Origin: Acidobacteriota bacterium
GTDB lineage: Bacteria > Acidobacteriota > Terriglobia > Terriglobales > Acidobacteriaceae
Length of the DNA stretch: 64,000 bases
NCBI GenBank assembly: GCA_003225555.1
Contig: QIAM01000086.1
Coordinates: 1-64,000, forward strand
Direction of reading: 5' to 3'
The notes under the pieces are model-generated. The model saw only the letters and a program-made list of their open reading frames with translations, was not told the origin of the DNA and made no database searches. Of the stretch, positions 1 through 64,000 are shown one piece after another. A program made the translations under genes and the position numbers. The first letter of the stretch is position 1. Each line of letters opens with the position of its first letter.

Positions 1-1
1 C

Positions 2-724
2 TTATTTCAGATTGAAAACGGCGTTTACGTGTGCTGTGACCGTCACGGTTTGTGGAGTGAACTCTTCTGTAGGGGGTGGAGGTGCCGCGGCGCCGGCCAT
101 CGCCATGGGGCGCGCCATGCGGGCGAGAATCGGGCGAGGGTTCTCGAAGGTATCGACTGAAGCGTAGTTGAGATCGCCGAGGCTGCGGTTGCTGGCGTGA
201 GCGAGGGTGTCGGCGGAGTTGCGGGTGCGGCGGTAGGCGTCTTCTACGGCTTTGTTCTTGGCGTCGTCGATATTTTCTAGCGTGTAGTTCAGGGACTGGG
301 TCTCGCTCACGTTGGCTTCGGCTAGTGGCTGGGTGATCGGTCCGATCTTGGAGAAATCCTTCAGCTTCAGGGTTACGTCGGTGGTGACGCGGTAGGCGAT
401 GACTTTCCGTTTGGGGTTTTTCCAGTCGTAGACGGGTTGGACGGAGAAGAATCCGAGGTTGGCTGCTTTGGGTTCGATGCCGTTGGCGTGGAGAACCTGG
501 CGGACTTGTTCGACATCTTTCGAGGCGTGTTGGTAGGCGGCTTGGGATGTGTCTTCCTGGACGGAGATGTTGAACTGGATTAGGGCGGTGTCGGGGGCGG
601 ATTCGAATTTTCCGTCAGCTCCGACGTAGACGGTGTTGGGTTGCGCGGTAACGGATGGGTGCTCCTGCGCGATGAGTGGGATGGCGGCAATCGAGACGGC
701 GAGTGCGACGAGGGCGAGTTTCAT
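2..724 (-). CDS. SIMPL (DUF541) domain secreted protein
   Basis: 240 residues with a clear signal peptide (residues 1-19, ending ..IPLIAQ). The rest fits the SIMPL/DUF541 family: an N-terminal beta strand with PDTALIQFNISVQ, a central region of alternating Lys/Val strands, and a C-terminal strand ending in VTVTAHVNAVFNLK. A short Ala/Pro linker (about residues 205-220) precedes the last strand. Members are periplasmic or outer-membrane proteins of poorly defined role (the name comes from a signalling-molecule partner in mammals; bacterial members include oxidative-stress protein YggE). The start is supported by AGGAGG four bases upstream. It stands alone on the minus strand; function is not predictable beyond family. 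Confidence 0.85.
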   Translation of the reverse strand: MKLALVALAVSIAAIPLIAQEHPSVTAQPNTVYVGADGKFESAPDTALIQFNISVQEDTSQAAYQHASKDVEQVRQVLHANGIEPKAANLGFFSVQPVYDWKNPKRKVIAYRVTTDVTLKLKDFSKIGPITQPLAEANVSETQSLNYTLENIDDAKNKAVEDAYRRTRNSADTLAHASNRSLGDLNYASVDTFENPRPILARMARPMAMAGAAAPPPPTEEFTPQTVTVTAHVNAVFNLK

Positions 725-1025
725 TGGTCCTCCTGGAAGAAACTTGGTTCGGTAAGGGCGGTCACAGACATTCTAATCGCAGAGATCGCGAAGAAAAGGC
801 GCAGAGGGCGTTGTGAGGGTGGAATTGTGCGCATAGGTTGTGGAACCTGTGTTCCCTCGAGGAATGGTTGTGAAGGTTAATCTTGCAGGAAGCACGGCTG
901 ACGTTGTGAAAGGAATGTAGTGCGCAATCGTCTCGCGGAATTCGACCTGTGTTTGGAAAAATCCCCACCCTCTCGCACAGAACGCGAGAAGGGTGGGGCA
1001 CCTTGTTTGACTAACCCTCGTTTGA
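725..1025. other. Intergenic region with a palindromic repeat
   Basis: 301 bases without a credible gene. It holds the ribosome binding site of the SIMPL gene at its left end and one copy of the TCTCGC-N7-GCGAGA hairpin family (963-998) near its right end. The small open frames here lack ribosome binding sites and look random. Confidence 0.6.
963..998. repeat. Palindromic repeat family 1, copy A
   Basis: Hairpin with left arm CCCCACCC-TCTCGC, a 7-base loop (977-983) and right arm GCGAGA-AGGGTGGGG, followed by CACC and preceded by AAAAT. Shares core, loop length and flanks with copies at 8447, 9653 and 13064. It lies downstream of the 1026-1661 gene, so it could also act as a transcription terminator, but it has no U-tract. 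Confidence 0.75.
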
Positions 1026-1661
1026 TTAGCGTATTTGGAGGTTGTGGTCGAGGCGGATTTCCAGAGCCGTGCCTTTGTCGAGAATCAGGTCATGGCCGGA
1101 TTCGTAAGCGTTGAACACTCCGTTGGCGGCCCCATTGCCTGCGCCGGAGGCGGCTCCACGCTTGCCGCCATTGTGGGCTCCGTGGACCGCCCCTTCGCCT
1201 GCCCCTATCACAACTGCTTCGGCGATCTGCTCCTTGGTCATGCCTTTGCGGCCGATTTCGCCTTCTTCGCCGGTTGGTTGCAAGCCGTGCTCTCCGGGGA
1301 CTCCGGTGACGGTGGCGATCAGCGGTACCCAGCCGTGCGGTGTTTCAATCTCGTCAAAACTTAACAACAGGCGTGTGTGAAGGCCGGGCTCGACGGCACT
1401 GATGTGTCCTTTGATCTTTTGGCCTACGGCAATGGTGTGGCCGTCGGCGGTGGAAACCGGTTCGGCCAGCCGCGCGTGAAAGCGATCCCCGGCCCTTACG
1501 TTGTGAGTGTCCAAGCGATCGGTGAGCTGGATCATCACGACGGTGCCTTGAGGCACCACGTTCGGCGGGCTTGAGGGCTGGTCCTGGGCGGATAGAAACA
1601 GAAAAGGAGTGGTGAAAGCAAGGACAGCCGGCAGGAAAGAACGAAGAATCCGTGCGAGCAT
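1026..1661 (-). CDS. Secreted hypothetical protein with glycine-rich segment
   Basis: 211 residues. A signal peptide occupies about residues 1-25 (FLPAVLAFTTPFLFLSAQ). The mature part begins with a beta-rich stretch (VPQGTVVMIQLTDRLDTHNVRAGDRFHARL) that resembles the small beta-barrel or LysM-adjacent domains often annotated as TrbI/VirB10-like in Acidobacteria, then a Gly/Ala-rich helix (about 150-185; repeated GAGxGAxxG steps) that could be membrane-inserting, like glycine-zipper proteins. The ATG is preceded by AGGGGG. I do not recognise a specific function. It is on the same strand as the SIMPL gene but 301 bases away. Confidence 0.7.
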   Translation of the reverse strand: MLARILRSFLPAVLAFTTPFLFLSAQDQPSSPPNVVPQGTVVMIQLTDRLDTHNVRAGDRFHARLAEPVSTADGHTIAVGQKIKGHISAVEPGLHTRLLLSFDEIETPHGWVPLIATVTGVPGEHGLQPTGEEGEIGRKGMTKEQIAEAVVIGAGEGAVHGAHNGGKRGAASGAGNGAANGVFNAYESGHDLILDKGTALEIRLDHNLQIR

Positions 1662-1743
1662 GAGTATCCCCCTGGGATTGATATTGATATGGTGGTTGGA
1701 TGGGCGATAGAGAGAATTTGATGCCCCGAATCACGGATTTTCG

Positions 1744-3393
1744 CTATCGCGTGGACTGGGTTGGACCTGCGATCGCCAAGATCTCGACGGGTACCTGGCT
1801 GGAGCAGGGAGTGTCAAGTGTGGCGGGCGAGGAGGATGTTCGATGGGGAGGGGCCATGCCTACGGCGCGGTTTTTCCCCGACTGTTTGGCTTGGCGAAGG
1901 CCTTGGTCCGCGAGATTCAGAACCTCTTCGTAGTCGATGGCTTCAGGATCGTTGGTCAACCAGGGAAATGCCGCCCAGCCGATCGAACAGGTGCGAAAGA
2001 TGGTTTCGCCTGGTTGACCCAGAGCGAAGGGCGTGTCGGCAACGGCGGCGAGCACTCGGGCCGCGAGGATGGTGGCGTCGCGACGGTCGGTGTAGCGCGA
2101 GACGATGAGGAATTCTTCGCCGCCCCAGCGCACCAGAACATCGGAGAGGCGAACGCAGGAACTGATCCTACGGGACATCTCGACCAGCACGCGATCGCCG
2201 GCATCGTGACCGAAACGATCGTTGATCTCTTTGAAGTTGTCAGCGTCGATCAAGTAGAAGACCAGGTCGCGGGTGCGCGGGTCGTGGCTGTTGGCATAGG
2301 AGCGCAAGGTCTGACTGATATCAGCTTTGATACTTGCAGAAAGATAGCGGCGGTTGCGAACGCCCGTCAGCGGGTCGGTAAGGGAAGCTTCCTGGAGCAC
2401 GCTGTTGGTGCGCTTCAATTCCTGGTTGAGGCGATGATGCTTGACGAAGATCAGCAGAGCCATGAGGAACATGGTGGCCAGGGTCGCGATGATGCGAAAG
2501 CGCTCCACCTGGGGCGATGCATCGCTGCTGAGGAGAGCTGACAGCGCCATCACGGGAAGGGAGAGCACCGCCACCATGGCAGCCGTTGCGAGCCAGGAGC
2601 CGTAAGCGCTGTCGCTGCGGGTTTCGTCGGCGGGCGAGAGTCCGCGTCCGGACAATGCAACCGCGGTAAAGGCGGCAAACGACGCGGCGTAGGGGATGTC
2701 ATACCAGCTGCCGGTGAAGTAGACATCTCGTTCAATGGCCTGGTTGAGGATGTAAAACGCGATTCCGTTGAACACCGCGACGGCACAGAAACGCGCGTAG
2801 AAGGTGCGCCAGGCTCCAGAACTGGTGCGCCAAAAGACGGCAAGCACGGAAGCCAGCGCCAGAAAAGAAGCCACCGAAAGCCAATCCCAATTATGGTCGT
2901 AGAAGGCTTGGTTGGGAGAGAGGTACTGCCAACAGATGATAAAGAATACGTACAGATACAGCCACCACAGCATCAGCAGCAAAAAGTCGAGAATTCCGAC
3001 CCGGGCCGTGGACTCGGAAGGCTGCAAGTGGGGGCGCAGCAGGAGGCCGGCGAGCATGGGAACGCCGGCGAGCAGCAGGAGAATGTCTGCGGGATACATG
3101 GCAGGCATTTTTTTTTGCAGCACGAGATCCCAGATGATCCAGACGACTTGGTCGCTGAGCCAGAGGCCCCATCCGGCGGCCTGAAGCATCCAGAAAACTC
3201 GAAAGCGGCCCTTGCTGGCAAAACCATTCTGCGCAAATGCGAGAAGCGCGGAGCACATCAGGAGAGCACAAACGATGTCGCTGATTGCGATGCGAGCGAG
3301 TCCGCGCGGAAGAATGGCACACGCGACCATCAGCGCTGCGGTGAAAAACACAGCGGCACCTACCCAGAGTTTTGAACGGTTACGAAGGTCCAA
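1744..3393 (-). CDS. Membrane-anchored diguanylate cyclase (GGDEF)
   Basis: 549 residues. The first about 320 residues are mostly hydrophobic helices (nine or ten membrane spans), a MASE-like sensory module. The C-terminal GGDEF domain starts near LTDPLTGVRNRR and carries an intact GGEEF active-site motif at residues 424-428, with an RLSD inhibitory I-site motif five residues before it. It should therefore make c-di-GMP from two GTP and be product-inhibited. The last about 35 residues are a Ser/Pro tail with no domain. The neighbouring gene on the same strand encodes a c-di-GMP phosphodiesterase-type HD-GYP protein, so synthesis and breakdown are encoded side by side. Confidence 0.9.
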   Translation of the reverse strand: MDLRNRSKLWVGAAVFFTAALMVACAILPRGLARIAISDIVCALLMCSALLAFAQNGFASKGRFRVFWMLQAAGWGLWLSDQVVWIIWDLVLQKKMPAMYPADILLLLAGVPMLAGLLLRPHLQPSESTARVGILDFLLLMLWWLYLYVFFIICWQYLSPNQAFYDHNWDWLSVASFLALASVLAVFWRTSSGAWRTFYARFCAVAVFNGIAFYILNQAIERDVYFTGSWYDIPYAASFAAFTAVALSGRGLSPADETRSDSAYGSWLATAAMVAVLSLPVMALSALLSSDASPQVERFRIIATLATMFLMALLIFVKHHRLNQELKRTNSVLQEASLTDPLTGVRNRRYLSASIKADISQTLRSYANSHDPRTRDLVFYLIDADNFKEINDRFGHDAGDRVLVEMSRRISSCVRLSDVLVRWGGEEFLIVSRYTDRRDATILAARVLAAVADTPFALGQPGETIFRTCSIGWAAFPWLTNDPEAIDYEEVLNLADQGLRQAKQSGKNRAVGMAPPHRTSSSPATLDTPCSSQVPVEILAIAGPTQSTR

Positions 3394-3479
3394 TTTTCGC
3401 TCTGCAACGATTGTAAGAAATTAAGTGATGGGGCTGTAGTTACCGTAGTTACCGGATCCAGAACCGGCGTCCTTCGCGA

Positions 3480-4616
3480 TCAAAGTACCGGCGGCGCAGC
3501 GCCTGCTCCGGGGGAAGCTGAGTGTCCTTTGCTCTTGGGCGCGGGAGGAATCGGTGAAGGATAGTCCTCGGCACCGATGGCGCGGCGGAGTTCTTCGAAG
3601 ACCTCGTCAGGCATCTTTTGAAAAACAGCGACAACCTCGGGATCGAACTGACGTCCAGACCAATCTTGAATCTCTTTGCGAGCCACTGCTAAAGAACGGG
3701 CGGAGCGGTACGGGCGGTTCGAAGTAATGGCATCCAACGTATCAGCGATAGAAAAGATCCGCGCTCCGAGAGGAATCTGTTGTCCCTTGAGGCCTCGCGG
3801 ATAACCGTTGCCATCGTACATTTCCTGATGGGAATAGACGATTTCGGCAGCTTCGTTGAGGACTGGTATCTTCTTGACCAGCTTATAGCCCAGGTAGCAG
3901 TGTTCACGCATGACGTTGATTTCCTCGGGCGTGAGCTTACCCGGCTTGTTCAGGATACTGTCGGGAATAGCCATCTTGCCTATGTCGTGGAGAAAGGCTC
4001 CTCGGGCGATAGTATCGATCTGCTCTTTGGGGACGCCCATCTGGCGGGCAATAGCCATGGTGAACGCGGTTACACGCCGGGAGTGGCCTTCGGTTTCGCG
4101 ATCCTTGTAGTCCAAAGCTTCGCCCAACACTTCTAATGTGATGTCGTAGGAGCGCTTGAGTTCTTCGATCGCATCCTGAAGTTGATGGGTGCGAGCCTCG
4201 ACCAGAGATTCGAGATTGATTTGGTAAGTGCGGTTTTCGACCTTCAGGCGTCGGTTCTCCATGGCCCGGCTGACCGTGGCCAGCAATTGCTCGCGCTCAA
4301 ATGGCTTCAGCAGGTAGTCGTAAGCGCCGTTGCGGATGGCAGCCAGGGCGACCGAGATATCGTGCACGGCGGTAACCATCACAACCGGCATGTCGGGATA
4401 TTTTTCCTTGGTGCGCTCGAGCAGGCCGATGCCGTCGAGTTCGGCCATCATGAGGTCGGAGAGCAGGAGTTCGAAGGCCTCGCCAGAGTTCAGTACGGCG
4501 AGGGCTTCCATCCCGGAACGCGCTTGTTTACAGCTATATCCGGCGGAAGTAAGCATGGACGCGACGATCTCGCGAATGGCTTCTTCGTCGTCGACGACAA
4601 GGATGCGATCAGGCAT
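3480..4616 (-). CDS. Response regulator with HD-GYP domain
   Basis: 378 residues: a receiver domain (about 1-120; acidic pair DD9-10, phosphoacceptor Asp54 in LLSDLMM, Lys in LLKPFE), a coiled-coil linker (about 125-165), and an HD-GYP domain (about 165-345) with the HD pair in FLHDIGKM and an intact GYP in DGNGYPRGLKG. Known members hydrolyse c-di-GMP when phosphorylated. The C-terminus is a Pro/Ser/Gly tail. It is divergent from the hybrid kinase that starts at about 4756, which is a plausible cognate kinase; that pairing is inference from position. Confidence 0.9.
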   Translation of the reverse strand: MPDRILVVDDEEAIREIVASMLTSAGYSCKQARSGMEALAVLNSGEAFELLLSDLMMAELDGIGLLERTKEKYPDMPVVMVTAVHDISVALAAIRNGAYDYLLKPFEREQLLATVSRAMENRRLKVENRTYQINLESLVEARTHQLQDAIEELKRSYDITLEVLGEALDYKDRETEGHSRRVTAFTMAIARQMGVPKEQIDTIARGAFLHDIGKMAIPDSILNKPGKLTPEEINVMREHCYLGYKLVKKIPVLNEAAEIVYSHQEMYDGNGYPRGLKGQQIPLGARIFSIADTLDAITSNRPYRSARSLAVARKEIQDWSGRQFDPEVVAVFQKMPDEVFEELRRAIGAEDYPSPIPPAPKSKGHSASPGAGAAPPVL

Positions 4617-4755
4617 TAGGGTTCCTGAAAAAGACTATCGGCGATTGTATCCCAAGATCGAGATGCCGAAAGTAATCAATCAGGTCCGGAAACGCTATCG
4701 AGACAGGGCAGCGGCGTGGTATTCAGAAGCGAGGAATCCCTACGTTTCCAACGCG

Positions 4756-7700
4756 ATGAGCACGTCCCTCTGGTCGATCTGGAATGCGGCACAGCTTGGG
4801 CTGGTCAAGCCGACGGCGGCGGAATTGTCTCTGCTGATCCTGCTGGGCACTTTTGTGCTCGCGTTGCGTACCTTCCGGGAGCGTTATCTCAAGATCTGGA
4901 TACTGGGTTGGACCGCGCTGGCGGCACCGCGGCTGGCGGAGCATGTTTTTGCGGCGCGGATTCCCGCACAATATTTGCCGTTATCGGTGCAGACGGCATT
5001 TGTAGTCGCCGTGGGACTGCTGGCTGGGGCGGCTCTGATCTATTCGCAGAGCCGGGATTTGTATGTTCCGCTGGCGGTAGTCACGCCGGTGTTAGCCGGA
5101 TTCGCTGCAGCGCGCGTGTTGCTGTGGTCTGATTCGGTTCCGCTGCGCATGGCTCTGGAGGTTGGCTACCGGATTGTGTTGTTGACAGCGGCGATTGCCG
5201 TGCTGCGTGCGCGACGCGGCAGGTGGGAGTTGGGGACGTGGACGCTGGCGCTGAGTTTGCCGTTCCTGCACCTGCCCTGGGAGCCTTTGACGAACCAGGT
5301 TCCGGCGGCGGTTTTTGTGGCAGCAGAGAGCGTGCTTGGATTGAGCATGCTGCTGGTGGTGTTCGACGAAGCCAAGGCCAGAAACCGGCGGCTGAGAGTG
5401 ACCCACGCTTTGACCGCGGGGATCGCGAGCGCGCAGCAATACGGGAATCTGGTTCAGACGGCGCTGCACGAGTTGCAGCGGCTGACCGGGATGAAGGCAG
5501 CATGGTTCCGCTTGCTGGAAGGCGGGCACATGGTCGCAACCCATGCCGTGGGTGTGTCCGCGGAGTTTCTGCGCGACGCCGGCTTTGCGGAAGTTACCGA
5601 AGACGTGTCGCGAATGCTGGAGAAGGCGCAGCCTCAGGTGGTGAAGATTGACGACGCGGCTCCGGAGAATCCGGTGTGCCTGGAGGCGGAGAAGATTCGG
5701 CAGGTCGTGATGCTGCCGGTGGTGGGAAAGAAATCGGCAATCGGCCTCCTTCTGCTGGGCAGTTCGCGTACGGTTTGCTGGACGCCAGAAGAGTTGCAAT
5801 TCCTGCAGAGCTGTGGGCAACAGCTGGCCATCGCGGTGGAGAACTTCCGACTGCTGGAACAGGTGCTCCGTTCTCAGCGGCAGTGGATGAATACATTTGA
5901 TTCGATCCACGACATTATTCTGGCGCATGACGAGGACTACCGCATCATCAAGGCCAACCAAGTTCTGCTGGAGCACGTGGGGCAGGCGACGGCTGACGTG
6001 CTGGGGAACACTTGCGAGTCCGTTCTCCCGCATACTTTCGGGGATTGGACGGGATGTCCGTACTGCGCGATGGGCGGAGACGAGGAGTTTACTGAGGGGG
6101 CCGATCCCTGCTTTGGCGGGTTTTCGGTAGTGTCGACCTCGTCCTACAGTGAACAGGGAAGTCCGCAAAAAGGAATCATTCACGTCGTACGCGATATCAC
6201 CGACCGTCGATCGGCGGAAGAGAAGTATCGACTGCTGTTTGAGCAGGTGCAGGAAGGCGTGTACGTGGCCACGCCGGAGGGAAAGATACTCGACTGCAAC
6301 GATGCGTTCGTGCACATGCTGGGGTACAACGGCCAGGACGAATTGCTGGCGATCAACCTGAACACGGAGATCTGTGTCGATCCCAACCAGCGGGCAAGCT
6401 TTCAGAAAGAGATCGAGACGCACAACTACGTGCGCAACTTCGAAGCGACGCTGCGGCGCAAGGATGGGACGATCCTGCTGGCGGCGGAAAGCAGTTTTGC
6501 GACACGCGATTCGATGGGCAAGATCGAGCGCTATCAAGGCTTCGTGCTCGATATGACGGAGAAGCGCCGTGCCGAAGACGAAATGCGGCGCCGGAACCGC
6601 GAATTGAACGCGCTGAATGCGATGGCGGTGGTGGCGACGCAGTCGTTCGATCTGGATGAGATCCTGAACCTTACGTTGCGCCAGGTGGTTTCACTCTTCG
6701 GCGCGGAGAGCGGATCGGTCTATCTTGCGGACACCGATGCCCCGACCTACCGGCGCCGGGCAGCCTGGGGACCGCGCAGCAGGGACAAAGGGAGGCCAGC
6801 CGAGATCTCGCTTTCGGATGGCTTTGGCGATCTGGTAATGCGGTCGCGCACCGAAGTGATCACGGCGGAGTACTTGCCGCACCTCCCGGCGCAGGTAGCC
6901 GACTTTATTCGCTCGGATGCGGATCGGGCGTGGATCTGGGTGCTGTTCTGGGGCAAGGATGCGCCCACGGGGATCATGGGGCTGTGCAGCCATCTGGGAT
7001 ATGAATACTCGACCAGTGAGGAGAATTTGCTGGTGGCGATCAGTCGGCAGTTGGCTACCACGATCGAGAAAGTCCGGCTCTACGAAGAAACCTGCAGGGC
7101 TTACGAAGACTTGCGCAAAACGCAAGAACAGTTACTGCAAAGCGAGAAGATGTCGGCGGTGGGACAGTTGATTGCAGGAGTGGCGCACGAACTGAACAAT
7201 CCGCTGACCGCGATTCTCGGTTACGCGCAATTGCTCGAGAGCGAGGGATTGAGCCAGCGAGCGCAGGACTATGTCGCCAAGCTGTTCAAGCAGGCGCAGC
7301 GTACGCACAGGGTGGTGCAGAACTTGTTGTCATTCGCGCGGCAGCGGAAGCCGCAGCGGGATGAAATCGATCTGCGGAAGGTGCTCGACGAGACGTTGGC
7401 GTTGCGCGACTACGATCTGAAGATCAATAACATCCGCGTGGAGAGGGAAGCGCCGAGCGAACTGACGGCGGTGGTTGCCGATTCCCACCAGATCGAGCAG
7501 GTCTTCCTGAACATCATCAACAACGCTGTGGATGCAATCCTGGAGACCGGGCGAGCCGGGAAGCTCAAGATCCGCGTCTACTGCGAGAACGGGCATGTAT
7601 GCACGCAGTTCGCGGATGATGGACCGGGGCTTAAGGATCCGAAGCGGATCTTTGATCCTTTCTACACGACCAAGAGTGTGGGTAAAGGGACTGGGCTGGG

Positions 7701-8265
7701 CCTCAGCATTTGCTACGGAATCGTGAAGGAGCATGGGGGCGACATCACGGCACGCAATGGCTCTGACGGTGGGGCGATCATTGAAGTGCGGCTGCCGGTT
7801 GCGGCGCAAACGGACACCAGACCGGAAGTTGTGGCTGTGCCTGCCCGCCGGCGCGAGGGCGCCATTGATGGCCGCGTGCTGCTGATGGAGGAAGAAGACG
7901 GAGTGCTTGAGTTCGAGCGCGATGTGCTGGCGGGCGCCGGCGCCAGCGTGGTTACCGCCAGAAAGAGTCAGGATGTGAAGACGCGGCTGCTTTCCGAGCA
8001 GTTTGATGCGGTAATCATGAACGGCAAGATCCCGGGCGACTGGAATGTGACAGAGGCCTATTCCTGGCTGAAAGAGCATTGTCCGGGAATGGAAAAGCAT
8101 CTGTTGTTTACCTTTTCGAATGGCATCGACCAGGGGGAAACGCGGAGCTTGCTGCAGGAAAAGAACATTCCCTGCCTGGTTAAACCTTTCGAAGTAGCAG
8201 ACCTGATCGCGCAGGCGCGGCGGCTGCTGCAAAAGAGCGCGGCCGCGACAGCATCTTCCAGCTAG
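4756..8265 (+). CDS. Hybrid sensor histidine kinase, GAF-PAS-PAS-GAF-HK-pseudoreceiver
   Basis: 1169 residues from ATG 4756. An upstream ATG at 4663 would leave only 46 bases to the divergent gene and adds a charged extension, so 4756 is preferred though no strong Shine-Dalgarno is visible. Order: seven or eight membrane helices (about 15-200), GAF (about 211-365), PAS with a Cys pair GCPYC (375-485), PAS (490-608), GAF (614-775), HisKA with His811 in GVAHELNNP, HATPase with an FADDGPG box and a GKGTGLGL box (905-1015), and a C-terminal receiver-like domain (1039-1158). In that last domain the phosphoacceptor position is Asn1089 (VIMNGK), while the acidic patch EEED, a Thr and the Lys of LVKPF remain, so it is probably a pseudoreceiver. 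Confidence 0.88.
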   Translation: MSTSLWSIWNAAQLGLVKPTAAELSLLILLGTFVLALRTFRERYLKIWILGWTALAAPRLAEHVFAARIPAQYLPLSVQTAFVVAVGLLAGAALIYSQSRDLYVPLAVVTPVLAGFAAARVLLWSDSVPLRMALEVGYRIVLLTAAIAVLRARRGRWELGTWTLALSLPFLHLPWEPLTNQVPAAVFVAAESVLGLSMLLVVFDEAKARNRRLRVTHALTAGIASAQQYGNLVQTALHELQRLTGMKAAWFRLLEGGHMVATHAVGVSAEFLRDAGFAEVTEDVSRMLEKAQPQVVKIDDAAPENPVCLEAEKIRQVVMLPVVGKKSAIGLLLLGSSRTVCWTPEELQFLQSCGQQLAIAVENFRLLEQVLRSQRQWMNTFDSIHDIILAHDEDYRIIKANQVLLEHVGQATADVLGNTCESVLPHTFGDWTGCPYCAMGGDEEFTEGADPCFGGFSVVSTSSYSEQGSPQKGIIHVVRDITDRRSAEEKYRLLFEQVQEGVYVATPEGKILDCNDAFVHMLGYNGQDELLAINLNTEICVDPNQRASFQKEIETHNYVRNFEATLRRKDGTILLAAESSFATRDSMGKIERYQGFVLDMTEKRRAEDEMRRRNRELNALNAMAVVATQSFDLDEILNLTLRQVVSLFGAESGSVYLADTDAPTYRRRAAWGPRSRDKGRPAEISLSDGFGDLVMRSRTEVITAEYLPHLPAQVADFIRSDADRAWIWVLFWGKDAPTGIMGLCSHLGYEYSTSEENLLVAISRQLATTIEKVRLYEETCRAYEDLRKTQEQLLQSEKMSAVGQLIAGVAHELNNPLTAILGYAQLLESEGLSQRAQDYVAKLFKQAQRTHRVVQNLLSFARQRKPQRDEIDLRKVLDETLALRDYDLKINNIRVEREAPSELTAVVADSHQIEQVFLNIINNAVDAILETGRAGKLKIRVYCENGHVCTQFADDGPGLKDPKRIFDPFYTTKSVGKGTGLGLSICYGIVKEHGGDITARNGSDGGAIIEVRLPVAAQTDTRPEVVAVPARRREGAIDGRVLLMEEEDGVLEFERDVLAGAGASVVTARKSQDVKTRLLSEQFDAVIMNGKIPGDWNVTEAYSWLKEHCPGMEKHLLFTFSNGIDQGETRSLLQEKNIPCLVKPFEVADLIAQARRLLQKSAAATASSS

Positions 8266-8538
8266 AGAATTGCCGATTCTGCTGGCTCAAGAGTACTTCT
8301 ATCTGATCGTTCAGAGGCCTTATCAAGAGTCACGCGCGGAACCTACCTGGGAAGCTGCGAAAACTCATTTTGCAGCTCGAGTTCAACTCAGTAACTGAAT
8401 TTTATTTCCTTACGTCGCGCTCGACACCGTGAGTCTCGCGGCGGCTCCCAGGTCTCGCAAAATCGGCGAGACCTGGGGCACCCCCACCCCAGCCGTCCTT
8501 TCGACGCGGAATCGGCGTTGGAACCTCTTATCAGTCTT
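8266..8538. other. Intergenic region with one repeat hairpin
   Basis: Between the convergent kinase and ArsR genes. It contains the perfect hairpin at 8447-8477; no coding frame or RNA gene could be supported in the remainder. Confidence 0.5.
8447..8477. repeat. Palindromic repeat family 1, copy D
   Basis: Perfect 12-bp stem CCCAGGTCTCGC / GCGAGACCTGGG around the 7-base loop 8459-8465, followed by GGCACC. It shares the TCTCGC-N7-GCGAGA core and GGGCACC tail with the copies at 963, 9653 and 13064 but has a different outer arm that is still fully paired. Lying between convergent genes, it may double as a terminator. Confidence 0.7.
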
Positions 8539-8901
8539 CTAGAGCTTGTTGCGAAGCGTCTTTATGAGGCGGCGGATTGCGCTCTCGTTGCGGCGATACC
8601 AGCGCCATTGGCCGCGCTTCACCGCCTCGACTAGTCCCGCCTTGGTGAGAATGGCCATGTGATGGGAGATTGTGGGCTGGGAGAGACGCATTCGCTCCTG
8701 GATGTCACCGGCGCAGAGGCAGGGATTTTTTCCGAGTGGGGCCTGCGAATTGTTTGCTTGCGAGTGCGGCGGGCGCGACACCCGTCGGACAGCCAGCGAG
8801 GACGCCGGCGATACGGCTTGCTTTAGCGTCAACAGAATGCGTCTACGAGTGAGATCTGAGATGGCGTATAGGGTGCGGTCGAGTGTGGTGTCGATGGGCA
8901 T
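8539..8901 (-). CDS. ArsR-family transcription regulator with an insert
   Basis: 120 residues. The opening (TLDRTLYAISDLTRRRILLTL) and the helix-turn-helix (about 61-105, LSQPTISHHMAILTKAGLV) with wing WRWYRRNE are typical of ArsR/SmtB repressors. Between them, where the family normally has two to four residues, there are about 33 extra residues (about 29-61) of Ser/Pro/Arg/Asn composition unlike the rest. The DNA of this stretch contains CGGACAGCC, the half-site of repeat family 2, so it may be a repeat-derived insert. A CxC (CLC) follows and could bind metal. A palindrome 34 bases upstream (8935-8950) may be its own operator. Ligand unknown. Confidence 0.8.
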   Translation of the reverse strand: MPIDTTLDRTLYAISDLTRRRILLTLKQAVSPASSLAVRRVSRPPHSQANNSQAPLGKNPCLCAGDIQERMRLSQPTISHHMAILTKAGLVEAVKRGQWRWYRRNESAIRRLIKTLRNKL

Positions 8902-8934
8902 AGACGAGTACGAATAGCTGGGAAATTGATGGAT

Positions 8935-8950
8935 GTCAATGTATGAATTT
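8935..8950. promoter_or_regulatory. Possible ArsR autoregulatory operator
   Basis: Inverted repeat ATTGA-N6-TCAAT, located 34 bases before the ArsR start codon on its coding strand. ArsR-type repressors usually bind A/T-rich palindromes of this size over their own promoter. The assignment rests only on position and symmetry. Confidence 0.35.
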
Positions 8951-9016
8951 CAACCGGCGGGCGAGCGAAGCTGATATGGGGACGCCCAAAAGGTGCTGAT
9001 GGGAGCGTCGCATAAA

Positions 9017-9610
9017 CTACTTTTTGAGGATCGGGTTGTAGCCGTCACTGATGAGGCGGGCACGGATGGCCTCGGCATCTTTGATGTCGGAGAAGGGGCC
9101 GACCTGAACGTGGAAGAGCTTGTCTGCGGTCGAAGTTGCGGCCACGAACGCGGGGTATTGTTTCTTCTTCAGCGCGTCTACGAGCGCTTCCGCATCTTCC
9201 TGCTTGCTTACAGCAGCCACTTGAACAAAATAGCCGGCAGAGGGCAGGGTGGTCATCGGGTCGGGCGCATTGGCGGCGGGAGTTTGAGCTTGGCCTGACG
9301 CAGGCGGTGCCTGGGTTGCACTGCTGTCTGGTTTTGACTCGGACGGGGGAGTGAGTTCGGGATTTGCGTCCTTCTGCTCGACAGCCTTGTAGAAAGTCAT
9401 GGGAGGCTGCGATGTGCCGGCGGCTTTCGTTTTTGTCGATGTGGGCTGCGGTGATGGGGCAGCGCTGGCGGTGGTGATCCCCGTCTCCGACTTGCGGCCC
9501 AACGAGTAGCCGACGGCAAAGAAGGCGGCGCAGACGGCAACCAAGCCGAAGAACAGGACCAATAGCTTGCCGGTGCCTAATGTGATTTCAGTGTCTGGTG
9601 AGGAAGCCAT
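9017..9610 (-). CDS. SPOR domain protein, inner-membrane anchored
   Basis: 197 residues: a short cytoplasmic start, one membrane helix (about residues 14-35, LLVLFFGLVAVCAAFFAVGY), a Pro/Thr/Ala/Gln-rich periplasmic spacer (about 45-120), and a C-terminal SPOR fold (about 123-195; GYFVQVAAVSKQEDA and FHVQVGPFSDIKDAE, the paired strands of the family). SPOR domains bind denuded septal peptidoglycan; FtsN/DedD-type proteins have the same layout. It follows the slipin gene on the same strand after 91 bases that contain a palindromic repeat, so it is not clearly in that operon. Confidence 0.88.
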   Translation of the reverse strand: MASSPDTEITLGTGKLLVLFFGLVAVCAAFFAVGYSLGRKSETGITTASAAPSPQPTSTKTKAAGTSQPPMTFYKAVEQKDANPELTPPSESKPDSSATQAPPASGQAQTPAANAPDPMTTLPSAGYFVQVAAVSKQEDAEALVDALKKKQYPAFVAATSTADKLFHVQVGPFSDIKDAEAIRARLISDGYNPILKK

Positions 9611-9652
9611 AAGTTACTCCACAATTTTCTTCGATCGAGACTTCAGAAAATT

Positions 9653-9686
9653 CCCGCCCTCTCGCAAAAGACGCGAGAAGGACGGG
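9653..9686. repeat. Palindromic repeat family 1, copy B
   Basis: CCCGCCC-TCTCGC, 7-base loop (9666-9672), GCGAGA-AGGACGGG, followed by CCACC and preceded by AAAATT. Same core and loop length as copies A, C and D with a changed outer arm. It fills most of the gap between the slipin and SPOR genes. Confidence 0.75.
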
Positions 9687-9701
9687 CCACCCTGGTGTTT
9701 C

Positions 9702-10496
9702 TCATGCGGTCTTCGCCGGCGCGCCTCCATCAGACTTCCCCAGAAGCTTTTGGATTCCTGAGAAGAAATCTACTGGGACGGGGAAGACTACCGTGGTGTT
9801 CTTTTCTACGCCGATCTCGGTCAGGGTCTGCAGATACCGGAGCTGGACGCTGACGGGTTCGGTGGCGAGCAGATGGGCGGCATCCACGAGACGCTGTGCG
9901 GCCGAGAACTCGCCTTCGGCGTGAATTATCTTGGAACGCTTCTCGCGTTCGGCTTCGGCCTGCTTGGCCATGGCGCGCAACATTGATTCCGGCATGTCGA
10001 CCTGCTTTACTTCTACGTTGACCACCTTCACGCCCCATGGGGCGGTGTGCTGGTCCAGTATGCTCTGCAGGCGCAGATTGATCTTTTCGCGATGGGCAAG
10101 AAGTTCGTCGAGTTCCTGTTCGCCGAGAACTGAGCGCAATGTGGTTTGGGCAAATTGCGAGGTCTGGTACACGTAGTTGGAAACTTCGACAACTGCTTTG
10201 CTGGGATCAATTACGCGGAGGAAGATGACGGCGTTGACTTTCAGCGTGACATTGTCGCGGGTGATGATGTCCTGAGGAGGCACTTCGAGAGCTTCCTGGC
10301 GCAGGGAGACGCGGACCATTCGATCGATGGGAGCGAAGACCAGGATGATGCCCGGGCCCTTGGCCGACGAAAGCAGGCGCCCGAGACGGAAGATGACGCC
10401 ACGTTCGTACTCTGCCAGTATCTTGATGGAACTCAGAAGATAGATGACAACGATGATGACGACGACTGTGGTGAAGCCGAAGCCGAACACTTCCAT
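9702..10496 (-). CDS. Slipin / SPFH-band 7 membrane protein
   Basis: 264 residues from ATG 10496, chosen because GGAGG lies five bases before it; the in-frame GTG twelve bases earlier would start inside that site. One N-terminal membrane helix ([21 protein letters not shown]) leads into an SPFH domain ([18 protein letters not shown], then [26 protein letters not shown]) and a Glu/Ala/Lys-rich helical segment ([22 protein letters not shown]). This is the bacterial stomatin/slipin type (YbbK/QmcA-like, closest to the slipins paired with NfeD). The NfeD-type protease gene lies upstream on the same strand. Such pairs are thought to control membrane-protein turnover in lipid microdomains. Confidence 0.92.
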
Positions 10497-10508
10497 GATT
10501 GCCTCCAC

Positions 10509-10715
10509 GCAAGGAGCGGCAGGCGCTCCTCAAGCGGATTGTATAGCAGTGGGACGGGAGCGGCGCGCATTTCGAGGGTGAGCTAGTTGCTTGGCTTGAT
10601 ACGCAGTGCCGATGAGATTTCGGTAAACACAGGCAGCTGGGCTTCGCCCGGCCGGACAGCCGAGGGCGGCTGTCCCCACATACCTATTTCCACATGGGAG
10701 CTGATGGTGTCCCGG
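10509..10715. other. Gap between nfeD-like and slipin genes
   Basis: About 207 bases between two genes that are usually adjacent. It carries a short GGGC-TTC-GCCC hairpin (10640-10650) directly followed by a family 2 palindrome (10654-10675). No gene is visible; the repeat pair accounts for the otherwise unusual spacing. Confidence 0.5.
10654..10680. repeat. Palindromic repeat family 2, intergenic copy
   Basis: GGACAGCCG, a 4-base loop, CGGCTGTCC, then CCACAT. The right arm and tail CGGCTGTCCCCACAT recur inside the gene at 14160-15785 (15293-15306), and the GACAGCCG/CGGCTGTC stem recurs at 60844-60862. Confidence 0.7.
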
Positions 10716-12038
10716 CTAGATCGCGGCTACTGTGGGCCTGGGTGACTGCGCGACGGACAGAGGATCTACTTGCAGTGTGAGTCCGTCGACCCGGCGCACG
10801 ACCACGAGTTGGCCCACGGGAATGTCGGAGGACGAGACTGCGTCCCAAAGCTCTCCGTGAACGAAGACTTTGCCCTGCGGTGAAAGCGCGGTTTGCGCTA
10901 CGCCCGTTTCGCCGACCAGGCCTTGGGCTCCGGTCACGACTTTGTTGCGCCGGGCCTTGAGGGCGATGCTCATCAGGAATGCTGTGATGAAACCCAGCGG
11001 GATGCTGACTCCTAATGCAGTCCAGAGATGAACGCGCATCTCTGGGATGGGAGCATCGACCAGCAGTAGGGCGCCGAGCGTGATCAGGGCGATGCCGCCG
11101 ATGGTTAACACGCCATGAGTCGCGAACTTTGCCTCGGCGGCGAACAATGCGAAGGCGCCGAGGATCAATACCAGAGCCGCAAAGCGGGTTGGGAGAAGAT
11201 TCAGGGCGAAGATTGCCAGGAGGATGAATACGACTCCGACGGTTCCGGGGATAACCGCGCCGGGATGGTTGAACTCGATGTAAAGAGACAGGGCGCCGAT
11301 CGCCAGCAGCAGGAAGGCGATGTTCGGGTTCATGAGATAGGCTAGAATGTGTTCCTTCAAGGTCATGTCGAAGGGGACGATGGGCTGGCCGGCTAGCTTG
11401 AGTGTTGTGGTTTCGCTATTAAACCGTTTGAAGGTCTTTCCCTCGGCTTGGCGAAAAAGATCTTCTTCGCTCGTGGCAACGTAGTCGATGAGGTGCTGCG
11501 AAAGCGCCTCCTGTTCGGTAAAGGACTTCGAAGCACGGACGGCACTTTCAGCCACCTCCACGTTGCGTCCACGCTTGGCGGCGACCGATCGCATCAGAGC
11601 TGCGGCGTCGTTCTCCATTTTCGCTTTCATCACGTCGTCTATCTTGCCGCCACCCAGCACAACGGGGTGAGCCGCGCCGGCGTTGGTGCCGGGAGCCATG
11701 GCCGCGATGTCGGCCGATTCAAGAATAAAGAATCCCGCGGAGCCTGCGCGGCTGCCGCCCGGGGTGACATAGAGGATCACCGGGACTTTCGAAGCAGTGA
11801 TCTTCTCAATGATGTCGCGGGTGGAGTCGACAAGTCCGCCCGGAGTATTGAGTTCAATCAGTACCGCGTGAGCATTGCGGCGATGGGCTTCGTCGATGGC
11901 GCGGGCAATGTATTCGGCGGTGATGGGCTGGATCGTGTCGTTGACGACGATCTTGAGAACTTCGGCGGAGGCCAAGGAGCACAGCAGACATGCGACTCCC
12001 AGGCCAGCGAGGACTTGCGAGATCAGACCATTCTTCAT
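10716..12038 (-). CDS. NfeD-family membrane serine protease (ClpP-class)
   Basis: 440 residues. A signal peptide/anchor (about 1-25) precedes a ClpP/SppA-like protease domain (about 27-210): NTPGGLVDSTRDII, the GSAGFFIL nucleophile-Ser segment and a Lys-containing helix DDVMKAKMENDA that supplies the dyad. Four to five membrane helices follow (about 230-370) and then an NfeD OB-fold beta domain (about 375-435; GLVGETGVAQTALSPQGKVFVHGELW). Members of this long NfeD class (e.g. archaeal 1510-N) cleave the hydrophobic C-terminus of their partner slipin, which is encoded downstream. The DinB-like gene ends only 19 bases before its start, so the three may be co-transcribed. Confidence 0.92.
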   Translation of the reverse strand: MKNGLISQVLAGLGVACLLCSLASAEVLKIVVNDTIQPITAEYIARAIDEAHRRNAHAVLIELNTPGGLVDSTRDIIEKITASKVPVILYVTPGGSRAGSAGFFILESADIAAMAPGTNAGAAHPVVLGGGKIDDVMKAKMENDAAALMRSVAAKRGRNVEVAESAVRASKSFTEQEALSQHLIDYVATSEEDLFRQAEGKTFKRFNSETTTLKLAGQPIVPFDMTLKEHILAYLMNPNIAFLLLAIGALSLYIEFNHPGAVIPGTVGVVFILLAIFALNLLPTRFAALVLILGAFALFAAEAKFATHGVLTIGGIALITLGALLLVDAPIPEMRVHLWTALGVSIPLGFITAFLMSIALKARRNKVVTGAQGLVGETGVAQTALSPQGKVFVHGELWDAVSSSDIPVGQLVVVRRVDGLTLQVDPLSVAQSPRPTVAAI

Positions 12039-12057
12039 GCGAACCGAGTCGCGCTGC

Positions 12058-12672
12058 CTACTGCTTCGGGAAGTTCGGATCGGCCTTCACTTCCGCGATC
12101 TGTTTAGTGTGTCGTTCGCTGTGCCCGGCGATGAAGAGGATGAACTCGTAGCCATCCAAGTTCTTGCCCATCGGGCCCATCATGGCATGCTCGCGCAGAT
12201 CATTCGTGTTCTTCAAAAAGTCCTCAGTGGTGGCGCGCGCCTCAAGGAAATGCTTGAGAGAACCGTCGGGCGAACCGTAACGATTGGTCGGCTTCAACGG
12301 ATCTGGAGCCTGCGCCTTGTGGGAACGATCTGGAATCTGGGCCACCACCATCGAGTCGATCGCCGCCACGTCTTCGCCGGCGGGCCGGGGCGGAGACTTC
12401 ATAACCTTTTCGACGATCATCCCGCGGATAAAGTCCTCAGCCGCGGCGATATGTTCCGTGCACTCGGCTACCGACCAGCGGTCGGGGGCAGACTTGAAAT
12501 TCCACTGCGTTGCAGACAATCCCTTGGTCGCATCGATGACTCCCTGGCGGGTGGATTCCAGATACTGCATCGCTTTGTCACGGTCGGCTTGAGTAAGCGA
12601 TTGGGCGTACGTGGCAAGCGAACTTGAGATGACCAGTACCAGCAGTGAAATCAGAGCGTGTCTCTTCGGCAT
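12058..12672 (-). CDS. Secreted DinB-like protein
   Basis: 204 residues with a signal peptide (about 1-23, ..SSLATYAQS). The mature part is a DinB/YfiT-type four-helix bundle: AECTEHIAAAEDFI gives the first metal His and GHSERHTKQI the last two, matching the three-His divalent metal site of this superfamily, whose members include thiol transferases and many uncharacterised enzymes. Export is a variation that is common in Acidobacteria. It lies 19 bases upstream of the nfeD-like gene on the same strand. Confidence 0.85.
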   Translation of the reverse strand: MPKRHALISLLVLVISSSLATYAQSLTQADRDKAMQYLESTRQGVIDATKGLSATQWNFKSAPDRWSVAECTEHIAAAEDFIRGMIVEKVMKSPPRPAGEDVAAIDSMVVAQIPDRSHKAQAPDPLKPTNRYGSPDGSLKHFLEARATTEDFLKNTNDLREHAMMGPMGKNLDGYEFILFIAGHSERHTKQIAEVKADPNFPKQ

Positions 12673-12731
12673 TCAGATCTCCTGAGTGTTGGCAATGCAG
12701 TTTAGCAGTTTTTCAAAATCCAATCTTACCC

Positions 12732-14132
12732 TTACTTGCGCGTGGCAGCGGGAATTTCTTGGGGTTTCGATTCCGCCGTTCCGGCGTGCTCGGCGTGGAG
12801 GTCGGTCCAACCGGGCAGGTAGGTACTGCCGGTGATTAACCGGGCTCCGCGCTCGTAGGTAACATAGGACCACGCCCACTGGATCAGCACCAGCAGGCGA
12901 TTGCGAAAGCCGACCAGATACATGATGTGGATGAAGAGCCATGCCAACCAGGCTACGAATCCGGAGATGTGGATCTTGCCGAATTCGGCTATGGCTGCGG
13001 CGCGGCCGATGGTGGCCAGGCTGCCTTTGTCCCAGTAGTGGAAAGTGGGACGTGAGTCAAAATCCCCACCCTCTCGCAGAGGACGCGAGAAGCGTGGAAC
13101 ACCCGGATCCTTCATGCCGTGCGCTTCCAGTTCATTGCGAATCAGGTTGGCTACGAAGCGTCCTTGCTGCATGGCTACGGGGGCTACGCCGGGAAGAATC
13201 TTGCCGTTTTCGTCTTTCAATGCGGCTAGATCGCCGATCACGAAAACTTCGGCATGACCGGGGAGGCTGAGATCGGGCTGCACGAGCACGCGGCCGGCGC
13301 GATCGGTGGGAGCGCCTAGTTTCTTGCCCAGCGGGGAAGCGGCGACGCCGGCGGCCCACAGGACTATCGCCGCGTCCAGGTGTGTGTCGCCTACGTGAAC
13401 CGCTCCGGGTTCGATCTGCGTCACCACTGCGGAGGTGCGGACCTCGACGCCGAGATGCTGCAATTGTTCCTGGGCGCTGCGGGAGAGATCTTCGGAATAC
13501 GTGGGCAGGACGCGGGAACCGCCCTCTAGCAGGAGAATGTGGGACCGCTTGGGATCGATGGAGCGAAACTCGTGAGCGAGGGCATGACGGCTGATTTCGG
13601 CAAGCGCACCGGCGAGTTCGACGCCGGTGGGTCCAGCTCCAACGACCATGAAGGTCAAGGGCTTGTTCGTCTCTCCTGCGGCGGCCTGGCGCTCTGCCAA
13701 CTCGAAAGCCAGCAGCACGCGGCGGCGAATCTCGAGGGCGTCTTCAATGGTCTTGAGGCCGGGGGCAAGCGGTTCCCAGTCGTCGTGGCCAAAGTAGGCG
13801 TGACGGGCTCCGGCGGCGACGATCAGATAGTCATAGGGAAGTGCTTGATCGGAAGTTTCTACGAGATGGCGGTCGAGGTCGAATCCGTTGACCTCATCCA
13901 TCAGAACTTCGACATTCTTGTAGCGGCGGAGGATGGAACGGATGGGGGCCGCGATTTCTCCTGGAGAAAGGCCTGCCGTTGCGACCTGGTAGAGCAGAGG
14001 TTGAAATGTGTGGTGATTCTTGCGATCGATGACCGTGATCTGGAGCGGCGCGCGAGCCAAGCTGCGGGCGGCATTCAGGCCGCCGAAGCCGGCGCCGATA
14101 ATTACGACGCGCGTTGTTGTCTTGCGGTTCAT
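12732..14132 (-). CDS. ndh: Type II NADH dehydrogenase, with repeat-derived insert
   Basis: 466 residues from ATG 14132 (a longer frame would overlap the divergent gene). Two Rossmann folds are plain: FAD-binding GAGFGGLNAARSL near residue 10 and NAD(P)H-binding VVGAGPTGVELAGAL near 165; the second FAD contact is FVIGDLAAL. A C-terminal amphipathic/hydrophobic segment (ISGFVAWLAWLFIHIMYLVGF) gives monotopic membrane binding. It oxidises NADH and reduces quinone without proton pumping. Odd: at about residues 340-358 a GVPRFSRPLREGGDF stretch encoded by a family 1 palindrome (13064-13099) is inserted just before RPTFHYWDKGSLATIGR, where relatives go straight from the helix to the strand. Reading frame is preserved. 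Confidence 0.92.
   Translation of the reverse strand: MNRKTTTRVVIIGAGFGGLNAARSLARAPLQITVIDRKNHHTFQPLLYQVATAGLSPGEIAAPIRSILRRYKNVEVLMDEVNGFDLDRHLVETSDQALPYDYLIVAAGARHAYFGHDDWEPLAPGLKTIEDALEIRRRVLLAFELAERQAAAGETNKPLTFMVVGAGPTGVELAGALAEISRHALAHEFRSIDPKRSHILLLEGGSRVLPTYSEDLSRSAQEQLQHLGVEVRTSAVVTQIEPGAVHVGDTHLDAAIVLWAAGVAASPLGKKLGAPTDRAGRVLVQPDLSLPGHAEVFVIGDLAALKDENGKILPGVAPVAMQQGRFVANLIRNELEAHGMKDPGVPRFSRPLREGGDFDSRPTFHYWDKGSLATIGRAAAIAEFGKIHISGFVAWLAWLFIHIMYLVGFRNRLLVLIQWAWSYVTYERGARLITGSTYLPGWTDLHAEHAGTAESKPQEIPAATRK
13064..13099. repeat. Palindromic repeat family 1, copy C, inside ndh
   Basis: CCCCACCC-TCTCGC, 7-base loop (13078-13084), GCGAGA-AGCGTGGAA, then CACCC, preceded by AAAAT. The outer right arm is less well paired than in intergenic copies. 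It lies in the coding region of the NADH dehydrogenase and adds about a dozen codons without a stop or frameshift. Confidence 0.75.
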
Positions 14133-14159
14133 CGCCACACTTAGATAAGATTCAGCGCG

Positions 14160-15785
14160 ATGGTTGACGATTCCAGAAGTTCTTCGGAGGAACCACAGCA
14201 TCGCGGTTGGATTCGGTGGCTGATGCCTTCGGTGGGGGATGTGATTTTCATCGCGTTGCTCGGACTTTTGTGCTTTACGCCACTGTCGGTGCGATTGCTG
14301 GGGGATGCGGGAATCGGGTGGCACATCCGGACGGGACAGGAGATTCTCGCGACCCATGCGATTCCGGGTGTGGATCTATTTTCCTCGACGATGCTGGACA
14401 AGCCGTGGTTAGCGTGGGAGTGGCTGTACGACATTCTGGTCGGTGGGCTGGATCGAGCGGCTGGGCTGAACGCAGTTGTGCTCTTCACAGCGCTGGTGAT
14501 TGCGGCCGTCTTCGCGTGGACCTTTCGGCTGATAGTGCGGCGTAGGACCAATCTGCAGCTGGCGGTGGTGCTTGTGATGCTGGCAGCGTCGGCGTCGATG
14601 ATTCATTTCCTGGCGCGGCCGCATGTGTTGAGCTGGTTGTTTACGGTGGTGTGGTTTTGGATCCTGGATTCGACGGAAAAAGAATGCCTTGCGGGAAGGA
14701 CTGGAAAGCATTCGAGAATCCTTTGGTCGTTGCCGCTGCCGATGCTGATTTGGGTGAATGTTCACGGGGGATGGCTGATTGGGTTTGCGCTGCTGGGGAT
14801 TTATTGGATCAGCGCCCTATGGATTTGGTTTGCGACAGGACACAACAGAGTGGAGGGGATTCTACTCCGGTTACGGTTGGCCCGGCGCGCCAGGGAGTTG
14901 GCGATTGTGGGCGTTATCGCGGCGTTGACGACACTGGCGAATCCCTACGGGTGGAAATTACATAGCCATATTTATCACTACCTTTCCAATCGGTTCTTGA
15001 TGGATCACATCGATGAATTTCAGTCGCCGAACTTTCATGGTGTGGCGCAGAGGTGTTTCGCGGGGTTGATCCTGATTGCATTTGTGGCCTTGGGAGCGCG
15101 GGCGCGTCGAGAGCGCTTGAGCGAAGGCTTGGTTGTGTTGTTTGCGGTTTACTCGGGGTTGGTTGCGTCGAGGAATATTCCCGTTTCGTCGCTACTGCTT
15201 GTGCTTGTTGCCGGGCCATTACTGTCGGAGGCGTTTGCAAAGATTCGATGGCATCGTTTCCTGCGGTGGGGCCGCGGAGCCGAGCTTCGCTCGGCTGTCC
15301 CCACATTCCTCGCACGGATGGGGGCCCTCGAATTAGGCTTGCGGGGCCATGTTTGGGTGGTTTTGGCGGTGGTTCTGTCGAGCTGGATTGTGCTTCATGG
15401 GGGCGTCGCGGGATCGAGTAGGCTCATGGATGCGCACTTCGACGCCACGCGATTCCCCGTGAAAGCGGTGGACTTCGTTGCGCAACAAGGCTTGCCGGAG
15501 CCAGTGCTTGGTCCTGACTATTGGGGCGGGTATTTGATTTACCGGCTCTATCCAACGGTGCAGGTGGTTGCGGACGACCGGCATGATTTGTATGGCGAAG
15601 AATTCTTCAAGTTTTACTTGAAGATGGTGCATGTTGAGCCCGGATGGTACACCCTCATTCGTGAACAAGGTGTTCGCCGCGTCCTGATGCCGAAGGGGTC
15701 GCCCGTGGCGAACATCCTGGCCGAGAGCGTGGGATGGCAGATGGTCTATGAGGACAACGTGGCGGTTTTGTTTGAAAAGAGATAG
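14160..15785 (+). CDS. Polytopic membrane protein, GT-C-like, paralogue of 27675-29159
   Basis: 541 residues with about ten to twelve membrane helices. The first extracytoplasmic loop (GIGWHIRTGQEILATHAIP.. then WLAWEWLYDIL) and the C-terminal soluble part (YWGGYLIYRLYPTVQVVADDRHDLYGEEFF) are shared with the 494-residue protein at 27675-29159. The layout suggests a GT-C-type glycosyltransferase or mannosyltransferase-like protein, but no catalytic residue can be assigned. The start at 14160 is only 27 bases from the divergent ndh start; ATG 14223 is an alternative. At about residues 369-382 a family 2 palindrome (15266-15304, 39 bases) is translated as GRGAELRSAVPT within a loop. Confidence 0.75.
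   Translation: MVDDSRSSSEEPQHRGWIRWLMPSVGDVIFIALLGLLCFTPLSVRLLGDAGIGWHIRTGQEILATHAIPGVDLFSSTMLDKPWLAWEWLYDILVGGLDRAAGLNAVVLFTALVIAAVFAWTFRLIVRRRTNLQLAVVLVMLAASASMIHFLARPHVLSWLFTVVWFWILDSTEKECLAGRTGKHSRILWSLPLPMLIWVNVHGGWLIGFALLGIYWISALWIWFATGHNRVEGILLRLRLARRARELAIVGVIAALTTLANPYGWKLHSHIYHYLSNRFLMDHIDEFQSPNFHGVAQRCFAGLILIAFVALGARARRERLSEGLVVLFAVYSGLVASRNIPVSSLLLVLVAGPLLSEAFAKIRWHRFLRWGRGAELRSAVPTFLARMGALELGLRGHVWVVLAVVLSSWIVLHGGVAGSSRLMDAHFDATRFPVKAVDFVAQQGLPEPVLGPDYWGGYLIYRLYPTVQVVADDRHDLYGEEFFKFYLKMVHVEPGWYTLIREQGVRRVLMPKGSPVANILAESVGWQMVYEDNVAVLFEKR
15266..15304. repeat. Palindromic repeat family 2, copy inside a CDS
   Basis: Outer stem GTGGGG / CCCCAC and inner perfect 8-bp stem AGCCGAGC / GCTCGGCT around TTC. 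The 39-base element equals thirteen codons and leaves the frame of the 541-residue membrane protein intact. Tail GGCTGTCCCCACAT matches the intergenic copy at 10654. Confidence 0.7.
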
Positions 15786-15972
15786 TCTGCGACTAACCCA
15801 AGACTGTTTTCCTAGTGCTGCAAAACCGTTCACATTGACAGCGGCTGAGCTCCCAAGATATGTTCAGCAGCGCGTTTCACGCGCGCGTGGTGTCCATCCA
15901 CGAATGCCCTGCCATTGTTTGGAACAGAACTGCGCTGGCAAGTCACTCTCAGATCGTAAGGACGAATTTCCC

Positions 15973-17499
15973 ATGAAGCGAATTTTCTGTGGTTCTCAGC
16001 GTGTAGGAACTCTGTTCGCCGTTGTGACTGCGTTAGTGGCACTGGGTTGTGGAGCGCCAGTGAGTCCAGCACAGACGACGCCGGACGTTCCGGCGGCGAC
16101 TTTAACCCAGATCAGTTCGGACCCGTTCACGGTTGGTCCGGGACAGCATGCGACGGAAGTGGAACCGCATGTCCTAGCCAATGGATCGACGCTGGTGGCT
16201 GCCTTTCAGACCGGGCGCATCGCGCCGGGTGGTTCGACCGACATTGGGTGGGCCACTTCGACGGACGGCGGCACGAGCTGGTCGCACGGGTTTTTGCCGG
16301 GGCTGACCAAGGGTGAAGGCACTGGTCCTTACGATGCGGCGAGCGATCCTGCGGTCGGGTTTGATTCCATGCATGGCGTGTGGATGATTGCTTCGCTGCC
16401 CATTTCGAATACGTCTCGAACACCGGCGGTCGTGGTGAGCCGGTCGACGGACGGCGGATTTACCTGGCAGAATCCGGTGAGCGTTGATACCAACGCCATC
16501 AGCTCGGACAAGAATTGGATTGTCTGCGATAACACTTCGAGCAGCCCCTTCTTTGGGAATTGCTACATGGAGTGGGACGATCCTTCTGCCGGCGACCAGA
16601 TTCTGATGAGTACGTCGAGCGATGGTGGTCTGACCTGGGGGGCAGCCACAACCACCTCGAATCGCGCGACCGGAATTGGCGGGCAGCCGTTGGTACAGCC
16701 GAATGGGACGGTGATCGTTCCCATTGAAACCTCAGGAATGTCTGCTTTCTCGTCGACGAACGGCGGGGTGAGCTGGTCGGCGCCGGTCACGATTGCGGGT
16801 ATTCAGAGCCACGTCGATGCAGGAGGAATCCGCAGCAGTCCTCTGCCTTCAGCGGCGATTGACGGCGCTGGGAAGATTTACGTGGTGTGGGAAGACTGCC
16901 GCTTCCGGACCGGGTGCTCGACCAATGATCTGGTTTACAGCACATCTTCCGACGGGACTACCTGGTCGAAGGTTACCCGGGTTCCGATCGATCCGACCAC
17001 CAGCACGGTGGATCATTTCATCCCGGGGATTGGCATTGATCCGGCGACTTCGGGGACGACGGCGCACATCGCAATTCACTATTACTTCTATCCCAAGAGC
17101 AGCTGCACCAAGTCAACGTGCCAGCTTTTTGTTGGGTACATCTCGTCCCTCACGGGGGGTGCAACGTGGCACACAAAGTTGGTGCTCGTGGGACCGATGG
17201 GCCTGCCGTGGCTCCCGAACTCCCAGAATGGGCTGATGGTCGGGGACTATATTTCCACGGCTTTCACCAATGGGATACCACATGGCGTGTTCGCGGTCGC
17301 TGCGGCGAAGAGTGGAACCACCTTCAACGAGTCGATGTTTACGGCACAAGGTTTGACGGTTGCGGCGGTGGCGCAAGGAGCAGAGTTGTCGTCGGCCGGT
17401 GACAAACCTCTGCATCACCTGTCGGAGAAGGCTAGGAGAGAGCGTCCGGAGAAGGGCGTGATTCCGCCGCAGCGGAAGGCGCAGAGAAGCGCAAATTAG
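15973..17499 (+). CDS. Secreted sialidase-like (BNR repeat) protein
   Basis: 508 residues from ATG 15973, chosen because a signal peptide starts there (MKRIFCGS..ALVALGC); the open frame extends 225 bases upstream without signal-like sequence. The body is a six-bladed beta-propeller of the exo-alpha-sialidase/neuraminidase superfamily, with repeated Asp-box-like motifs: STDGGTSWS, STDGGFTWQ, SSDGGLTWG, STNGGVSWS, SSDGTTWS. I do not see the arginine triad needed to call a true sialidase. The Cys after the hydrophobic core could be a lipid-attachment site but the lipobox is weak. The C-terminus is a charged tail (about 480-508). Confidence 0.8.
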   Translation: MKRIFCGSQRVGTLFAVVTALVALGCGAPVSPAQTTPDVPAATLTQISSDPFTVGPGQHATEVEPHVLANGSTLVAAFQTGRIAPGGSTDIGWATSTDGGTSWSHGFLPGLTKGEGTGPYDAASDPAVGFDSMHGVWMIASLPISNTSRTPAVVVSRSTDGGFTWQNPVSVDTNAISSDKNWIVCDNTSSSPFFGNCYMEWDDPSAGDQILMSTSSDGGLTWGAATTTSNRATGIGGQPLVQPNGTVIVPIETSGMSAFSSTNGGVSWSAPVTIAGIQSHVDAGGIRSSPLPSAAIDGAGKIYVVWEDCRFRTGCSTNDLVYSTSSDGTTWSKVTRVPIDPTTSTVDHFIPGIGIDPATSGTTAHIAIHYYFYPKSSCTKSTCQLFVGYISSLTGGATWHTKLVLVGPMGLPWLPNSQNGLMVGDYISTAFTNGIPHGVFAVAAAKSGTTFNESMFTAQGLTVAAVAQGAELSSAGDKPLHHLSEKARRERPEKGVIPPQRKAQRSAN

Positions 17500-17516
17500 A
17501 TCTCGGAATTTTCGTG

Positions 17517-17547
17517 GGCCGCCGATCGTGTCGGCGGCCTTTCTTGT
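17517..17547. terminator. Bidirectional terminator hairpin
   Basis: Perfect 9-bp stem GGCCGCCGA / TCGGCGGCC with a 5-base loop, followed by TTTCTTGTTTT, between the convergent sialidase-like gene and the TonB-like gene. Placed just after the first and overlapping the end region of the second. Confidence 0.8.
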
Positions 17548-17549
17548 TT

Positions 17550-19943
17550 TCAGAATTTATCGTCGGTGTTGACGTTAAAGCCCAGGATCGCGTTGACCAA
17601 GACTGGTTGATCACCGCGCATGGCGGGGCGAAACTTCCATTTCGACAAGGAAGAAAGAATCTTCGTGGTTACGTCGGATGGACCGGACTGGAGCAGGCTG
17701 ACGATCTTGAGATTCCCGGACGCATCGATGACGCAGCGGACCACGATTTGCGAGCGTGGCAGTCCCACAGGCAAATCGGAACGCAAAGGCTCCAGGCCAC
17801 CAAGGCTTCCGAAATAGGACTGTGTCGCGGAGTCCGGATCAGCGTACTGCATGGAGAGGGGACCAAATGCCGAATCCGGGAAATATACTGAATAGTTGTC
17901 GCCGGGTAACTCGCCGTAGCGGTTGAAAGCGCCTCCGGATCGGGCCGTAGCCACGATTGTGATGGCGGGACCCAGTTGCTGCTTCACAGGCGAACGCGCA
18001 GGAACTGTGGGACTGCTGCCGCCTCCGTCGGAACCGAAGCTGGGCAGGTTTACGATTGCGGTGCTTCCTCCACTGATTGCGACACCGGGTACCGGGGGAG
18101 CACCTCTGGCGACTCTGCCTGCACCGCCCGGGCCGAGCGAGGGGGAGATGCCACTCCGAGTATTGGGGTCGATGCCGTGACCGGTCCCCACCTTTCCTGC
18201 GCCGCTGCCTTCGCCTGTCATGCCGCTGCCGGGACCGTTGCCGTGTCCGATGCTGGAGCCACCGCCAGCGCCTCCCAGGCCGGGTTTGTCGCTACCTGTG
18301 GGCGACAGTGCGAGCGAACCGGTGCCTGCGTTGCCGGGAATACCAACTTTAGATCCGGGCTGGTTGCTGATAACAACGCCGGAGCCTCCACCGCCTCCGC
18401 CGGTGGGTGGAGCGAGGGCGGACCCCACGTCGAGCGGGCTTCCCAGACCTGCGCCTCTCGTTCCTCGTCCTGAGCCGGTAAGCGACGATCCACCTCCGAT
18501 CGAGGGAGGTGGGGGGACAACGTTTCCGGCGAGCAGAGTGCCACCGGGACCTCCAGTCGGGATCGAAGCATTCCCTACGCCGCGGCCTGCGAGGGAGGGT
18601 GGAGGCGGGACTACGTTGGTGCTCAGGGCTGCTATTGATCCGCCAGGGCGGTCGCTAGCGCCAGGAGCCGACACCGACGGTGGCGGTGGGACAACGTTTG
18701 TGGCGAGCGCGGCGCCCGTGCCGTTCGGAGCGCTCCGCGCATTGGCAGAGGTGCTGCCTCCGCTAACGCTAGGTGGCGGTGGGACGACGTCGGTGGTGCC
18801 GAAGATCTTGCCCACCAGGCTGCTCATCAAGCCGCCGCTGCCAGACGGCGTGGGCGGTGGAGGAACCACGGACTTGGACGGGTCAGCAACGCTACCCGAA
18901 GCTAGCCGGTGCAAATCGCGGGACATGTCGGTGGATGGCGGTGGTGCAATCATGGAAGGAGCCGGCATCGTCAGCTTCGCGGTTCGAGCGCTCTCGCGTT
19001 CTGGAGAAGAGACCGGAGGCGGAACGACGGCGACGTTTGTCATCTGCACCGGCGATCGAGAAATCTGTGGGCTGGCGACAGTGGGCGCGGGTGGAATAAC
19101 TGTCCCGGCTAACGCGGGTGTGTTGCGAGCGCGTTCGGAAGTGACACTTGGAGCAGGCGCGATGACACTCGAATCCAATTTTGGCGCAACCAGAGTGTGC
19201 TCTCGGGAAACGTTCGGAGCAGGTGCGATGACCTCAGCTCTCAGTGAAGGAGCCGTCAGGACATTATCGCGTGTGACGCTGGGAGCGGGAGGAATGACGG
19301 AGGGTGCGGACAGGCCTCCTCGCGTGTAATCGCGCGTCAGTTTCGGCGCAGGCGCGATCACATCCGCGGGCACGGTTAAGACCGGTCGAGATGAGCGCAG
19401 ACCTTCCAGCGGCGGCGGACCCGGGTTTGGCTTGATGGCTAGCAGATTCGCTACTGCATCGCGGAAAGCTGGCAGCTTCAGATTAGGAGCATCGACGACC
19501 TTTTCAACCAGCGAGCCTCCGCGAGCAATCCGAATCGTTTGCGTATGGTGACGTGCTTGATTACCGCCCGCATTGCCAGCAATGCCGGCATGCGCGCCTC
19601 CTAAGTCTTCGGTGCGAGGGAGTTCATCGCCCGAGTAATAGATGACATCGTGGCTGGACAGTTTCGGTGGAGCATAGGGCCGGAGCTTCGCGATCTTCAC
19701 CGGGAGAACGATCACGGCAAGAACCACGAAGGCTTCGATCGCCCAGGTGGCCAACATCGGGCGATAGGGATGAAGACCGTATGGGACTTCGCCCGCCAGA
19801 CGCGCCGTCGAGCGGGCCAGCGCCGGGCGGATGGAGGTGCGGAATTCCTCCCAGGGCGAAGACCACTCGACTAAAAGTCTGGGCGCTTCGTGCTGGCGGA
19901 AAGCTCGCACTTCGATGGCCTGTTCGAGGAGTGTCTCAGTCAT
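17550..19943 (-). CDS. Proline-rich TonB-like protein at the end of the tad operon
   Basis: 797 residues. A cytoplasmic N-terminus (1-63) and one membrane helix (about 65-85, WAIEAFVVLAVIVLPVKIA) precede a very long periplasmic spacer. The spacer holds five tandem 22-residue units of type VIAPAPxVxxE..xxAPxL (about 190-305), several NVVPPPPS blocks (about 350-495) and a Gly/Ser-rich stretch (about 495-650). The C-terminus (about 710-790; LPRSQIVVRCVIDASGNLKIV, then LSSLSKWKFRPAMRGDQPV) is a TonB-type energy-transducer fold. It overlaps the DUF192 gene by four bases (ATGA type) and is the last gene of the run that starts with flp. The spacer is long enough to cross the periplasm. Role at the pilus is unknown. 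Confidence 0.8.
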   Translation of the reverse strand: MTETLLEQAIEVRAFRQHEAPRLLVEWSSPWEEFRTSIRPALARSTARLAGEVPYGLHPYRPMLATWAIEAFVVLAVIVLPVKIAKLRPYAPPKLSSHDVIYYSGDELPRTEDLGGAHAGIAGNAGGNQARHHTQTIRIARGGSLVEKVVDAPNLKLPAFRDAVANLLAIKPNPGPPPLEGLRSSRPVLTVPADVIAPAPKLTRDYTRGGLSAPSVIPPAPSVTRDNVLTAPSLRAEVIAPAPNVSREHTLVAPKLDSSVIAPAPSVTSERARNTPALAGTVIPPAPTVASPQISRSPVQMTNVAVVPPPVSSPERESARTAKLTMPAPSMIAPPPSTDMSRDLHRLASGSVADPSKSVVPPPPTPSGSGGLMSSLVGKIFGTTDVVPPPPSVSGGSTSANARSAPNGTGAALATNVVPPPPSVSAPGASDRPGGSIAALSTNVVPPPPSLAGRGVGNASIPTGGPGGTLLAGNVVPPPPSIGGGSSLTGSGRGTRGAGLGSPLDVGSALAPPTGGGGGGSGVVISNQPGSKVGIPGNAGTGSLALSPTGSDKPGLGGAGGGSSIGHGNGPGSGMTGEGSGAGKVGTGHGIDPNTRSGISPSLGPGGAGRVARGAPPVPGVAISGGSTAIVNLPSFGSDGGGSSPTVPARSPVKQQLGPAITIVATARSGGAFNRYGELPGDNYSVYFPDSAFGPLSMQYADPDSATQSYFGSLGGLEPLRSDLPVGLPRSQIVVRCVIDASGNLKIVSLLQSGPSDVTTKILSSLSKWKFRPAMRGDQPVLVNAILGFNVNTDDKF

Positions 19944-20338
19944 GCGGTCGCTATTCGCCCATCCTTCCCCACATTGAACTCAATTTTATCGCCAACTACT
20001 GTCCCGGTTTGGGCGATCGTCTGACACGGGAGTTCCAATACTGACGCAGCCTGGAAGCGCACCGGAGCGAAGCGCCAGGGCCGCAAATTCTGCTCGATGT
20101 GGACGACCATCTGCTCGCGATCCAGATAGACCACGTCAATGGGAAAGCTCATGGCCAGAGTATGGACGCCCCGGCAGGGAACAATCCAGAGCCCTCGGCC
20201 GTTACGGAAGTCACTCGCGGAGGCTCCCAGCAGGCCCCGGAGGCGCGTCCAGTGCGTGTCGGCAAGCGCCAGCGCGGTCGCCAGGTAGGCCTGCCGCGTT
20301 TGGTTGAAAGCCTGTGACTGAGGAGAAAAAACTGCCAT
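19940..20338 (-). CDS. DUF192 family protein
   Basis: 132 residues. The DUF192 hallmarks are present: RLRGLLGASASDFRNGRGLWIVPCRGVHTLAMSF-type segment (about 34-66; WIxPCxxVHTxxM), PIDVVYLD, and a C-terminal VLELP..T region. Family proteins are small beta-rich proteins of unknown biochemical role, frequently exported; no signal peptide is seen here. It starts 34 bases after tadC and its stop overlaps the TonB-like start, so it belongs to the pilus operon by position. Confidence 0.88.
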   Translation of the reverse strand: MAVFSPQSQAFNQTRQAYLATALALADTHWTRLRGLLGASASDFRNGRGLWIVPCRGVHTLAMSFPIDVVYLDREQMVVHIEQNLRPWRFAPVRFQAASVLELPCQTIAQTGTVVGDKIEFNVGKDGRIATA

Positions 20339-20372
20339 GAAATAACAAATGCTCCCGGTTCCTGTTCGGCCT

Positions 20373-21278
20373 CTACTTTCCTGACATCGGTCCCAATTGC
20401 CGGATCAACTGGATGACGGCTGGGCCGATCGTGACAAAGATGATCGAAGGCAGAACAAACAATACAAGGGGAGGTACCATCTTGATTGTTGTTTTAGCGG
20501 CCTGCTCTTCTGCCCGTTGCCGGCGTTCCGTGCGGAGCGAGTCGGAATGCACCCGGAGGGCTTGGGCGACGCTGGTGCCGAAGCGGTCGGTTTGAATCAG
20601 TGTAGCAACAAGAGAGCGGATGTCGTCAACGCCCGTGCGATCGACCAGGTTACGGAGGGCTTCTGCACGGGGCTTTCCGGCACGCATCTCGAGATTGACC
20701 AGGTGAAACTCATCGCTGAGATCGGGATGGGCATGATGCAGGTCCTGGCCAACGCGCAACATGGCCTGATCGAGAGCGAGCCCGGCCTCTACGCAGATGA
20801 CGGTCAGGTCTAGGGCGTCAGCGAGCCCAATACGGATGCGTTGCTGGCGGTCCCTAATCATGCGCTTGAGCAGAAATCTGGGGATAAAGAACCCGAGACC
20901 AGGGACTCCGGCAAGCAGCATCATGTTGTCGAAGCCGGAAAACAGAACTACTCCCGCAAATCCTGCGAAAGCCAGCAGAAGGCGCGCTCCGAAGTAGTAG
21001 TTGACGTGACCAGCTTCGCGGAAACCGGCCTGGATGAGCCATCCACGGGTGCGGGAAACGTCGGCTGGGGAGAGCGGAATGGCCCTGCTGAGAGGGTCGA
21101 GAGCCTGTTCGAGGCGCTCACGCAGGGCAGGTTTCTCCTGGACTTGCTGCTGCTGGCCTCCGAGCGCGCGCAAGCGGGCACCCAGGACAGAACTGGGAGT
21201 TACCACGGCAGCGCCGAGGGAAAACACGACGACCACGACGGTTAGAAACACGACGATGGTGAGAATCAGCGGCAGCAT
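20373..21278 (-). CDS. tadC: Tad pilus inner-membrane platform protein TadC
   Basis: 301 residues: N-terminal membrane helix (LPLILTIVVFLTVVVVVF), a cytoplasmic charged stretch, paired helices near 95-135, a type II secretion F domain (about 165-290; CVEAGLALDQAMLRV.. PDLSDEFHLVNLEMRAGKPRAEAL) and C-terminal helices. It forms with TadB the platform for Flp pilus assembly. It starts two bases after the tadB stop, indicating translational coupling. Confidence 0.92.
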   Translation of the reverse strand: MLPLILTIVVFLTVVVVVFSLGAAVVTPSSVLGARLRALGGQQQQVQEKPALRERLEQALDPLSRAIPLSPADVSRTRGWLIQAGFREAGHVNYYFGARLLLAFAGFAGVVLFSGFDNMMLLAGVPGLGFFIPRFLLKRMIRDRQQRIRIGLADALDLTVICVEAGLALDQAMLRVGQDLHHAHPDLSDEFHLVNLEMRAGKPRAEALRNLVDRTGVDDIRSLVATLIQTDRFGTSVAQALRVHSDSLRTERRQRAEEQAAKTTIKMVPPLVLFVLPSIIFVTIGPAVIQLIRQLGPMSGK

Positions 21279-21280
21279 CT

Positions 21281-22255
21281 CTAGACCTGAATCTTAATGA
21301 TCTTGCGAATTACGAAATATCCAATGGTTTGTAGCGCAATGCCGGCCACAAGCAGCGTGTGCCCGATCGGGTCGGCGAACAGGGGCTGAATGAATGCCGG
21401 GTTCAGTACAAGCATGACCGTCACAATTATGGGAGGCATGCCCATCAGCAGGGCCATGGTGAGGCGTCCCTGGGCGGTGTAGACGCGGACCTGGCGTTGA
21501 ATCTTGAAGCGTTCGCGAATCACGTAGGACAAGTTATCCAGAATCTCGGCGAGATTGCCGCCAGTTTCGCGCTGCAGCATGACGGCGGTCACAAAAAACT
21601 TTACGTCGACCAGCGGCATACGCTCGGTGAGATTGAGCAACGCGTCGCGGACTGGCATACCGAATTTCTGCTCTTCATAGAGTTTGCGAAACTCGCTGCA
21701 AACCGGCTCGGCGACCTCGTTGGAAATCATTTCCAGGGCGGTGGTGAAGGCGTGGCCGGCACGCACGGCGCGAGCCAGGGTGTCGATGGCTTCGGGAAAG
21801 AGCTCCTCAAATTTCTCGAAGCGCTTGTTCCGACGATAGGAAACGTAGGAGTAGGGCAGCACGAATCCGATCATCATCGCGAACCAGATGACGGCGGGAT
21901 TGGTGCGGGTAAACGCAATGACCAGGAATGCTGCGACGATGCCGCTGGCCACGCACAAGGCGAGAAAGTTGCCCGCGCGCAGTTTCATGCCGGCCTGCGC
22001 CAGCGTCTTCTGGATGGCGGAGACCCGCTCCGAGCGGCGCAACAAGCTATCCAGTGCGGGAATCTGGCTGAGTTGTTCGTCGCGCAAGAGCGCGAGTTCC
22101 TCTTCAGGCGCGCGCTCGGGGGCTTTCTGGACGACGGCCAGGCGTTCCTTCATCAGGCGTGCGCGGGCGCTGCGCTCGTCGAGGAACGAGCCCAGGGCGA
22201 AGGTCGCGAGCGCGACGACTAGGAAAACCAGAAATGCAAGTAGGGTTGCTGGCAT
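21281..22255 (-). CDS. tadB: Tad pilus inner-membrane platform protein TadB
   Basis: 324 residues from ATG 22255, which opens with the expected membrane helix (ATLLAFLVFLVVALATFALG) and has GGAAGTGGA upstream; the longer open frame runs antisense-like into cpaF. T2SSF domain at about 170-300 (ELFPEAIDTLARAVRAGHAFTTALEMI; FFVTAVMLQRETGGNLAEIL) and C-terminal helices. It begins 22 bases after the cpaF stop and is followed directly by tadC. Confidence 0.92.
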   Translation of the reverse strand: MPATLLAFLVFLVVALATFALGSFLDERSARARLMKERLAVVQKAPERAPEEELALLRDEQLSQIPALDSLLRRSERVSAIQKTLAQAGMKLRAGNFLALCVASGIVAAFLVIAFTRTNPAVIWFAMMIGFVLPYSYVSYRRNKRFEKFEELFPEAIDTLARAVRAGHAFTTALEMISNEVAEPVCSEFRKLYEEQKFGMPVRDALLNLTERMPLVDVKFFVTAVMLQRETGGNLAEILDNLSYVIRERFKIQRQVRVYTAQGRLTMALLMGMPPIIVTVMLVLNPAFIQPLFADPIGHTLLVAGIALQTIGYFVIRKIIKIQV

Positions 22256-22277
22256 GTTCAATCCACTTCCAAGTCTC

Positions 22278-23573
22278 TTAGACCTCCGCCTTCGCTTCGA
22301 ACAGGGCCGGCCGGAGGCGCGCCCCGGCGGTCGCCAGGCGATCGGCAAATTCCGGATGAATGCCGGTTGCGCGGAATGTCCCCCGGACCTTCCCGCTGTC
22401 ATCGATGCCGGTACGGTCGAATTCGAAAATGTCATGCATGACAGGCATGTCTCCGTCCATGCCCGCAAGCTCAGAGATCGTGATGACTTTTCGCGTGCCG
22501 TCGGAGAGGCGTGCAATCTGGATGACGGCATGAAGGGCGGCGGCGATTTGGTGCCGGACGGCGCGCTCCGGAATGTTCAGGTTCGCCATCGATACCATGT
22601 TCTCGACTCGGGCCAGAGCGTCGCGCGGAGAGTTGGCGTGCACGGTGGTCAGTGACCCCTCGTGGCCGGTGTTCATGGCCTGCAACATGTCGAAGGCCTC
22701 TTCGCCGCGGACCTCGCCGACTACGATTCGGTCGGGGCGCATGCGCAGACTGTTGATGACCAGTTCCCGCTGGCGGACGGCACCCTTGCCTTCGATGTTA
22801 GGCGGACGCGTCTCGAGGCGGACGATGTGTTCCTGCTTGAGCTGAAGTTCGGCGGCGTCTTCGATGGTGACGATGCGGTCCGAGTTGGGAATGTAGCCGG
22901 AGAGCACGTTCAGCAACGTTGTCTTTCCAGCGCCGGTTCCTCCGGAGATCAGAATGTTCAGCCGTCCCTTCACCATGGCGGAAAGCAATTCCAGCATAGG
23001 CTCGGTGAGAGTGTGGTTCTCGATCATCTGGCGGGCGGTGACCGGCTCGCGCCCGAACCGGCGGATCGAGAGACAGGGACCGTCAATCGCGAGCGGAGGA
23101 ATGATAGCGTTGACGCGCGAGCCGTCGGCGAGGCGCGCATCGACCATGGGCGAAGATTCGTCCACGCGCCGGCCGACGCGGGAGACGATCCGCTCGATGA
23201 TCTGCATCAGGTGCGAATTGTCTTTGAACGAGAGACCGGTGAGCTCCAGCTTTCCGGCGCGCTCGATGTAGACGCGGTCGAAGCAATTGACCAGGATGTC
23301 GGAAATGGTGTGATCCTTGAGCAGAGGTTCAAGCGGGCCCAGGCCGAAGATCTCGTCCAGAATTTCACGGGAAAGCCTTTCCCGCTCGGCGAAGCTGAGA
23401 GGAACGACTTCGCTGTTGACGGCGTTGCGGATGACGACCAGGACTTCGTCGCGGGCGGAATCGCCTGACGTCTTACCCAGTTTTTCGAGATCGAGGCGGT
23501 CGAGGATCTTGCGATGCAGGTCGGATTTTACCTGCTGGTACTCGGCGCGCTCGAAAGACTGCAGATTTGCCAT
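22278..23573 (-). CDS. cpaF: Tad pilus assembly ATPase TadA/CpaF
   Basis: 431 residues. A helical N-terminal domain (about 1-120) precedes the type II/IV secretion ATPase core: Walker [10 protein letters not shown] with Lys217, the Asp box, Walker B-like [14 protein letters not shown], and His box [13 protein letters not shown]. It powers Flp pilin polymerisation (and, in some species, retraction). Full length for the family. It starts five bases after the cpaE stop. Confidence 0.95.
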
Positions 23574-23578
23574 AAGTC

Positions 23579-24763
23579 TTATACCGTCTTAAACAGAGAC
23601 CACGCGGCGCGTTTCGTGTCAGCGTCATTGCGGGTCAGTTCGTTGGCCAGCCCCGCGAAGCACCGGGCGAGCTCGGTGTGGCTTTGTTCCATCAGCGGCG
23701 TGCCGCGATCGATCGCGGTCGACACTGCGAAATACTGGTTGGGCACGCGCCACAGAAGCTTGGCACCGGCGGCCGTTTCGGCATCCGCCTCACTGAAGCC
23801 GGGAACTTTGCGAAAACGATTCAGCACGAGTCGGACGCGTTCACGGCTCCCGGTCTCTCCCAGATACTGCTGGACGCGGGCAGCGCTCCAGAGCGAAGCC
23901 ACATCGGCGCACGCGACCAACAGCACGCACTCGGAGAGATTCGCGATAAGACGACTACAGGCGTCGAAGCGGGTGGAGAGATCCACGACCACGTAGCGAT
24001 AGTGTGTGACCAGCATGTCAAACAAACGAACGAATTCTGCCGTGGAGGGGTCGATGGCTGCCGGTACATTGGCTCCAGCCATCAACTGCAGTCCGCCACT
24101 GTGCCGGGTCATGAAACTCTCGAGCAGGGAACTATCCATGCGGTGCAGGTTGCGGGTGGCGTCGGCCACGCTGAACACGGGCTTGACATTCAGATGGAGG
24201 GCGGCATGACCGAGAGGCGCGAGATCGACGAGCGCGGTTTGCCCGTGCGCGGACTGCAGGGCCAGCGCCAGGTTCACCGCGACCGTGGTAGCGCCGCTTC
24301 CGCCCTTGGCATTGACGACGGCAAACACCTTTCCTCGAGGGCCTTCCTGGCGCACGCGGCGTTGAGCCGCCGTGAGCCGGACAAACGCTTCGAGCAGGTC
24401 GGTAGTCGTGGTAGGGCGTTCGATGAACTCGCGCGCGCCCGCGCGCATGGCATTGACGATGATCTGCGGCTGGTTAAGATTGCCGATGGCGAAGACAGCC
24501 GAGTCGGGCATCTCCTGACGCAGTAGTTCAATCGCGCGCAGAGCCAACGGTGGGTTGTCGGCGGGAATATCGACCAGGGTGACGTCGGGGTTGGCGGCAC
24601 GCACTCGGCGTGCAACCGGGTCTGTCGCCGCAACCGGGAAACTGGCGCACGTATGCACGGTCCGCGCCACACTGGTGCCATCGACCAGCACCTGCAACAC
24701 TGTGCGCTGCTCATTGTCGGCTGCGACGATGACGACTGAAAGCTCTGGCATCCGTATTCCCAT
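23579..24763 (-). CDS. cpaE: Tad pilus localisation ATPase CpaE-like
   Basis: 394 residues: an N-terminal receiver-like domain (about 1-125) without a clear phosphoacceptor Asp, then a MinD/ParA-type P-loop ATPase domain (about 135-390) with a deviant Walker A around [12 protein letters not shown]. CpaE directs the pilus machinery to its site in the cell. ATG 24763 is preceded by AAGGGAG four bases upstream, favouring it over ATG 24751. Confidence 0.9.
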
Positions 24764-24812
24764 CCACTCCCTTGCGAACTGTCCGGAATCGCCTCCGGAT
24801 CTCCAGCCAACG

Positions 24813-26225
24813 CTACTTGCCTGACGGCTTATCGGATTTATCGAACTTATCGTTCTGCATGAACGGTTTCGGATCTTTGGGCAGCGCAGGCGGCTCGGTG
24901 TTGGGTGAGATCCGCCGCACTGTACACAACACCATCAGTTCTGAATTGCTTTTCTGCGCGCTCTTGCTGCGGAAGAAATTGCCCAGGATCGGGATATCAC
25001 CCAGTCCGGGAATCTTGTTGTAGATGTCGGTGACGCGGTTATCCATCAGGCCGGCGATCACGAAACTCTGACCGTCCTGCAGTTCGAATTCGGTCTCCGC
25101 CTTGCGCGTGCTCAGCGCGGGCACGGTAAAGCCGGAAATGGTGAGAGCGTTGGCGAAGTCCAGAGTGCTGACTTCCGGCGCAACTTTCAGATGGATATTC
25201 CCATTCGGCATGATTACCGGGGTGAACTGCAACCGCACACCGAACTCCTTGAACGATATCGTGACGGCGGTGAAACCCGCTCCGGGCTGCACGATGGGAA
25301 AAGGGAACTGCCCTCCGGCGAGAAAACTGGCCTCTTTCCCGTTGATCGCGATCAAGTTCGGCTCGGCGAGTATCTGCAGAAGGTTCTTGGTTTGAAGAGC
25401 CTCGATGACTGCGCCGAAGTGAATGTCGGGACGGAAGAGGAACAGATTGAGAACATTGTTGATCGTTTGATTCGACTGGATAGGACCACTTTGTCCCGTG
25501 CTTTGTTGAATCTGCTGTTGCCCGAAGCCGCCGAATTGTCCAGTCGTACCGGTGCCGATGAAGTTTCCCGCACCCGTGGAAACAAAGTTTGTGCCCATTT
25601 GGGTGAGAGCAGAGCGGTCGACTTCCGCGAATTTTACCTGGAGCAAAACCTCCTGCGCACCGACGGGTCCAAAGGTCAGTACATTCACAACCTTGGGTGA
25701 GTAGGCGGTCGCAAGTTCGCCCGCGCGCTTGGCTACGTCCTCGGTGGACACGTGGCCGGAGAGAACGATAGCGGCACGAGAAGGCGTGACTGCAATCTGC
25801 TCGTCGGGGAACACGCGGTGTTCTTCTTCCGCACAGGCACTGACGTCGACGTCCACGCGAAGATCGAAACTGCGCGATCGCTCGAGTTCATCCCAGATCA
25901 GAAGCGAGACTTCGCCGGGAGCGCGGCCATGGACCAGGATCTGCGTCGGCGTGATTACGGTCGCATAGGCAATCGACGGATCGGTGACGGAAATGCGCTT
26001 CAAGCGTTCGGTGGTATTGATGAGCAGAGACTTGCCAACCATCACCCGCAAGGGAGCAGAGCCCGGCGGTTGCTGAGACTGCGGGGGCAGAGTCGCCGTC
26101 TGTGTGCCGGTGGGAGCGGGAGTTTGGGATTGATCCGCGGCCCCGGTTTGCTGCGGAACCTCCGACGATGCAGGCAACGCCACGACGACAGCGAACACCA
26201 CAACAAGCAGCTTGCAAACTTTCAT
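24813..26225 (-). CDS. cpaC: Tad pilus secretin CpaC/RcpA
   Basis: 470 residues from ATG 26225 (AGAGGAA about eight bases upstream; opens with signal peptide VCKLLVVVFAVVVALPASS). Pro/Gln-rich start, then the RcpA N-terminal domain with the conserved pilus-secretin motif LRVMVGKSLLI and LVHGRAPGEVSLLIWDE, a BON-like region and the secretin domain (about 270-440; VQPGAGFTAVTISFKEFGVRLQFTPVI.. and FVIAGLMDNRVTD, the C-terminal gate signature). It forms the outer-membrane pore for the Flp pilus. Confidence 0.93.
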   Translation of the reverse strand: MKVCKLLVVVFAVVVALPASSEVPQQTGAADQSQTPAPTGTQTATLPPQSQQPPGSAPLRVMVGKSLLINTTERLKRISVTDPSIAYATVITPTQILVHGRAPGEVSLLIWDELERSRSFDLRVDVDVSACAEEEHRVFPDEQIAVTPSRAAIVLSGHVSTEDVAKRAGELATAYSPKVVNVLTFGPVGAQEVLLQVKFAEVDRSALTQMGTNFVSTGAGNFIGTGTTGQFGGFGQQQIQQSTGQSGPIQSNQTINNVLNLFLFRPDIHFGAVIEALQTKNLLQILAEPNLIAINGKEASFLAGGQFPFPIVQPGAGFTAVTISFKEFGVRLQFTPVIMPNGNIHLKVAPEVSTLDFANALTISGFTVPALSTRKAETEFELQDGQSFVIAGLMDNRVTDIYNKIPGLGDIPILGNFFRSKSAQKSNSELMVLCTVRRISPNTEPPALPKDPKPFMQNDKFDKSDKPSGK

Positions 26226-26293
26226 CTTCCGATTCCTCTCCCTCTGAGGAAACCTGCGATGCCTATTTGTCCACGTTGGAGGTTGTTTCCCGA

Positions 26294-27157
26294 TCACTTC
26301 ACCTCAGTCCCATCTTCGGAGAATTTGTGCACTTCAGCCTTTTTGTCGCCCTGGTAGACCTCGACGCTGAGAACCGTGGGGGCAGGCGCGGGTGCCTCAG
26401 TCTTCTTCTTGACGGGGTGGACGCGGGGAACCGGAGCCGGAGTTATCGACGGAGTGCTGCCTTTGTAAAGGCCTTTAGCATTCGAGGCCGCGACCTCATC
26501 CTGTCGCGTATCGAGGGGATTGCGCAGGGAAAGCTGGATGTGTCCCTCAGCGCTGGCGAGAGTCAGACGCTGGGCATCGTCGGGAGAAACCAGCAGCGTG
26601 ATCACAGGCGTGTTCTGGGCTTCACCGGTTGAGGTCCGTTCGAGGGTGTGTCCGGATGCAATCACGGCGACATTCTGCAATACCGTCGTGGTCTGCTGTT
26701 CGCTGCCGCCGTTGGGAGTTCCTGTGAGCAGGACATCGACGCGCGTTCCCGGAGTAACAAATCCTGCCACCGAGACGATTTCATTCACCCGCACTGAAAC
26801 GGCGCGCATCCCAGGAGGGATCAGCGAAGGCAAACCGGAGCCTGCGTTCTCTGGCGCTAACTTGCTGGGCAGTACGAACTCGCCCTTGGCGATGGGAACG
26901 ACCACTCCTCGACCGAGAACCTGGGAGCGCTTGGTGTAAGCCCCCGCAGGCAGGCTGGTGGGCGGAAACTTGACGAGATGCACGTCATGCTCTTCCACCT
27001 TGGATCCGACCTGGATGTCATTGGCAGCAACCACGACGTCGACGCCTGACTCAGTGGACGGGCCCCTGGCTTGCATGTTCTTGTACACCAGCGCGCTGAC
27101 GAAAGCGCCCAGCGCGAGGGCGAGACCGCCGATCATTAGCAAACGTTTGCGATTCAT
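26294..27157 (-). CDS. cpaB: Flp pilus assembly protein CpaB/RcpC
   Basis: 287 residues: one N-terminal membrane helix (LLMIGGLALALGAFVSALVY), a SAF domain (about 42-105; VVVAANDIQVGSKVEEHDV.. GRGVVVPIAKGEFVLPSKL), then the RcpC domain (about 115-220; VSVRVNEIVSVAGFVTPGTRVDVLLT). The C-terminus is a Pro/Lys/Ala linker and a terminal strand. It is a periplasmic partner of the secretin. Located between flp and cpaC as in canonical tad loci. Confidence 0.93.
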   Translation of the reverse strand: MNRKRLLMIGGLALALGAFVSALVYKNMQARGPSTESGVDVVVAANDIQVGSKVEEHDVHLVKFPPTSLPAGAYTKRSQVLGRGVVVPIAKGEFVLPSKLAPENAGSGLPSLIPPGMRAVSVRVNEIVSVAGFVTPGTRVDVLLTGTPNGGSEQQTTTVLQNVAVIASGHTLERTSTGEAQNTPVITLLVSPDDAQRLTLASAEGHIQLSLRNPLDTRQDEVAASNAKGLYKGSTPSITPAPVPRVHPVKKKTEAPAPAPTVLSVEVYQGDKKAEVHKFSEDGTEVK

Positions 27158-27234
27158 GAAGCTCCCTCAAAAACGCAGACTATCCTTACCGCCGCCAACC
27201 GTTCGCCCGCAATCGCGGTTGCCAATGACGGTGA

Positions 27235-27393
27235 CTACTGGATGGAGCTGGCCACGGAAGAGAATACGTTGTTGGCGTTGGTCCCAATAAGCCGGACTGT
27301 GCCCACCACAATCACCAGGATCACTGCCAGCATGACGGCGTACTCGGCGATGTCCTGGCCCTCGTCGGACCACAACCTACAAATGTGTTGCAT
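27235..27393 (-). CDS. flp: Flp-type pilin, 52 residues
   Basis: Found by translating the minus strand upstream of cpaB. The 52-residue product opens MQHICRLWSDEGQDIAEYAV and continues with a hydrophobic helix (MLAVILVIVVGTVRLIG, residues 21-37) and a short polar tail (NNVFSSVASSIQ). It has the Flp/Fap hallmark: a short charged leader, then the prepilin-peptidase site with Glu at +5 (GQDIAEYAVML, cleavage expected after Gly12), then the helix that packs in the pilus. GGGGAGG lies about ten bases before the ATG. It is the first gene of the minus-strand tad operon. No prepilin peptidase (TadV) is encoded nearby. Confidence 0.9.
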   Translation of the reverse strand: MQHICRLWSDEGQDIAEYAVMLAVILVIVVGTVRLIGTNANNVFSSVASSIQ

Positions 27394-27674
27394 AGTCTCT
27401 CGACCTCCCCTTCATCTCGGAAACGAGTCATGATTTGTAGCAATCTCCCATTTGCAGCCTGGCATAGCCCCCACGCGTGCGGCTACCCCGATGTAGTACA
27501 AAAGGCTCTAAGCTGTGGGGGAGATTGGCCCACTGGACAACCCCATAATACCCCGTGAAATGCCCCTCGGGGTGTATTTTCTTGCATACTTCTGTGGGTA
27601 TTTTCTCGGGCGCTATGACGAAAGTCACCTCCTAATTTGCCGCTGGAAACGGGAGATTTAGGGTTTTGCCGAGT
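27394..27674 (-). promoter_or_regulatory. Upstream region of the tad operon
   Basis: 281 bases between the polytopic membrane protein gene and flp. On the coding strand it contains an AGGAGG sequence at about 27628-27633 followed by an open frame of about 66 codons without ATG, and a hairpin TAGCC..GGCTA (27465-27485) enclosing the palindrome CACGCGTG. It presumably holds the flp promoter and leader; I could not place a -35/-10 pair or a known riboswitch. Confidence 0.4.
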
Positions 27675-29159
27675 CTAGTTGGCACGTTCGGGATGTACCT
27701 TCGAGAAGATGACGGCCTTGGAGTCTTCATAACTGACGGTCCAGCCGAAAGCGCTTCTAAGTCCTGTGGCTAGAGCCGAATCCGGGGGAACAATGATCGT
27801 GGCGATTCCCCACTGCGCTAGAGTGGCCTTCCAGTCGTGCTTCAGTTGGTACGTTTCGGCGAATTGTTGCAGCCGGGGCTCCCCGTAAAGGTCTGCTCGA
27901 CCGTCGATGAAGACCTTGGTTTGCGGATAGAGCCGCCAGATCAGGTATCCCCCCCAATCGTAGTGGTTGAAGATCGGCCCGGACACAGGATGGGTCTCAA
28001 GAAAGTCCACGCCTGCCGTGGGGAAATGGTCGGCTTCGGATTGAGGCTGGCGACGAATGATGCGGTCAAGGTGGAAGCCGACAAATGTTGCCATCAACAG
28101 CAATATTCCCGCATTGAGAACTGGAACCGAAAAATGACTTGCACGAGGCGATACGCGGAGCCTGCTTGCTGAATTCTGCTGCAGTAACTTGGAGATGATC
28201 GGTACGGCAATCAGCACAAACAGTGGAATCATGCGGATGGCGGACAGTGCGGCGAAGGCGCCAACCACTAGCAGAAGCATCTCTCTAACCCGTAAGCGAG
28301 CATCCGACCACGCCAGAAGCCCGACCGTGACCAGCATCAGGATTAGAAGAGGGCAGTAGCCAATGCGGTGAAAATTCGGCGAGGCCCACTCAAGAATGTA
28401 GTTCTGCATGGCCTTGGAGCGCAAAGTATCGAGTGGATACGCGTACATGCAGGTACCATAGGAATTCAGCGGAACTACCAGTAAGTTGAGCACAAGAGCT
28501 GCTACTAGCGTGCGGATGTGGAGATTAGAGGGTTCCACTGTCTGTTGGCCCAGAACGCGCTCAAGAATCTCGCCGACGAGAAACAACACCAGGAGCGCGA
28601 TTCCAAGCGCAAACCCCGCATGCAAATTTACCCAGAGGAACATCATGGGCGGCGTCCACCAGAGGAGATTCTGGTTGCGCTCAGAGCGCTCGAGAATCCA
28701 GAACCATAGACTCGCTAGAAATAGCGAGAGCACCTGAGGACGCACTCCCCAAACCGGTGCGGTTGCCCACGCTCCGAAGAGTGTCAGAATGCCGGCAATG
28801 TAAGGACTCCCGGCGCAGCGCAGGAACAGCAGAAAAAAGGCGGCGGAGAGGATTGCGGCAAAGATAACGATGAGTCCGCCCCAGCCTGCGGCGCGATAGA
28901 TTCCGTACAGCATCAGGTCGGTGAGCCACTCGTGTGCAATCCAGGGGGTGCCTGCCCGAGTGTAGGAGAACGGATCGGTGTGCGGAACGTTCCTGTGTGC
29001 GGCGATGTATTCGCCCGTCTTCAGATGCCACCAGACATCGGGGTCGACGACGTTGCGGGTTGCCATTCCCACCAGGCCAATGAAGACGACGGCGATGAAG
29101 ACACGCGGAGTCGAGAGCAGGGCTTTCACGAGGTCCCCATGATAGCGGGCCAGCAGCAT
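27675..29159 (-). CDS. Polytopic membrane protein, GT-C-like
   Basis: 494 residues with about ten membrane helices. Shares with the 541-residue protein at 14160-15785 the first loop pattern (DPDVWWHLKTGEYIAAHR.. and WIAHEWLTDL) and the C-terminal soluble segment (YDWGGYLIWRLYPQTKVFIDGRADLYG). The Asp-Pro-Asp and the WHLKTG motif near the first loop are where GT-C glycosyltransferases carry their catalytic Asp, which suggests, without proof, a lipid-linked sugar transferase. It begins upstream of, and is oriented with, the flp operon but is separated by 281 bases. Confidence 0.75.
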   Translation of the reverse strand: MLLARYHGDLVKALLSTPRVFIAVVFIGLVGMATRNVVDPDVWWHLKTGEYIAAHRNVPHTDPFSYTRAGTPWIAHEWLTDLMLYGIYRAAGWGGLIVIFAAILSAAFFLLFLRCAGSPYIAGILTLFGAWATAPVWGVRPQVLSLFLASLWFWILERSERNQNLLWWTPPMMFLWVNLHAGFALGIALLVLFLVGEILERVLGQQTVEPSNLHIRTLVAALVLNLLVVPLNSYGTCMYAYPLDTLRSKAMQNYILEWASPNFHRIGYCPLLILMLVTVGLLAWSDARLRVREMLLLVVGAFAALSAIRMIPLFVLIAVPIISKLLQQNSASRLRVSPRASHFSVPVLNAGILLLMATFVGFHLDRIIRRQPQSEADHFPTAGVDFLETHPVSGPIFNHYDWGGYLIWRLYPQTKVFIDGRADLYGEPRLQQFAETYQLKHDWKATLAQWGIATIIVPPDSALATGLRSAFGWTVSYEDSKAVIFSKVHPERAN

Positions 29160-29220
29160 TCAAGATACAATCGCGTGCTACTTTGCTTTGCTGAATGCTG
29201 CACTGCCGCGGACGGTCCTC

Positions 29221-30168
29221 TCATTCCACTCCGGAATTGGCCGCGTGGGCAGAAGAGTTCGGGGATTTCGCCGGATCATAGGGACCTCGTTTTCTCAGGA
29301 GTACTACGGCCAGCATTGGCAGGTATAAGAAAATGACCGCCCATCGACCGACTTGGTTGAAGCTGTGGGGAAACTGGTACTGACGCCAGATTCCCGCACC
29401 CCAACTGATGAGTACGGTCCAAAGTAACTCTCGCCCGGTTTTAGGTATGAGCCATAGAGTGAATGCGTCGAAGAACCAGCGCTGCGGCATCGCTGCCGCC
29501 AGGAGTAGTAGTCTTGCATCCCGATCGCGCCCCCGAAGCAGAGCAAGCAGCAGCAATGGGCCCGGCAAGATCATCAGCGGTATGAAGTGCTCATAGTGTC
29601 CGAACTGGCGAATCCACAGCAAAGGCCATGACGGTTTGACGATGAGGCTCAGGATGGCCAGCAACACGCAAGCGATCAGGCCACGGCGGTTCAGATAAGT
29701 GAGAAGAATTGGGAGTCCGATTTGTGGCTTGGCCATGGTGACCGGCAGGAGCAGCGGAAAAAGTGCCGCGGCTGCGATGATCGGTGACCACTGCGCGAAA
29801 AGAATTCCTGCCCAATACGGATAGGCCAGGAAAATTAGCAGCCTGCGGTAGCCGTGACGAGTGAAGCCAAAAGCAAGCAGGAACGAACTAATGCCCCAGA
29901 AGAATCCGGCGGCAACTTCCGGTTGCAGGCGCACGAAGGGTAGGGCGAAAAACGCCGCGGTCAGCGGATATTGCTCGAATGGCGTGTCGTAGAGATTTTG
30001 ACCCGCAAGCAGACGCTGAGCCAGGCGCAACGCCCATCCGAAATCCCCGGCGCCCTGGTGGAGGTGGCACATCAGAAACCAGCAGTACAGGCCACTTCCC
30101 AGTCCGATTGCCGCCGAGACTGTCAGTCGTTGTCGCATCCAAGGTTTCTTGCCGAACAGTTGTAGCAT
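29221..30168 (-). CDS. GT87-like polytopic membrane protein, short form
   Basis: 315 residues from ATG 30168 (the longer open frame would overlap the divergent gene at 30217). About eight membrane helices. The first loop, GDFGWALRLAQRLLAGQNLYDTPFEQYPLTAAFFALP, resembles the conserved region of DUF2029/GT87 (alpha-mannosyltransferase-type) proteins: an acidic residue followed by NxY and YP. It is shorter than usual for that family. It shares a divergent promoter region with the 435-residue relative. Substrate unknown. Confidence 0.65.
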   Translation of the reverse strand: MLQLFGKKPWMRQRLTVSAAIGLGSGLYCWFLMCHLHQGAGDFGWALRLAQRLLAGQNLYDTPFEQYPLTAAFFALPFVRLQPEVAAGFFWGISSFLLAFGFTRHGYRRLLIFLAYPYWAGILFAQWSPIIAAAALFPLLLPVTMAKPQIGLPILLTYLNRRGLIACVLLAILSLIVKPSWPLLWIRQFGHYEHFIPLMILPGPLLLLALLRGRDRDARLLLLAAAMPQRWFFDAFTLWLIPKTGRELLWTVLISWGAGIWRQYQFPHSFNQVGRWAVIFLYLPMLAVVLLRKRGPYDPAKSPNSSAHAANSGVE

Positions 30169-30216
30169 GAGACGAATTGTCCGGACACTGTTGAGGAGAT
30201 TGCGAGACGTGCAACC

Positions 30217-31524
30217 TTGCTGAAGCGTCCCCAGCCGGTGTTCTTGTTCATCGTGAGCATGCTCGCGGCCGCGAGCATGTGGTTCTACGTCGACAAGGTT
30301 CTGGTCGGCTATCAGGTTGCCGACGCTGCAGTCCATGATCGGCCTCGTGGCAACCTTTCCGATCTCTATCCACGCTGGCTGGGAGCGCGCGAGTTATTGC
30401 TGCATGGGCGCAATCCTTACAGCCCAGAGATCACGGCCGAAATCCAGAAGGGATATTACGGGCGCGTACTCGATGCCTCGCGGCCGGACGAGCCCAGAGA
30501 CCAGCAAGGATTTGCTTATCCCGTGTACGCCATCTTCCTTCTGGCGCCTGTACTTGGGCTTTCATTCCATACGGTACAGATTCTCTTTCACTGGATGCTC
30601 ATTGCTTTCACGGCAGCCAGCGTGCTGCTCTGGTTGCGAACGTTGCAGTGGAGGCTGCCGGCGCTCGTCACCGCGAGTTGCATGGCGCTGACCTTGGATA
30701 GTTTGCCGGTCGTGCAGGGAATCAAGCTGCAACAGCTGAGCCTGCTGGTCGCCGCTCTGCTGGCTGCCAGCGCGGCCAGCGTGGCGGGGGGCTTTCTATT
30801 TTTGGGCGGGATGTTTTTGGCGCTGGCGACGATCAAACCTCAGTTGGCCGGCCCGCTAGTCGCGTGGTTATTGATCTGGGCGGTAAGCGACTGGAAAAAC
30901 CGGCGGCGACTGGTGTTGGGATTTGGGGCGACGATGGTGCTTCTTCTCGTGGGGTCGGAACTGGTTTTGCCTAGCTGGTGGCGTATGTTTCTGGAGGCGA
31001 TCCGCCGCTATCACCAATACACAAACAATGAATCGGTTCTCGATGAAATGGTGGATTGGACCTTCGGCCGATTTGGCGGCACGATTCTGGCAGCGGTTGC
31101 TGTCCTAAGTAGTGCAGTGTTCCTCTGGAGATTGCGCCATGAGCGGGAGGATTCTAGAGAATTTGCCCTGAGCGTCGTGCTGGTTCTCGCGTTGACTGTG
31201 ATGATTATCCCCATGTATTCGCCCTACAATCAGGTGCTTTTGTTGCCTGCCATCTTCTTGCTGGCAAAAGAGTCGCGGTCGTTGCTATCTGCCTCCCCCG
31301 CCGTGAGAGTCGCATATGCGGCGACGGGCTTGGCCTTGGCGTGGCCATGGATGGCAGCCTTGGGACTGAGCGTAGTTTGGTTCGCTTCCACTTCGGTTGC
31401 GCTGCGCGGCTGGAAACTGCCGTTTTACGCGACATTGATCTTTCCTGTGCTGATGTTCGCACTCACTCTGTTGAGTGCGCAAGACCGAGTAACCGCCTTG
31501 CGGGTGGACAAGGTCGCGAGGTAG
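30217..31524 (+). CDS. GT87 (DUF2029) family membrane protein
   Basis: 435 residues with about ten membrane helices. The DUF2029/GT87 signature is clear: LSDLYPRWLGARELLLHGRNPYSPEITAEIQ near residues 47-77 (D-x-x-x-Y-x-x-W, NPY), and later GMFLALATIKPQLAG, the KPQ motif of the family. Members transfer mannose from polyprenyl-phosphate in actinobacteria; in this organism the substrate is unknown. The start at TTG 30217 is the only in-frame option close to AGGAGA (30194-30199) but the spacing is long; ATG 30259 inside the first helix is less likely. Confidence 0.8.
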   Translation: MLKRPQPVFLFIVSMLAAASMWFYVDKVLVGYQVADAAVHDRPRGNLSDLYPRWLGARELLLHGRNPYSPEITAEIQKGYYGRVLDASRPDEPRDQQGFAYPVYAIFLLAPVLGLSFHTVQILFHWMLIAFTAASVLLWLRTLQWRLPALVTASCMALTLDSLPVVQGIKLQQLSLLVAALLAASAASVAGGFLFLGGMFLALATIKPQLAGPLVAWLLIWAVSDWKNRRRLVLGFGATMVLLLVGSELVLPSWWRMFLEAIRRYHQYTNNESVLDEMVDWTFGRFGGTILAAVAVLSSAVFLWRLRHEREDSREFALSVVLVLALTVMIIPMYSPYNQVLLLPAIFLLAKESRSLLSASPAVRVAYAATGLALAWPWMAALGLSVVWFASTSVALRGWKLPFYATLIFPVLMFALTLLSAQDRVTALRVDKVAR

Positions 31525-31590
31525 TCTCGTGGGCAGCATCGACGGCGCAGATTCGGTTTGAACAGCTGCAGCCGCGAGTTCCACAATTGC

Positions 31591-33270
31591 ATGGCCCTTA
31601 CTGCCTTAAGTCATTCTCAAGGCTCCAGCTCCGGAGTTTTTCCCAAGCTGATCCTCGTGCAGGGGAACGAGCAGAAAGACATCGTCCTCAACCGCACGCC
31701 GTTCAGCGTGGGACGCAAGGTGGACAAGGATCTGGTGATTGCCGATCCGCGCGTCTCGCGCGATCATGCCCAGATTATTCAGGAAGAAAGCGTGTTTTTC
31801 CTGGTGGATCAGGGCAGCAAGCACGGCACCTTCGTCAATGGCGAGCGCATTCAGCGGCAGAAACTCGAACCCAACGACCGCCTTGAATTTGGGGCACGCG
31901 ACTCGGCTTATGTAGTTTTCAATCCTGCACACGCGACTTCGAACACAGCGCGTGAATTCCTGAGCCAGATTTCCGTGATCCAGATCAAACCGGAGGCTAC
32001 GGACCTGGAGAAGCTGAAGCTGTTTCTGGAGGCGGCGCGCAAACTGAACACCGCCGGAGTCCTCGACGAAATTCTGATGACCATGCTCGATGTCACCCTG
32101 GAGTTGACGCATGCCGAGCGCGGCTACGTCTTCCTCAAGGATGAAGAGGGAAAGCTGCGCCTGGCCGCGGGGCGAAACTCAAAGAAAGAACCCCTGCTGG
32201 ATGACAAGACGATTTCGCATTCGATTCTGGAAGAATCCCTGCGGGCGAACTCCGAATTTCTGATTACAGACACAAGCCAATCGTTGGATCTCGCTGGACG
32301 GCAGAGCATCGTGGCCTATGACCTGCGGACGGTGGTCTGTATTCCGCTGCGGAAGTTCCAGGTGCAGACCACACGCGGCGGGCAAACCCCCGTACCCGCT
32401 CAGGGCGCGGCCGAAGTGATGGGAGTGCTTTATGTGGATTCGCGCTTTCGTTCGCGCGATATTGCCGGCGTGGACCATGACATCCTGCACGTGATTGCAA
32501 CCGAAGCGGCGTCGCTGATCGAGAACGCGCGCCTGGTGCAGGCGGAGGAAGCGGCGCGTCGCTATCAGCAGGAGTTGTCCATCGCGGCCGGCATTCAGCA
32601 GCGGCTGATGCAGGTGAGGATTCCCGAAGTGCCCTTTGCGCGGCTTCACCCGCGGAACGTCCCTTGTAAGGAAATCGGAGGAGACTTTTACGACGCCGTT
32701 AATACCAAGGAAGGTCTTGCCGTCGTGCTTACCGACGTGAGCGGCAAGGGAGTTTCTGCCGCGCTCCTGGCATCAACTTTGCAGGGGATGATCTATTCCC
32801 ACCTGACCACCGGGATGCCGCTGCTGGACGTGGTCAACGCGGTCAATCGTTTTCTGACCGAAAAACTGGTGGGCGAGAAGTACGCGACTATGCTACTGGT
32901 CCGGCTGCGGCGCGATGGCGACCTGGAGTATGTGAATTGCGGACATGTGCCGCCGTTGCTGGTGTGCGGCGGGGAAGTAATTCGTCCGCCGCATGGCAAT
33001 GTTCCGGTGGGGCTGTTGAGCGATGCCGTCTTTGAGAGCGCTCGCTGCCAGCTCAATTCCGGCGACCGGTTCATTCTGGTGACCGATGGGGTGACCGAAG
33101 CAGAGAACGCCGCCGGTGAGTTTTTTGAGGACTCCCGGCTAGAGGCGGTGGCGGCGAAAACGCCGACGATGGAAGCAATTTTTGGAGCCGTTTCACAGTT
33201 TTGCAGCGGTACTCCTCTGAGCGACGACTGCACCGTCGTTGAACTGATGTATTCCAGCTCTGAAGCCTAG
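31591..33270 (+). CDS. FHA-GAF-PP2C (SpoIIE/RsbU-type) serine phosphatase
   Basis: 559 residues from ATG 31591. An FHA domain (about 20-115; FSVGRKVDKDLVIADPRVSRDH, then GSKHGTFVNGERI) binds phosphothreonine peptides. A GAF domain spans about 150-320 (LDVTLELTHAERGYVFL; VMGVLYVDSR). The C-terminal SpoIIE-type PP2C domain (about 340-555) keeps the metal-binding acids in EIGGDFYDAV, VVLTDVSGKGVSAALLAS and FILVTDGVTEAENAAGEFF. It dephosphorylates Ser/Thr on partner proteins, typically anti-anti-sigma factors; none is encoded nearby. The FHA input suggests coupling to a Ser/Thr kinase elsewhere. Confidence 0.93.
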   Translation: MALTALSHSQGSSSGVFPKLILVQGNEQKDIVLNRTPFSVGRKVDKDLVIADPRVSRDHAQIIQEESVFFLVDQGSKHGTFVNGERIQRQKLEPNDRLEFGARDSAYVVFNPAHATSNTAREFLSQISVIQIKPEATDLEKLKLFLEAARKLNTAGVLDEILMTMLDVTLELTHAERGYVFLKDEEGKLRLAAGRNSKKEPLLDDKTISHSILEESLRANSEFLITDTSQSLDLAGRQSIVAYDLRTVVCIPLRKFQVQTTRGGQTPVPAQGAAEVMGVLYVDSRFRSRDIAGVDHDILHVIATEAASLIENARLVQAEEAARRYQQELSIAAGIQQRLMQVRIPEVPFARLHPRNVPCKEIGGDFYDAVNTKEGLAVVLTDVSGKGVSAALLASTLQGMIYSHLTTGMPLLDVVNAVNRFLTEKLVGEKYATMLLVRLRRDGDLEYVNCGHVPPLLVCGGEVIRPPHGNVPVGLLSDAVFESARCQLNSGDRFILVTDGVTEAENAAGEFFEDSRLEAVAAKTPTMEAIFGAVSQFCSGTPLSDDCTVVELMYSSSEA

Positions 33271-33285
33271 AGACGTACACCCATA

Positions 33286-33320
33286 AACAGCCCATTGAGC
33301 AACGAATCGGCTGTTCTTTC
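33286..33320 (+). terminator. Candidate terminator after the FHA-PP2C gene
   Basis: AACAGCC, a 16-base loop, GGCTGTT, then CTTTC, starting 16 bases after the stop codon. The loop is large and the U-run short, so efficiency is uncertain. Confidence 0.45.
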
Positions 33321-33444
33321 CCATTCTTCGCCGATGACACGCGGTATCTCTCGCGCCGCGGGGCGTTTCCCAAACAACAGTACGGCGCCCACGTGCCAGC
33401 TAGAGGATGCAAATCTTAATCGTAAGTTCTGACGCTGGGTGGGG

Positions 33445-35850
33445 CTACTCTACAGTTACGCTGTAGTCGGCGCCTTCCCAGCGATTTTCATTGGGCCAGA
33501 AAAAGGTGAAGACGGCTTGACCTCCGACTGGCAGTGTGGCCGCCGGCAAGTCGAGCACGTGGATGCCGAGCCCGGTGTCGCGCGTCTTCGTATCCTGATA
33601 ACTCTTCCACCCGTCGATACTCCAATGCACAACAGCTGGCTTGAGCAACACGATGCGGAGGGTCTTGTATCGTGGAACCGTGCGGCACTTGTTGTTAAAC
33701 CTCCACCCAAAGATCTGCCGCGTAGGTTTCTCAGTTAAATACCGCTTTACGGTCTGTGGAGGTTGGTCGAAGATATTGCCATCGCGCAGAGATCGGCGAA
33801 GCTTTATATATTCGGAATGCGCCCAGACCAGCGGGCAGGCGGAGCCTGTGGGTTTGCCACGGAAGAGTTCTAGCGGCGGGATATCGGAGCCGTCCCAGAT
33901 CTGCTCAGGAAGCAAGCGACCCTGTCCCGCCGGGGACTGTTCCATTACCTGAAGCAAAGCTTCGGCCTCAGCGCGCTTGCCGGCAGCCAGCGCGTAGTGG
34001 GCACGCTCGCCCGCTAGTAAGGGCCAGGGACGGCCAACTCCGGTGCCGTCGTATGCCGAGCCGTCGAGGTGTTCCCCGTAGCCGTCTCCGTTATAGCGAT
34101 ACCAGCAGGGCCCTTGCGGGAGTTGTGCGCGCAGGAGGGCATCGATCGCCTTGAGAGTGTTGAGAATTCTCGGGTCATCAGGCGCACGCAATCCAAATCG
34201 CACCAGCGCGAGAGAGTCGGGGCTGACGACATGAAAGGCCGGCCGCAGATTTTCCCCGGGCGGACGATTCTTGATGGGAACGAAGCCCTGCGTCGGAGAC
34301 GCGGAACAGTCCGTATCCGGAGGGGTGATACGCACGTAGTAGCCATCCACGCCCAACTGCTGTGCTAAATCGCCGCCGGTGGCATACACCCAGCGCTCGA
34401 TGTTGTCGTTCCAGGCATCAGCGGCGTCAAGCAAGGTCTGAATTGCGTCGCGATGACCGGTGAGGTCCGCAATATCGGCAGCGGCAAGCAGCGCGGAAAT
34501 CTCTGCTGAAAGAGTAAAGGGCGAATAGCCGCCGTCTTCTTCCCAACGATCCTGCTGCGTGACCGGACCATTGCGAAGAATGAAAGTTACAGCCTTTCGC
34601 ACCATCGGCCACCAGCGTTGCAGGTTGCCCAAAGTTTCCGGTGCCTCGCGACGCAGCAGATCAAGAAGCAAGACGGGGAAGGCGGTTTCATCCATCTGGA
34701 TGCCGTTCCAGTAAGGGCGTCCGTCCAGCCACATGTTCTGGGCCCAGTTGCCGTCGGCTTCCTGCGTCGCTTCCAGATAGCGAAGCACTCTGACGGCGTC
34801 AGTTGGTGCCCCCGCGGCGAGCAAGGCGCCTGCCGTCTCCACGAGGTCGCGAGGCCAGACCAGATGGTAGCCGCCAAGGTCTTCATCGCCCTTGTTGAAG
34901 CCCCATGGAATGGACAGGCTGGCGATAATTCCGCCCAGAAAATCCTTTGACTCGTGGGTGCGCAGAACTGCAACGGAGGCGCGGTAGAGATCTTGCGGAC
35001 GCTGCGGTGCGTCAAGCGGGAGCAAAGTGGTCTGCCATTTTTGCCATTGTGCGACGTAGTGCCGACGAACTTCCTGATAGTCCTCGGAGAGGGTGGATCG
35101 CGCCTGCTGGCCCGCTTCGCTCCAGATGGCGCCGAATCCGAGCGCCAGCACGAATTCTCCGTTCGAGGCGGCGAGATCGATTTCTCCGGTGAACGCGATA
35201 TTGCCGTTTTCGGCTCGAGGGTATTCCCACTGCATCTCGAAGTGTTCGGACAAGTCTTGCCAGCCGTCGGACGCGCCCACGAATCCAACGGATGTCTTCT
35301 TCCATGGGGCCGAGGATGCCACAGCCAGAGAGACGCCATCGTGTTCTGCAAAAAACATGGGGACGCCCTTGTAGTCGCCCATCCACCCGGTATTGCCGTA
35401 TCCGAAATTGGCGAGGTGAGGAGAGAGCAAGGCGTAGAGATGGCAGTCCGCCAGTTCTCCCTGGAGCGGCTCGAACCGGATCCTCTGCAGAACCACATTG
35501 TGATAGGGATCGGTGAGGACTTCCTTATGTATGCGGTAGCGGCCGCTGTTGCAGGTGTTCGTCAGTTCATAGACTGGGACGCCGGGCTCAAATGGACGAT
35601 TCTCGAACGTGCAGTGACGCTTCTCCTCGGAAAAGAAATCGCGACCATTGGTGACGATAAGACCCATATCGCGGGTGCAGGCCTGATCGACCCGCGGAAA
35701 ATAGACCTCATTGAGAATGCCGTGGCTCACCGTAAACCAGACCTTGCTGTGCTGGTTCAGGGCTGTGCCAACGCCGGTTTTCGCGCTCGAAGTCCAGCGT
35801 GGAGGGATGCCGGGCCATCCGGGGGCATAGCGCGCAGGAGAATCAGTCAT
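33445..35850 (-). CDS. Glucoamylase / glucan 1,4-alpha-glucosidase (GH15)
   Basis: 801 residues. An N-terminal beta-sandwich domain of the bacterial glucodextranase/glucoamylase type (about 1-270; WTSSAKTGVGTAL.. SKVWFTVSHGILNEVYFPRVD) precedes the (alpha/alpha)6 barrel. GH15 catalytic acids are recognisable: Glu388 in QMDETAFP (general acid) and Glu680 in WAHSEYIKL (general base). It releases glucose from alpha-1,4-glucans. No signal peptide is visible, so intracellular glycogen or maltodextrin breakdown is more likely than starch attack outside the cell. It stands alone, divergent from the next gene. Confidence 0.93.
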   Translation of the reverse strand: MTDSPARYAPGWPGIPPRWTSSAKTGVGTALNQHSKVWFTVSHGILNEVYFPRVDQACTRDMGLIVTNGRDFFSEEKRHCTFENRPFEPGVPVYELTNTCNSGRYRIHKEVLTDPYHNVVLQRIRFEPLQGELADCHLYALLSPHLANFGYGNTGWMGDYKGVPMFFAEHDGVSLAVASSAPWKKTSVGFVGASDGWQDLSEHFEMQWEYPRAENGNIAFTGEIDLAASNGEFVLALGFGAIWSEAGQQARSTLSEDYQEVRRHYVAQWQKWQTTLLPLDAPQRPQDLYRASVAVLRTHESKDFLGGIIASLSIPWGFNKGDEDLGGYHLVWPRDLVETAGALLAAGAPTDAVRVLRYLEATQEADGNWAQNMWLDGRPYWNGIQMDETAFPVLLLDLLRREAPETLGNLQRWWPMVRKAVTFILRNGPVTQQDRWEEDGGYSPFTLSAEISALLAAADIADLTGHRDAIQTLLDAADAWNDNIERWVYATGGDLAQQLGVDGYYVRITPPDTDCSASPTQGFVPIKNRPPGENLRPAFHVVSPDSLALVRFGLRAPDDPRILNTLKAIDALLRAQLPQGPCWYRYNGDGYGEHLDGSAYDGTGVGRPWPLLAGERAHYALAAGKRAEAEALLQVMEQSPAGQGRLLPEQIWDGSDIPPLELFRGKPTGSACPLVWAHSEYIKLRRSLRDGNIFDQPPQTVKRYLTEKPTRQIFGWRFNNKCRTVPRYKTLRIVLLKPAVVHWSIDGWKSYQDTKTRDTGLGIHVLDLPAATLPVGGQAVFTFFWPNENRWEGADYSVTVE

Positions 35851-36024
35851 AAAGGCTTTCGTCCGGGATGGTTCTCAGGTTCGTTCTGGTACATCCCGCT
35901 CGGAATTTACAAAACCTTGACCCGCATGGGCTCAGAATCGGTATCAAAATAACAAAGAGTCAGAGAACTTACTGATTGCGCTGAGACGCAGATCAACGAT
36001 AATAGGCAACGCCAACACGAACCT

Positions 36025-36900
36025 ATGTCACAGGCCTTTAATCTACGGGATGCACGAGCATGCAGCATGGTAGCAGCCTTGTGCGTGTGCCTGGCCTTAT
36101 CCCCGATTGCACTGGCCGACCCCGTTGCAGGTGTGTCTGTGACATCGGGCCTCGATCACGGATTCTCCGGCCTCTATAACCTGGACTTCGTGGGCGCACA
36201 GCGCGATTTTGCCGGGTGGCAGGCGCAGCATCCGGAAGATCCTATGGGTCCAGTGAGTGAGGGTGCCGGATATTTGTTTTCGGAGTTCAACCGGTTGGGA
36301 GTGCTGGAGGCCCAGTTCTACGAGAATGATGATGCCTTTTCGGGACGATCCACGTTCACTGCCGATCCCGTCGCAAAGAACCGCTTCATGAATGCGCTCA
36401 ACCGTGCCGAGACTCTTGCCCGTGCCCGGCTCGCCAAGAATCCCAAGGACTCTGATGCGCTATTTGCCATGACGCTGTCTTCGGGATTGCAGGCCGACTA
36501 CGCCGCGCTTATCGAGAAGCGCAATATGGCGTCGCTGCACCACGCCAAACAGGCATCAACGTGGGCGCAGCAGTTGCTCGCGGTTTGCCACGACTGCTAC
36601 GACGCACACCTGGCCACCGGATTCACCAAGTACATTGTCGGCAGTATGGCAGCACCCGTTCGCTGGATGCTGCGTCTGGGCGGGCTCCCCGCCGATAAGC
36701 AGGGTGGGATCGCCGATCTGCAACTGACGGCGGAGCGGGGACACTACCTGGCGCCCTTTGCACGGATCCTGCTGGCAATCGCGTATGTCCGGGAGAAAGA
36801 CAAGCCTCATGCACTGCAGATGCTGACCGCGTTACGTGCCGATTTTCCCGGCAATGGGCTCTTCCCGCGAGAGATCGCCCGCCTACAGGCTTCGCATTAG
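36025..36900 (+). CDS. Secreted helical-repeat protein of unknown function
   Basis: 291 residues with a signal peptide (about 13-31, SMVAALCVCLALSPIALA). The mature part is alpha-helical, with TPR-like spacing: LDFVGAQRDFAGWQAQHPEDP, ALNRAETLARARLAKNPKDSDALFAMTL, and AFARILLAIAYVREKDKPHALQMLTALRADFPGN. A CHDCY pair (about residue 190) could form a disulfide. I do not recognise a specific family beyond TPR-like proteins. It ends 119 bases before pstS on the same strand but the PHO box lies between, so it is probably separate from that unit. Confidence 0.7.
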   Translation: MSQAFNLRDARACSMVAALCVCLALSPIALADPVAGVSVTSGLDHGFSGLYNLDFVGAQRDFAGWQAQHPEDPMGPVSEGAGYLFSEFNRLGVLEAQFYENDDAFSGRSTFTADPVAKNRFMNALNRAETLARARLAKNPKDSDALFAMTLSSGLQADYAALIEKRNMASLHHAKQASTWAQQLLAVCHDCYDAHLATGFTKYIVGSMAAPVRWMLRLGGLPADKQGGIADLQLTAERGHYLAPFARILLAIAYVREKDKPHALQMLTALRADFPGNGLFPREIARLQASH

Positions 36901-36954
36901 CGTTCACTTCTGTTGATCGGTGACTCCCCAGTTGTTCATGGGAAATTCACTCGT

Positions 36955-36972
36955 TTGTAACCCTTCTGTAAC
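36955..36972 (+). promoter_or_regulatory. PHO-box-like direct repeat before pstS
   Basis: TTGTAAC-CCTT-CTGTAAC: two 7-base units with 11-base period, the arrangement recognised by PhoB-type response regulators (CTGTCAT-like units separated by 4 bases). It ends 47 bases before the pstS start codon. The same arrangement occurs before pstC at 43556-43573. Confidence 0.75.
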
Positions 36973-37019
36973 ACTGCGCCGATAGAACGGAGATATCTAA
37001 TGTCAGGAGGAATTCTCTG

Positions 37020-38039
37020 GTGATACGCAGAGCGATGCTGCTTTTGCTGTGTGTTCTTCTGCCCCTTGGAGTATTTGGGCAAACCATCTTGAACGGAGCA
37101 GGTGCCACCTTTCCGAACCCCATCTATTCCAAATGGTTCAGCGAATACCACAAACTGCATCCGGATATTCAGATCAATTACCAACCAATTGGCAGCGGTG
37201 GCGGCATCCGGCAGGTCACTGAAGGGACAGTCGATTTTGGGGCGAGCGACATGCCGATGACGGATACTCAGCTCCAGGAAGCCAAAACCAAGCTGAAGAC
37301 TTCAATCCTTAATATTCCTACGGTCTTGGGGGCAGTTGTGCCGGCCTATAACATCCCGGGCGTGACGGGAGAGCTGAAATTTACGCCCGCAGTACTGGCG
37401 GGAATCTTTGTGGGCACGATCTCGAATTGGAATGACAAGGCAATCGCAGCTGCTAACCCCGGCGTGAACTTTCCCAACCAGGACATCATCGTTGTGCATC
37501 GCTCCGACGGGAGCGGTACGTCGTTTATCTGGACAGACTATCTTTCCAAAGTCAGCTCCGAGTGGAAGAATCAGGTGGGGAGCGGCACGTCCGTAAAGTG
37601 GCCCAAGGGACTTGGTGGCAAGGGCAACGAGGGAGTGGCAGGATCGATTCGGCAGCTATCGGGCTCGATCGGCTATGTCGAGTCGATCTACGCCGTACAG
37701 AACAAAATTCCCTACGGCAGCGTGCAGAATGCCGCAGGTGTTTTCCTCAAGGCGTCTCTGGAGAGCGTTACGGCAGCGGCGGCGTCGGCCCCGAAGATGG
37801 CGGCGGATTTCCGGGTTTCGATCACGAATGCACCTGGCAACGATTCTTATCCAATCTCGAGCTTTACCTGGGTGCTGATTCCGGCTCAGTCGAAGGATGC
37901 CGCCAAAGGCAAGATCCTGGCCGACTTCCTGAACTGGATGGTCGATGACGGCCAGAAAATGACAGCAGCCCTGACCTATGCACCGCTTCCCGAGGCTGTC
38001 GAGCAGAAAGTGAAGGAAGCCATCAAACAGGTCAAGTAG
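37020..38039 (+). CDS. pstS: Phosphate ABC transporter substrate-binding protein
   Basis: 339 residues; the GTG start is fixed by a perfect AGGAGG nine bases upstream. Signal peptide about 1-20 (MLLLLCVLLPLGVFGQ), then a PstS fold with the phosphate-binding loops: LNGAGATFPNPIYSKWF, YQPIGSGGGIRQ, VDFGASDMPM and VVHRSDGSGTSFIWTDYL. It captures inorganic phosphate in the periplasm and delivers it to PstCA. Unusually it is separated from pstCAB by the polyphosphate genes. A PHO-box-like repeat precedes it and a strong terminator follows, so it is likely a single-gene, phosphate-repressed unit. Confidence 0.96.
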   Translation: MIRRAMLLLLCVLLPLGVFGQTILNGAGATFPNPIYSKWFSEYHKLHPDIQINYQPIGSGGGIRQVTEGTVDFGASDMPMTDTQLQEAKTKLKTSILNIPTVLGAVVPAYNIPGVTGELKFTPAVLAGIFVGTISNWNDKAIAAANPGVNFPNQDIIVVHRSDGSGTSFIWTDYLSKVSSEWKNQVGSGTSVKWPKGLGGKGNEGVAGSIRQLSGSIGYVESIYAVQNKIPYGSVQNAAGVFLKASLESVTAAAASAPKMAADFRVSITNAPGNDSYPISSFTWVLIPAQSKDAAKGKILADFLNWMVDDGQKMTAALTYAPLPEAVEQKVKEAIKQVK

Positions 38040-38057
38040 CTCTCGTTTCGGGTCAGT

Positions 38058-38095
38058 GGGCGCCGCGATAATCCCGTGGCGCCCTTTTTGTTTTT
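38058..38095 (+). terminator. Rho-independent terminator of pstS
   Basis: GGGCGCC, a 13-base loop, GGCGCCC, then TTTTTGTTTTT, starting 18 bases after the pstS stop. Perfect 7-bp GC stem with a long T-run. Confidence 0.9.
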
Positions 38096-38318
38096 CATTA
38101 TGCCGTGCCGCTCAGAGGCGTTGCACTGCCAGCCTCGTGACCGATGTTCTATACTGAGAACTTCATGATGTTGTCGCCGGAGACTGTGGAAGGCCGCACG
38201 AAAGCATCATTTGCTTCTGAAGCGCCCGGACGGCTCGGAGATTAAGTGGATTACGAAACGAACTCCCATCAAAGATAAACCGCAGCACTAGCAGCGTAGA
38301 CCAGCACACGCACTCGTC
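38096..38318 (+). other. Leader region before ppk
   Basis: About 220 bases between the pstS terminator and ppk. It contains no PHO-box repeat. One stretch (about 38176-38291) is open in one frame and ends in a hydrophilic, protein-like KRPDGSEIKWITKRTPIKD, but no start codon with a ribosome binding site is present; a 26-codon ATG frame (38164) overlaps it. Both are left unannotated. Confidence 0.4.
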
Positions 38319-40478
38319 ATGGCTCGCATCTCACTCGACAGTCCTCAGTACTACTTCAATCGCGATATTTCATGGCTCGCCTTCAATCGGCGTGTGCTCG
38401 AAGAGGCCGAGGACGAGGGAAACCCGCTGCTGGAACGACTGAAGTTTCTTTCAATCTCGGCCAGCAATCTCGACGAATTCTTCGAAGTCCGAGTCGCGGC
38501 CATGATGCAGCAGATCGAGGACGGCTACAACGAGAGTGGTCCGGACGGACTTACGCTCGCGGAAAAGCGCGAGATCCTGGCCAAACTTACGCACGAATTC
38601 GTCGATGAACAGTATGACTGCTGGAATGCGCGCTTGCGCCCGGCGCTGGCGCAAAACGGAATCCGCGTACTGGGCCTGCACGAGCTTGAACCGGAGGCAC
38701 AGCGCTTCGTCGATCAATACTGCGAAAGAGAGCTCGATCCTCTGCTCACGCCCGTCACTGTAGATCCTGCGCACCCGTTTCCTCGCGTTATCAACAAAGC
38801 TCTTTGCCTCGGTTTTCTGCTCCGGCGCCGGCGTCGCTCGGCGTTGACTTATACGGGCGTGGTGGCTGTGCCCCGGGCTTTGCCGCGACTGGTGCCTCTG
38901 CCCTCCGAGGGCACTGCAGACTTCATTTTTCTTGCGGATCTGGTCGCACAGCACGCTGTGCGCATGTATCACGGTTACGACATCGTCTCCTCTGCGCCCT
39001 TCCGCGTAACCCGCAACAGCAATCTTTACTTGCAGGAGGAAGAGGCGCGCAGCTTGTTGGAATCGGTCCGGGCCGAGTTGCATAACCGGCGCAAGGGCGA
39101 CGCGGTTCGCATGGAGATCGAGGCTGACGCTGATCCGGAGATCATCGACCGCCTGAGCACGGTATTTGAGCTCGATCCCTGGCAAGTATTTCCGGTCAAT
39201 GGCCCGGTAAATCTGTCGAGGCTATTCAATATTTATGAGCAGGTGCAGCGTCCCGATCTCAAGTACCGCACGTATGCCCCACGCGAGTTGCGCCTTACCT
39301 CCAAGTCGAAGGACTTATTCGAAGAGCTCAGGCGGCACGACATTCTTCTGCACCATCCTTACGATTCCTACGATGCCGTAGTTTCGTTTATCGAGTCGGC
39401 GGCGGAAGACGACCGGGTGCTGTCGATCAAGCAGACGCTGTACCGCACCAGCGAGCATTCGTTGATTGTGCCGTCATTGATCGACGCCGCATCGCGCAAG
39501 GAAGTCACGGCCGTGATTGAACTGAAAGCGCGCTTCGATGAAGCTTCGAATATCCGCTGGGCACGCGATCTGGAGGATGCAGGAGTGCAGGTCTTCCACG
39601 GGCTGGTAGGTCTCAAGACCCATTGCAAGCTGTCTCTGCTGGTGCGGCGCGATCCCGACGGCGTGACTCGCAGCTATGCGCACATCGGCACCGGAAACTA
39701 CAACGCCTCAACAGCACGCATCTACACCGACCTCAGCTTGTTCACCGCCAACCCCGAAGTCACGCGTGCCGTCCACGACGTGTTCAGTTTCCTGACCGCT
39801 TATGCCGAAAATCCCAGCTACGAGCCGCTGCTGGTGGCGCCCCTCGATCTGGCGGAAAAGATCATCGCGCTGATCGATCGTGAAGCTGACTATGCGCGCC
39901 AGGGACTTCGGGCCCGCATTGTTGCCAAGATGAATGCGTTGCTCGACAAGAACGTCGTGCAAGCCCTGTACCGGGCATCGCAGGCCGGTGTGGAGATTGA
40001 TTTGATCGTCCGTGGCATTTGCGCCCTTCGACCTGGCGTGCGCGGAGTGAGCGATCATATTCGTGTCCGTAGCATTGTGGGAAGATTTTTGGAGCACAGC
40101 CGCATCTACTACTTCGCCAATGGTGGGGACGAGCAGATCTACATTGGCAGCGCCGACTGGATGGCGCGCAATCTCTACGAGCGGGTCGAGGTGCTCGTGC
40201 CTCTGCAGGATGAGTTACTGCGCGAGCGGGCGCACCACGAAATTCTGGATGCTTACCTCGCCGACAATCGCAAAGCGCGTATCCTGTTGCCGGACGGAAA
40301 TTACATCCGTGCATGGCAACCGGTGCGCGGCAAACGAAACCGCAAGGCGCCGGTGGGCACGGCTGCATTCAATGCCCAGGAATTTCTGATCCAGCTCGCT
40401 GAAGGAAAACAACCCGCTTTATCTCCCGCGAATCTGCTTTCTGGAACGCGCAAGATTCTGGTGGGAAAGGAACGATAA
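38319..40478 (+). CDS. ppk: Polyphosphate kinase 1
   Basis: 719 residues, full length for PPK1. The N-terminal domain starts with YYFNRDISWLAFNRRVLEEA and LKFLSISASNLDEFFEVRVA; the catalytic phospholipase-D-like domains contain the autophosphorylated His455 in YAHIGTGNYN and the second His region EHSRIYYFANGG. It reversibly transfers the gamma phosphate of ATP to polyphosphate. The sixA-like gene begins six bases after its stop, so they form one transcript. Confidence 0.96.
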   Translation: MARISLDSPQYYFNRDISWLAFNRRVLEEAEDEGNPLLERLKFLSISASNLDEFFEVRVAAMMQQIEDGYNESGPDGLTLAEKREILAKLTHEFVDEQYDCWNARLRPALAQNGIRVLGLHELEPEAQRFVDQYCERELDPLLTPVTVDPAHPFPRVINKALCLGFLLRRRRRSALTYTGVVAVPRALPRLVPLPSEGTADFIFLADLVAQHAVRMYHGYDIVSSAPFRVTRNSNLYLQEEEARSLLESVRAELHNRRKGDAVRMEIEADADPEIIDRLSTVFELDPWQVFPVNGPVNLSRLFNIYEQVQRPDLKYRTYAPRELRLTSKSKDLFEELRRHDILLHHPYDSYDAVVSFIESAAEDDRVLSIKQTLYRTSEHSLIVPSLIDAASRKEVTAVIELKARFDEASNIRWARDLEDAGVQVFHGLVGLKTHCKLSLLVRRDPDGVTRSYAHIGTGNYNASTARIYTDLSLFTANPEVTRAVHDVFSFLTAYAENPSYEPLLVAPLDLAEKIIALIDREADYARQGLRARIVAKMNALLDKNVVQALYRASQAGVEIDLIVRGICALRPGVRGVSDHIRVRSIVGRFLEHSRIYYFANGGDEQIYIGSADWMARNLYERVEVLVPLQDELLRERAHHEILDAYLADNRKARILLPDGNYIRAWQPVRGKRNRKAPVGTAAFNAQEFLIQLAEGKQPALSPANLLSGTRKILVGKER

Positions 40479-40484
40479 CCTGAA

Positions 40485-41015
40485 ATGATCCTTTACTTCC
40501 TGCGGCACGCCAGTGCCGGGCAGCATTTGATAAGTCCCAAGAAGGACGAGAAGCGCGCGCTCGACAAAGATGGCATCGAGCAGTGCGGCTACGTGGGACG
40601 GGCTCTGGTCGCCCTCGAGGTGCAGGTGGACGCAATTGTCTCGAGCCCGCTGAAACGCGCTACCCAAACGGCTTCACTGGTCGGCAATGAACTCGGGTAT
40701 GAAGGGAAAGTACAAATCGATGCCGGACTCCGTCCTGAAGGTTCCTTTGTCGATTTCCGTAAGCTGCTGGAAAAGTATGCACGGCAGGAAGCGATCATGG
40801 TTGTAGGGCACAATCCCAACCTGAGCCAGTTCCTCGGAACCGTCGTCAGCGATTCGGGCTGCGAGGCCTCGATAGAGTTGAAGAAAGGAGCCGTGGCCAA
40901 GGTGGAAATGCGTCGCAGCTCCGGAACGCTGCAGTGGTGTTTGACGCCGAAGCTGGTCCGTGCCCTTTACGACACCGCTGTAGAAAGCTCGCGTCCAAGA
41001 ACCTCACGGAAATAG
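40485..41015 (+). CDS. sixA: SixA-like phosphohistidine phosphatase
   Basis: 176 residues. Histidine-phosphatase superfamily: catalytic FLRHASAG (RHG variant) at residues 4-11, SSPLKRATQTA, and the second His in MVVGHNPNLS. SixA enzymes remove phosphate from phosphohistidine, in E. coli from the PTS/ArcB system. Here it follows ppk, an enzyme that forms a phosphohistidine intermediate, a suggestive but unproven link. AAAGGA inside the end of ppk serves as ribosome binding site. Its last 49 bases overlap the convergent ppx gene. Confidence 0.92.
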   Translation: MILYFLRHASAGQHLISPKKDEKRALDKDGIEQCGYVGRALVALEVQVDAIVSSPLKRATQTASLVGNELGYEGKVQIDAGLRPEGSFVDFRKLLEKYARQEAIMVVGHNPNLSQFLGTVVSDSGCEASIELKKGAVAKVEMRRSSGTLQWCLTPKLVRALYDTAVESSRPRTSRK

Positions 41016-42499
41016 GCGCAGTCCTTTTCGATTGCCCATAGTTCCAGATCCACTCCCATGCGCCGGCGGGGAACCAGCGTTAATCGAACATCAGCCGCGC
41101 GCAATGCCACCCGCACTTTCTGCACGGCGCGGCTACGGCCCAGATTGAGGGAGCGCGCCAGGCGCAAGATCAGAATTGCCTTCTGCACTCCGGCACGCTC
41201 GGCGGGATCGAGGGCTTTCATCGGTCCGTCTTCGACCGTGGGGCGCGACTTTCCCAGGTAGCGCGCAATCGCCGCGATAATGCGCCGCTGCTGCGGCGTG
41301 TAGCCGAGAATCTCCGAGTTCGAGATGATGTAGTGGGTATGCCGGTGGCGGCCGGTTCGGTTTACGTAGTCCCCAACTTCGTAGAGCATGGCCGCCGCTG
41401 AGATCCACTGCCGGTATTCAGGAGGCAGCCGGTGCACGCGGCGTAAGGCGGTAAACAGGAACACCGCCGCGTCGCGAACATCCAGGGCGTGCTTGCGGTC
41501 GACGCGGTAATGGGTGACCGCCCTGGTGATCGACTCCCAGCGTTCCGACTCAATCTGGCGGCCAGATCGGGTGCTGTGATCGTATTCGGCGGCCATCTGC
41601 GCAAGGATGCCGTCCCGGAGCCCCAGAGGGGAGAAGCGGAAGCCCTTCAACCGGCAGCGGTCCATGAGTTCGTAGTACACCATGGCTCCGGCCACGATGA
41701 TTTCGGCACGCCTCGGTCCGATGCCTTCGATTTTGCGGCGCTCGGCGACAGGAAGGCGCGCCAGTCGCTTGGCGATGCGGCTCATCTCGGCGCGCGAGAC
41801 TGCGGGCCTTCCGCGGCTAGAGCTATTTTTTCGGAGATGAGCGGCCGTGGCAGCGAGAGCGGCGGCAGTCCCCGAGGTCGCGATGACGTTCTTGACCCGG
41901 GCGGCCACGATGCGCGAAGTGATGCGCCCGACTTCCCGCGCGATAAACCCGCTCAACCGCTTCAGTTCGCCCTTTCGCGGTGGATCATGGCCGAGAAACT
42001 CGTCGGTCAGGCGGACCGCTCCCAGCGGCAAGCTGACCGTATCGTGAATCTGGCCGCTTCGGGAGACAGTGAGCTCACAGCTGCCCCCACCGAGATCAAT
42101 CATCAGCGTGGGCGAACTGTCGACGCGTCCGCTGGACACTAGACCCAGGTGAATCAGACGGGCTTCTTCCAAACCGGAGATGATCTCAACTCGCCAGCCG
42201 GTTGCCGAACGCACCCATTCGAGGAAGGCTTGCGAGTTACGAGCATCTCGCAGGGCACTGGTGGCTACGACGCGCACCGTGTCGGTCGCTACCTGCTGCG
42301 TCGCGCGGTGAAAGCGCCGCAAGACCTTGACGGTTTCGGCCATCGAGTCCGGCGTAAGAAAGCCGGAACGAAAGACCCCTTCTCCAAGGCGGGTGACCTC
42401 GCGGTCTTCGTGGATGGAACGAAGCCGATGCCCCTGCAGGCGCGCAATCTTCAATCGAACGGAGTTGGAGCCGATGTCGACCGCGGCAAAGGTGGGCAT
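40967..42499 (-). CDS. ppx: Exopolyphosphatase / pppGpp phosphohydrolase
   Basis: 510 residues. Actin-like ATPase fold: VDIGSNSVRLKIARL at the start, phosphate-2 motif MIDLGGGSCELTVSRSG, and VIATSGTAAALA. The C-terminal half (about 310-505) is an HD-type helical domain as in long Ppx/GppA enzymes. It releases phosphate from the ends of polyphosphate, and some members also hydrolyse pppGpp. It is convergent with ppk-sixA (49-base overlap at the 3' ends) and is preceded on its own strand by the CHAD gene. Confidence 0.95.
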   Translation of the reverse strand: MPTFAAVDIGSNSVRLKIARLQGHRLRSIHEDREVTRLGEGVFRSGFLTPDSMAETVKVLRRFHRATQQVATDTVRVVATSALRDARNSQAFLEWVRSATGWRVEIISGLEEARLIHLGLVSSGRVDSSPTLMIDLGGGSCELTVSRSGQIHDTVSLPLGAVRLTDEFLGHDPPRKGELKRLSGFIAREVGRITSRIVAARVKNVIATSGTAAALAATAAHLRKNSSSRGRPAVSRAEMSRIAKRLARLPVAERRKIEGIGPRRAEIIVAGAMVYYELMDRCRLKGFRFSPLGLRDGILAQMAAEYDHSTRSGRQIESERWESITRAVTHYRVDRKHALDVRDAAVFLFTALRRVHRLPPEYRQWISAAAMLYEVGDYVNRTGRHRHTHYIISNSEILGYTPQQRRIIAAIARYLGKSRPTVEDGPMKALDPAERAGVQKAILILRLARSLNLGRSRAVQKVRVALRAADVRLTLVPRRRMGVDLELWAIEKDCAYFREVLGRELSTAVS

Positions 42500-42570
42500 G
42501 TCGAAGCCTCACAGTTTACACGGCAGAATGGCGGATCGTCATGACTTTTAGGGACTATGATTTTTGGGGA

Positions 42571-43431
42571 CTACGCTGCGGTAGTCGCGCGCAGGGCCAG
42601 GGAAGGCTTCACATTGCGTTTCTGGGGGCCAGGTTCTTTTGCGTCAGCGAGGGAACCTGATGCGGGTTTAGCCGAACCGGATGTGGCGAGCACCGCTACC
42701 GCCCGACGGGATTTCGATCCGGTTACATTGCGGAGCACGGCCAGCAGGGAAGAATGCGGCAGCTCTTCCAGTCGACTGGCCGCATTCTGAGTCAGCATCA
42801 GCCAATCGTGCCAGTCGCCGAGTGCATCCTGCACGCGGCGGAGCTGCACGAGGAATCGGTCCGCTTCAGGAGATTTGGCAGCGTACTCAGCCGTATAGCG
42901 CGCCCGTTTGATGAGGATGCGGTACTGATGGAGCAATTCATCCGAGGGAGAGCCCTCCGGACGCGTCGCCTTTTGCAGCATCTTTTTCGCGGTTGCCAGC
43001 GGATCGCGAGCTGCATCGAGGTTCAGTTCCATGCTGGCTCGCTTCAGCCGTTGACGAATCTCGCGGATCATCTCCTTGTCCAGCGCCTTACGCAACTTCT
43101 TGTCATGCTCGGCACGAAGTTCGATCAGGCTCTGCATGAGTAACGTCTTGCGCCTGGGCTCCTGCGGAGTCTTAAGGCTGCGTAAGGCAGACAGCTGAAC
43201 ATCCAGGTCTCGAACCTTTCCCGCACGCTTGCGAATCCTGGTTAACAGCTTCAGCAGCTTTTTCTGGTTGCGATCCCGTTGAGGGAGCAAATCTTCGAGC
43301 AGGGTCTGAAGGCGCCGAGTGCCGGTGCGGAAGCTGTGAACGCTCTCGGGTTGCCGCTCCGATGAGAGCGTTACCAACTCCCGTTCGAGCTTCGTGAAAA
43401 CGAAGCGTGTCCGCTCTGGCGTAATCGGCAT
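42571..43431 (-). CDS. CHAD domain protein (polyphosphate binding)
   Basis: 286 residues from ATG 43431; a TTG 48 bases earlier is the open-frame limit but has no better context. The CHAD fold is all-helical with rows of conserved Arg/Lys/His: VHSFRTGTRRLQTLLEDLL, RKRAGKVRDLDVQLSAL, and LHQYRILIKRARYTAEYAA. CHAD domains are known to bind polyphosphate through this basic surface and often localise to polyphosphate granules. Its place between ppx and pst genes agrees. The C-terminus (about 250-286) is a variable Ser/Ala/Lys tail. Confidence 0.9.
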   Translation of the reverse strand: MPITPERTRFVFTKLERELVTLSSERQPESVHSFRTGTRRLQTLLEDLLPQRDRNQKKLLKLLTRIRKRAGKVRDLDVQLSALRSLKTPQEPRRKTLLMQSLIELRAEHDKKLRKALDKEMIREIRQRLKRASMELNLDAARDPLATAKKMLQKATRPEGSPSDELLHQYRILIKRARYTAEYAAKSPEADRFLVQLRRVQDALGDWHDWLMLTQNAASRLEELPHSSLLAVLRNVTGSKSRRAVAVLATSGSAKPASGSLADAKEPGPQKRNVKPSLALRATTAA

Positions 43432-43555
43432 AACAGAATGGAATGTCGGGGAACGAAAAGATACAGGCTTACTCAGCAAAACGCAACCGGCACAACAGTG
43501 CCAGCGTGGAATTCTAGCGCTGACGTGATCGCGATTCCTGGAAAAAGCAAAATCA

Positions 43556-43573
43556 TTTTAACACCAATGTAAC
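43556..43573 (+). promoter_or_regulatory. PHO-box-like direct repeat before pstC
   Basis: TTTTAAC-ACCA-ATGTAAC, two 7-base units with 11-base period, ending 25 bases before the pstC start. Its units match those before pstS (TTGTAAC, CTGTAAC) in the GTAAC/TTAAC half. The short distance to the gene fits a promoter-proximal activator site with a short leader. Confidence 0.65.
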
Positions 43574-43598
43574 AAGTCTCTGCTACGGTGAGGGGCGA

Positions 43599-44633
43599 AT
43601 GGCCAATCGTGCATTTCGCCGGCCTGATATGCTGCGTCCGCAAGCTGTTGCACAGACGAAGGTTACAGCCGCACCGGTCGCGCGGACTACGCCCCTCCTG
43701 GACGCTTCGGGGGGAGAATTCCTGGATCGCATCTTCTGGTTTGCCATGCTGGCTTGTGGCTTGGCCGTACTCGGCATCCTAGTGCTGATTGTCTACGAGC
43801 TGGTCCTGCGCTCGGGACTCTCATGGCACGCATTCGGCTTCAAATTCTTTGTCGGGCGGGATTGGGATCCAGTGAACGAGCAGTTTGCCGCGTTGCCCTT
43901 CGTCTACGGAACGCTGGTCTCATCGCTGCTTGCCCTGACCATTGCCGTTCCGCTGGCCGTGGGCGTCGCGGTCTTTACCACAGAGATGTGCCCGCGAGCC
44001 CTGCGCGGTCCTCTATCGTTCTTCGTAGAGTTGCTGGCCGCAATCCCCAGCGTGATTTACGGGCTGTGGGCAATCTTCGTTCTCGTACCGATCTTGACGC
44101 GTTACGTAGATCCTTTCCTGAGTAAAACCCTGGGTTGGACGGGCCTGTTTGCGGGACCATCGTTCGGCTATTCCATGTTCGCCGCCGGTATAATCCTGGC
44201 GATCATGATCATCCCGATTATTTCTTCCATTGCTCGCGAAGTGCTGATGGTAGTACCACAGCATCAGCGGGAGGCTGCACTGGCATTGGGCGCCACGCGC
44301 TGGGAAATGATTCGGATTGGCGTGCTTCGGAACGCGCGCGCGGGCATCATGGGCGCGATCATCCTGGGACTTGGGCGTGCGTTGGGCGAGACCATGGCGG
44401 TCACCATGGTGATTGGAAATCGTCCGGAAATTGCGAAATCCCTGCTGGCTCCCGGCTACACTATGGCCAGCGTGCTGGCGAACGAATTCAGCGAGGCGAC
44501 CGGAAATGTCTATCTCTCGGCGCTAATCGAAATCGGACTTGCTTTGTTTCTTGTTACGATCGTGGTAAACGCGTTGGCGCGATTCCTGGTTTGGACCGTC
44601 ACCCGCGGCCAGCCTGCGAGGGCCCGTGCCTGA
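43599..44633 (+). CDS. pstC: Phosphate ABC transporter permease PstC
   Basis: 344 residues, six membrane helices after a cytoplasmic N-terminal stretch of about 40 residues. The permease signature REAALALGATRWEMIRIGVL faces PstB; FVYGTLVSSLLALTIAVPLAVGVAVF is the typical first helix pair. GAGGGG lies just before the ATG. Overlaps pstA by eight bases. With PstA it forms the phosphate channel. Confidence 0.96.
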   Translation: MANRAFRRPDMLRPQAVAQTKVTAAPVARTTPLLDASGGEFLDRIFWFAMLACGLAVLGILVLIVYELVLRSGLSWHAFGFKFFVGRDWDPVNEQFAALPFVYGTLVSSLLALTIAVPLAVGVAVFTTEMCPRALRGPLSFFVELLAAIPSVIYGLWAIFVLVPILTRYVDPFLSKTLGWTGLFAGPSFGYSMFAAGIILAIMIIPIISSIAREVLMVVPQHQREAALALGATRWEMIRIGVLRNARAGIMGAIILGLGRALGETMAVTMVIGNRPEIAKSLLAPGYTMASVLANEFSEATGNVYLSALIEIGLALFLVTIVVNALARFLVWTVTRGQPARARA

Positions 44634-45510
44634 GACTCCAAATGTCGCCGCACCGTATTCCGTTCCGCCCATCAGCTGGGGGCGGAGGATCACGGATCAC
44701 ATGATGACGGGCGTTGCCGTGTTTACCGTCCTCCTGGTGCTCCTGCCGCTGGTCGCGATCTTCGGCTATCTTGTCTACCGGGGCGTAGGATCGATCAACT
44801 GGGCTTTCCTGACGCAGACTCCAAAACCGGTGGGAGAACCTGGCGGAGGGATGGCGAATGCGATTGTGGGGTCGGCATTCATCCTCGGCATTGCCAGCAT
44901 TCTTGGCGTGCCGATCGGAGTCGGTGCCGGTATCTACCTTGCGGAGTTTGGCCGCCACCGTTTCGGCGATGCGATTCGCTTTACGGCGGACGTGCTGAAT
45001 GGCGTTCCTTCGATTGTGATCGGCATTGTGGCGTATTCGATCGTCGTTTTGTACCAGAGGCACTTCTCGGCGCTGGCCGGCGGAGTAGCGCTGGCGATCA
45101 TGATGATCCCCACCATCACCCGCACGACGGAGGAGATGCTCCTGCTCGTTCCCCAGGCCCTGCGCGAGGCCTCGTACGGGCTCGGCATTCCACGCTGGCG
45201 GACTACGCTGTCCATCACGTTGCGGACTGCGACGTCCGGCGTGATCACCGGAATCATGCTGGCCTTCGCCCGAGTTGCCGGCGAGACTGCGCCGCTGCTG
45301 TTCACCGCGTTCGGCAACCAATACTGGAATTTACACGCGGAGCAGCCTACGGCAGCTTTGCCGCTGCAGATCTACGTCTATGCCAATTCGCCCTACGATG
45401 ACTGGCACCGCCAGGCGTGGGCGGGATCGTTCGTGCTCATCATTCTGATTGTCAGCGCGGTGTCCGCCGTCCGATTCGCCGTGCGCCGCGGGACCTTTGG
45501 GGCGGCCTGA
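44626..45510 (+). CDS. pstA: Phosphate ABC transporter permease PstA
   Basis: 294 residues from GTG 44626, inside the end of pstC (eight-base overlap, translational coupling). Six membrane helices and the inner-membrane component motif REASYGLGIPRWRTTLSITL; PSIVIGIVAYSIVVL and VAGETAPLLFTAFG are characteristic of PstA. The stop is followed after three bases by pstB. Confidence 0.96.
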   Translation: MPETPNVAAPYSVPPISWGRRITDHMMTGVAVFTVLLVLLPLVAIFGYLVYRGVGSINWAFLTQTPKPVGEPGGGMANAIVGSAFILGIASILGVPIGVGAGIYLAEFGRHRFGDAIRFTADVLNGVPSIVIGIVAYSIVVLYQRHFSALAGGVALAIMMIPTITRTTEEMLLLVPQALREASYGLGIPRWRTTLSITLRTATSGVITGIMLAFARVAGETAPLLFTAFGNQYWNLHAEQPTAALPLQIYVYANSPYDDWHRQAWAGSFVLIILIVSAVSAVRFAVRRGTFGAA

Positions 45511-45513
45511 TTT

Positions 45514-46271
<758 letters not shown>

Positions 46272-46272
<1 letters not shown>

Positions 46273-46985
46273 TGCGTACGCGTTTTCAGCAGGGGCTCGA
46301 CGATCTGCGGCAGAAGTTGCTTCGCATGGGCGGATTGGCGGAGCAGGCGGTGGACCGCGCGCGTCAGGCGTACGTGGAGCGCGATCTCACACGCTGCCAG
46401 ATGGTGCTGGAAGGCGAGAGCCTGATCAACACGGCTGAGCGCGAGATCGACGAGGCAGCCTTCGACCTGCTCGCGATGCAGCAGCCCATGGCGGTTGATC
46501 TCCGCTTCATTCTCGCCGTTACGAAGATCAACTCCGACCTCGAGCGCGTTGGCGATCAGGCGGTAAATATCGCCGAGCGCGTGATGGACATGGTGGAGCT
46601 TCCCGCTACCGATTTACCGGTAGATATTGCACGAATGGGCGCAGCCGTAAGTGCTATGGTTCGCCGGGCTCTAGAGTCGTTTATTGAAGGAAAAGTTGAA
46701 CTTGCTCAAGCCGTGCTCGAAATGGACAGCGTGATTGATCGCATGCGCGACGACGCCTTCATCCAGCTGGTAAAGACGATGAATGCCAGGCCCGAGGCTG
46801 TCCGTCAGGCACTGGATGCGCTGCTGGTCGCGCGCAATCTGGAGCGCGTCGCCGACCATGCCACGAACATTGCCGAGGACGTCATCTTCTGGGTGCAGGG
46901 AGCCGATGTCCGCCACAACGTGCAGACCGAAGGCCACGAGACGCCAGAGTCATCGCAGGCATCATCCAAGCCCACTCACACATAA
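46272..46985 (+). CDS. phoU: Phosphate transport regulator PhoU
   Basis: 237 residues: two repeated three-helix bundles with the metal-binding DLRFILAVTKINSDLERVGDQAVNIAE motif region (about residues 75-100) and its second copy LVARNLERVADHATNIAED (about 185-205). PhoU represses the PhoR-PhoB system when phosphate is plentiful through contact with PstB. Last gene of the pstCAB-phoU operon; no phoB or phoR is in the window. Confidence 0.96.
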
Positions 46986-47094
46986 ACGCATGCCGGTGCC
47001 GTCCTGCAAGGGTGCCTGCTAGCCTTTGACCCTCAACCGGAGTTTGCAGTACGCTCGTCACCTCCTCAATCTCTTCTGTCTCATCGGAGGCTTC

Positions 47095-49929
47095 GTGATT
47101 CGGCATGCCCGTTGGGTCGTTGTCTTCATCGTGTTTCTCTGGTTCGCCATCGCGATACTTGTCTTGGCGCAGCAAATCCCCAAAACGAATCGGCCGACGG
47201 TCCCGCTGCCCACAAGCAAGCAGCTGAGCGTCCCCGCGCCAGGACGAGTTGGCAGCACAAACAGTTTTCCGGCCAACATAGTGCTAAGTCCGGATGGCCG
47301 CTATGCCGCGCTGCTGAACGATGGCTATGGCACCCAGGAGACGTTAGCCCACCAGTCCATCGCGGTTCTCGATCTGCAGAACAATCACATCGCTGACTTT
47401 CCTGAAGCCCGCCTCGGTGACGAGGCGCACCAGAGCTACTTCCTGGGCATGGCCTTCAGTTCGAACGGGAAACATCTCTTCGCCTCGGTCGGGTCTGTGA
47501 CCGACCCTACTGGCGAGAAGCCTGGCGATACGGGGAACGGAATTGCGGTCTATAAATTCTCGGAGGGGAAGGTAACGCCGGAGCGGTTTATTGCGATTGC
47601 GCCACAACCGCTGGCGACGGGGAAGAAGGTTGCCGTGGGCTTGTTCAAGACTCCTCGGCACACGGCAATCCCGTATCCAGCGGGCATAGCGCTCGTCGGG
47701 CGGGGCGGGCAGGACCAGTTGCTTGTGGCGAACAATCTCTCTGACAATGCCGTGTTGCTCGATCTGGCCTCGGGCAAGGTGCTACAGAGCTTCGACCTCA
47801 GCACCAATGACCTGGTGCCGTCGTCGTTTCCATATACGGTGATCGCGACGCGTGATGGCAAGCGTGCCTGGTGCAGCTTGTGGAATGCCTCGCAGGTGGC
47901 GGAACTCGACCTCGCTGGCGGCAAGGCCGTGCGCTGGATCAAGCTGAACGAGCCGCAAGACCCGGTCGCTCCGGGCTCTCATCCCACAGCGATGTTGTTG
48001 AGTCCGGATGAGAGGATTTTGTACGTTACGCTGTCGAATGCCGATGAAGTTGCCGCGATCTCCCTTGAAAAGGGTGGACCTCTCCGCTATCTCTCAACGA
48101 ATCCTGGCGGACAAAAATACGCGGGAAGCTTTCCAACTGCGCTCGCCCAGTCCAGCGACGGGAAGCGCTTGTTCGTGGCCGACTCCTCGCTCGATGCGGT
48201 CGCGGTCTTCGACACGTCCGACCGCAGTACTGAAACCGGGACGGGCAAAGACATTCAATCAGCGTCAGGCTTCATCCCCACCGACTGGTACCCCAGCGCG
48301 CTCGCCGTTCATGGCGACGATCTCCTGATTGCAACTGCCAAGGGAGAAGGCGCCGGTCCTAACAAAGTTATGGGAAAGACGGTGTACGAGACCAAACACC
48401 ACGAGCATGCCTACATTCCCACGTTGCTGAGAGGATCGATTGCCAGGCTGAACATTCCATCGACGCTGGGCAGGCTCGACGAACTCACTCGCGCGGTGGA
48501 GCAGGACAATCTTCTGCACAGCGATCCAGGAACAATTCAGTTCGCTGACGGCAGTAATCCCATCAAGCACGTCATCTACGTCATCAAGGAGAACCGCACC
48601 TACGACCAGATACTCGGCGACCTCAAAGCGGGTGATGGAGATCCTTCATTAAACATGTATGGCGCAGACATCACGCCCAACGAGCACAAGCTTGCCCTGC
48701 AGTTTGGCGTGCTCGATAACTTTTATGACAGCGGCGAAGTCTCCGGGGATGGTCATCTCTGGTCGACGGCGGCGATTACCTCGGACTATAACGAGAAAAC
48801 CTGGCAGATCGCCTATCGCGGCAAGGAGCGGACCTACGACTTCCAGGGCACGGTCGCCGATGAATATCCGCTTGACCACAAGCAGCCCGACATTGACGAT
48901 CCCTCGACCGGCTTTCTTTGGGACAACGTCGCCAAGCACGGCCTGACGTATCGCATCTACGGCGAATTCGTGACCGCCCTATGGTGTAACAAAAGCCGCC
49001 GGGCTTCGACGCCGAAGCAAGGGACTCCTTCCCCGCTCGAAGCGCCCTGCCCGCGAACCGAAGTTCGACGCGGCGATCCGTTGCCACCGAACGTCGGGGA
49101 CCCGCACGGAGGGCTCAGCCCGTGGCCATGGCCTGTGCCGCTGATGAGGCAGATGAAGCCGACCAAGGCGGTGCTGCGCGATCACTTCGACCCGCTCTTT
49201 CCGGATTTCAATACCGACTACCCGGACCAGTTGCGAGCCGACGAATTCCTGAATGAATTTGCAGCGTATGTCCGCGCCCGCGAAGCGAACGAAGCGCCTG
49301 AATTTCAGTTGCCCGCATTTGTCCTGTTGTATCTACCAAATGATCACACCGGAGGCACGAGGCCCGATCTGCCGCGACCGGCGGCCTCAATAGCCGACAA
49401 TGACCTTGCCTTTGGCCGTGTGGTCGACGCGGTTTCGCACAGCCCGTACTGGGATGACACGGCGATCCTGGTTGTGGAAGATGACGCGCAGGCGGGCGCG
49501 GATCACGTGGATGCGCACCGCTCCATCGCATTCGTCATCAGCAAATTTTCTCCCGGATCGGCGGCTCAGCCGCACGTGGAGCATCACTTCTACACGACGG
49601 TGAACATGGTTCACACGATCGAAATGCTGCTCGGGCTTCCTCCCATGAACCAGAACGATGCGTACGCACCGGTCATGGCAGCGATGTTTGCAGGCGCCGG
49701 CGACCAGCCTGCCTTCAAGGCGGACTATCGGAATCTGGATAATGGTCTCATCTACGAGACGAACAGGCATCAGGCGCCGGGCTCACAGTTGTCGTTACAG
49801 ATGGATTTCTCCCGGCCGGATGCCGCGGGAGCGAAGCAGTTGAATGAAATACTGTGGCACGATCAGATGGCCGGTGCAACGCCCATGCCGGCACCGAGGC
49901 ACACCGTGTTTTCGTCCGAGGGCGATTGA
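47095..49929 (+). CDS. Secreted beta-propeller phosphoesterase
   Basis: 944 residues from GTG 47095, which has GGAGG four bases upstream and opens with a membrane helix (RWVVVFIVFLWFAIAILVLAQQ); the longer TTG frame lacks a site. The N-terminal half is a YncE-like seven-bladed propeller (about 55-480; LSPDGRYAALLNDG, LSPDERILYVTLSNADEVAAI). The second half is a phosphoesterase domain of the phospholipase C/acid phosphatase type (about 495-930) with IKHVIYVIKENRTYDQILG and SGDGHLWSTAAI, and ending with WDDTAILVVEDDAQAGADHVDAHR, the metal-site segment. Its place right after phoU suggests release of phosphate from organic esters outside the cytoplasm; substrate unknown. Confidence 0.85.
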   Translation: MIRHARWVVVFIVFLWFAIAILVLAQQIPKTNRPTVPLPTSKQLSVPAPGRVGSTNSFPANIVLSPDGRYAALLNDGYGTQETLAHQSIAVLDLQNNHIADFPEARLGDEAHQSYFLGMAFSSNGKHLFASVGSVTDPTGEKPGDTGNGIAVYKFSEGKVTPERFIAIAPQPLATGKKVAVGLFKTPRHTAIPYPAGIALVGRGGQDQLLVANNLSDNAVLLDLASGKVLQSFDLSTNDLVPSSFPYTVIATRDGKRAWCSLWNASQVAELDLAGGKAVRWIKLNEPQDPVAPGSHPTAMLLSPDERILYVTLSNADEVAAISLEKGGPLRYLSTNPGGQKYAGSFPTALAQSSDGKRLFVADSSLDAVAVFDTSDRSTETGTGKDIQSASGFIPTDWYPSALAVHGDDLLIATAKGEGAGPNKVMGKTVYETKHHEHAYIPTLLRGSIARLNIPSTLGRLDELTRAVEQDNLLHSDPGTIQFADGSNPIKHVIYVIKENRTYDQILGDLKAGDGDPSLNMYGADITPNEHKLALQFGVLDNFYDSGEVSGDGHLWSTAAITSDYNEKTWQIAYRGKERTYDFQGTVADEYPLDHKQPDIDDPSTGFLWDNVAKHGLTYRIYGEFVTALWCNKSRRASTPKQGTPSPLEAPCPRTEVRRGDPLPPNVGDPHGGLSPWPWPVPLMRQMKPTKAVLRDHFDPLFPDFNTDYPDQLRADEFLNEFAAYVRAREANEAPEFQLPAFVLLYLPNDHTGGTRPDLPRPAASIADNDLAFGRVVDAVSHSPYWDDTAILVVEDDAQAGADHVDAHRSIAFVISKFSPGSAAQPHVEHHFYTTVNMVHTIEMLLGLPPMNQNDAYAPVMAAMFAGAGDQPAFKADYRNLDNGLIYETNRHQAPGSQLSLQMDFSRPDAAGAKQLNEILWHDQMAGATPMPAPRHTVFSSEGD

Positions 49930-49945
49930 CCGTTACCGGAGAACA

Positions 49946-49969
49946 GCGTCGGCGGGTTCGCCGCTTTTT
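49946..49969. terminator. Terminator between convergent genes
   Basis: CGGCG, loop GGTT, CGCCG followed by CTTTTT, with an additional GC pair across a bulge. It ends the phosphoesterase gene and lies nine bases before the GH3 stop. Confidence 0.75.
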
Positions 49970-49977
49970 ACGTCGCG

Positions 49978-52218
49978 CTATTTCAAATTCACAGACTCCG
50001 TTAGCGGCAACTCCTGCGAGGAGCCGCCGACAAGGAACGTGTAGTCTCCGGGAACCAGCTGCCAGGCGTTCCGATCCACGCTGAAAATCGAAAGATATTT
50101 CGGATCAACCTCAACCGAGAGTTCCTTACTTTCACCGGCGTTGAGCTTGACCTTGCGAAAGCCCACAAGCCGCTTCGGCGGCTCGCCTGTACTTGACGGT
50201 AACGTCGCGTAGACTTCGCCGATCTCCGCGCCAGCGCGGCTGCCGGTATTCGTTACGGTGAAGCCGACCCGCACGTCCTTTCCCGGCGTCACTTTGAGGT
50301 TGGAATAGGCATACGTCGTGTAAGAGAGTCCATAGCCGAAGGGAAACAAAACCTGCTTGTGCTCGGTGTCGTACCACTTGTAACCAACCTTCAGGCCTTC
50401 GTCATATGTGATCTGAAATGCTTTCAGGCCGCGGAGGATCTTTTCCCACCAACCTGGATCGCCGCCATCGGGCTCCGTTCCTTTAGGAGGGTTCACGATG
50501 TTACGGTGCGGCAGGTCGGCCTCACTCCTGGGAAAAGTCAGCGGAAGTTTTCCGCCAGGATTTACTTCTCCAAAGAGAACATTGGCAACCGCTTCTGCAC
50601 CGCGACTTCCGCCGTACCAGGCTTCCAGAATCCCGCTGACTCGATCAGCCCAAGGCATGGTCACGGGACCGCCAGTCTCGAGGACGACTATGGTATGCGG
50701 ATTCGCAGCGGCGACCGCGGCGATCAGTTCGTCCTGATGCTCGGGAAGCGAAAGGCTCTCGAGATCCATATCTTCGCTCTCCCACTGATACGCAAACACG
50801 AGAGCGACATCTGCCGTTTTCGCCAGGGAAGCGGCAGCGGAGGGATCGCTGCCAGAGTTGTACTGGACACGCGCTCCCGTTGTCTTGACTTGTATCGCCT
50901 TCAACGGGGAAGTGGGGAACCAGATGTGCTCCTGCCAGTGCGTCTGACCTTTTCCCGGCGGCATGATCGCATTGCCGTTCGGGGGATCGACCTGTGCCGA
51001 ACCGCCGCCTGAAATCATTCCCACGTCGGCGTGCGGACCGATCACCGCGATCGTGTGTACCTTGGAAGCATCAAGAGGAAGCTGCCCATGCTCGTTCTTG
51101 AGCAGAACGATGCTTTGTTCCTCAATCTTCTGGACGACCTCGAGCCCTCGCGCTGCGTCAACCACACTTTTCTGCGGAGGATCATCGATCACACCGGTGG
51201 CGAACATAGAACGCAGGATGCGGTGAACGTGGTCATCAATTTCTGCCATGGGGACTTGCCCGGCCTTCACAGCTTTCTTCAGGGTGTCACCGTAGAAGAA
51301 TTCACCTGGCTCCTCGTGATCGAGGCCCGCTGCCGATGCCTTGGCAGCGCTGTGGGTTGCGCCCCAATCGGATACGACAAAGCCCTTGAAGTTCCAGTCT
51401 TTCTTCAGGACGTCCATCAGCAGAAATTTGTTCTCGCAGGCGTAGTCTCCGTTCACGCGGTTGTAGGAGCACATTACGGCTGCCGCATTCGACACCTGCA
51501 AACCGATTTCGAACGCGAGCAGATCGCTCTCGCGCATCGACCGCTTGTCGATGTTGACGTTAACGGCGTTGCGTCCGCTCTCCTGATCATTCAGCGCGTA
51601 GTGCTTGATGTCGCCGATGACGTGCTGGGCCTGCTCGCCCTTCATCACCCATCCCACCATCGTGCCGGCGAGGACCGGATCTTCGCCCATGTATTCGAAG
51701 GTGCGCCCATTGCGCGGCTCGCGAGTCAGATTCACGCCGCCACCCAGCGACATGTTGTATCCTTGGGCGCGAAGTTCACGAGCGATGAGAGCTCCGTATT
51801 CGTAGGCGGCGTCCGTGTCCCAGCTCGCGGCGGCGCCCAGATCAGAAGGCAGGGCCGTCGAATAGCGCCCATTCTCTCCGCTGCTTCTGACACCATACGC
51901 GGCATCCGACATTTGAATGCCAGGAATGCCGAGGCGTGGAATCGCAACCACGTAGCCCGCACCGCCATTAGAGTCCACAGCCAGCGGGCTCAGGGGACCA
52001 AGGCCGCGCATTCCGGTGCCATGGAGCAGAGAGATTTTCTCGTCCAGCGTCATCTCCTTCACAACCATGGAGGCACGCTCGTCGGGCGAAAGGCTCGAGT
52101 TCGACCAGAGATGAGTGGCTGGTCTGTCTTGTGCTATGAGCTGAGTGAGAGGCAGCACGGGGACGGCAATGATTGCGAGAGTCAGAATAAACAGGCGCGT
52201 TCGTGGAAGCAGGGGCAT
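49978..52218 (-). CDS. Beta-glucosidase-type glycoside hydrolase family 3
   Basis: 746 residues with a signal peptide (about 1-29, ..LPLTQLIAQ), so periplasmic or secreted. GH3 N-terminal barrel with the nucleophile Asp284 in GFVVSDWGATH, then the alpha/beta sandwich (about 380-590; SIVLLKNEHGQLPLD, VAVIGPHADVG-like) and a C-terminal fibronectin-like domain (about 640-740; VGFTVTNTGSRAGAEIGEVYAT). It removes beta-linked glucose or xylose from oligosaccharides. A palindrome resembling LacI-family operators lies 34 bases upstream. Confidence 0.95.
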   Translation of the reverse strand: MPLLPRTRLFILTLAIIAVPVLPLTQLIAQDRPATHLWSNSSLSPDERASMVVKEMTLDEKISLLHGTGMRGLGPLSPLAVDSNGGAGYVVAIPRLGIPGIQMSDAAYGVRSSGENGRYSTALPSDLGAAASWDTDAAYEYGALIARELRAQGYNMSLGGGVNLTREPRNGRTFEYMGEDPVLAGTMVGWVMKGEQAQHVIGDIKHYALNDQESGRNAVNVNIDKRSMRESDLLAFEIGLQVSNAAAVMCSYNRVNGDYACENKFLLMDVLKKDWNFKGFVVSDWGATHSAAKASAAGLDHEEPGEFFYGDTLKKAVKAGQVPMAEIDDHVHRILRSMFATGVIDDPPQKSVVDAARGLEVVQKIEEQSIVLLKNEHGQLPLDASKVHTIAVIGPHADVGMISGGGSAQVDPPNGNAIMPPGKGQTHWQEHIWFPTSPLKAIQVKTTGARVQYNSGSDPSAAASLAKTADVALVFAYQWESEDMDLESLSLPEHQDELIAAVAAANPHTIVVLETGGPVTMPWADRVSGILEAWYGGSRGAEAVANVLFGEVNPGGKLPLTFPRSEADLPHRNIVNPPKGTEPDGGDPGWWEKILRGLKAFQITYDEGLKVGYKWYDTEHKQVLFPFGYGLSYTTYAYSNLKVTPGKDVRVGFTVTNTGSRAGAEIGEVYATLPSSTGEPPKRLVGFRKVKLNAGESKELSVEVDPKYLSIFSVDRNAWQLVPGDYTFLVGGSSQELPLTESVNLK

Positions 52219-52251
52219 TGTATTTTCTCGAATGGGGAGTCACTACCAAAT

Positions 52252-52265
52252 CGTTAATGTTAACG
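52252..52265. promoter_or_regulatory. Possible LacI-family operator upstream of the GH3 gene
   Basis: CGTTAA-TG-TTAACG, a 14-base near-perfect palindrome in the divergent region between the GH3 and NAD synthetase genes, 34 bases before the GH3 start. LacI-type sugar regulators bind palindromes with TTAACG arms of this size. No LacI gene is in the window. Confidence 0.4.
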
Positions 52266-52446
52266 CTTTTTTGCATCTGTTGTCGCTCGACAATGTGGAA
52301 CTCTGCATACTATCAGTAGTGTCAGTTTCCATCCGGGCGGGTCTGCGGGCCTGCCAAGGCAAAATCATTCATGGAACATGACGGCTTAGAAGGGAACCCT
52401 GTGCGTCGACTTGGCCAGGGTCCGGCTCGCGCTTTACACTAAACAT

Positions 52447-54087
52447 GTGAAGATTGCCCTGGGGCAGATCAACCCCACCGTCGGGGATTTTGCAGGAAAC
52501 GCAGCCAAGATCATCGAGTTTTCGCGGCGCGCGAAAGCTGCCGGTGCGGGACTGGTGTTGTTCCCCGAACTTTCCGTCGGCGGTTATCCGCCACGCGATC
52601 TGGTGGAGCGCCCGTCCTTCGTTGCGCGGAATCGCGAAAGCGTCGAGCGAATTGCAGCAGAGACGAGCGGCGTCGCTGTGATCTGCGGCCTGGTCACGCC
52701 AGCGGAATCCGATACCGGCAAGTCCGTCATGAACTCGGCCGCGTTACTGATGGATGGCCGTCTGGTTTTTCTGCAGTCCAAGATGCTCTTGCCTACCTAC
52801 GACGTGTTCGACGAGATGCGCAACTTCGCGCCTGCCAAGAGCCAGGAACTGTTCAATCTTTGCGGCAACCGCATGGCGCTGACAATCTGCGAGGACGCCT
52901 GGAACGACAAGCTATTCTGGCCCAAGCGTCTATACCCGCTCGATCCGGTCGAAAGCTTGGTCCGCACAGGCGGCAACTTTGTGCTGAATATCTCCGCTTC
53001 GCCCTTCTGGATTGGAAAACGTGAACTTCGCCGCGACATGCTGGCCAGCATCGCCCGCCAGTACAAGGTGCCGGTCGCGATGGTAAATCAGGTCGGGGGA
53101 AACGACAGCCTGCTCTTTGATGGCTCCAGCCTGGTGCTGAACCCGGAAGGTCAAGTCATCGCCCAGGGGCGATCCTTCGAAGAGGATCTCATCTATTTCG
53201 ATTCCAAAACTCTCACTGGCGACTTGCACGAGCAAATAGCAGGCGATGATGTCAGTGTGTATGGCGCGTTGGTATTGGGGACGCGCGACTACATGCACAA
53301 GTGCGGATTCCAGAAAGCCATCATCGGCCTGAGCGGCGGGATCGACTCGGCCCTCACTGCCGTCATCGCGGCGGATGCGGTTGGTCCAGAGAATGTCATC
53401 GGCGTTGGTATGCCGGGTCCGTACTCGACGCAAGGCTCGATCGACGATGCCCGGGCGTTGGCCAGGAATCTTGGGATCCGTTTTGAGTTGCTTTCCATCA
53501 ACCACGTCTATGAGGCGTATCGTCAAACGCTGGAGAGTGTGTTCAGCGGCTGCAACGAAGATGTCACCGAGGAAAATATTCAGTCGCGCGCTCGCGGTAC
53601 GTTGCTGATGGCGCTTTCCAACAAATTCGGAGCCATCGTGCTCTCCACCGGCAACAAGAGCGAACTGGGCGTGGGCTACTGTACACTTTATGGAGACATG
53701 GTGGGCGGACTGGCCGTCATCTCCGACGTTCCAAAAACACTGGTTTACCGTCTGAGTGAGTACGCAAACACGCGCCGCGCCGTGATTCCGCAAGCGAGCC
53801 TGGAGAAGCCGCCGTCTGCTGAATTGCGCCCTAACCAGAAAGACAGCGACAGTCTGCCACCTTACGAAATTCTCGATGCCGTACTCGAGGATTACGTTGA
53901 GGACTTGCACTCGGCGGAGCGCATCGCCGCCGACCGCGGTTTCGATCCCGAACTGGTGCGGAGAGTGATCCGCATGGTCGACCGCGCGGAGTACAAGCGC
54001 CAGCAGGCGGCTCCCGGTATCAAGATCTCGCCGAAGGCATTCGGATACGGGCGACGCTTTCCGATCGCGGCTAAATCCGAGGTTTGA
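52447..54087 (+). CDS. nadE: Glutamine-dependent NAD+ synthetase
   Basis: 546 residues from GTG 52447, giving the family's usual opening KIALGQINPTVGDFAGN; the frame extends 12 codons further with no support. The N-terminal nitrilase-type glutaminase carries the triad Glu41 (FPELS), Lys112 (SKMLLP) and Cys148 (TICEDAW). The C-terminal synthetase has the PP-loop SGGIDS from Ser296 and STGNKSELGVGY. It converts deamido-NAD to NAD using glutamine and ATP, the last step of NAD synthesis. Standard length. Confidence 0.95.
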   Translation: MKIALGQINPTVGDFAGNAAKIIEFSRRAKAAGAGLVLFPELSVGGYPPRDLVERPSFVARNRESVERIAAETSGVAVICGLVTPAESDTGKSVMNSAALLMDGRLVFLQSKMLLPTYDVFDEMRNFAPAKSQELFNLCGNRMALTICEDAWNDKLFWPKRLYPLDPVESLVRTGGNFVLNISASPFWIGKRELRRDMLASIARQYKVPVAMVNQVGGNDSLLFDGSSLVLNPEGQVIAQGRSFEEDLIYFDSKTLTGDLHEQIAGDDVSVYGALVLGTRDYMHKCGFQKAIIGLSGGIDSALTAVIAADAVGPENVIGVGMPGPYSTQGSIDDARALARNLGIRFELLSINHVYEAYRQTLESVFSGCNEDVTEENIQSRARGTLLMALSNKFGAIVLSTGNKSELGVGYCTLYGDMVGGLAVISDVPKTLVYRLSEYANTRRAVIPQASLEKPPSAELRPNQKDSDSLPPYEILDAVLEDYVEDLHSAERIAADRGFDPELVRRVIRMVDRAEYKRQQAAPGIKISPKAFGYGRRFPIAAKSEV

Positions 54088-54145
54088 AGTACGCTGACAG
54101 CCCGACCTGGTTCCACCAAGAGATTTCTGATTCTGAAAGGAAAAC

Positions 54146-55090
54146 ATGCGCAGTCCTCTCAATTACGTCTTAATCATCCTTTTGACCGCGCTGTCCGTAG
54201 CCCAGACTGCAACCCAGCCCTCGGCTGCGAAGGCTGTCACAAAGCCAGAGGAGCAGGCAGTCGCGAAGCCGCTGGCCAAGCCTGCGACCACGGTTTCGAC
54301 TCCAAATCTTCCCTCAGAAGCGACTGTCGATTCCTTCCTGCAACAGAGCTTTGGCTACCAAAAAGACTTGACCTGGAAGATCGCCAGCATCAAGCCCGCT
54401 CCGGTGCCAGGGCTTGCGGAGGTCAACGTCGTGCTGGCCAGCCCACAAGGTCAGCAATCCAGCCGCTTCTACGTCACTCCGGACGGGAACCACGCGGTTG
54501 TCGGTGACATTATCCCGTTCGGCGCCAAACCTTACGACCCGGCAAAGAAGACTCTGGAGAAGGGCGTCAGTGGGCCTGAGCGTGGTCCCAAAGAAGCGCA
54601 AGTCACAATCGTCGAATTCGGAGACTTGCAGTGTCCAGCATGTAAGGCTGCGCAACCTGCCATCGAAGGCCTGGTTGCCGCCGAGCCGAATGCGCGCTTC
54701 GTGTTCCAGAATTTTCCGCTGGAGATGCACAACTGGGCAGCGAAGGGCGCGGCCTATGCCGATTGCGTCGGTCGTGCTTCGAACGACGCTTTCTGGAAAT
54801 TCGTGTCTAAGACTTACGAGACACAAGCGGACATCACCGCCGATAACGCCGACGAGAAGCTCAGCGCGATTGCCGACGGAGCGGGCGTGAAGGGTACCGA
54901 CATCGCCGTCTGTGCCACCAAACCTGAGACCAAGGCGCGCGTCGACGCTTCCATTGCGCTGGGGAAATCAGTGGACGTAACCGGGACGCCGTCAATCTTC
55001 ATCAATGGCCGCAAGATCGACAACGTCAGCCAGGTTCCAGCCGACGTGCTGAAGGGACTGGCGGAGTTTGCCGCCAAAAACGGCAACTAA
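54146..55090 (+). CDS. DsbA-like periplasmic thioredoxin-fold protein
   Basis: 314 residues. Signal peptide (about 1-19, ..ILLTALSVAQ), an Ala/Lys/Pro linker (about 20-55), a small N-terminal domain (about 56-135; FLQQSFGYQKDLTW.. PQGQQSSRFYVTPDGNHAVVGDIIPFG), then a DsbA/DsbG-type thioredoxin domain with the redox motif Cys163-Pro-Ala-Cys166 and the cis-Pro loop VTGTPSIFINGR. Likely oxidises or isomerises disulfides in exported proteins. GAAAGGAA lies six bases upstream of the ATG. Confidence 0.92.
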   Translation: MRSPLNYVLIILLTALSVAQTATQPSAAKAVTKPEEQAVAKPLAKPATTVSTPNLPSEATVDSFLQQSFGYQKDLTWKIASIKPAPVPGLAEVNVVLASPQGQQSSRFYVTPDGNHAVVGDIIPFGAKPYDPAKKTLEKGVSGPERGPKEAQVTIVEFGDLQCPACKAAQPAIEGLVAAEPNARFVFQNFPLEMHNWAAKGAAYADCVGRASNDAFWKFVSKTYETQADITADNADEKLSAIADGAGVKGTDIAVCATKPETKARVDASIALGKSVDVTGTPSIFINGRKIDNVSQVPADVLKGLAEFAAKNGN

Positions 55091-55186
55091 CGGGCTGCGG
55101 GCTTCGGCTTTCGGTCTTCAGCTAATTTCTAAGAATTAGACTTTCCCGCACCAGTCGAAGCCCGATAGCTGAAGTCCCGCAGCCCG
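55091..55186. repeat. Long interleaved inverted repeat with heptamer texture
   Basis: Between two convergent genes. Outer arms CGGGCTGCGGG (55091-55101) and CCCGCAGCCCG (55176-55186) pair perfectly; inside, GGGCTTCG (55099) pairs with CGAAGCCC (55156) and CTTCAGCTA (55116) with TAGCTGAAG (55166), in interleaved order. The left part also shows a 7-base period (GCTTCGG, CTTTCGG, TCTTCAG). It could terminate both genes. Confidence 0.7.
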
Positions 55187-55190
55187 CTTT

Positions 55191-57053
55191 CTAATTGGTG
55201 CTGATCCAAATCTCTAGCGTATCCCTTATCGTGTTCGCGACCACGTGCGGTGTAATGATGATCATGAGTTCGTCGTCATTTTCCTGGAGCGTGTTGTTGG
55301 TCATGACCTGATTGAGGCCAGGGAGAAATCCCAACCCCGGAAGGCCGCTCAACGAGCGCTGTTCGGTGCGCGATACTTGCCCCGCGACGACCGCAGGCTC
55401 CCCGTCCCGCAGATTGATGCTTCCCTTGTATTCACGATTCGAAATGACGGGTACGCCATCGTTGCTTTGCCCCGTGAGGGAACGTACCTGTAGCTCCAGT
55501 TGCATGCTGACGTCGCCATTGCCGTGAATCGTCGGCTTCACCTTGATACTGAGCCCCAAATCTTCGTAGCTTACCGATGGGAACGGCGCAATATAGCTCT
55601 GATTTCCCAACACCTGAGAGATTTGCGGCGAATTGTAGATCGGGGCATAGCTCGCGTTGAGAATGGGGTACCGCGACCCCAGGTGGAAGGTCGCATCGTT
55701 GCCCTGGCTGGCACGCATGGTTACGTCATCGAGATTGCGCACCCAGGATTCGTTGACTGAAAGGGCCGCCGACAGGTGATCGAGGCTCAGGCCCATGAAT
55801 GTGAGACCGCCGCCGAAAGTCGCCAGCGGCTGGCTGAAGATGGAGTTCTGCTGCCCTCCCAGTTGTGCCAGCAGCCCTGACAGCGCCGAGCTGCCGGCTT
55901 GGTTGATGCCGCCTGACGCGATTAGCTGGTTGATGAGGTCCTGAATATTCTGCCCGCCCAGTCCGGCCAGCGCGGCCGCGGGAATGTTGAACATGTTGAA
56001 GGTGTACGGGATGTGAACTCCGATGTTCCGCGCGAGCTGATGGTCGATCTGATAAACGCGCACGCCGAGCATCACCTGGGGACGTTCGCGCTTGAGCTGG
56101 TCCATCAGCTTCGTGCAGGCTTCGATAATGGGCTGAGGACCGCGCACTTCGACTGTGCCGGCAGTTTGTCCCGGACTGACAAAACGCAGGTCAAACATGT
56201 TGCGCATCGTCGTAATCACGTCCGTCGCCTCCTGCGGTGTCGAGTGTGCTGGAAGAATGAAGGTCCGCAGCGACATGCGATCGAACTGCCTGTGATTTTC
56301 CGGCGTGTCGGCAGCCAGCAGAAGCTGGTGGGCATCCAGGGCGACCCACATCGTTTTGCTGACCCGGCACGCGAGTCCTAAAGCAGCGGAAAAATCGACA
56401 TCGTCCACAGTAAAGCGAACTTGCCGGGAAACGACCGAATCGTCAAACTGCGCCGTTATGCCATAGGCCGAAGCCAATTCGGCAAACAATCCTCGCACCT
56501 CCCCACGATAGTGAAACGTTGCCCGCTGGTCGTTCGGCTGCAGGTGGATCTCGCCTGCATCCGAGAACCATGCCGGCAGGTTTGCAATCTCGGCTGGGGC
56601 GGATTCGCGCGAAGCATCCTGAAGCCGCTGGCGGGCAAACTCGTTTTCTGGATCAAGCTCCAGAGCAGCTCGGAATTGAGGTGCGGCCTGCTCAAGATTG
56701 CTGGCTGACAAAAGCGACGCATTTCCGCGTTGGATGTGATCGAAGACGAGTTGTGACTTGACCATCTCGCGTGCCGTCAGGAATTGCGGATCCTGCGGGG
56801 CCAGTCGTGCGGCCTTGTCGAATTGCGCGAAGGCTTCTTCGAAGCGCTTGCGCTCCTGCAATTTCAGGCCGCGTGCATATGCATCGCGGGCTTCTTTGAG
56901 GTCTTTCTTCGTCGCTATGCAATTGATGCCGCCAGGCACGCCGTTTCCGCAAGTAACGGGAGCGACGGTCGACTGCGGCTGATCTCCCGTGGACGCCGCG
57001 GCGATTGCCGAAGCCAGCACTGCTAGCGCTAATATGAATAAAGCCCGTCGCAT
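55191..57053 (-). CDS. Secretin with N-terminal TPR domain
   Basis: 620 residues from ATG 57053, where a signal peptide begins (RRALFILALAVLASAIAAA); the frame upstream is arginine-rich and unlikely. A TPR region (about 50-145; ARDAYARGLKLQERKRFEEAFAQFDKAARLAPQDPQF) is followed by an N0/STN-like domain, an N1 domain and a secretin domain (about 460-615; VKPTIHGNGDVSMQLELQV.. and GEPAVVAGQVSRTEQRSLSGLPGL). This is a GspD/PilQ-superfamily outer-membrane pore. No other secretion gene lies near it, so the system it serves is not evident. Confidence 0.9.
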   Translation of the reverse strand: MRRALFILALAVLASAIAAASTGDQPQSTVAPVTCGNGVPGGINCIATKKDLKEARDAYARGLKLQERKRFEEAFAQFDKAARLAPQDPQFLTAREMVKSQLVFDHIQRGNASLLSASNLEQAAPQFRAALELDPENEFARQRLQDASRESAPAEIANLPAWFSDAGEIHLQPNDQRATFHYRGEVRGLFAELASAYGITAQFDDSVVSRQVRFTVDDVDFSAALGLACRVSKTMWVALDAHQLLLAADTPENHRQFDRMSLRTFILPAHSTPQEATDVITTMRNMFDLRFVSPGQTAGTVEVRGPQPIIEACTKLMDQLKRERPQVMLGVRVYQIDHQLARNIGVHIPYTFNMFNIPAAALAGLGGQNIQDLINQLIASGGINQAGSSALSGLLAQLGGQQNSIFSQPLATFGGGLTFMGLSLDHLSAALSVNESWVRNLDDVTMRASQGNDATFHLGSRYPILNASYAPIYNSPQISQVLGNQSYIAPFPSVSYEDLGLSIKVKPTIHGNGDVSMQLELQVRSLTGQSNDGVPVISNREYKGSINLRDGEPAVVAGQVSRTEQRSLSGLPGLGFLPGLNQVMTNNTLQENDDELMIIITPHVVANTIRDTLEIWISTN

Positions 57054-57142
57054 TCGCTTGATTCTACCGTGCCAGCCTAACTTTTCCGAGACGCCATTGG
57101 GCCGTCGTACCTTCGGCTGCAACGTTCTCCGGCAACCCAAGT

Positions 57143-57160
57143 CGGTGGGAGGGCCCACCG
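57143..57160. repeat. Hairpin in the divergent secretin/small-protein region
   Basis: CGGTGGG, loop AGGG, CCCACCG: a perfect 7-bp stem in the 203-base gap between two divergent genes. It could be an operator or a repeat; it does not match families 1 or 2. Confidence 0.4.
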
Positions 57161-57256
57161 TGAGGTTGGGAGCACTCTGCGGAACGAAATCCCGCCCCTT
57201 TCTTGCATCGGAAAGGCTTGGCGTGAGGACGGGCCTAGTGGTAGAGTGTCGGGCCA

Positions 57257-57565
57257 ATGAACCGAATTACCCTCGGCATTCTCTGTGGGATTGGCTTTGG
57301 GCTGCTCGATGCGGCGTTAATGCTTCCGATGTCATTTCCCGACAAGCGAGTTGCGCTCACCGCTGCATTTCTGGACAGGTTCGCCATCGGCTTTCTGATC
57401 TGCATTGTCGATCTCCCATTACCCGGCTGGGCTGCCGGCCTCATCGTCGCCTTGCTCGTCAGCCTGCCGAGCGCTGTCGTCACAAAGGCTTACGCGCCAG
57501 TCCTGGCCACGGGCGCCATTGGGGGAGTGATCATTGGCATTCTCCGCGCAAAGTTGGCTCGGTAG
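57257..57565 (+). CDS. Small membrane protein, 102 residues
   Basis: 102 residues with three to four predicted membrane helices (ITLGILCGIGFGLLDAAL, FAIGFLICIVDLPL, AAGLIVALLVSLPSAVV, ATGAIGGVIIGILRA). Glycine-rich helices are reminiscent of small membrane proteins of unknown function in Acidobacteria. It is convergent with the YmdB-like gene (11 bases between the ends). No function is assigned. Confidence 0.7.
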   Translation: MNRITLGILCGIGFGLLDAALMLPMSFPDKRVALTAAFLDRFAIGFLICIVDLPLPGWAAGLIVALLVSLPSAVVTKAYAPVLATGAIGGVIIGILRAKLAR

Positions 57566-57576
57566 TCGTCGGACCC

Positions 57577-58368
57577 TCAGCTCAGCATGAGCCTTTCAAT
57601 CTGTCGTGCTTTGCCGGTTTTCTCATCGCAGTCGATGACGACCGCGCACAAGCGCGGGTCTCCCGTAGCAGGCTCAAAGCGAACCGGCATGCCGTTGAGG
57701 AACTTGTTCACGACCAGTTCTTTCTTGACGCCGATCACTCCGTCGTAAGGGCCGGTCATGCCCACGTCGGTAATGTAAGCCGTGCCCTGGGGCAGAACGC
57801 GCTCGTCCGCAGTGGGCACATGCGTGTGCGTACCAATCACGGCGGTGACGCGGCCATCGAGATACCAGCCCAGGGACATCTTTTCGGAGGTCGCCTCAGC
57901 ATGCATATCTACGAGAATGACTTTCGCGTCCACCTTCTCAAGAAGCTGATCGGCGGTGCGAAAGGGATCGTCATTCGAAGCCATGAATACGCGTCCCTGA
58001 AGATTGATCACCGCGTAAGGAACTTGTCCCTTTTGGCCCTGATACAAACCCCAGCCCGGCATGCCAGGAGGGAAATTCGCCGGACGCAGAATGCGTCGTG
58101 CCGGACCCCGGCCGTTGCCCTCGACCATTCGGAAGTAATCAATGATTTCGCGCTGATCCCAGACGTGGTTGCCGGTGGTAATCACGTCGACATTGAGCTC
58201 AAATAACTCTTCCGCTAAGGCTCCCGTGATGCCAAATCCAGCCGCGGCATTTTCGCCATTGGCGATGATGAGGTCGATCGACCGATCTCGGACGATGCCG
58301 GGCAGACGATCTTTCACGATCGCTCGTCCAGGCCGTCCGAAAATGTCCCCGATGAAGAGTATCCGCAA
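57577..58368 (-). CDS. YmdB-family metallophosphoesterase
   Basis: 263 residues from TTG 58368, with AAGGA six bases upstream; this gives the family's standard length and opening RILFIGDIFGRPGR, whereas the longer frame adds an arginine-rich extension. Metal ligands and catalytic residues of the family are present: GDIFG, NGENAAAGFGI, GNHVWDQ, DMHAEATSEK and GTHTHVPTADE. B. subtilis YmdB is a 2',3'-cyclic nucleotide phosphodiesterase that influences biofilm and motility. It follows the SDR gene on the same strand after 109 bases. Confidence 0.93.
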   Translation of the reverse strand: MRILFIGDIFGRPGRAIVKDRLPGIVRDRSIDLIIANGENAAAGFGITGALAEELFELNVDVITTGNHVWDQREIIDYFRMVEGNGRGPARRILRPANFPPGMPGWGLYQGQKGQVPYAVINLQGRVFMASNDDPFRTADQLLEKVDAKVILVDMHAEATSEKMSLGWYLDGRVTAVIGTHTHVPTADERVLPQGTAYITDVGMTGPYDGVIGVKKELVVNKFLNGMPVRFEPATGDPRLCAVVIDCDEKTGKARQIERLMLS

Positions 58369-58477
58369 AGCAAATCCTTCCGCAGGCACATCCTGCCGGT
58401 GCTCGCGACAGTCATCGTGCCGTCGTTCGAACTTTGATGGTAACACGCAGAAACGGGCGCTCCTGCGATGCGGACAG

Positions 58478-59245
58478 CTAGCGGGCGGTCCATCCGCCAT
58501 CGATTAGAATGGTCTCGCCGGTGATGAGCGAAGCCGCACTGGAAGCCAGAAATATAACGGCCCCCGTCACATCCATGGGATCGCCGATGCGGTGCAGCGC
58601 GGCAATGCGCTCGATCACGTCAGCGCGAAACGCCGGATTGGCAAGACACTCTTCTGTTCCGGGAGTGCGTATAAACGTTGGCGCGACGGCATTCACCGTA
58701 ATGTTGTACTTTCCCCATTCAACGGCAAGGCATTTGGTGAGGTGTGCAATGGCTGCCTTGGTCATGCAATATACCGATTCGGTGGGCAGCGCGACGAATC
58801 CGGCTTGCGAACTCATGTTGATAATCCGCCCGCTCTTTTGCCGGATCATGACCCGCCCGGCAGCCTGGCTGGCGAAAAACGTCCCCTTCAGATTCACGGC
58901 TAGTGTTAGATCAAAGTCCTCCTCCCGCACATTCTCGGCTAGATTCTCGGGAGCTACGCCGGTATTGTTGACCAGGATGTCGAGCCGTCCGAACTGTGCC
59001 CTCGCGTCATCAACCGCCTTGAATATCTGATCCGTCCGGCGCATATCCATTTGCAGCGGCAACGCCCGCCGCCCCAAAGCGACGATCTCAGAGGCAAGGT
59101 CTCCGTACACGGTTACATCGCGAAGTCCGAGGGCAACGTCGGCGCCGGCGTTCGCCAATGCCAATGAAATTGCACGGCCTAAGCCGCGTCCTGCGCCGGT
59201 TACGAGGGCCACTTGGCCGCTGAGATCAAAAGTCGGAAAAGGCAT
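58478..59245 (-). CDS. Short-chain dehydrogenase/reductase
   Basis: 255 residues from ATG 59245, which has GGAGG five bases upstream. Classical SDR: cofactor loop TGAGRGLGRA (about 16-25), NNTGV in place of the usual NNAG, Ser in INMSSQAG, and catalytic Tyr159-x3-Lys163 (YCMTK). The C-terminal GETILIDGGWTAR is typical of the FabG/gluconate-dehydrogenase-like group. An Asp or Arg that would distinguish NADH from NADPH preference was not resolved. Substrate unknown. Confidence 0.92.
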   Translation of the reverse strand: MPFPTFDLSGQVALVTGAGRGLGRAISLALANAGADVALGLRDVTVYGDLASEIVALGRRALPLQMDMRRTDQIFKAVDDARAQFGRLDILVNNTGVAPENLAENVREEDFDLTLAVNLKGTFFASQAAGRVMIRQKSGRIINMSSQAGFVALPTESVYCMTKAAIAHLTKCLAVEWGKYNITVNAVAPTFIRTPGTEECLANPAFRADVIERIAALHRIGDPMDVTGAVIFLASSAASLITGETILIDGGWTAR

Positions 59246-59361
59246 CGAGACCTCCGAATTGGCGAGTTGCCCCGACGTGTTGGAGTATAGCTCGCGTGGA
59301 AATCCAGGGCTCATCAGCCCAAGTCAGCTAGAATGGTCTGCTCTGATTGTGAGGGGATCTC

Positions 59362-60831
59362 ATGCTTGACAAGCTCCCGCGTCGTTGGTGGACAAAGTTA
59401 TTTGCCTTGGCTGGTTTGATAGCTGCCGCTGTATTGATTTCTGAGGCGTCTTTTGCTCAGGAGCAGAAAGTCACTACGCCAGCGTCCGATGCGCGCCTGC
59501 AGAAAGCGTATCGTTTCCAGCAGGGTGGCTGGACCTACCTTCACCTCGCAGGCTCACCCTCCGACATCGGTTTCCAGCATGGGTATTTGCTCGCCCCAGA
59601 AATCGCCGACGCTTTCGCTGCCATCAAACTCTACGACACGCATCAATCACAGCGCGATTGGGAGTTCTTTCGCAAGGCTGCCCGCGAGATGCTGTGGCTG
59701 CATATCGACGCCGAGTATCAGCAGGAACTGCAGGGAATTGCCGACGGCGTAAAGGCTCACGGTGTGGATCTCGACGTTGATGACATCGTTGCTCTGAACG
59801 CGTTTGAAGAGCTTCCGGATTACTACATTCCGTGGTTGAACAAACAACAAAAATCAGCGAAGTCGCCCAAGCTGACCGCTCCTGGAAATTGCAGCGCGTT
59901 TATCGCGACCGGCAGCTACACCAAAGACCATCAGATCGTCATCGCGCACAACAACTGGACCAGCTATCTCGCCGGCGAGCGGTGGGTCGTGATCTTCGAC
60001 ATCGTGCCCCAACATGGCAATCGTATTTTAATGGACGGATTCCCGGGCGTGATTACCAGCGACGACGACTTCGGCGTCAACTCCGCCGGAATCATGATCA
60101 CCGAAACCACCATCACCCAATTCGAGGGATGGGATCCCAACGGCAAGCCCGAGTTCATGCGCTCGCGCAAAGCGTTGCAGTACGCAAAAAGCATCGACGA
60201 TTACGTGCGCATCATCAAAAACGGCAACAACGGCGGATACGCGAACGACTGGCTGATCGGCGACCGCAAAACGGGGGAGGTTGCATACCTGGAGCTGGGG
60301 TTGAAGAACACTCCGCTGTGGCGTACGAAGGATGGCTATTTCGTGAGCGCAAATTTTGCCCGCGATCCCAAGGTGCTTCGCGAAGAGACGACATTCGATC
60401 CTAACGATGCCTCCTCCTCGCCGAACGCGCGGCACATTCGTGCCGATGAACTAGTGCAACAGGAGAAAGGGAAGATCGACGTGGAATTGGCCCAGAAGTT
60501 CTTGTCCGACCACTTCGACAGCTTCGACAAGAAAGAGCAGCCGGACGAGCGTTCCCTCTGTGGCCACGTTGATGCCTCGGCCCGAGGCGTAAAAGAGTGG
60601 GCCTGGGACGCTCACAACCCTGGCGGCGCAGTGCAGGGAAAAGCCACCGACAGCAAGATGGCGGCCAGCATGAGTTTCGTAGCCAGAGCCGGCCATCCAT
60701 GCGGCGCAGACTTCCTGGCGCAGGATTTCCTCGAACAGCATCCAGAGTATTCCTGGCAAAAGTCGCTCCTGCGCAACATGAAAGCCGGCCCGTGGACCAA
60801 GTTCCACGCCGGTCAGAAGGCCAGCCAATAA
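59362..60831 (+). CDS. Secreted C45-type / phospholipase B-like hydrolase
   Basis: 489 residues with a signal peptide (about 13-32, ..LISEASFAQ). N-terminal nucleophile (Ntn) hydrolase fold: after a pro-like domain (SDIGFQHGYLLAPEIADAF), Cys177 in PGNCSAFIATG matches the position of the autocatalytic Cys that becomes the new N-terminus in C45/acyl-CoA:6-APA acyltransferase and lamin-A-like phospholipase B families. Following NNWTSYLAGERWVVIFDI and DGFPGVITSDDDFGVN agree. Substrate could be an amide or phospholipid; it is exported. Confidence 0.85.
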   Translation: MLDKLPRRWWTKLFALAGLIAAAVLISEASFAQEQKVTTPASDARLQKAYRFQQGGWTYLHLAGSPSDIGFQHGYLLAPEIADAFAAIKLYDTHQSQRDWEFFRKAAREMLWLHIDAEYQQELQGIADGVKAHGVDLDVDDIVALNAFEELPDYYIPWLNKQQKSAKSPKLTAPGNCSAFIATGSYTKDHQIVIAHNNWTSYLAGERWVVIFDIVPQHGNRILMDGFPGVITSDDDFGVNSAGIMITETTITQFEGWDPNGKPEFMRSRKALQYAKSIDDYVRIIKNGNNGGYANDWLIGDRKTGEVAYLELGLKNTPLWRTKDGYFVSANFARDPKVLREETTFDPNDASSSPNARHIRADELVQQEKGKIDVELAQKFLSDHFDSFDKKEQPDERSLCGHVDASARGVKEWAWDAHNPGGAVQGKATDSKMAASMSFVARAGHPCGADFLAQDFLEQHPEYSWQKSLLRNMKAGPWTKFHAGQKASQ

Positions 60832-60843
60832 GGCTCACGTGGC

Positions 60844-60862
60844 GACAGCCGTCTCGGCTGTC
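60844..60862. repeat. Palindromic repeat family 2, short copy
   Basis: GACAGCCG-TCT-CGGCTGTC, perfect 8-bp stem, 13 bases after the C45-type hydrolase stop. It shares the stem of the copies at 10654 and 15278. It may also act as a terminator although no T-run follows. Confidence 0.6.
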
Positions 60863-60929
60863 TCGCTGAGGCGAAGCCAGGCGGCACCCCGGCAGATGCT
60901 GTTTCAACCCAGAACTGGAGATAAAAGTG

Positions 60930-61433
60930 ATGAACGAAACGCCGCAGCAATACACTCAGCGAGTCTTGGGCTACATGGTAGGGAAGCAGCCGATGGGAGT
61001 ACAGGCCGCCACCCCGAAGAAACTAGCCCGCTTGATCAAGGGCGTGCCCACAACCAAATTGCGCAAGCGGCCAGCTCCAGACAAGTGGTCTGTCGCCGAA
61101 ATCCTCACCCACCTCGCCGACGCGGAAATCGTCGGCGGCTTCCGCATGCGCCTCATTCTCGGTGCGCCCGGAACTCCGATCGTCGCCTTCGACCAGGATT
61201 CCTGGGTAACCAGCGGACACTATTCCAAACGCGATCCCCGCAAGTCGCTCGAACAATTTCGCGCCGTACGCGAGGCCAACTTGATTTTGCTGAAATCGTT
61301 GACGCACGACCAGTGGAAACACTACGGCATGCACTCCGAACGCGGACAAGAGTCAATCGAGCACATTGTCCGCATGTTCGCGGGGCATGACATCAATCAC
61401 CTGCAGCAGATCGAGGGGATATTGGGAAAGTAG
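60930..61433 (+). CDS. Cytoplasmic DinB-like protein
   Basis: 167 residues from ATG 60930; the preceding GTG (60927) is equally compatible with GGAG. A DinB/YfiT four-helix bundle: DKWSVAEILTHLADAEIVGG provides the first His, and FAGHDINHLQQIEGIL the two others of the divalent metal site. No signal peptide, unlike the family member at 12058. Role unknown; relatives use bacillithiol or mycothiol-type thiols or act in detoxification. Confidence 0.9.
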   Translation: MNETPQQYTQRVLGYMVGKQPMGVQAATPKKLARLIKGVPTTKLRKRPAPDKWSVAEILTHLADAEIVGGFRMRLILGAPGTPIVAFDQDSWVTSGHYSKRDPRKSLEQFRAVREANLILLKSLTHDQWKHYGMHSERGQESIEHIVRMFAGHDINHLQQIEGILGK

Positions 61434-61459
61434 TTGTCGTGATTGATATCACAAGGAAC

Positions 61460-61549
61460 TGGCGGAGAGGGTGGGATTTGAACCCACGATACCCGTTAAG
61501 GTATGTCCGCTTTCGAGGCGGATCGTTTCAACCACTCACGCACCTCTCC
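61460..61549 (-). tRNA. tRNA-Ser, anticodon CGA
   Basis: Acceptor stem GGAGAGG / CCTCTCC with discriminator G and genomically encoded CCA (61460-61462). D-arm, anticodon loop CTCGAAA with anticodon CGA at 61513-61515 (plus-strand TCG), a long variable arm (CATACCTTAACGGGTATCG region), and T-arm GGGTTCAAATCCC. The long variable arm and TCG-decoding anticodon identify a serine tRNA. Confidence 0.97.
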
Positions 61550-61562
61550 GCGTCAAAAAAGC

Positions 61563-61583
61563 TGTCAGCCATCAGCCGTCAGC
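61563..61583. repeat. Three tandem degenerate heptamers
   Basis: TGTCAGC-CATCAGC-CGTCAGC directly upstream of the tRNA-Ser gene. The unit YRTCAGC recurs as CGTCGGC-CGTCGGC at 62095-62108. Such 7-base tandem units also colour the inverted repeat at 55091-55186. Confidence 0.6.
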
Positions 61584-61630
61584 AAAACAGATTCCTCGCT
61601 TCGCGCGGAATGACAACTCATGACTAGCGG

Positions 61631-62197
61631 CTACCGACGGCTCTTAAAGAACGTTTGCAGCATTTCCGCGCAATGGCCCGCCAGAATCCCTCCGCGAACC
61701 TCCATTTGATGGTTCAGTTGCGGATGATTCACCACCAGCATCACCGAGTGTACGGCGCCTGCTTTGGGATCGTCCGCCCCATAGACCAGACGTTTGATCC
61801 GCGCATGCACCAACGCACCAGCGCACATTGCGCACGGCTCAATTGTAACAAACAGCTCACAGGCTCCCAGACGGTGGTTACCCACCGTAGCACCCGCTTC
61901 GCGTAGTGCAAGGATCTCGGCGTGAGCCGTTGGGTCAGAGTCGGTGATGTTCCGGTTCCATCCACGCCCAACAATGTTTCCGTTGCACACGACCACCGCC
62001 CCGACCGGAACCTCCCCGGCTTCTAGAGCGCGCTGTGCCGAGCGCAAGGCCTCCTGCATCCAGACTTCGTCTGAGGCAGTGGTGGGTGGTTGGGCGTCGG
62101 CCGTCGGCAATTCGTCCTTGGGGTTCTCGGGAAGCAAACGAAGTCTCGGAGATATTCTAGCGGTAGAGGGTGAATTTGCAGCACCAGCAGGACTCAT
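61631..62197 (-). CDS. tadA: tRNA-specific adenosine deaminase
   Basis: 188 residues from ATG 62197. Deaminase core with the zinc-binding HAE in DPTAHAEILAL and PCAMC in EPCAMCAGALVHARIKRLVYG. It converts A34 to inosine in tRNA-Arg(ACG), an essential step. The family normally begins a few residues before DEVWMQEALRSA, so the N-terminal about 45 residues are an addition rich in Pro/Ala/Ser; a TTG at 62110 with AAGGA upstream would drop most of it. The DNA of the extension contains two CGTCGGC heptamers. A much longer open frame upstream is not used here. Confidence 0.88.
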   Translation of the reverse strand: MSPAGAANSPSTARISPRLRLLPENPKDELPTADAQPPTTASDEVWMQEALRSAQRALEAGEVPVGAVVVCNGNIVGRGWNRNITDSDPTAHAEILALREAGATVGNHRLGACELFVTIEPCAMCAGALVHARIKRLVYGADDPKAGAVHSVMLVVNHPQLNHQMEVRGGILAGHCAEMLQTFFKSRR

Positions 62198-62250
62198 GGC
62201 AGAGCCAGGCAACCGCATAACCCAGAATCGGATTTCCTCCACGAGGCGAA

Positions 62251-62406
62251 TCAGATCAGGCTCAGTACTTGCCGAACTACCTCGGGCACCACTGCCTTGA
62301 TCATGGCGGGCACCACAACGGTCACCACCGGATAGCCGATTGCCACGAGGGGCACGGCTAAGAGGACCCAGGCCTTGGGCGTCAAATTGGTGAAATAGGC
62401 TTTCAT
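62251..62406 (-). CDS. Small membrane protein, 51 residues
   Basis: Found by reading the minus strand between tadA and the ferredoxin gene. It reads MKAYFTNLTPKAW, then VLLAVPLVAIGYPVVTVVVPAMI (one long or two short membrane helices, about residues 14-36), then KAVVPEVVRQVLSLI. AGAGAA lies five bases before the ATG. It starts 140 bases before the divergent ferredoxin gene. Hydrophobicity, RBS and clean start support a real gene; function unknown. Confidence 0.6.
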   Translation of the reverse strand: MKAYFTNLTPKAWVLLAVPLVAIGYPVVTVVVPAMIKAVVPEVVRQVLSLI

Positions 62407-62546
62407 AGTATTCTCTTGGTTTTTGATACGGCAGTAGCACCCCGGAAGTTCCCAAGTTTCCGTGGTGACGCCCAGACACAGGGCAAGCCCGTACCACGCC
62501 GAGCCGCTTCCGGCCTGCGCGCAAGAGATGGTATGCTAGCCGGGTC

Positions 62547-63008
62547 ATGGGCATGCCGAGTTTGCTCCGCAAGGTTTTCCTGGTCGACCTTCTGCAGGGA
62601 TTGAAGGTGACCTTCGGCTATCAGGATCCAAGGGAAATCTACACCGAGCAGTATCCGCTGGAGCGGCCGCAAGTGGCCGAGCGCTATCGCGGCGCGCCGC
62701 GGTTGAACGTCAACCCGGATACCAACGAGACCATGTGCATTGCCTGCGACTTGTGTGCCCTGGCCTGTCCCGAGAACTTGATCGTGGTCTCAAGCGCGCG
62801 CAACGAGCAGACCCGCCGCAAAGAGCTAACCAACTTTACCTACGACCTGAGCCGCTGCATGTTCTGCGGCCTGTGCGAAGATGCCTGTCCCGTCGATGCC
62901 CTCGAGCTCACCCAGGATTTTGAACTCGCGAGTTATTCCCGCGAGGGCTGGATCTGGGACCGCGAGACACTCGAAAAAGGCCCCCAACCTACGCAGTACC
63001 GCAAGTAG
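62547..63008 (+). CDS. NuoI-like ferredoxin, orphan
   Basis: 153 residues: N-terminal amphipathic stretch (LRKVFLVDLLQGLKVTFGYQDPREIYTEQYP) and two 4Fe-4S motifs, CIACDLCALACP and CMFCGLCEDACP, in the arrangement of complex I subunit NuoI (e.g. YRGAPRLNV before the first cluster, GLCEDACPVDALELTQDFE at the second). In complex I it passes electrons to quinone. No other nuo gene is within the window, so it may be a detached nuoI or serve a different redox partner. Confidence 0.9.
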   Translation: MGMPSLLRKVFLVDLLQGLKVTFGYQDPREIYTEQYPLERPQVAERYRGAPRLNVNPDTNETMCIACDLCALACPENLIVVSSARNEQTRRKELTNFTYDLSRCMFCGLCEDACPVDALELTQDFELASYSREGWIWDRETLEKGPQPTQYRK

Positions 63009-63151
63009 CTGAACTTCTAAGCGCTCTACGGCATAGCCCGTATACCCACGTTTCGACTCCGCGCTGAGACTGGAATAAGTCCCCTCTCGCAGAAGCGCTG
63101 CCTGCGATATTTGGGATCGAGATCGTCAAAATTGAAGATGGAGGCCTTCTT

Positions 63152-63799
63152 ATGTCCGCAGGAAAACTCGTGTTGTTCTTGACTCTTGTATTCTGGTCGA
63201 GTTGGGTGGCAGCGCAAAGCGCACCGGCAGGGGGAGCTCGGCCCCAGGCGGGTTCCGCCGGGCAAAGCTCCTCGCCCGGATCGACCACTGGCGCGCCGGG
63301 AACCGCGACTCCGCCAGCCACTACAGCCACGCCGCCCGCACAAACAGCTACGCCACCCGCGGGCACGGCAACACCACAAACCAACCCTCAGCCGGGATCG
63401 GGCGTACCGACCGGTCCGCCACCGAGCGCAACGACTCCGGGCGCGATGCCAGGCTCCAACTTGCCACCAACGCAGACTCCGGGCACCACACAACCGTCAA
63501 CTGCCACGCCTAACAATCCGGGAACAACTCCGAGCGGAACTCCTTGCGTGACGCCAGGAATGCCGAACGGATCGACTCCGAATGCCGGGACGTCAAGTCC
63601 GGGTTCGTCAAACCCAAATTCACCGACTCAAGGGTCGACGAGTCCGACTACACCTAATCCGGGCTCATCGCCTTCGACGTCAAACCCGGGAAGTAATCCT
63701 GGAACGACCCCGAGCACAGCGGGAACCAGTCCGAATGGGACGCCGTGTCCGCCATCGGCTTTGCCCACCGGCAGCACCACGCCGCCACCAGCGCAATAA
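63152..63799 (+). CDS. Secreted low-complexity P/T/G/S-rich protein
   Basis: 215 residues. Signal peptide (about 1-21, LVLFLTLVFWSSWVAAQS), then almost entirely Pro, Thr, Gly, Ser and Ala in loose tandem motifs (ATPPA, TPGTT, NPGTTPSG, PNGTPCP). Two Cys in ..GTPC.. contexts could form a disulfide. No domain is recognisable; likely an exported, perhaps surface-attached or O-glycosylated, spacer-like protein. AGGCCTTCTT precedes the ATG without a good Shine-Dalgarno. A perfect hairpin follows at 63822. Confidence 0.65.
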   Translation: MSAGKLVLFLTLVFWSSWVAAQSAPAGGARPQAGSAGQSSSPGSTTGAPGTATPPATTATPPAQTATPPAGTATPQTNPQPGSGVPTGPPPSATTPGAMPGSNLPPTQTPGTTQPSTATPNNPGTTPSGTPCVTPGMPNGSTPNAGTSSPGSSNPNSPTQGSTSPTTPNPGSSPSTSNPGSNPGTTPSTAGTSPNGTPCPPSALPTGSTTPPPAQ

Positions 63800-63821
63800 G
63801 TCGCTGAGACATCACCGTTCT

Positions 63822-63850
63822 GAACAGGCCCGGTTCAGCCGGGCCTGTTC
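63822..63850. terminator. Strong bidirectional terminator hairpin
   Basis: Perfect 12-bp stem GAACAGGCCCGG / CCGGGCCTGTTC with 5-base loop, 23 bases after the P/T/G/S-rich gene and 17 bases before the stop of the partial minus-strand gene. The T-run is short on either strand. Confidence 0.75.
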
Positions 63851-63866
63851 TGTGTCTGGGCATTTT

Positions 63867-64000
63867 CTAAAGACCTTGTTCGCGAGATGTTGCAGCGAGC
63901 CGTTTCTCCGGGAGGAAATACTTGGCAGGAATCAGTACAAAAATGAAAAACGAAGCGTAGATCGAGATATACGCCAATGGCGCCGAGAGAAAATACAGTG
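63867..64000 (-). CDS. Partial membrane protein, TMEM175/DUF1211-like C-terminus
   Basis: The C-terminal 43 residues of a gene cut by the window edge: a hydrophobic helix (LSAPLAYISIYASFFIFVLIPAKYF) followed by a charged LPEKRLAATSREQGL end. The pattern of a last helix beginning near SxPLAxxS and ending in LPEKR resembles bacterial TMEM175-type potassium channels (DUF1211), but too little is visible to be sure. Confidence 0.45.
   Translation of the reverse strand, partial: LYFLSAPLAYISIYASFFIFVLIPAKYFLPEKRLAATSREQGL

Follow-up and report, generated by a model that had tools for sequence, protein, structure and literature searches.

Palindromic repeats inserted in frame are known mainly from Rickettsia, where, to our knowledge, it is unclear what moves them. 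The Rickettsia palindromic elements (RPEs) are described, in the available text of the sources, as palindromic repeats of about 150 bp that lie in frame in many unrelated genes (PMC10969869), and the small REP-like RPE-4 and RPE-6 are counted among them (PMC3733652). The available sections of the latter source also place REPs inside ORFs, among them DNA repair genes and, in two species of Xanthomonas, nearly the same position of recB, and describe acidobacterial tyrosine transposases with terminal repeats. The diversity of REP-associated transposases, with a high-copy structure in Solibacter, is covered in the accessible part of a further study (PMC6006769), and excerpts of another give REP counts for three acidobacterial genomes (PMC12306157). 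Our literature searches, conducted largely outside subscription papers, returned no report of the repeat family described below or of repeats in acidobacterial ndh.

The window, i.e., the whole stretch of 64,000 nucleotides analysed here, contains on its minus strand an ndh gene for a type II NADH dehydrogenase (NDH-2) of 466 amino acids (12732..14132, stop included; ATG at 14132). The gene product matches chain 9mqy_A (NADH:ubiquinone reductase) with 371 bits and comprises the Pfam domains PF07992 and PF22366. Within the gene, a palindromic element with a 46-nt core (AAAAT-stem-loop-stem-CACCC) occupies 13059..13104 on the plus strand, where it runs AAAAT, stem CCCCACCCTCTCGC, loop AGAGGAC, stem GCGAGA-A-GCGTGGAA and CACCC, with hairpin arms at 13064-13077 and 13085-13099. 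The first-pass annotation had claimed a palindromic repeat at 13064-13099, read in frame inside an NADH dehydrogenase gene, and both points are borne out, the enzyme being identified as NDH-2 by structure match and Pfam. A conserved flank at 13054..13058 (plus strand) reads GACTC on the minus strand (consensus GACTT, with frequencies of G 0.87, A 0.84, C 0.66, T 0.60 and T 0.60 in 67 copies outside ndh) and is either the element's own terminus or the site that it targets. Together with the first three flank bases, the element encodes NDH-2 codons 344-359, GVPRFSRPLREGGDFD (13056..13103, minus strand). The earlier estimate was about residues 340-358, with an insert of about 20 residues; the repeat itself gives about 16, and the remaining extra residues form a variable linker. 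The outer stem of the ndh copy is damaged, and its minus strand folds with -20.8 kcal/mol (z -2.5); the intact copy at position 958 folds with -29.1 kcal/mol (z -5.1). The draft state of the genome (114 contigs, 86% complete) lends some weight to a chance resemblance or an assembly artefact, but a covariance model built on seven family copies, with the ndh copy left out, recognises the ndh copy with 50.6 bits (E 1.8e-11), and a relative that was assembled separately (G011/L039) has the same ndh insert. We regard such an error as having a negligible probability, and the in-frame palindromic repeat inside ndh is confirmed as real.

The insert follows the last helix of the NAD domain and precedes the FHYWDKG strand, and alignment to 9mqy, the nearest solved relative, shows gaps of 6 and 12 residues at this place. 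In the orthologue alignment that the first-pass annotation had proposed as a check, the spacer from the QG helix to FHY measures 39 residues in the NDH-2 of the window vs. 18 in every one of the 35 parsed rows, which come from 65 more distant loci (L054-L118; 30 unparsed for spacer length). The repeat-coded residues occur in none of these 35 rows. In an AlphaFold model based on 33 sequences (mean pLDDT 75), residues 341-360 have block means of 48 and 53 and lie between a helix (317-339) and a strand (371-375). This is consistent with a flexible repeat-coded segment and supports, without proving it, the loop expected earlier, which may be exposed at the surface.

The element belongs to a family with at least 51 hits (E ≤ 0.05) to the covariance model in the 4.42-Mb, 114-contig assembly, a lower bound because 150 of 1406 candidates were scored; a plain DNA search of the assembly gave eight matches. 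Two further copies lie on the plus strand of the window at 958..1003 (74.2 bits) and 9647..9692 (71.3 bits), neither with an ORF of 110 aa across it, and a related shorter-stem copy of the CCCAGGTCTCGC type at 8446..8483 (plus strand) is weak (21.2 bits, E 0.028). The copies at 958 and 9647 both have a counterpart in the nearest relative, G011, that of 958 being diverged. Where alignable, their sites in the regions of 19 other relatives show no model match, several of these regions being unaligned at the site and exact borders not definable. Window positions 1-20000 gave no match to the Rfam 15 covariance models at E ≤ 1, and no relative of the family was found in the viral contigs scanned. 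Other family copies combine very different yet self-complementary stems with a similar loop and the GGGGCACCC end. Outside ndh, pairing is kept by compensatory change, with 30 two-sided paired cells vs. 1 broken, most of the 67 comparison copies coming from loci that were selected because they scored high with the model.

With its flank, the 46-nt core extends to about 51 nt. All six frames of the consensus core are open, and five of six are open when the GACTT flank is included, as in 58 of 67 copies; among shuffled sequences, 26% have five open frames and 6% have six. In 36 of the 51 copies in this assembly, the model length leaves a remainder of 1 on division by three, a length class that is also seen in copies without a long ORF across them. 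As frames are open and so many lengths fall into one class modulo three, an in-frame outcome should be easy wherever a loop is permissive. Since the core reads through without a stop in every frame and contributes about 16-17 codons, insertions would survive where a longer loop is tolerated.

Comparison with described systems places the family closest to REPs, with which it shares a short imperfect hairpin, a copy number in the dozens per genome, positions beside RAYT transposase genes in relatives (at some loci on both sides, inverted) and occurrence inside ORFs, as far as the available text reports the latter for REPs (PMC3733652). Unlike REPs, whose foot is GTAG (PMC3733652) or GT[AG]G (PMC6006769) in the accessible portions of these papers, the family has GGTG next to the stem, and its stems vary widely between types. 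Because of this foot, we call the family REP-like and RAYT-linked rather than typical REPs. The resemblance to RPEs suggested by the first-pass annotation holds, by description, for in-frame residence in unrelated genes (PMC10969869, PMC3733652, available text) but not for size, which is 46-51 nt vs. about 150 bp (PMC10969869), and the closest mechanism is that of REP/RAYT systems. CGTC-tagged REPs carry CGTC at one end and lack a transposase link, whereas this family ends in GGTG and ATTTTGAC and has such a link. The TIRYT/TIRtron elements of Koribacter versatilis are likewise acidobacterial and have repeats on either side of a tyrosine transposase, in one case belonging to a repeat family (PMC3733652, available text). 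Compared by motif only, however, the GGGGWSAS of some of their TIRs misfits the GGGGCACC or GGGGATTT of the present family.

Family copies are found close to RAYT-type genes. Of 139 matches to PF01797 (Y1 transposases) in relatives, 53 loci were searched with the family model: among 20 loci of the lower-scoring, longer-frame group, taken with about 1 kb of flanks, 12 contain family hits (E ≤ 0.05) and 8 do not, and among 33 other PF01797 loci the counts are 7 with (E ≤ 0.1) and 26 without. A rough background is given by five non-ndh hits at E ≤ 0.01 in 358 kb of syntenic DNA. At six loci (L240, L233, L229, L230, L237 and L212), copies lie on both sides of the transposase gene in opposite orientation. 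Neighbouring transposases pass the NCBIfam RAYT model NF047646 in three of three cases (96, 111 and 104 bits; cut-off 80). The assembly that contains the window (86% complete) has four partial Y1 hits and, beside three family copies on contig C40, only a truncated RAYT gene, which scores 53 bits and misses the cut-off of 80; like the loci without a family hit, this counts against the link. The associations in relatives suggest that the family is REP-like and non-autonomous, a palindromic element of some 46-51 nt that is most likely mobilised by RAYT (TnpA-REP, HUH-Y1). In a REP-type cycle, the transposase would handle the hairpin as a single strand and join the element elsewhere. The in-frame behaviour of a palindrome would here be tied to a candidate transposase in soil acidobacteria. 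As separate observations, a Y1 transposase gene in the same assembly (C44:72858-73273; L122 1348-1763) is itself interrupted by a hairpin of the CCCATGTCTCGC type, a second copy of which lies upstream, and the RAYT-like frame of L233 (G001:C143) has an apparent in-frame family copy (IPTSRAKGAREMGHPAE).

The family is present in all 36 same-genus genomes searched, with at least 3 to at least 104 hits each (lower bounds, about 102 candidates being scored per genome), and in 2 of 24 more distant genomes, with 11 hits and 1 hit. Its spread in ndh is patchy: the element lies in the NDH-2 loop of 13 of 39 in-group rows and is lacking from the other 26. Twelve carriers have it in the same orientation and frame, and the thirteenth, G008, has a diverged element in reverse, read as GLHPVSQTATKVGRP and scoring 22 bits; none of 500 codon shuffles gave as good a match. 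The reading offered by the first-pass annotation was partly supported but incomplete, as the insertion does not stand alone. When about 358 kb of ndh-neighbouring DNA was taken from 20 relatives, 11 hits reached at least 45 bits, and 10 of them lie in the ndh linker. The recurrence of the element in the ndh loop across the genus is the new point of this study, and with dozens of comparable species, it becomes possible to test how the element inserts, how it chooses targets and how loops grow. The ndh linker of G002 (L173) measures 85 residues and contains two model-scored family copies and further repeat-like stretches.

Our first reading was a single insertion in the ancestor of the genus, followed by many losses, with the inserts held near the consensus by DNA-level constraint or conversion. 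That 12 carriers share orientation and frame, and 8 of these the distance to FHY as well, fits this reading, as does a lack of obvious donors in two genomes: the ndh copy of G018 is the best-scoring of only eight family copies, and G014 has few copies of the 46-nt type found in ndh, so that no local donor pool of this type is seen in either. Remnants were sought in ndh non-carriers by codon shuffles (50 rows, two orientations each), and nothing firm emerged besides G008; the suggestive p values, all uncorrected, belong to G012 (0.004), G023 (0.018, reverse), G005 (0.028, reverse) and G022 (0.04), the last a weak remnant-like stretch that would favour an ancestral insertion.

Against a single event stands the gene tree of ndh, which was computed with the linker columns left out and on which the 12 carriers need nine state changes, at least seven of them forced by well-supported branches, with G008 coded as 'no insert'. 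The tree covers 33 of the 37 genomes of the genus (including the one studied here) and 17 rows from named contigs. G006, G024, G031 and G032 are absent from it owing to a distant, partial or broken match or to the lack of a locus, and contig rows that were too short or had an already included identical protein were skipped. Its 11 outgroup rows were chosen after spacer lengths had been seen, and the unpicked figure is the 35 of 35 given above. Sister rows differ in the element in G034/G023, G007/L051, G018/G003 and L041/G001. A point against repeated insertion is that random shuffling of the labels gave as few changes in 46 of 500 trials. The reversed copy in G008 likewise argues against one ancestral insertion.

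The inserts themselves carry no tree signal. Their distances do not follow those of the gene (Mantel r 0.09, p 0.33; control of protein vs. third position, r 0.68), and when inheritance of a 48-nt insert was simulated on the gene tree, the mean r was 0.75 and none of 2000 runs fell as low as the observed 0.066. A star model of independent draws from one consensus fits the insert distances (P 0.39), all these comparisons resting on 48 sites, a small number. By codon position 1/2/3, the inserts are identical at 0.79/0.81/0.78, vs. 0.85/0.91/0.49 in the rest of the gene, and none of 410 windows of 16 codons in the gene reaches the third-position identity of the insert. Slow evolution of the element may inflate this contrast, because one copy outside ndh that G000 and G011 have in common is well preserved. 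Relative to the nearest non-ndh copy, changes are spread evenly over codon positions (19/18/21), and the peptide therefore shows no sign of purifying selection. Broken pairs make up 9 of 140 pair cells in 10 ndh copies (those of the 12 that passed a threshold of 35 of 45 matches plus the downstream motif) vs. 11 of 938 in the 67 other copies, a set that leans to high scorers; ndh thus shows no sign of hairpin upkeep, which also speaks against inserts held near the consensus since a common ancestor. Tree, codon pattern, Mantel test, simulation and the reversal in G008 together weaken the ancestral insertion, which we now consider rather improbable. Repeated insertion into the ndh loop is more likely, and we infer that most same-orientation insertions are independent. 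Conversion between copies is an open alternative source of the likeness among inserts.

Recurrence in one loop of one enzyme, and the fact that most hairpin pairs still form in the ndh copies, could also point to adoption of the peptide or hairpin for a function, such as regulation or a protein contact of NDH-2, kept by selection. Such a role is very unlikely given that 26 of 39 in-group rows do without the element, that changes fall evenly on the three codon positions and that the segment forms a low-confidence loop in the AlphaFold model. Tolerance of the ndh insert, rather than benefit from it, would better account for these patterns. We consider it probable that a RAYT-mobilised, REP-like element lands repeatedly, and in frame, in permissive loops with little selection on the peptide. 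In ndh it would have landed, with the reading frame preserved, in the linker that separates the last helix of the NAD domain from the FHYWDKG strand, the same loop would have been entered repeatedly across the genus, and the copies would then decay in place.

The family is read in frame in other genes as well, which bears out the earlier suggestion that the repeat can enter coding DNA without destroying genes. The assembly has further in-frame copies in MurC, a DppF-like ATPase, SMC, a family 2 glycosyltransferase, MutL, an FtsX/MacB-type permease, a CHAT protein, AlaS (two copies) and DnaG; two more hosts are presumably an ASPIC/UnbV-like protein and a radical SAM protein. A TrpB-like protein has a family copy near its start, where a later start codon is possible. 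The names AlaS, MutL, SMC, TrpB and LolC-like were assigned from Pfam domains. Insertion in frame is judged against genus orthologues for ndh and MurC, by gaps in PDB alignments for the DppF-like ATPase, and by ORF and Pfam only for the others; the PDB alignments of both MurC and the DppF-like ATPase are gapped near the element. The two AlaS copies lie within one gene, at C32:7821-7861 and C32:8409-8448.

In MurC, element-like inserts occur at one loop in 8 of 18 genus rows, and their stems differ as widely as CCCTGTCGC, CCCTGTCCCTGC, CTTCTCGCGC and CTCGAGCCGC, so that this loop is hard to explain by one event. Seven of the eight inserts fold better than mononucleotide shuffles, with z of -3.2 or beyond, and the eighth has z -0.5. 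The inserts directly follow the LIK codons in some rows and lie several codons on in others, and an ATCAA word at the insertion side is kept in 15 of 18 rows, carriers included. The ndh non-carriers have no consistent ATCAA word at their insertion side. It is conceivable, if doubtful, that the element is adapted to genes through its stop-free core, its length class modulo three and a TTGAY / RTCAA-like target, and that different subfamilies refill the loops of MurC, NDH-2 and other proteins in different species, keeping to one orientation and frame. If this were true, fixed codons of essential genes would serve as landing pads, and the element would generate loops in proteins time and again, with a bias for certain sites. 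As one loop appears to have been refilled, the genus provides a natural experiment on how housekeeping enzymes acquire loops and stay functional.

The gene that we take to be DnaG has orthologues among the relatives. Its loop varies in length and contains the peptide of the family in some rows, and no clean empty site could be defined for it in the genus. Across L367-L387, this highly length-variable loop also contains other recurring peptides, e.g., TTNDQRPTT, a sign that it may receive more than one family of repeats.
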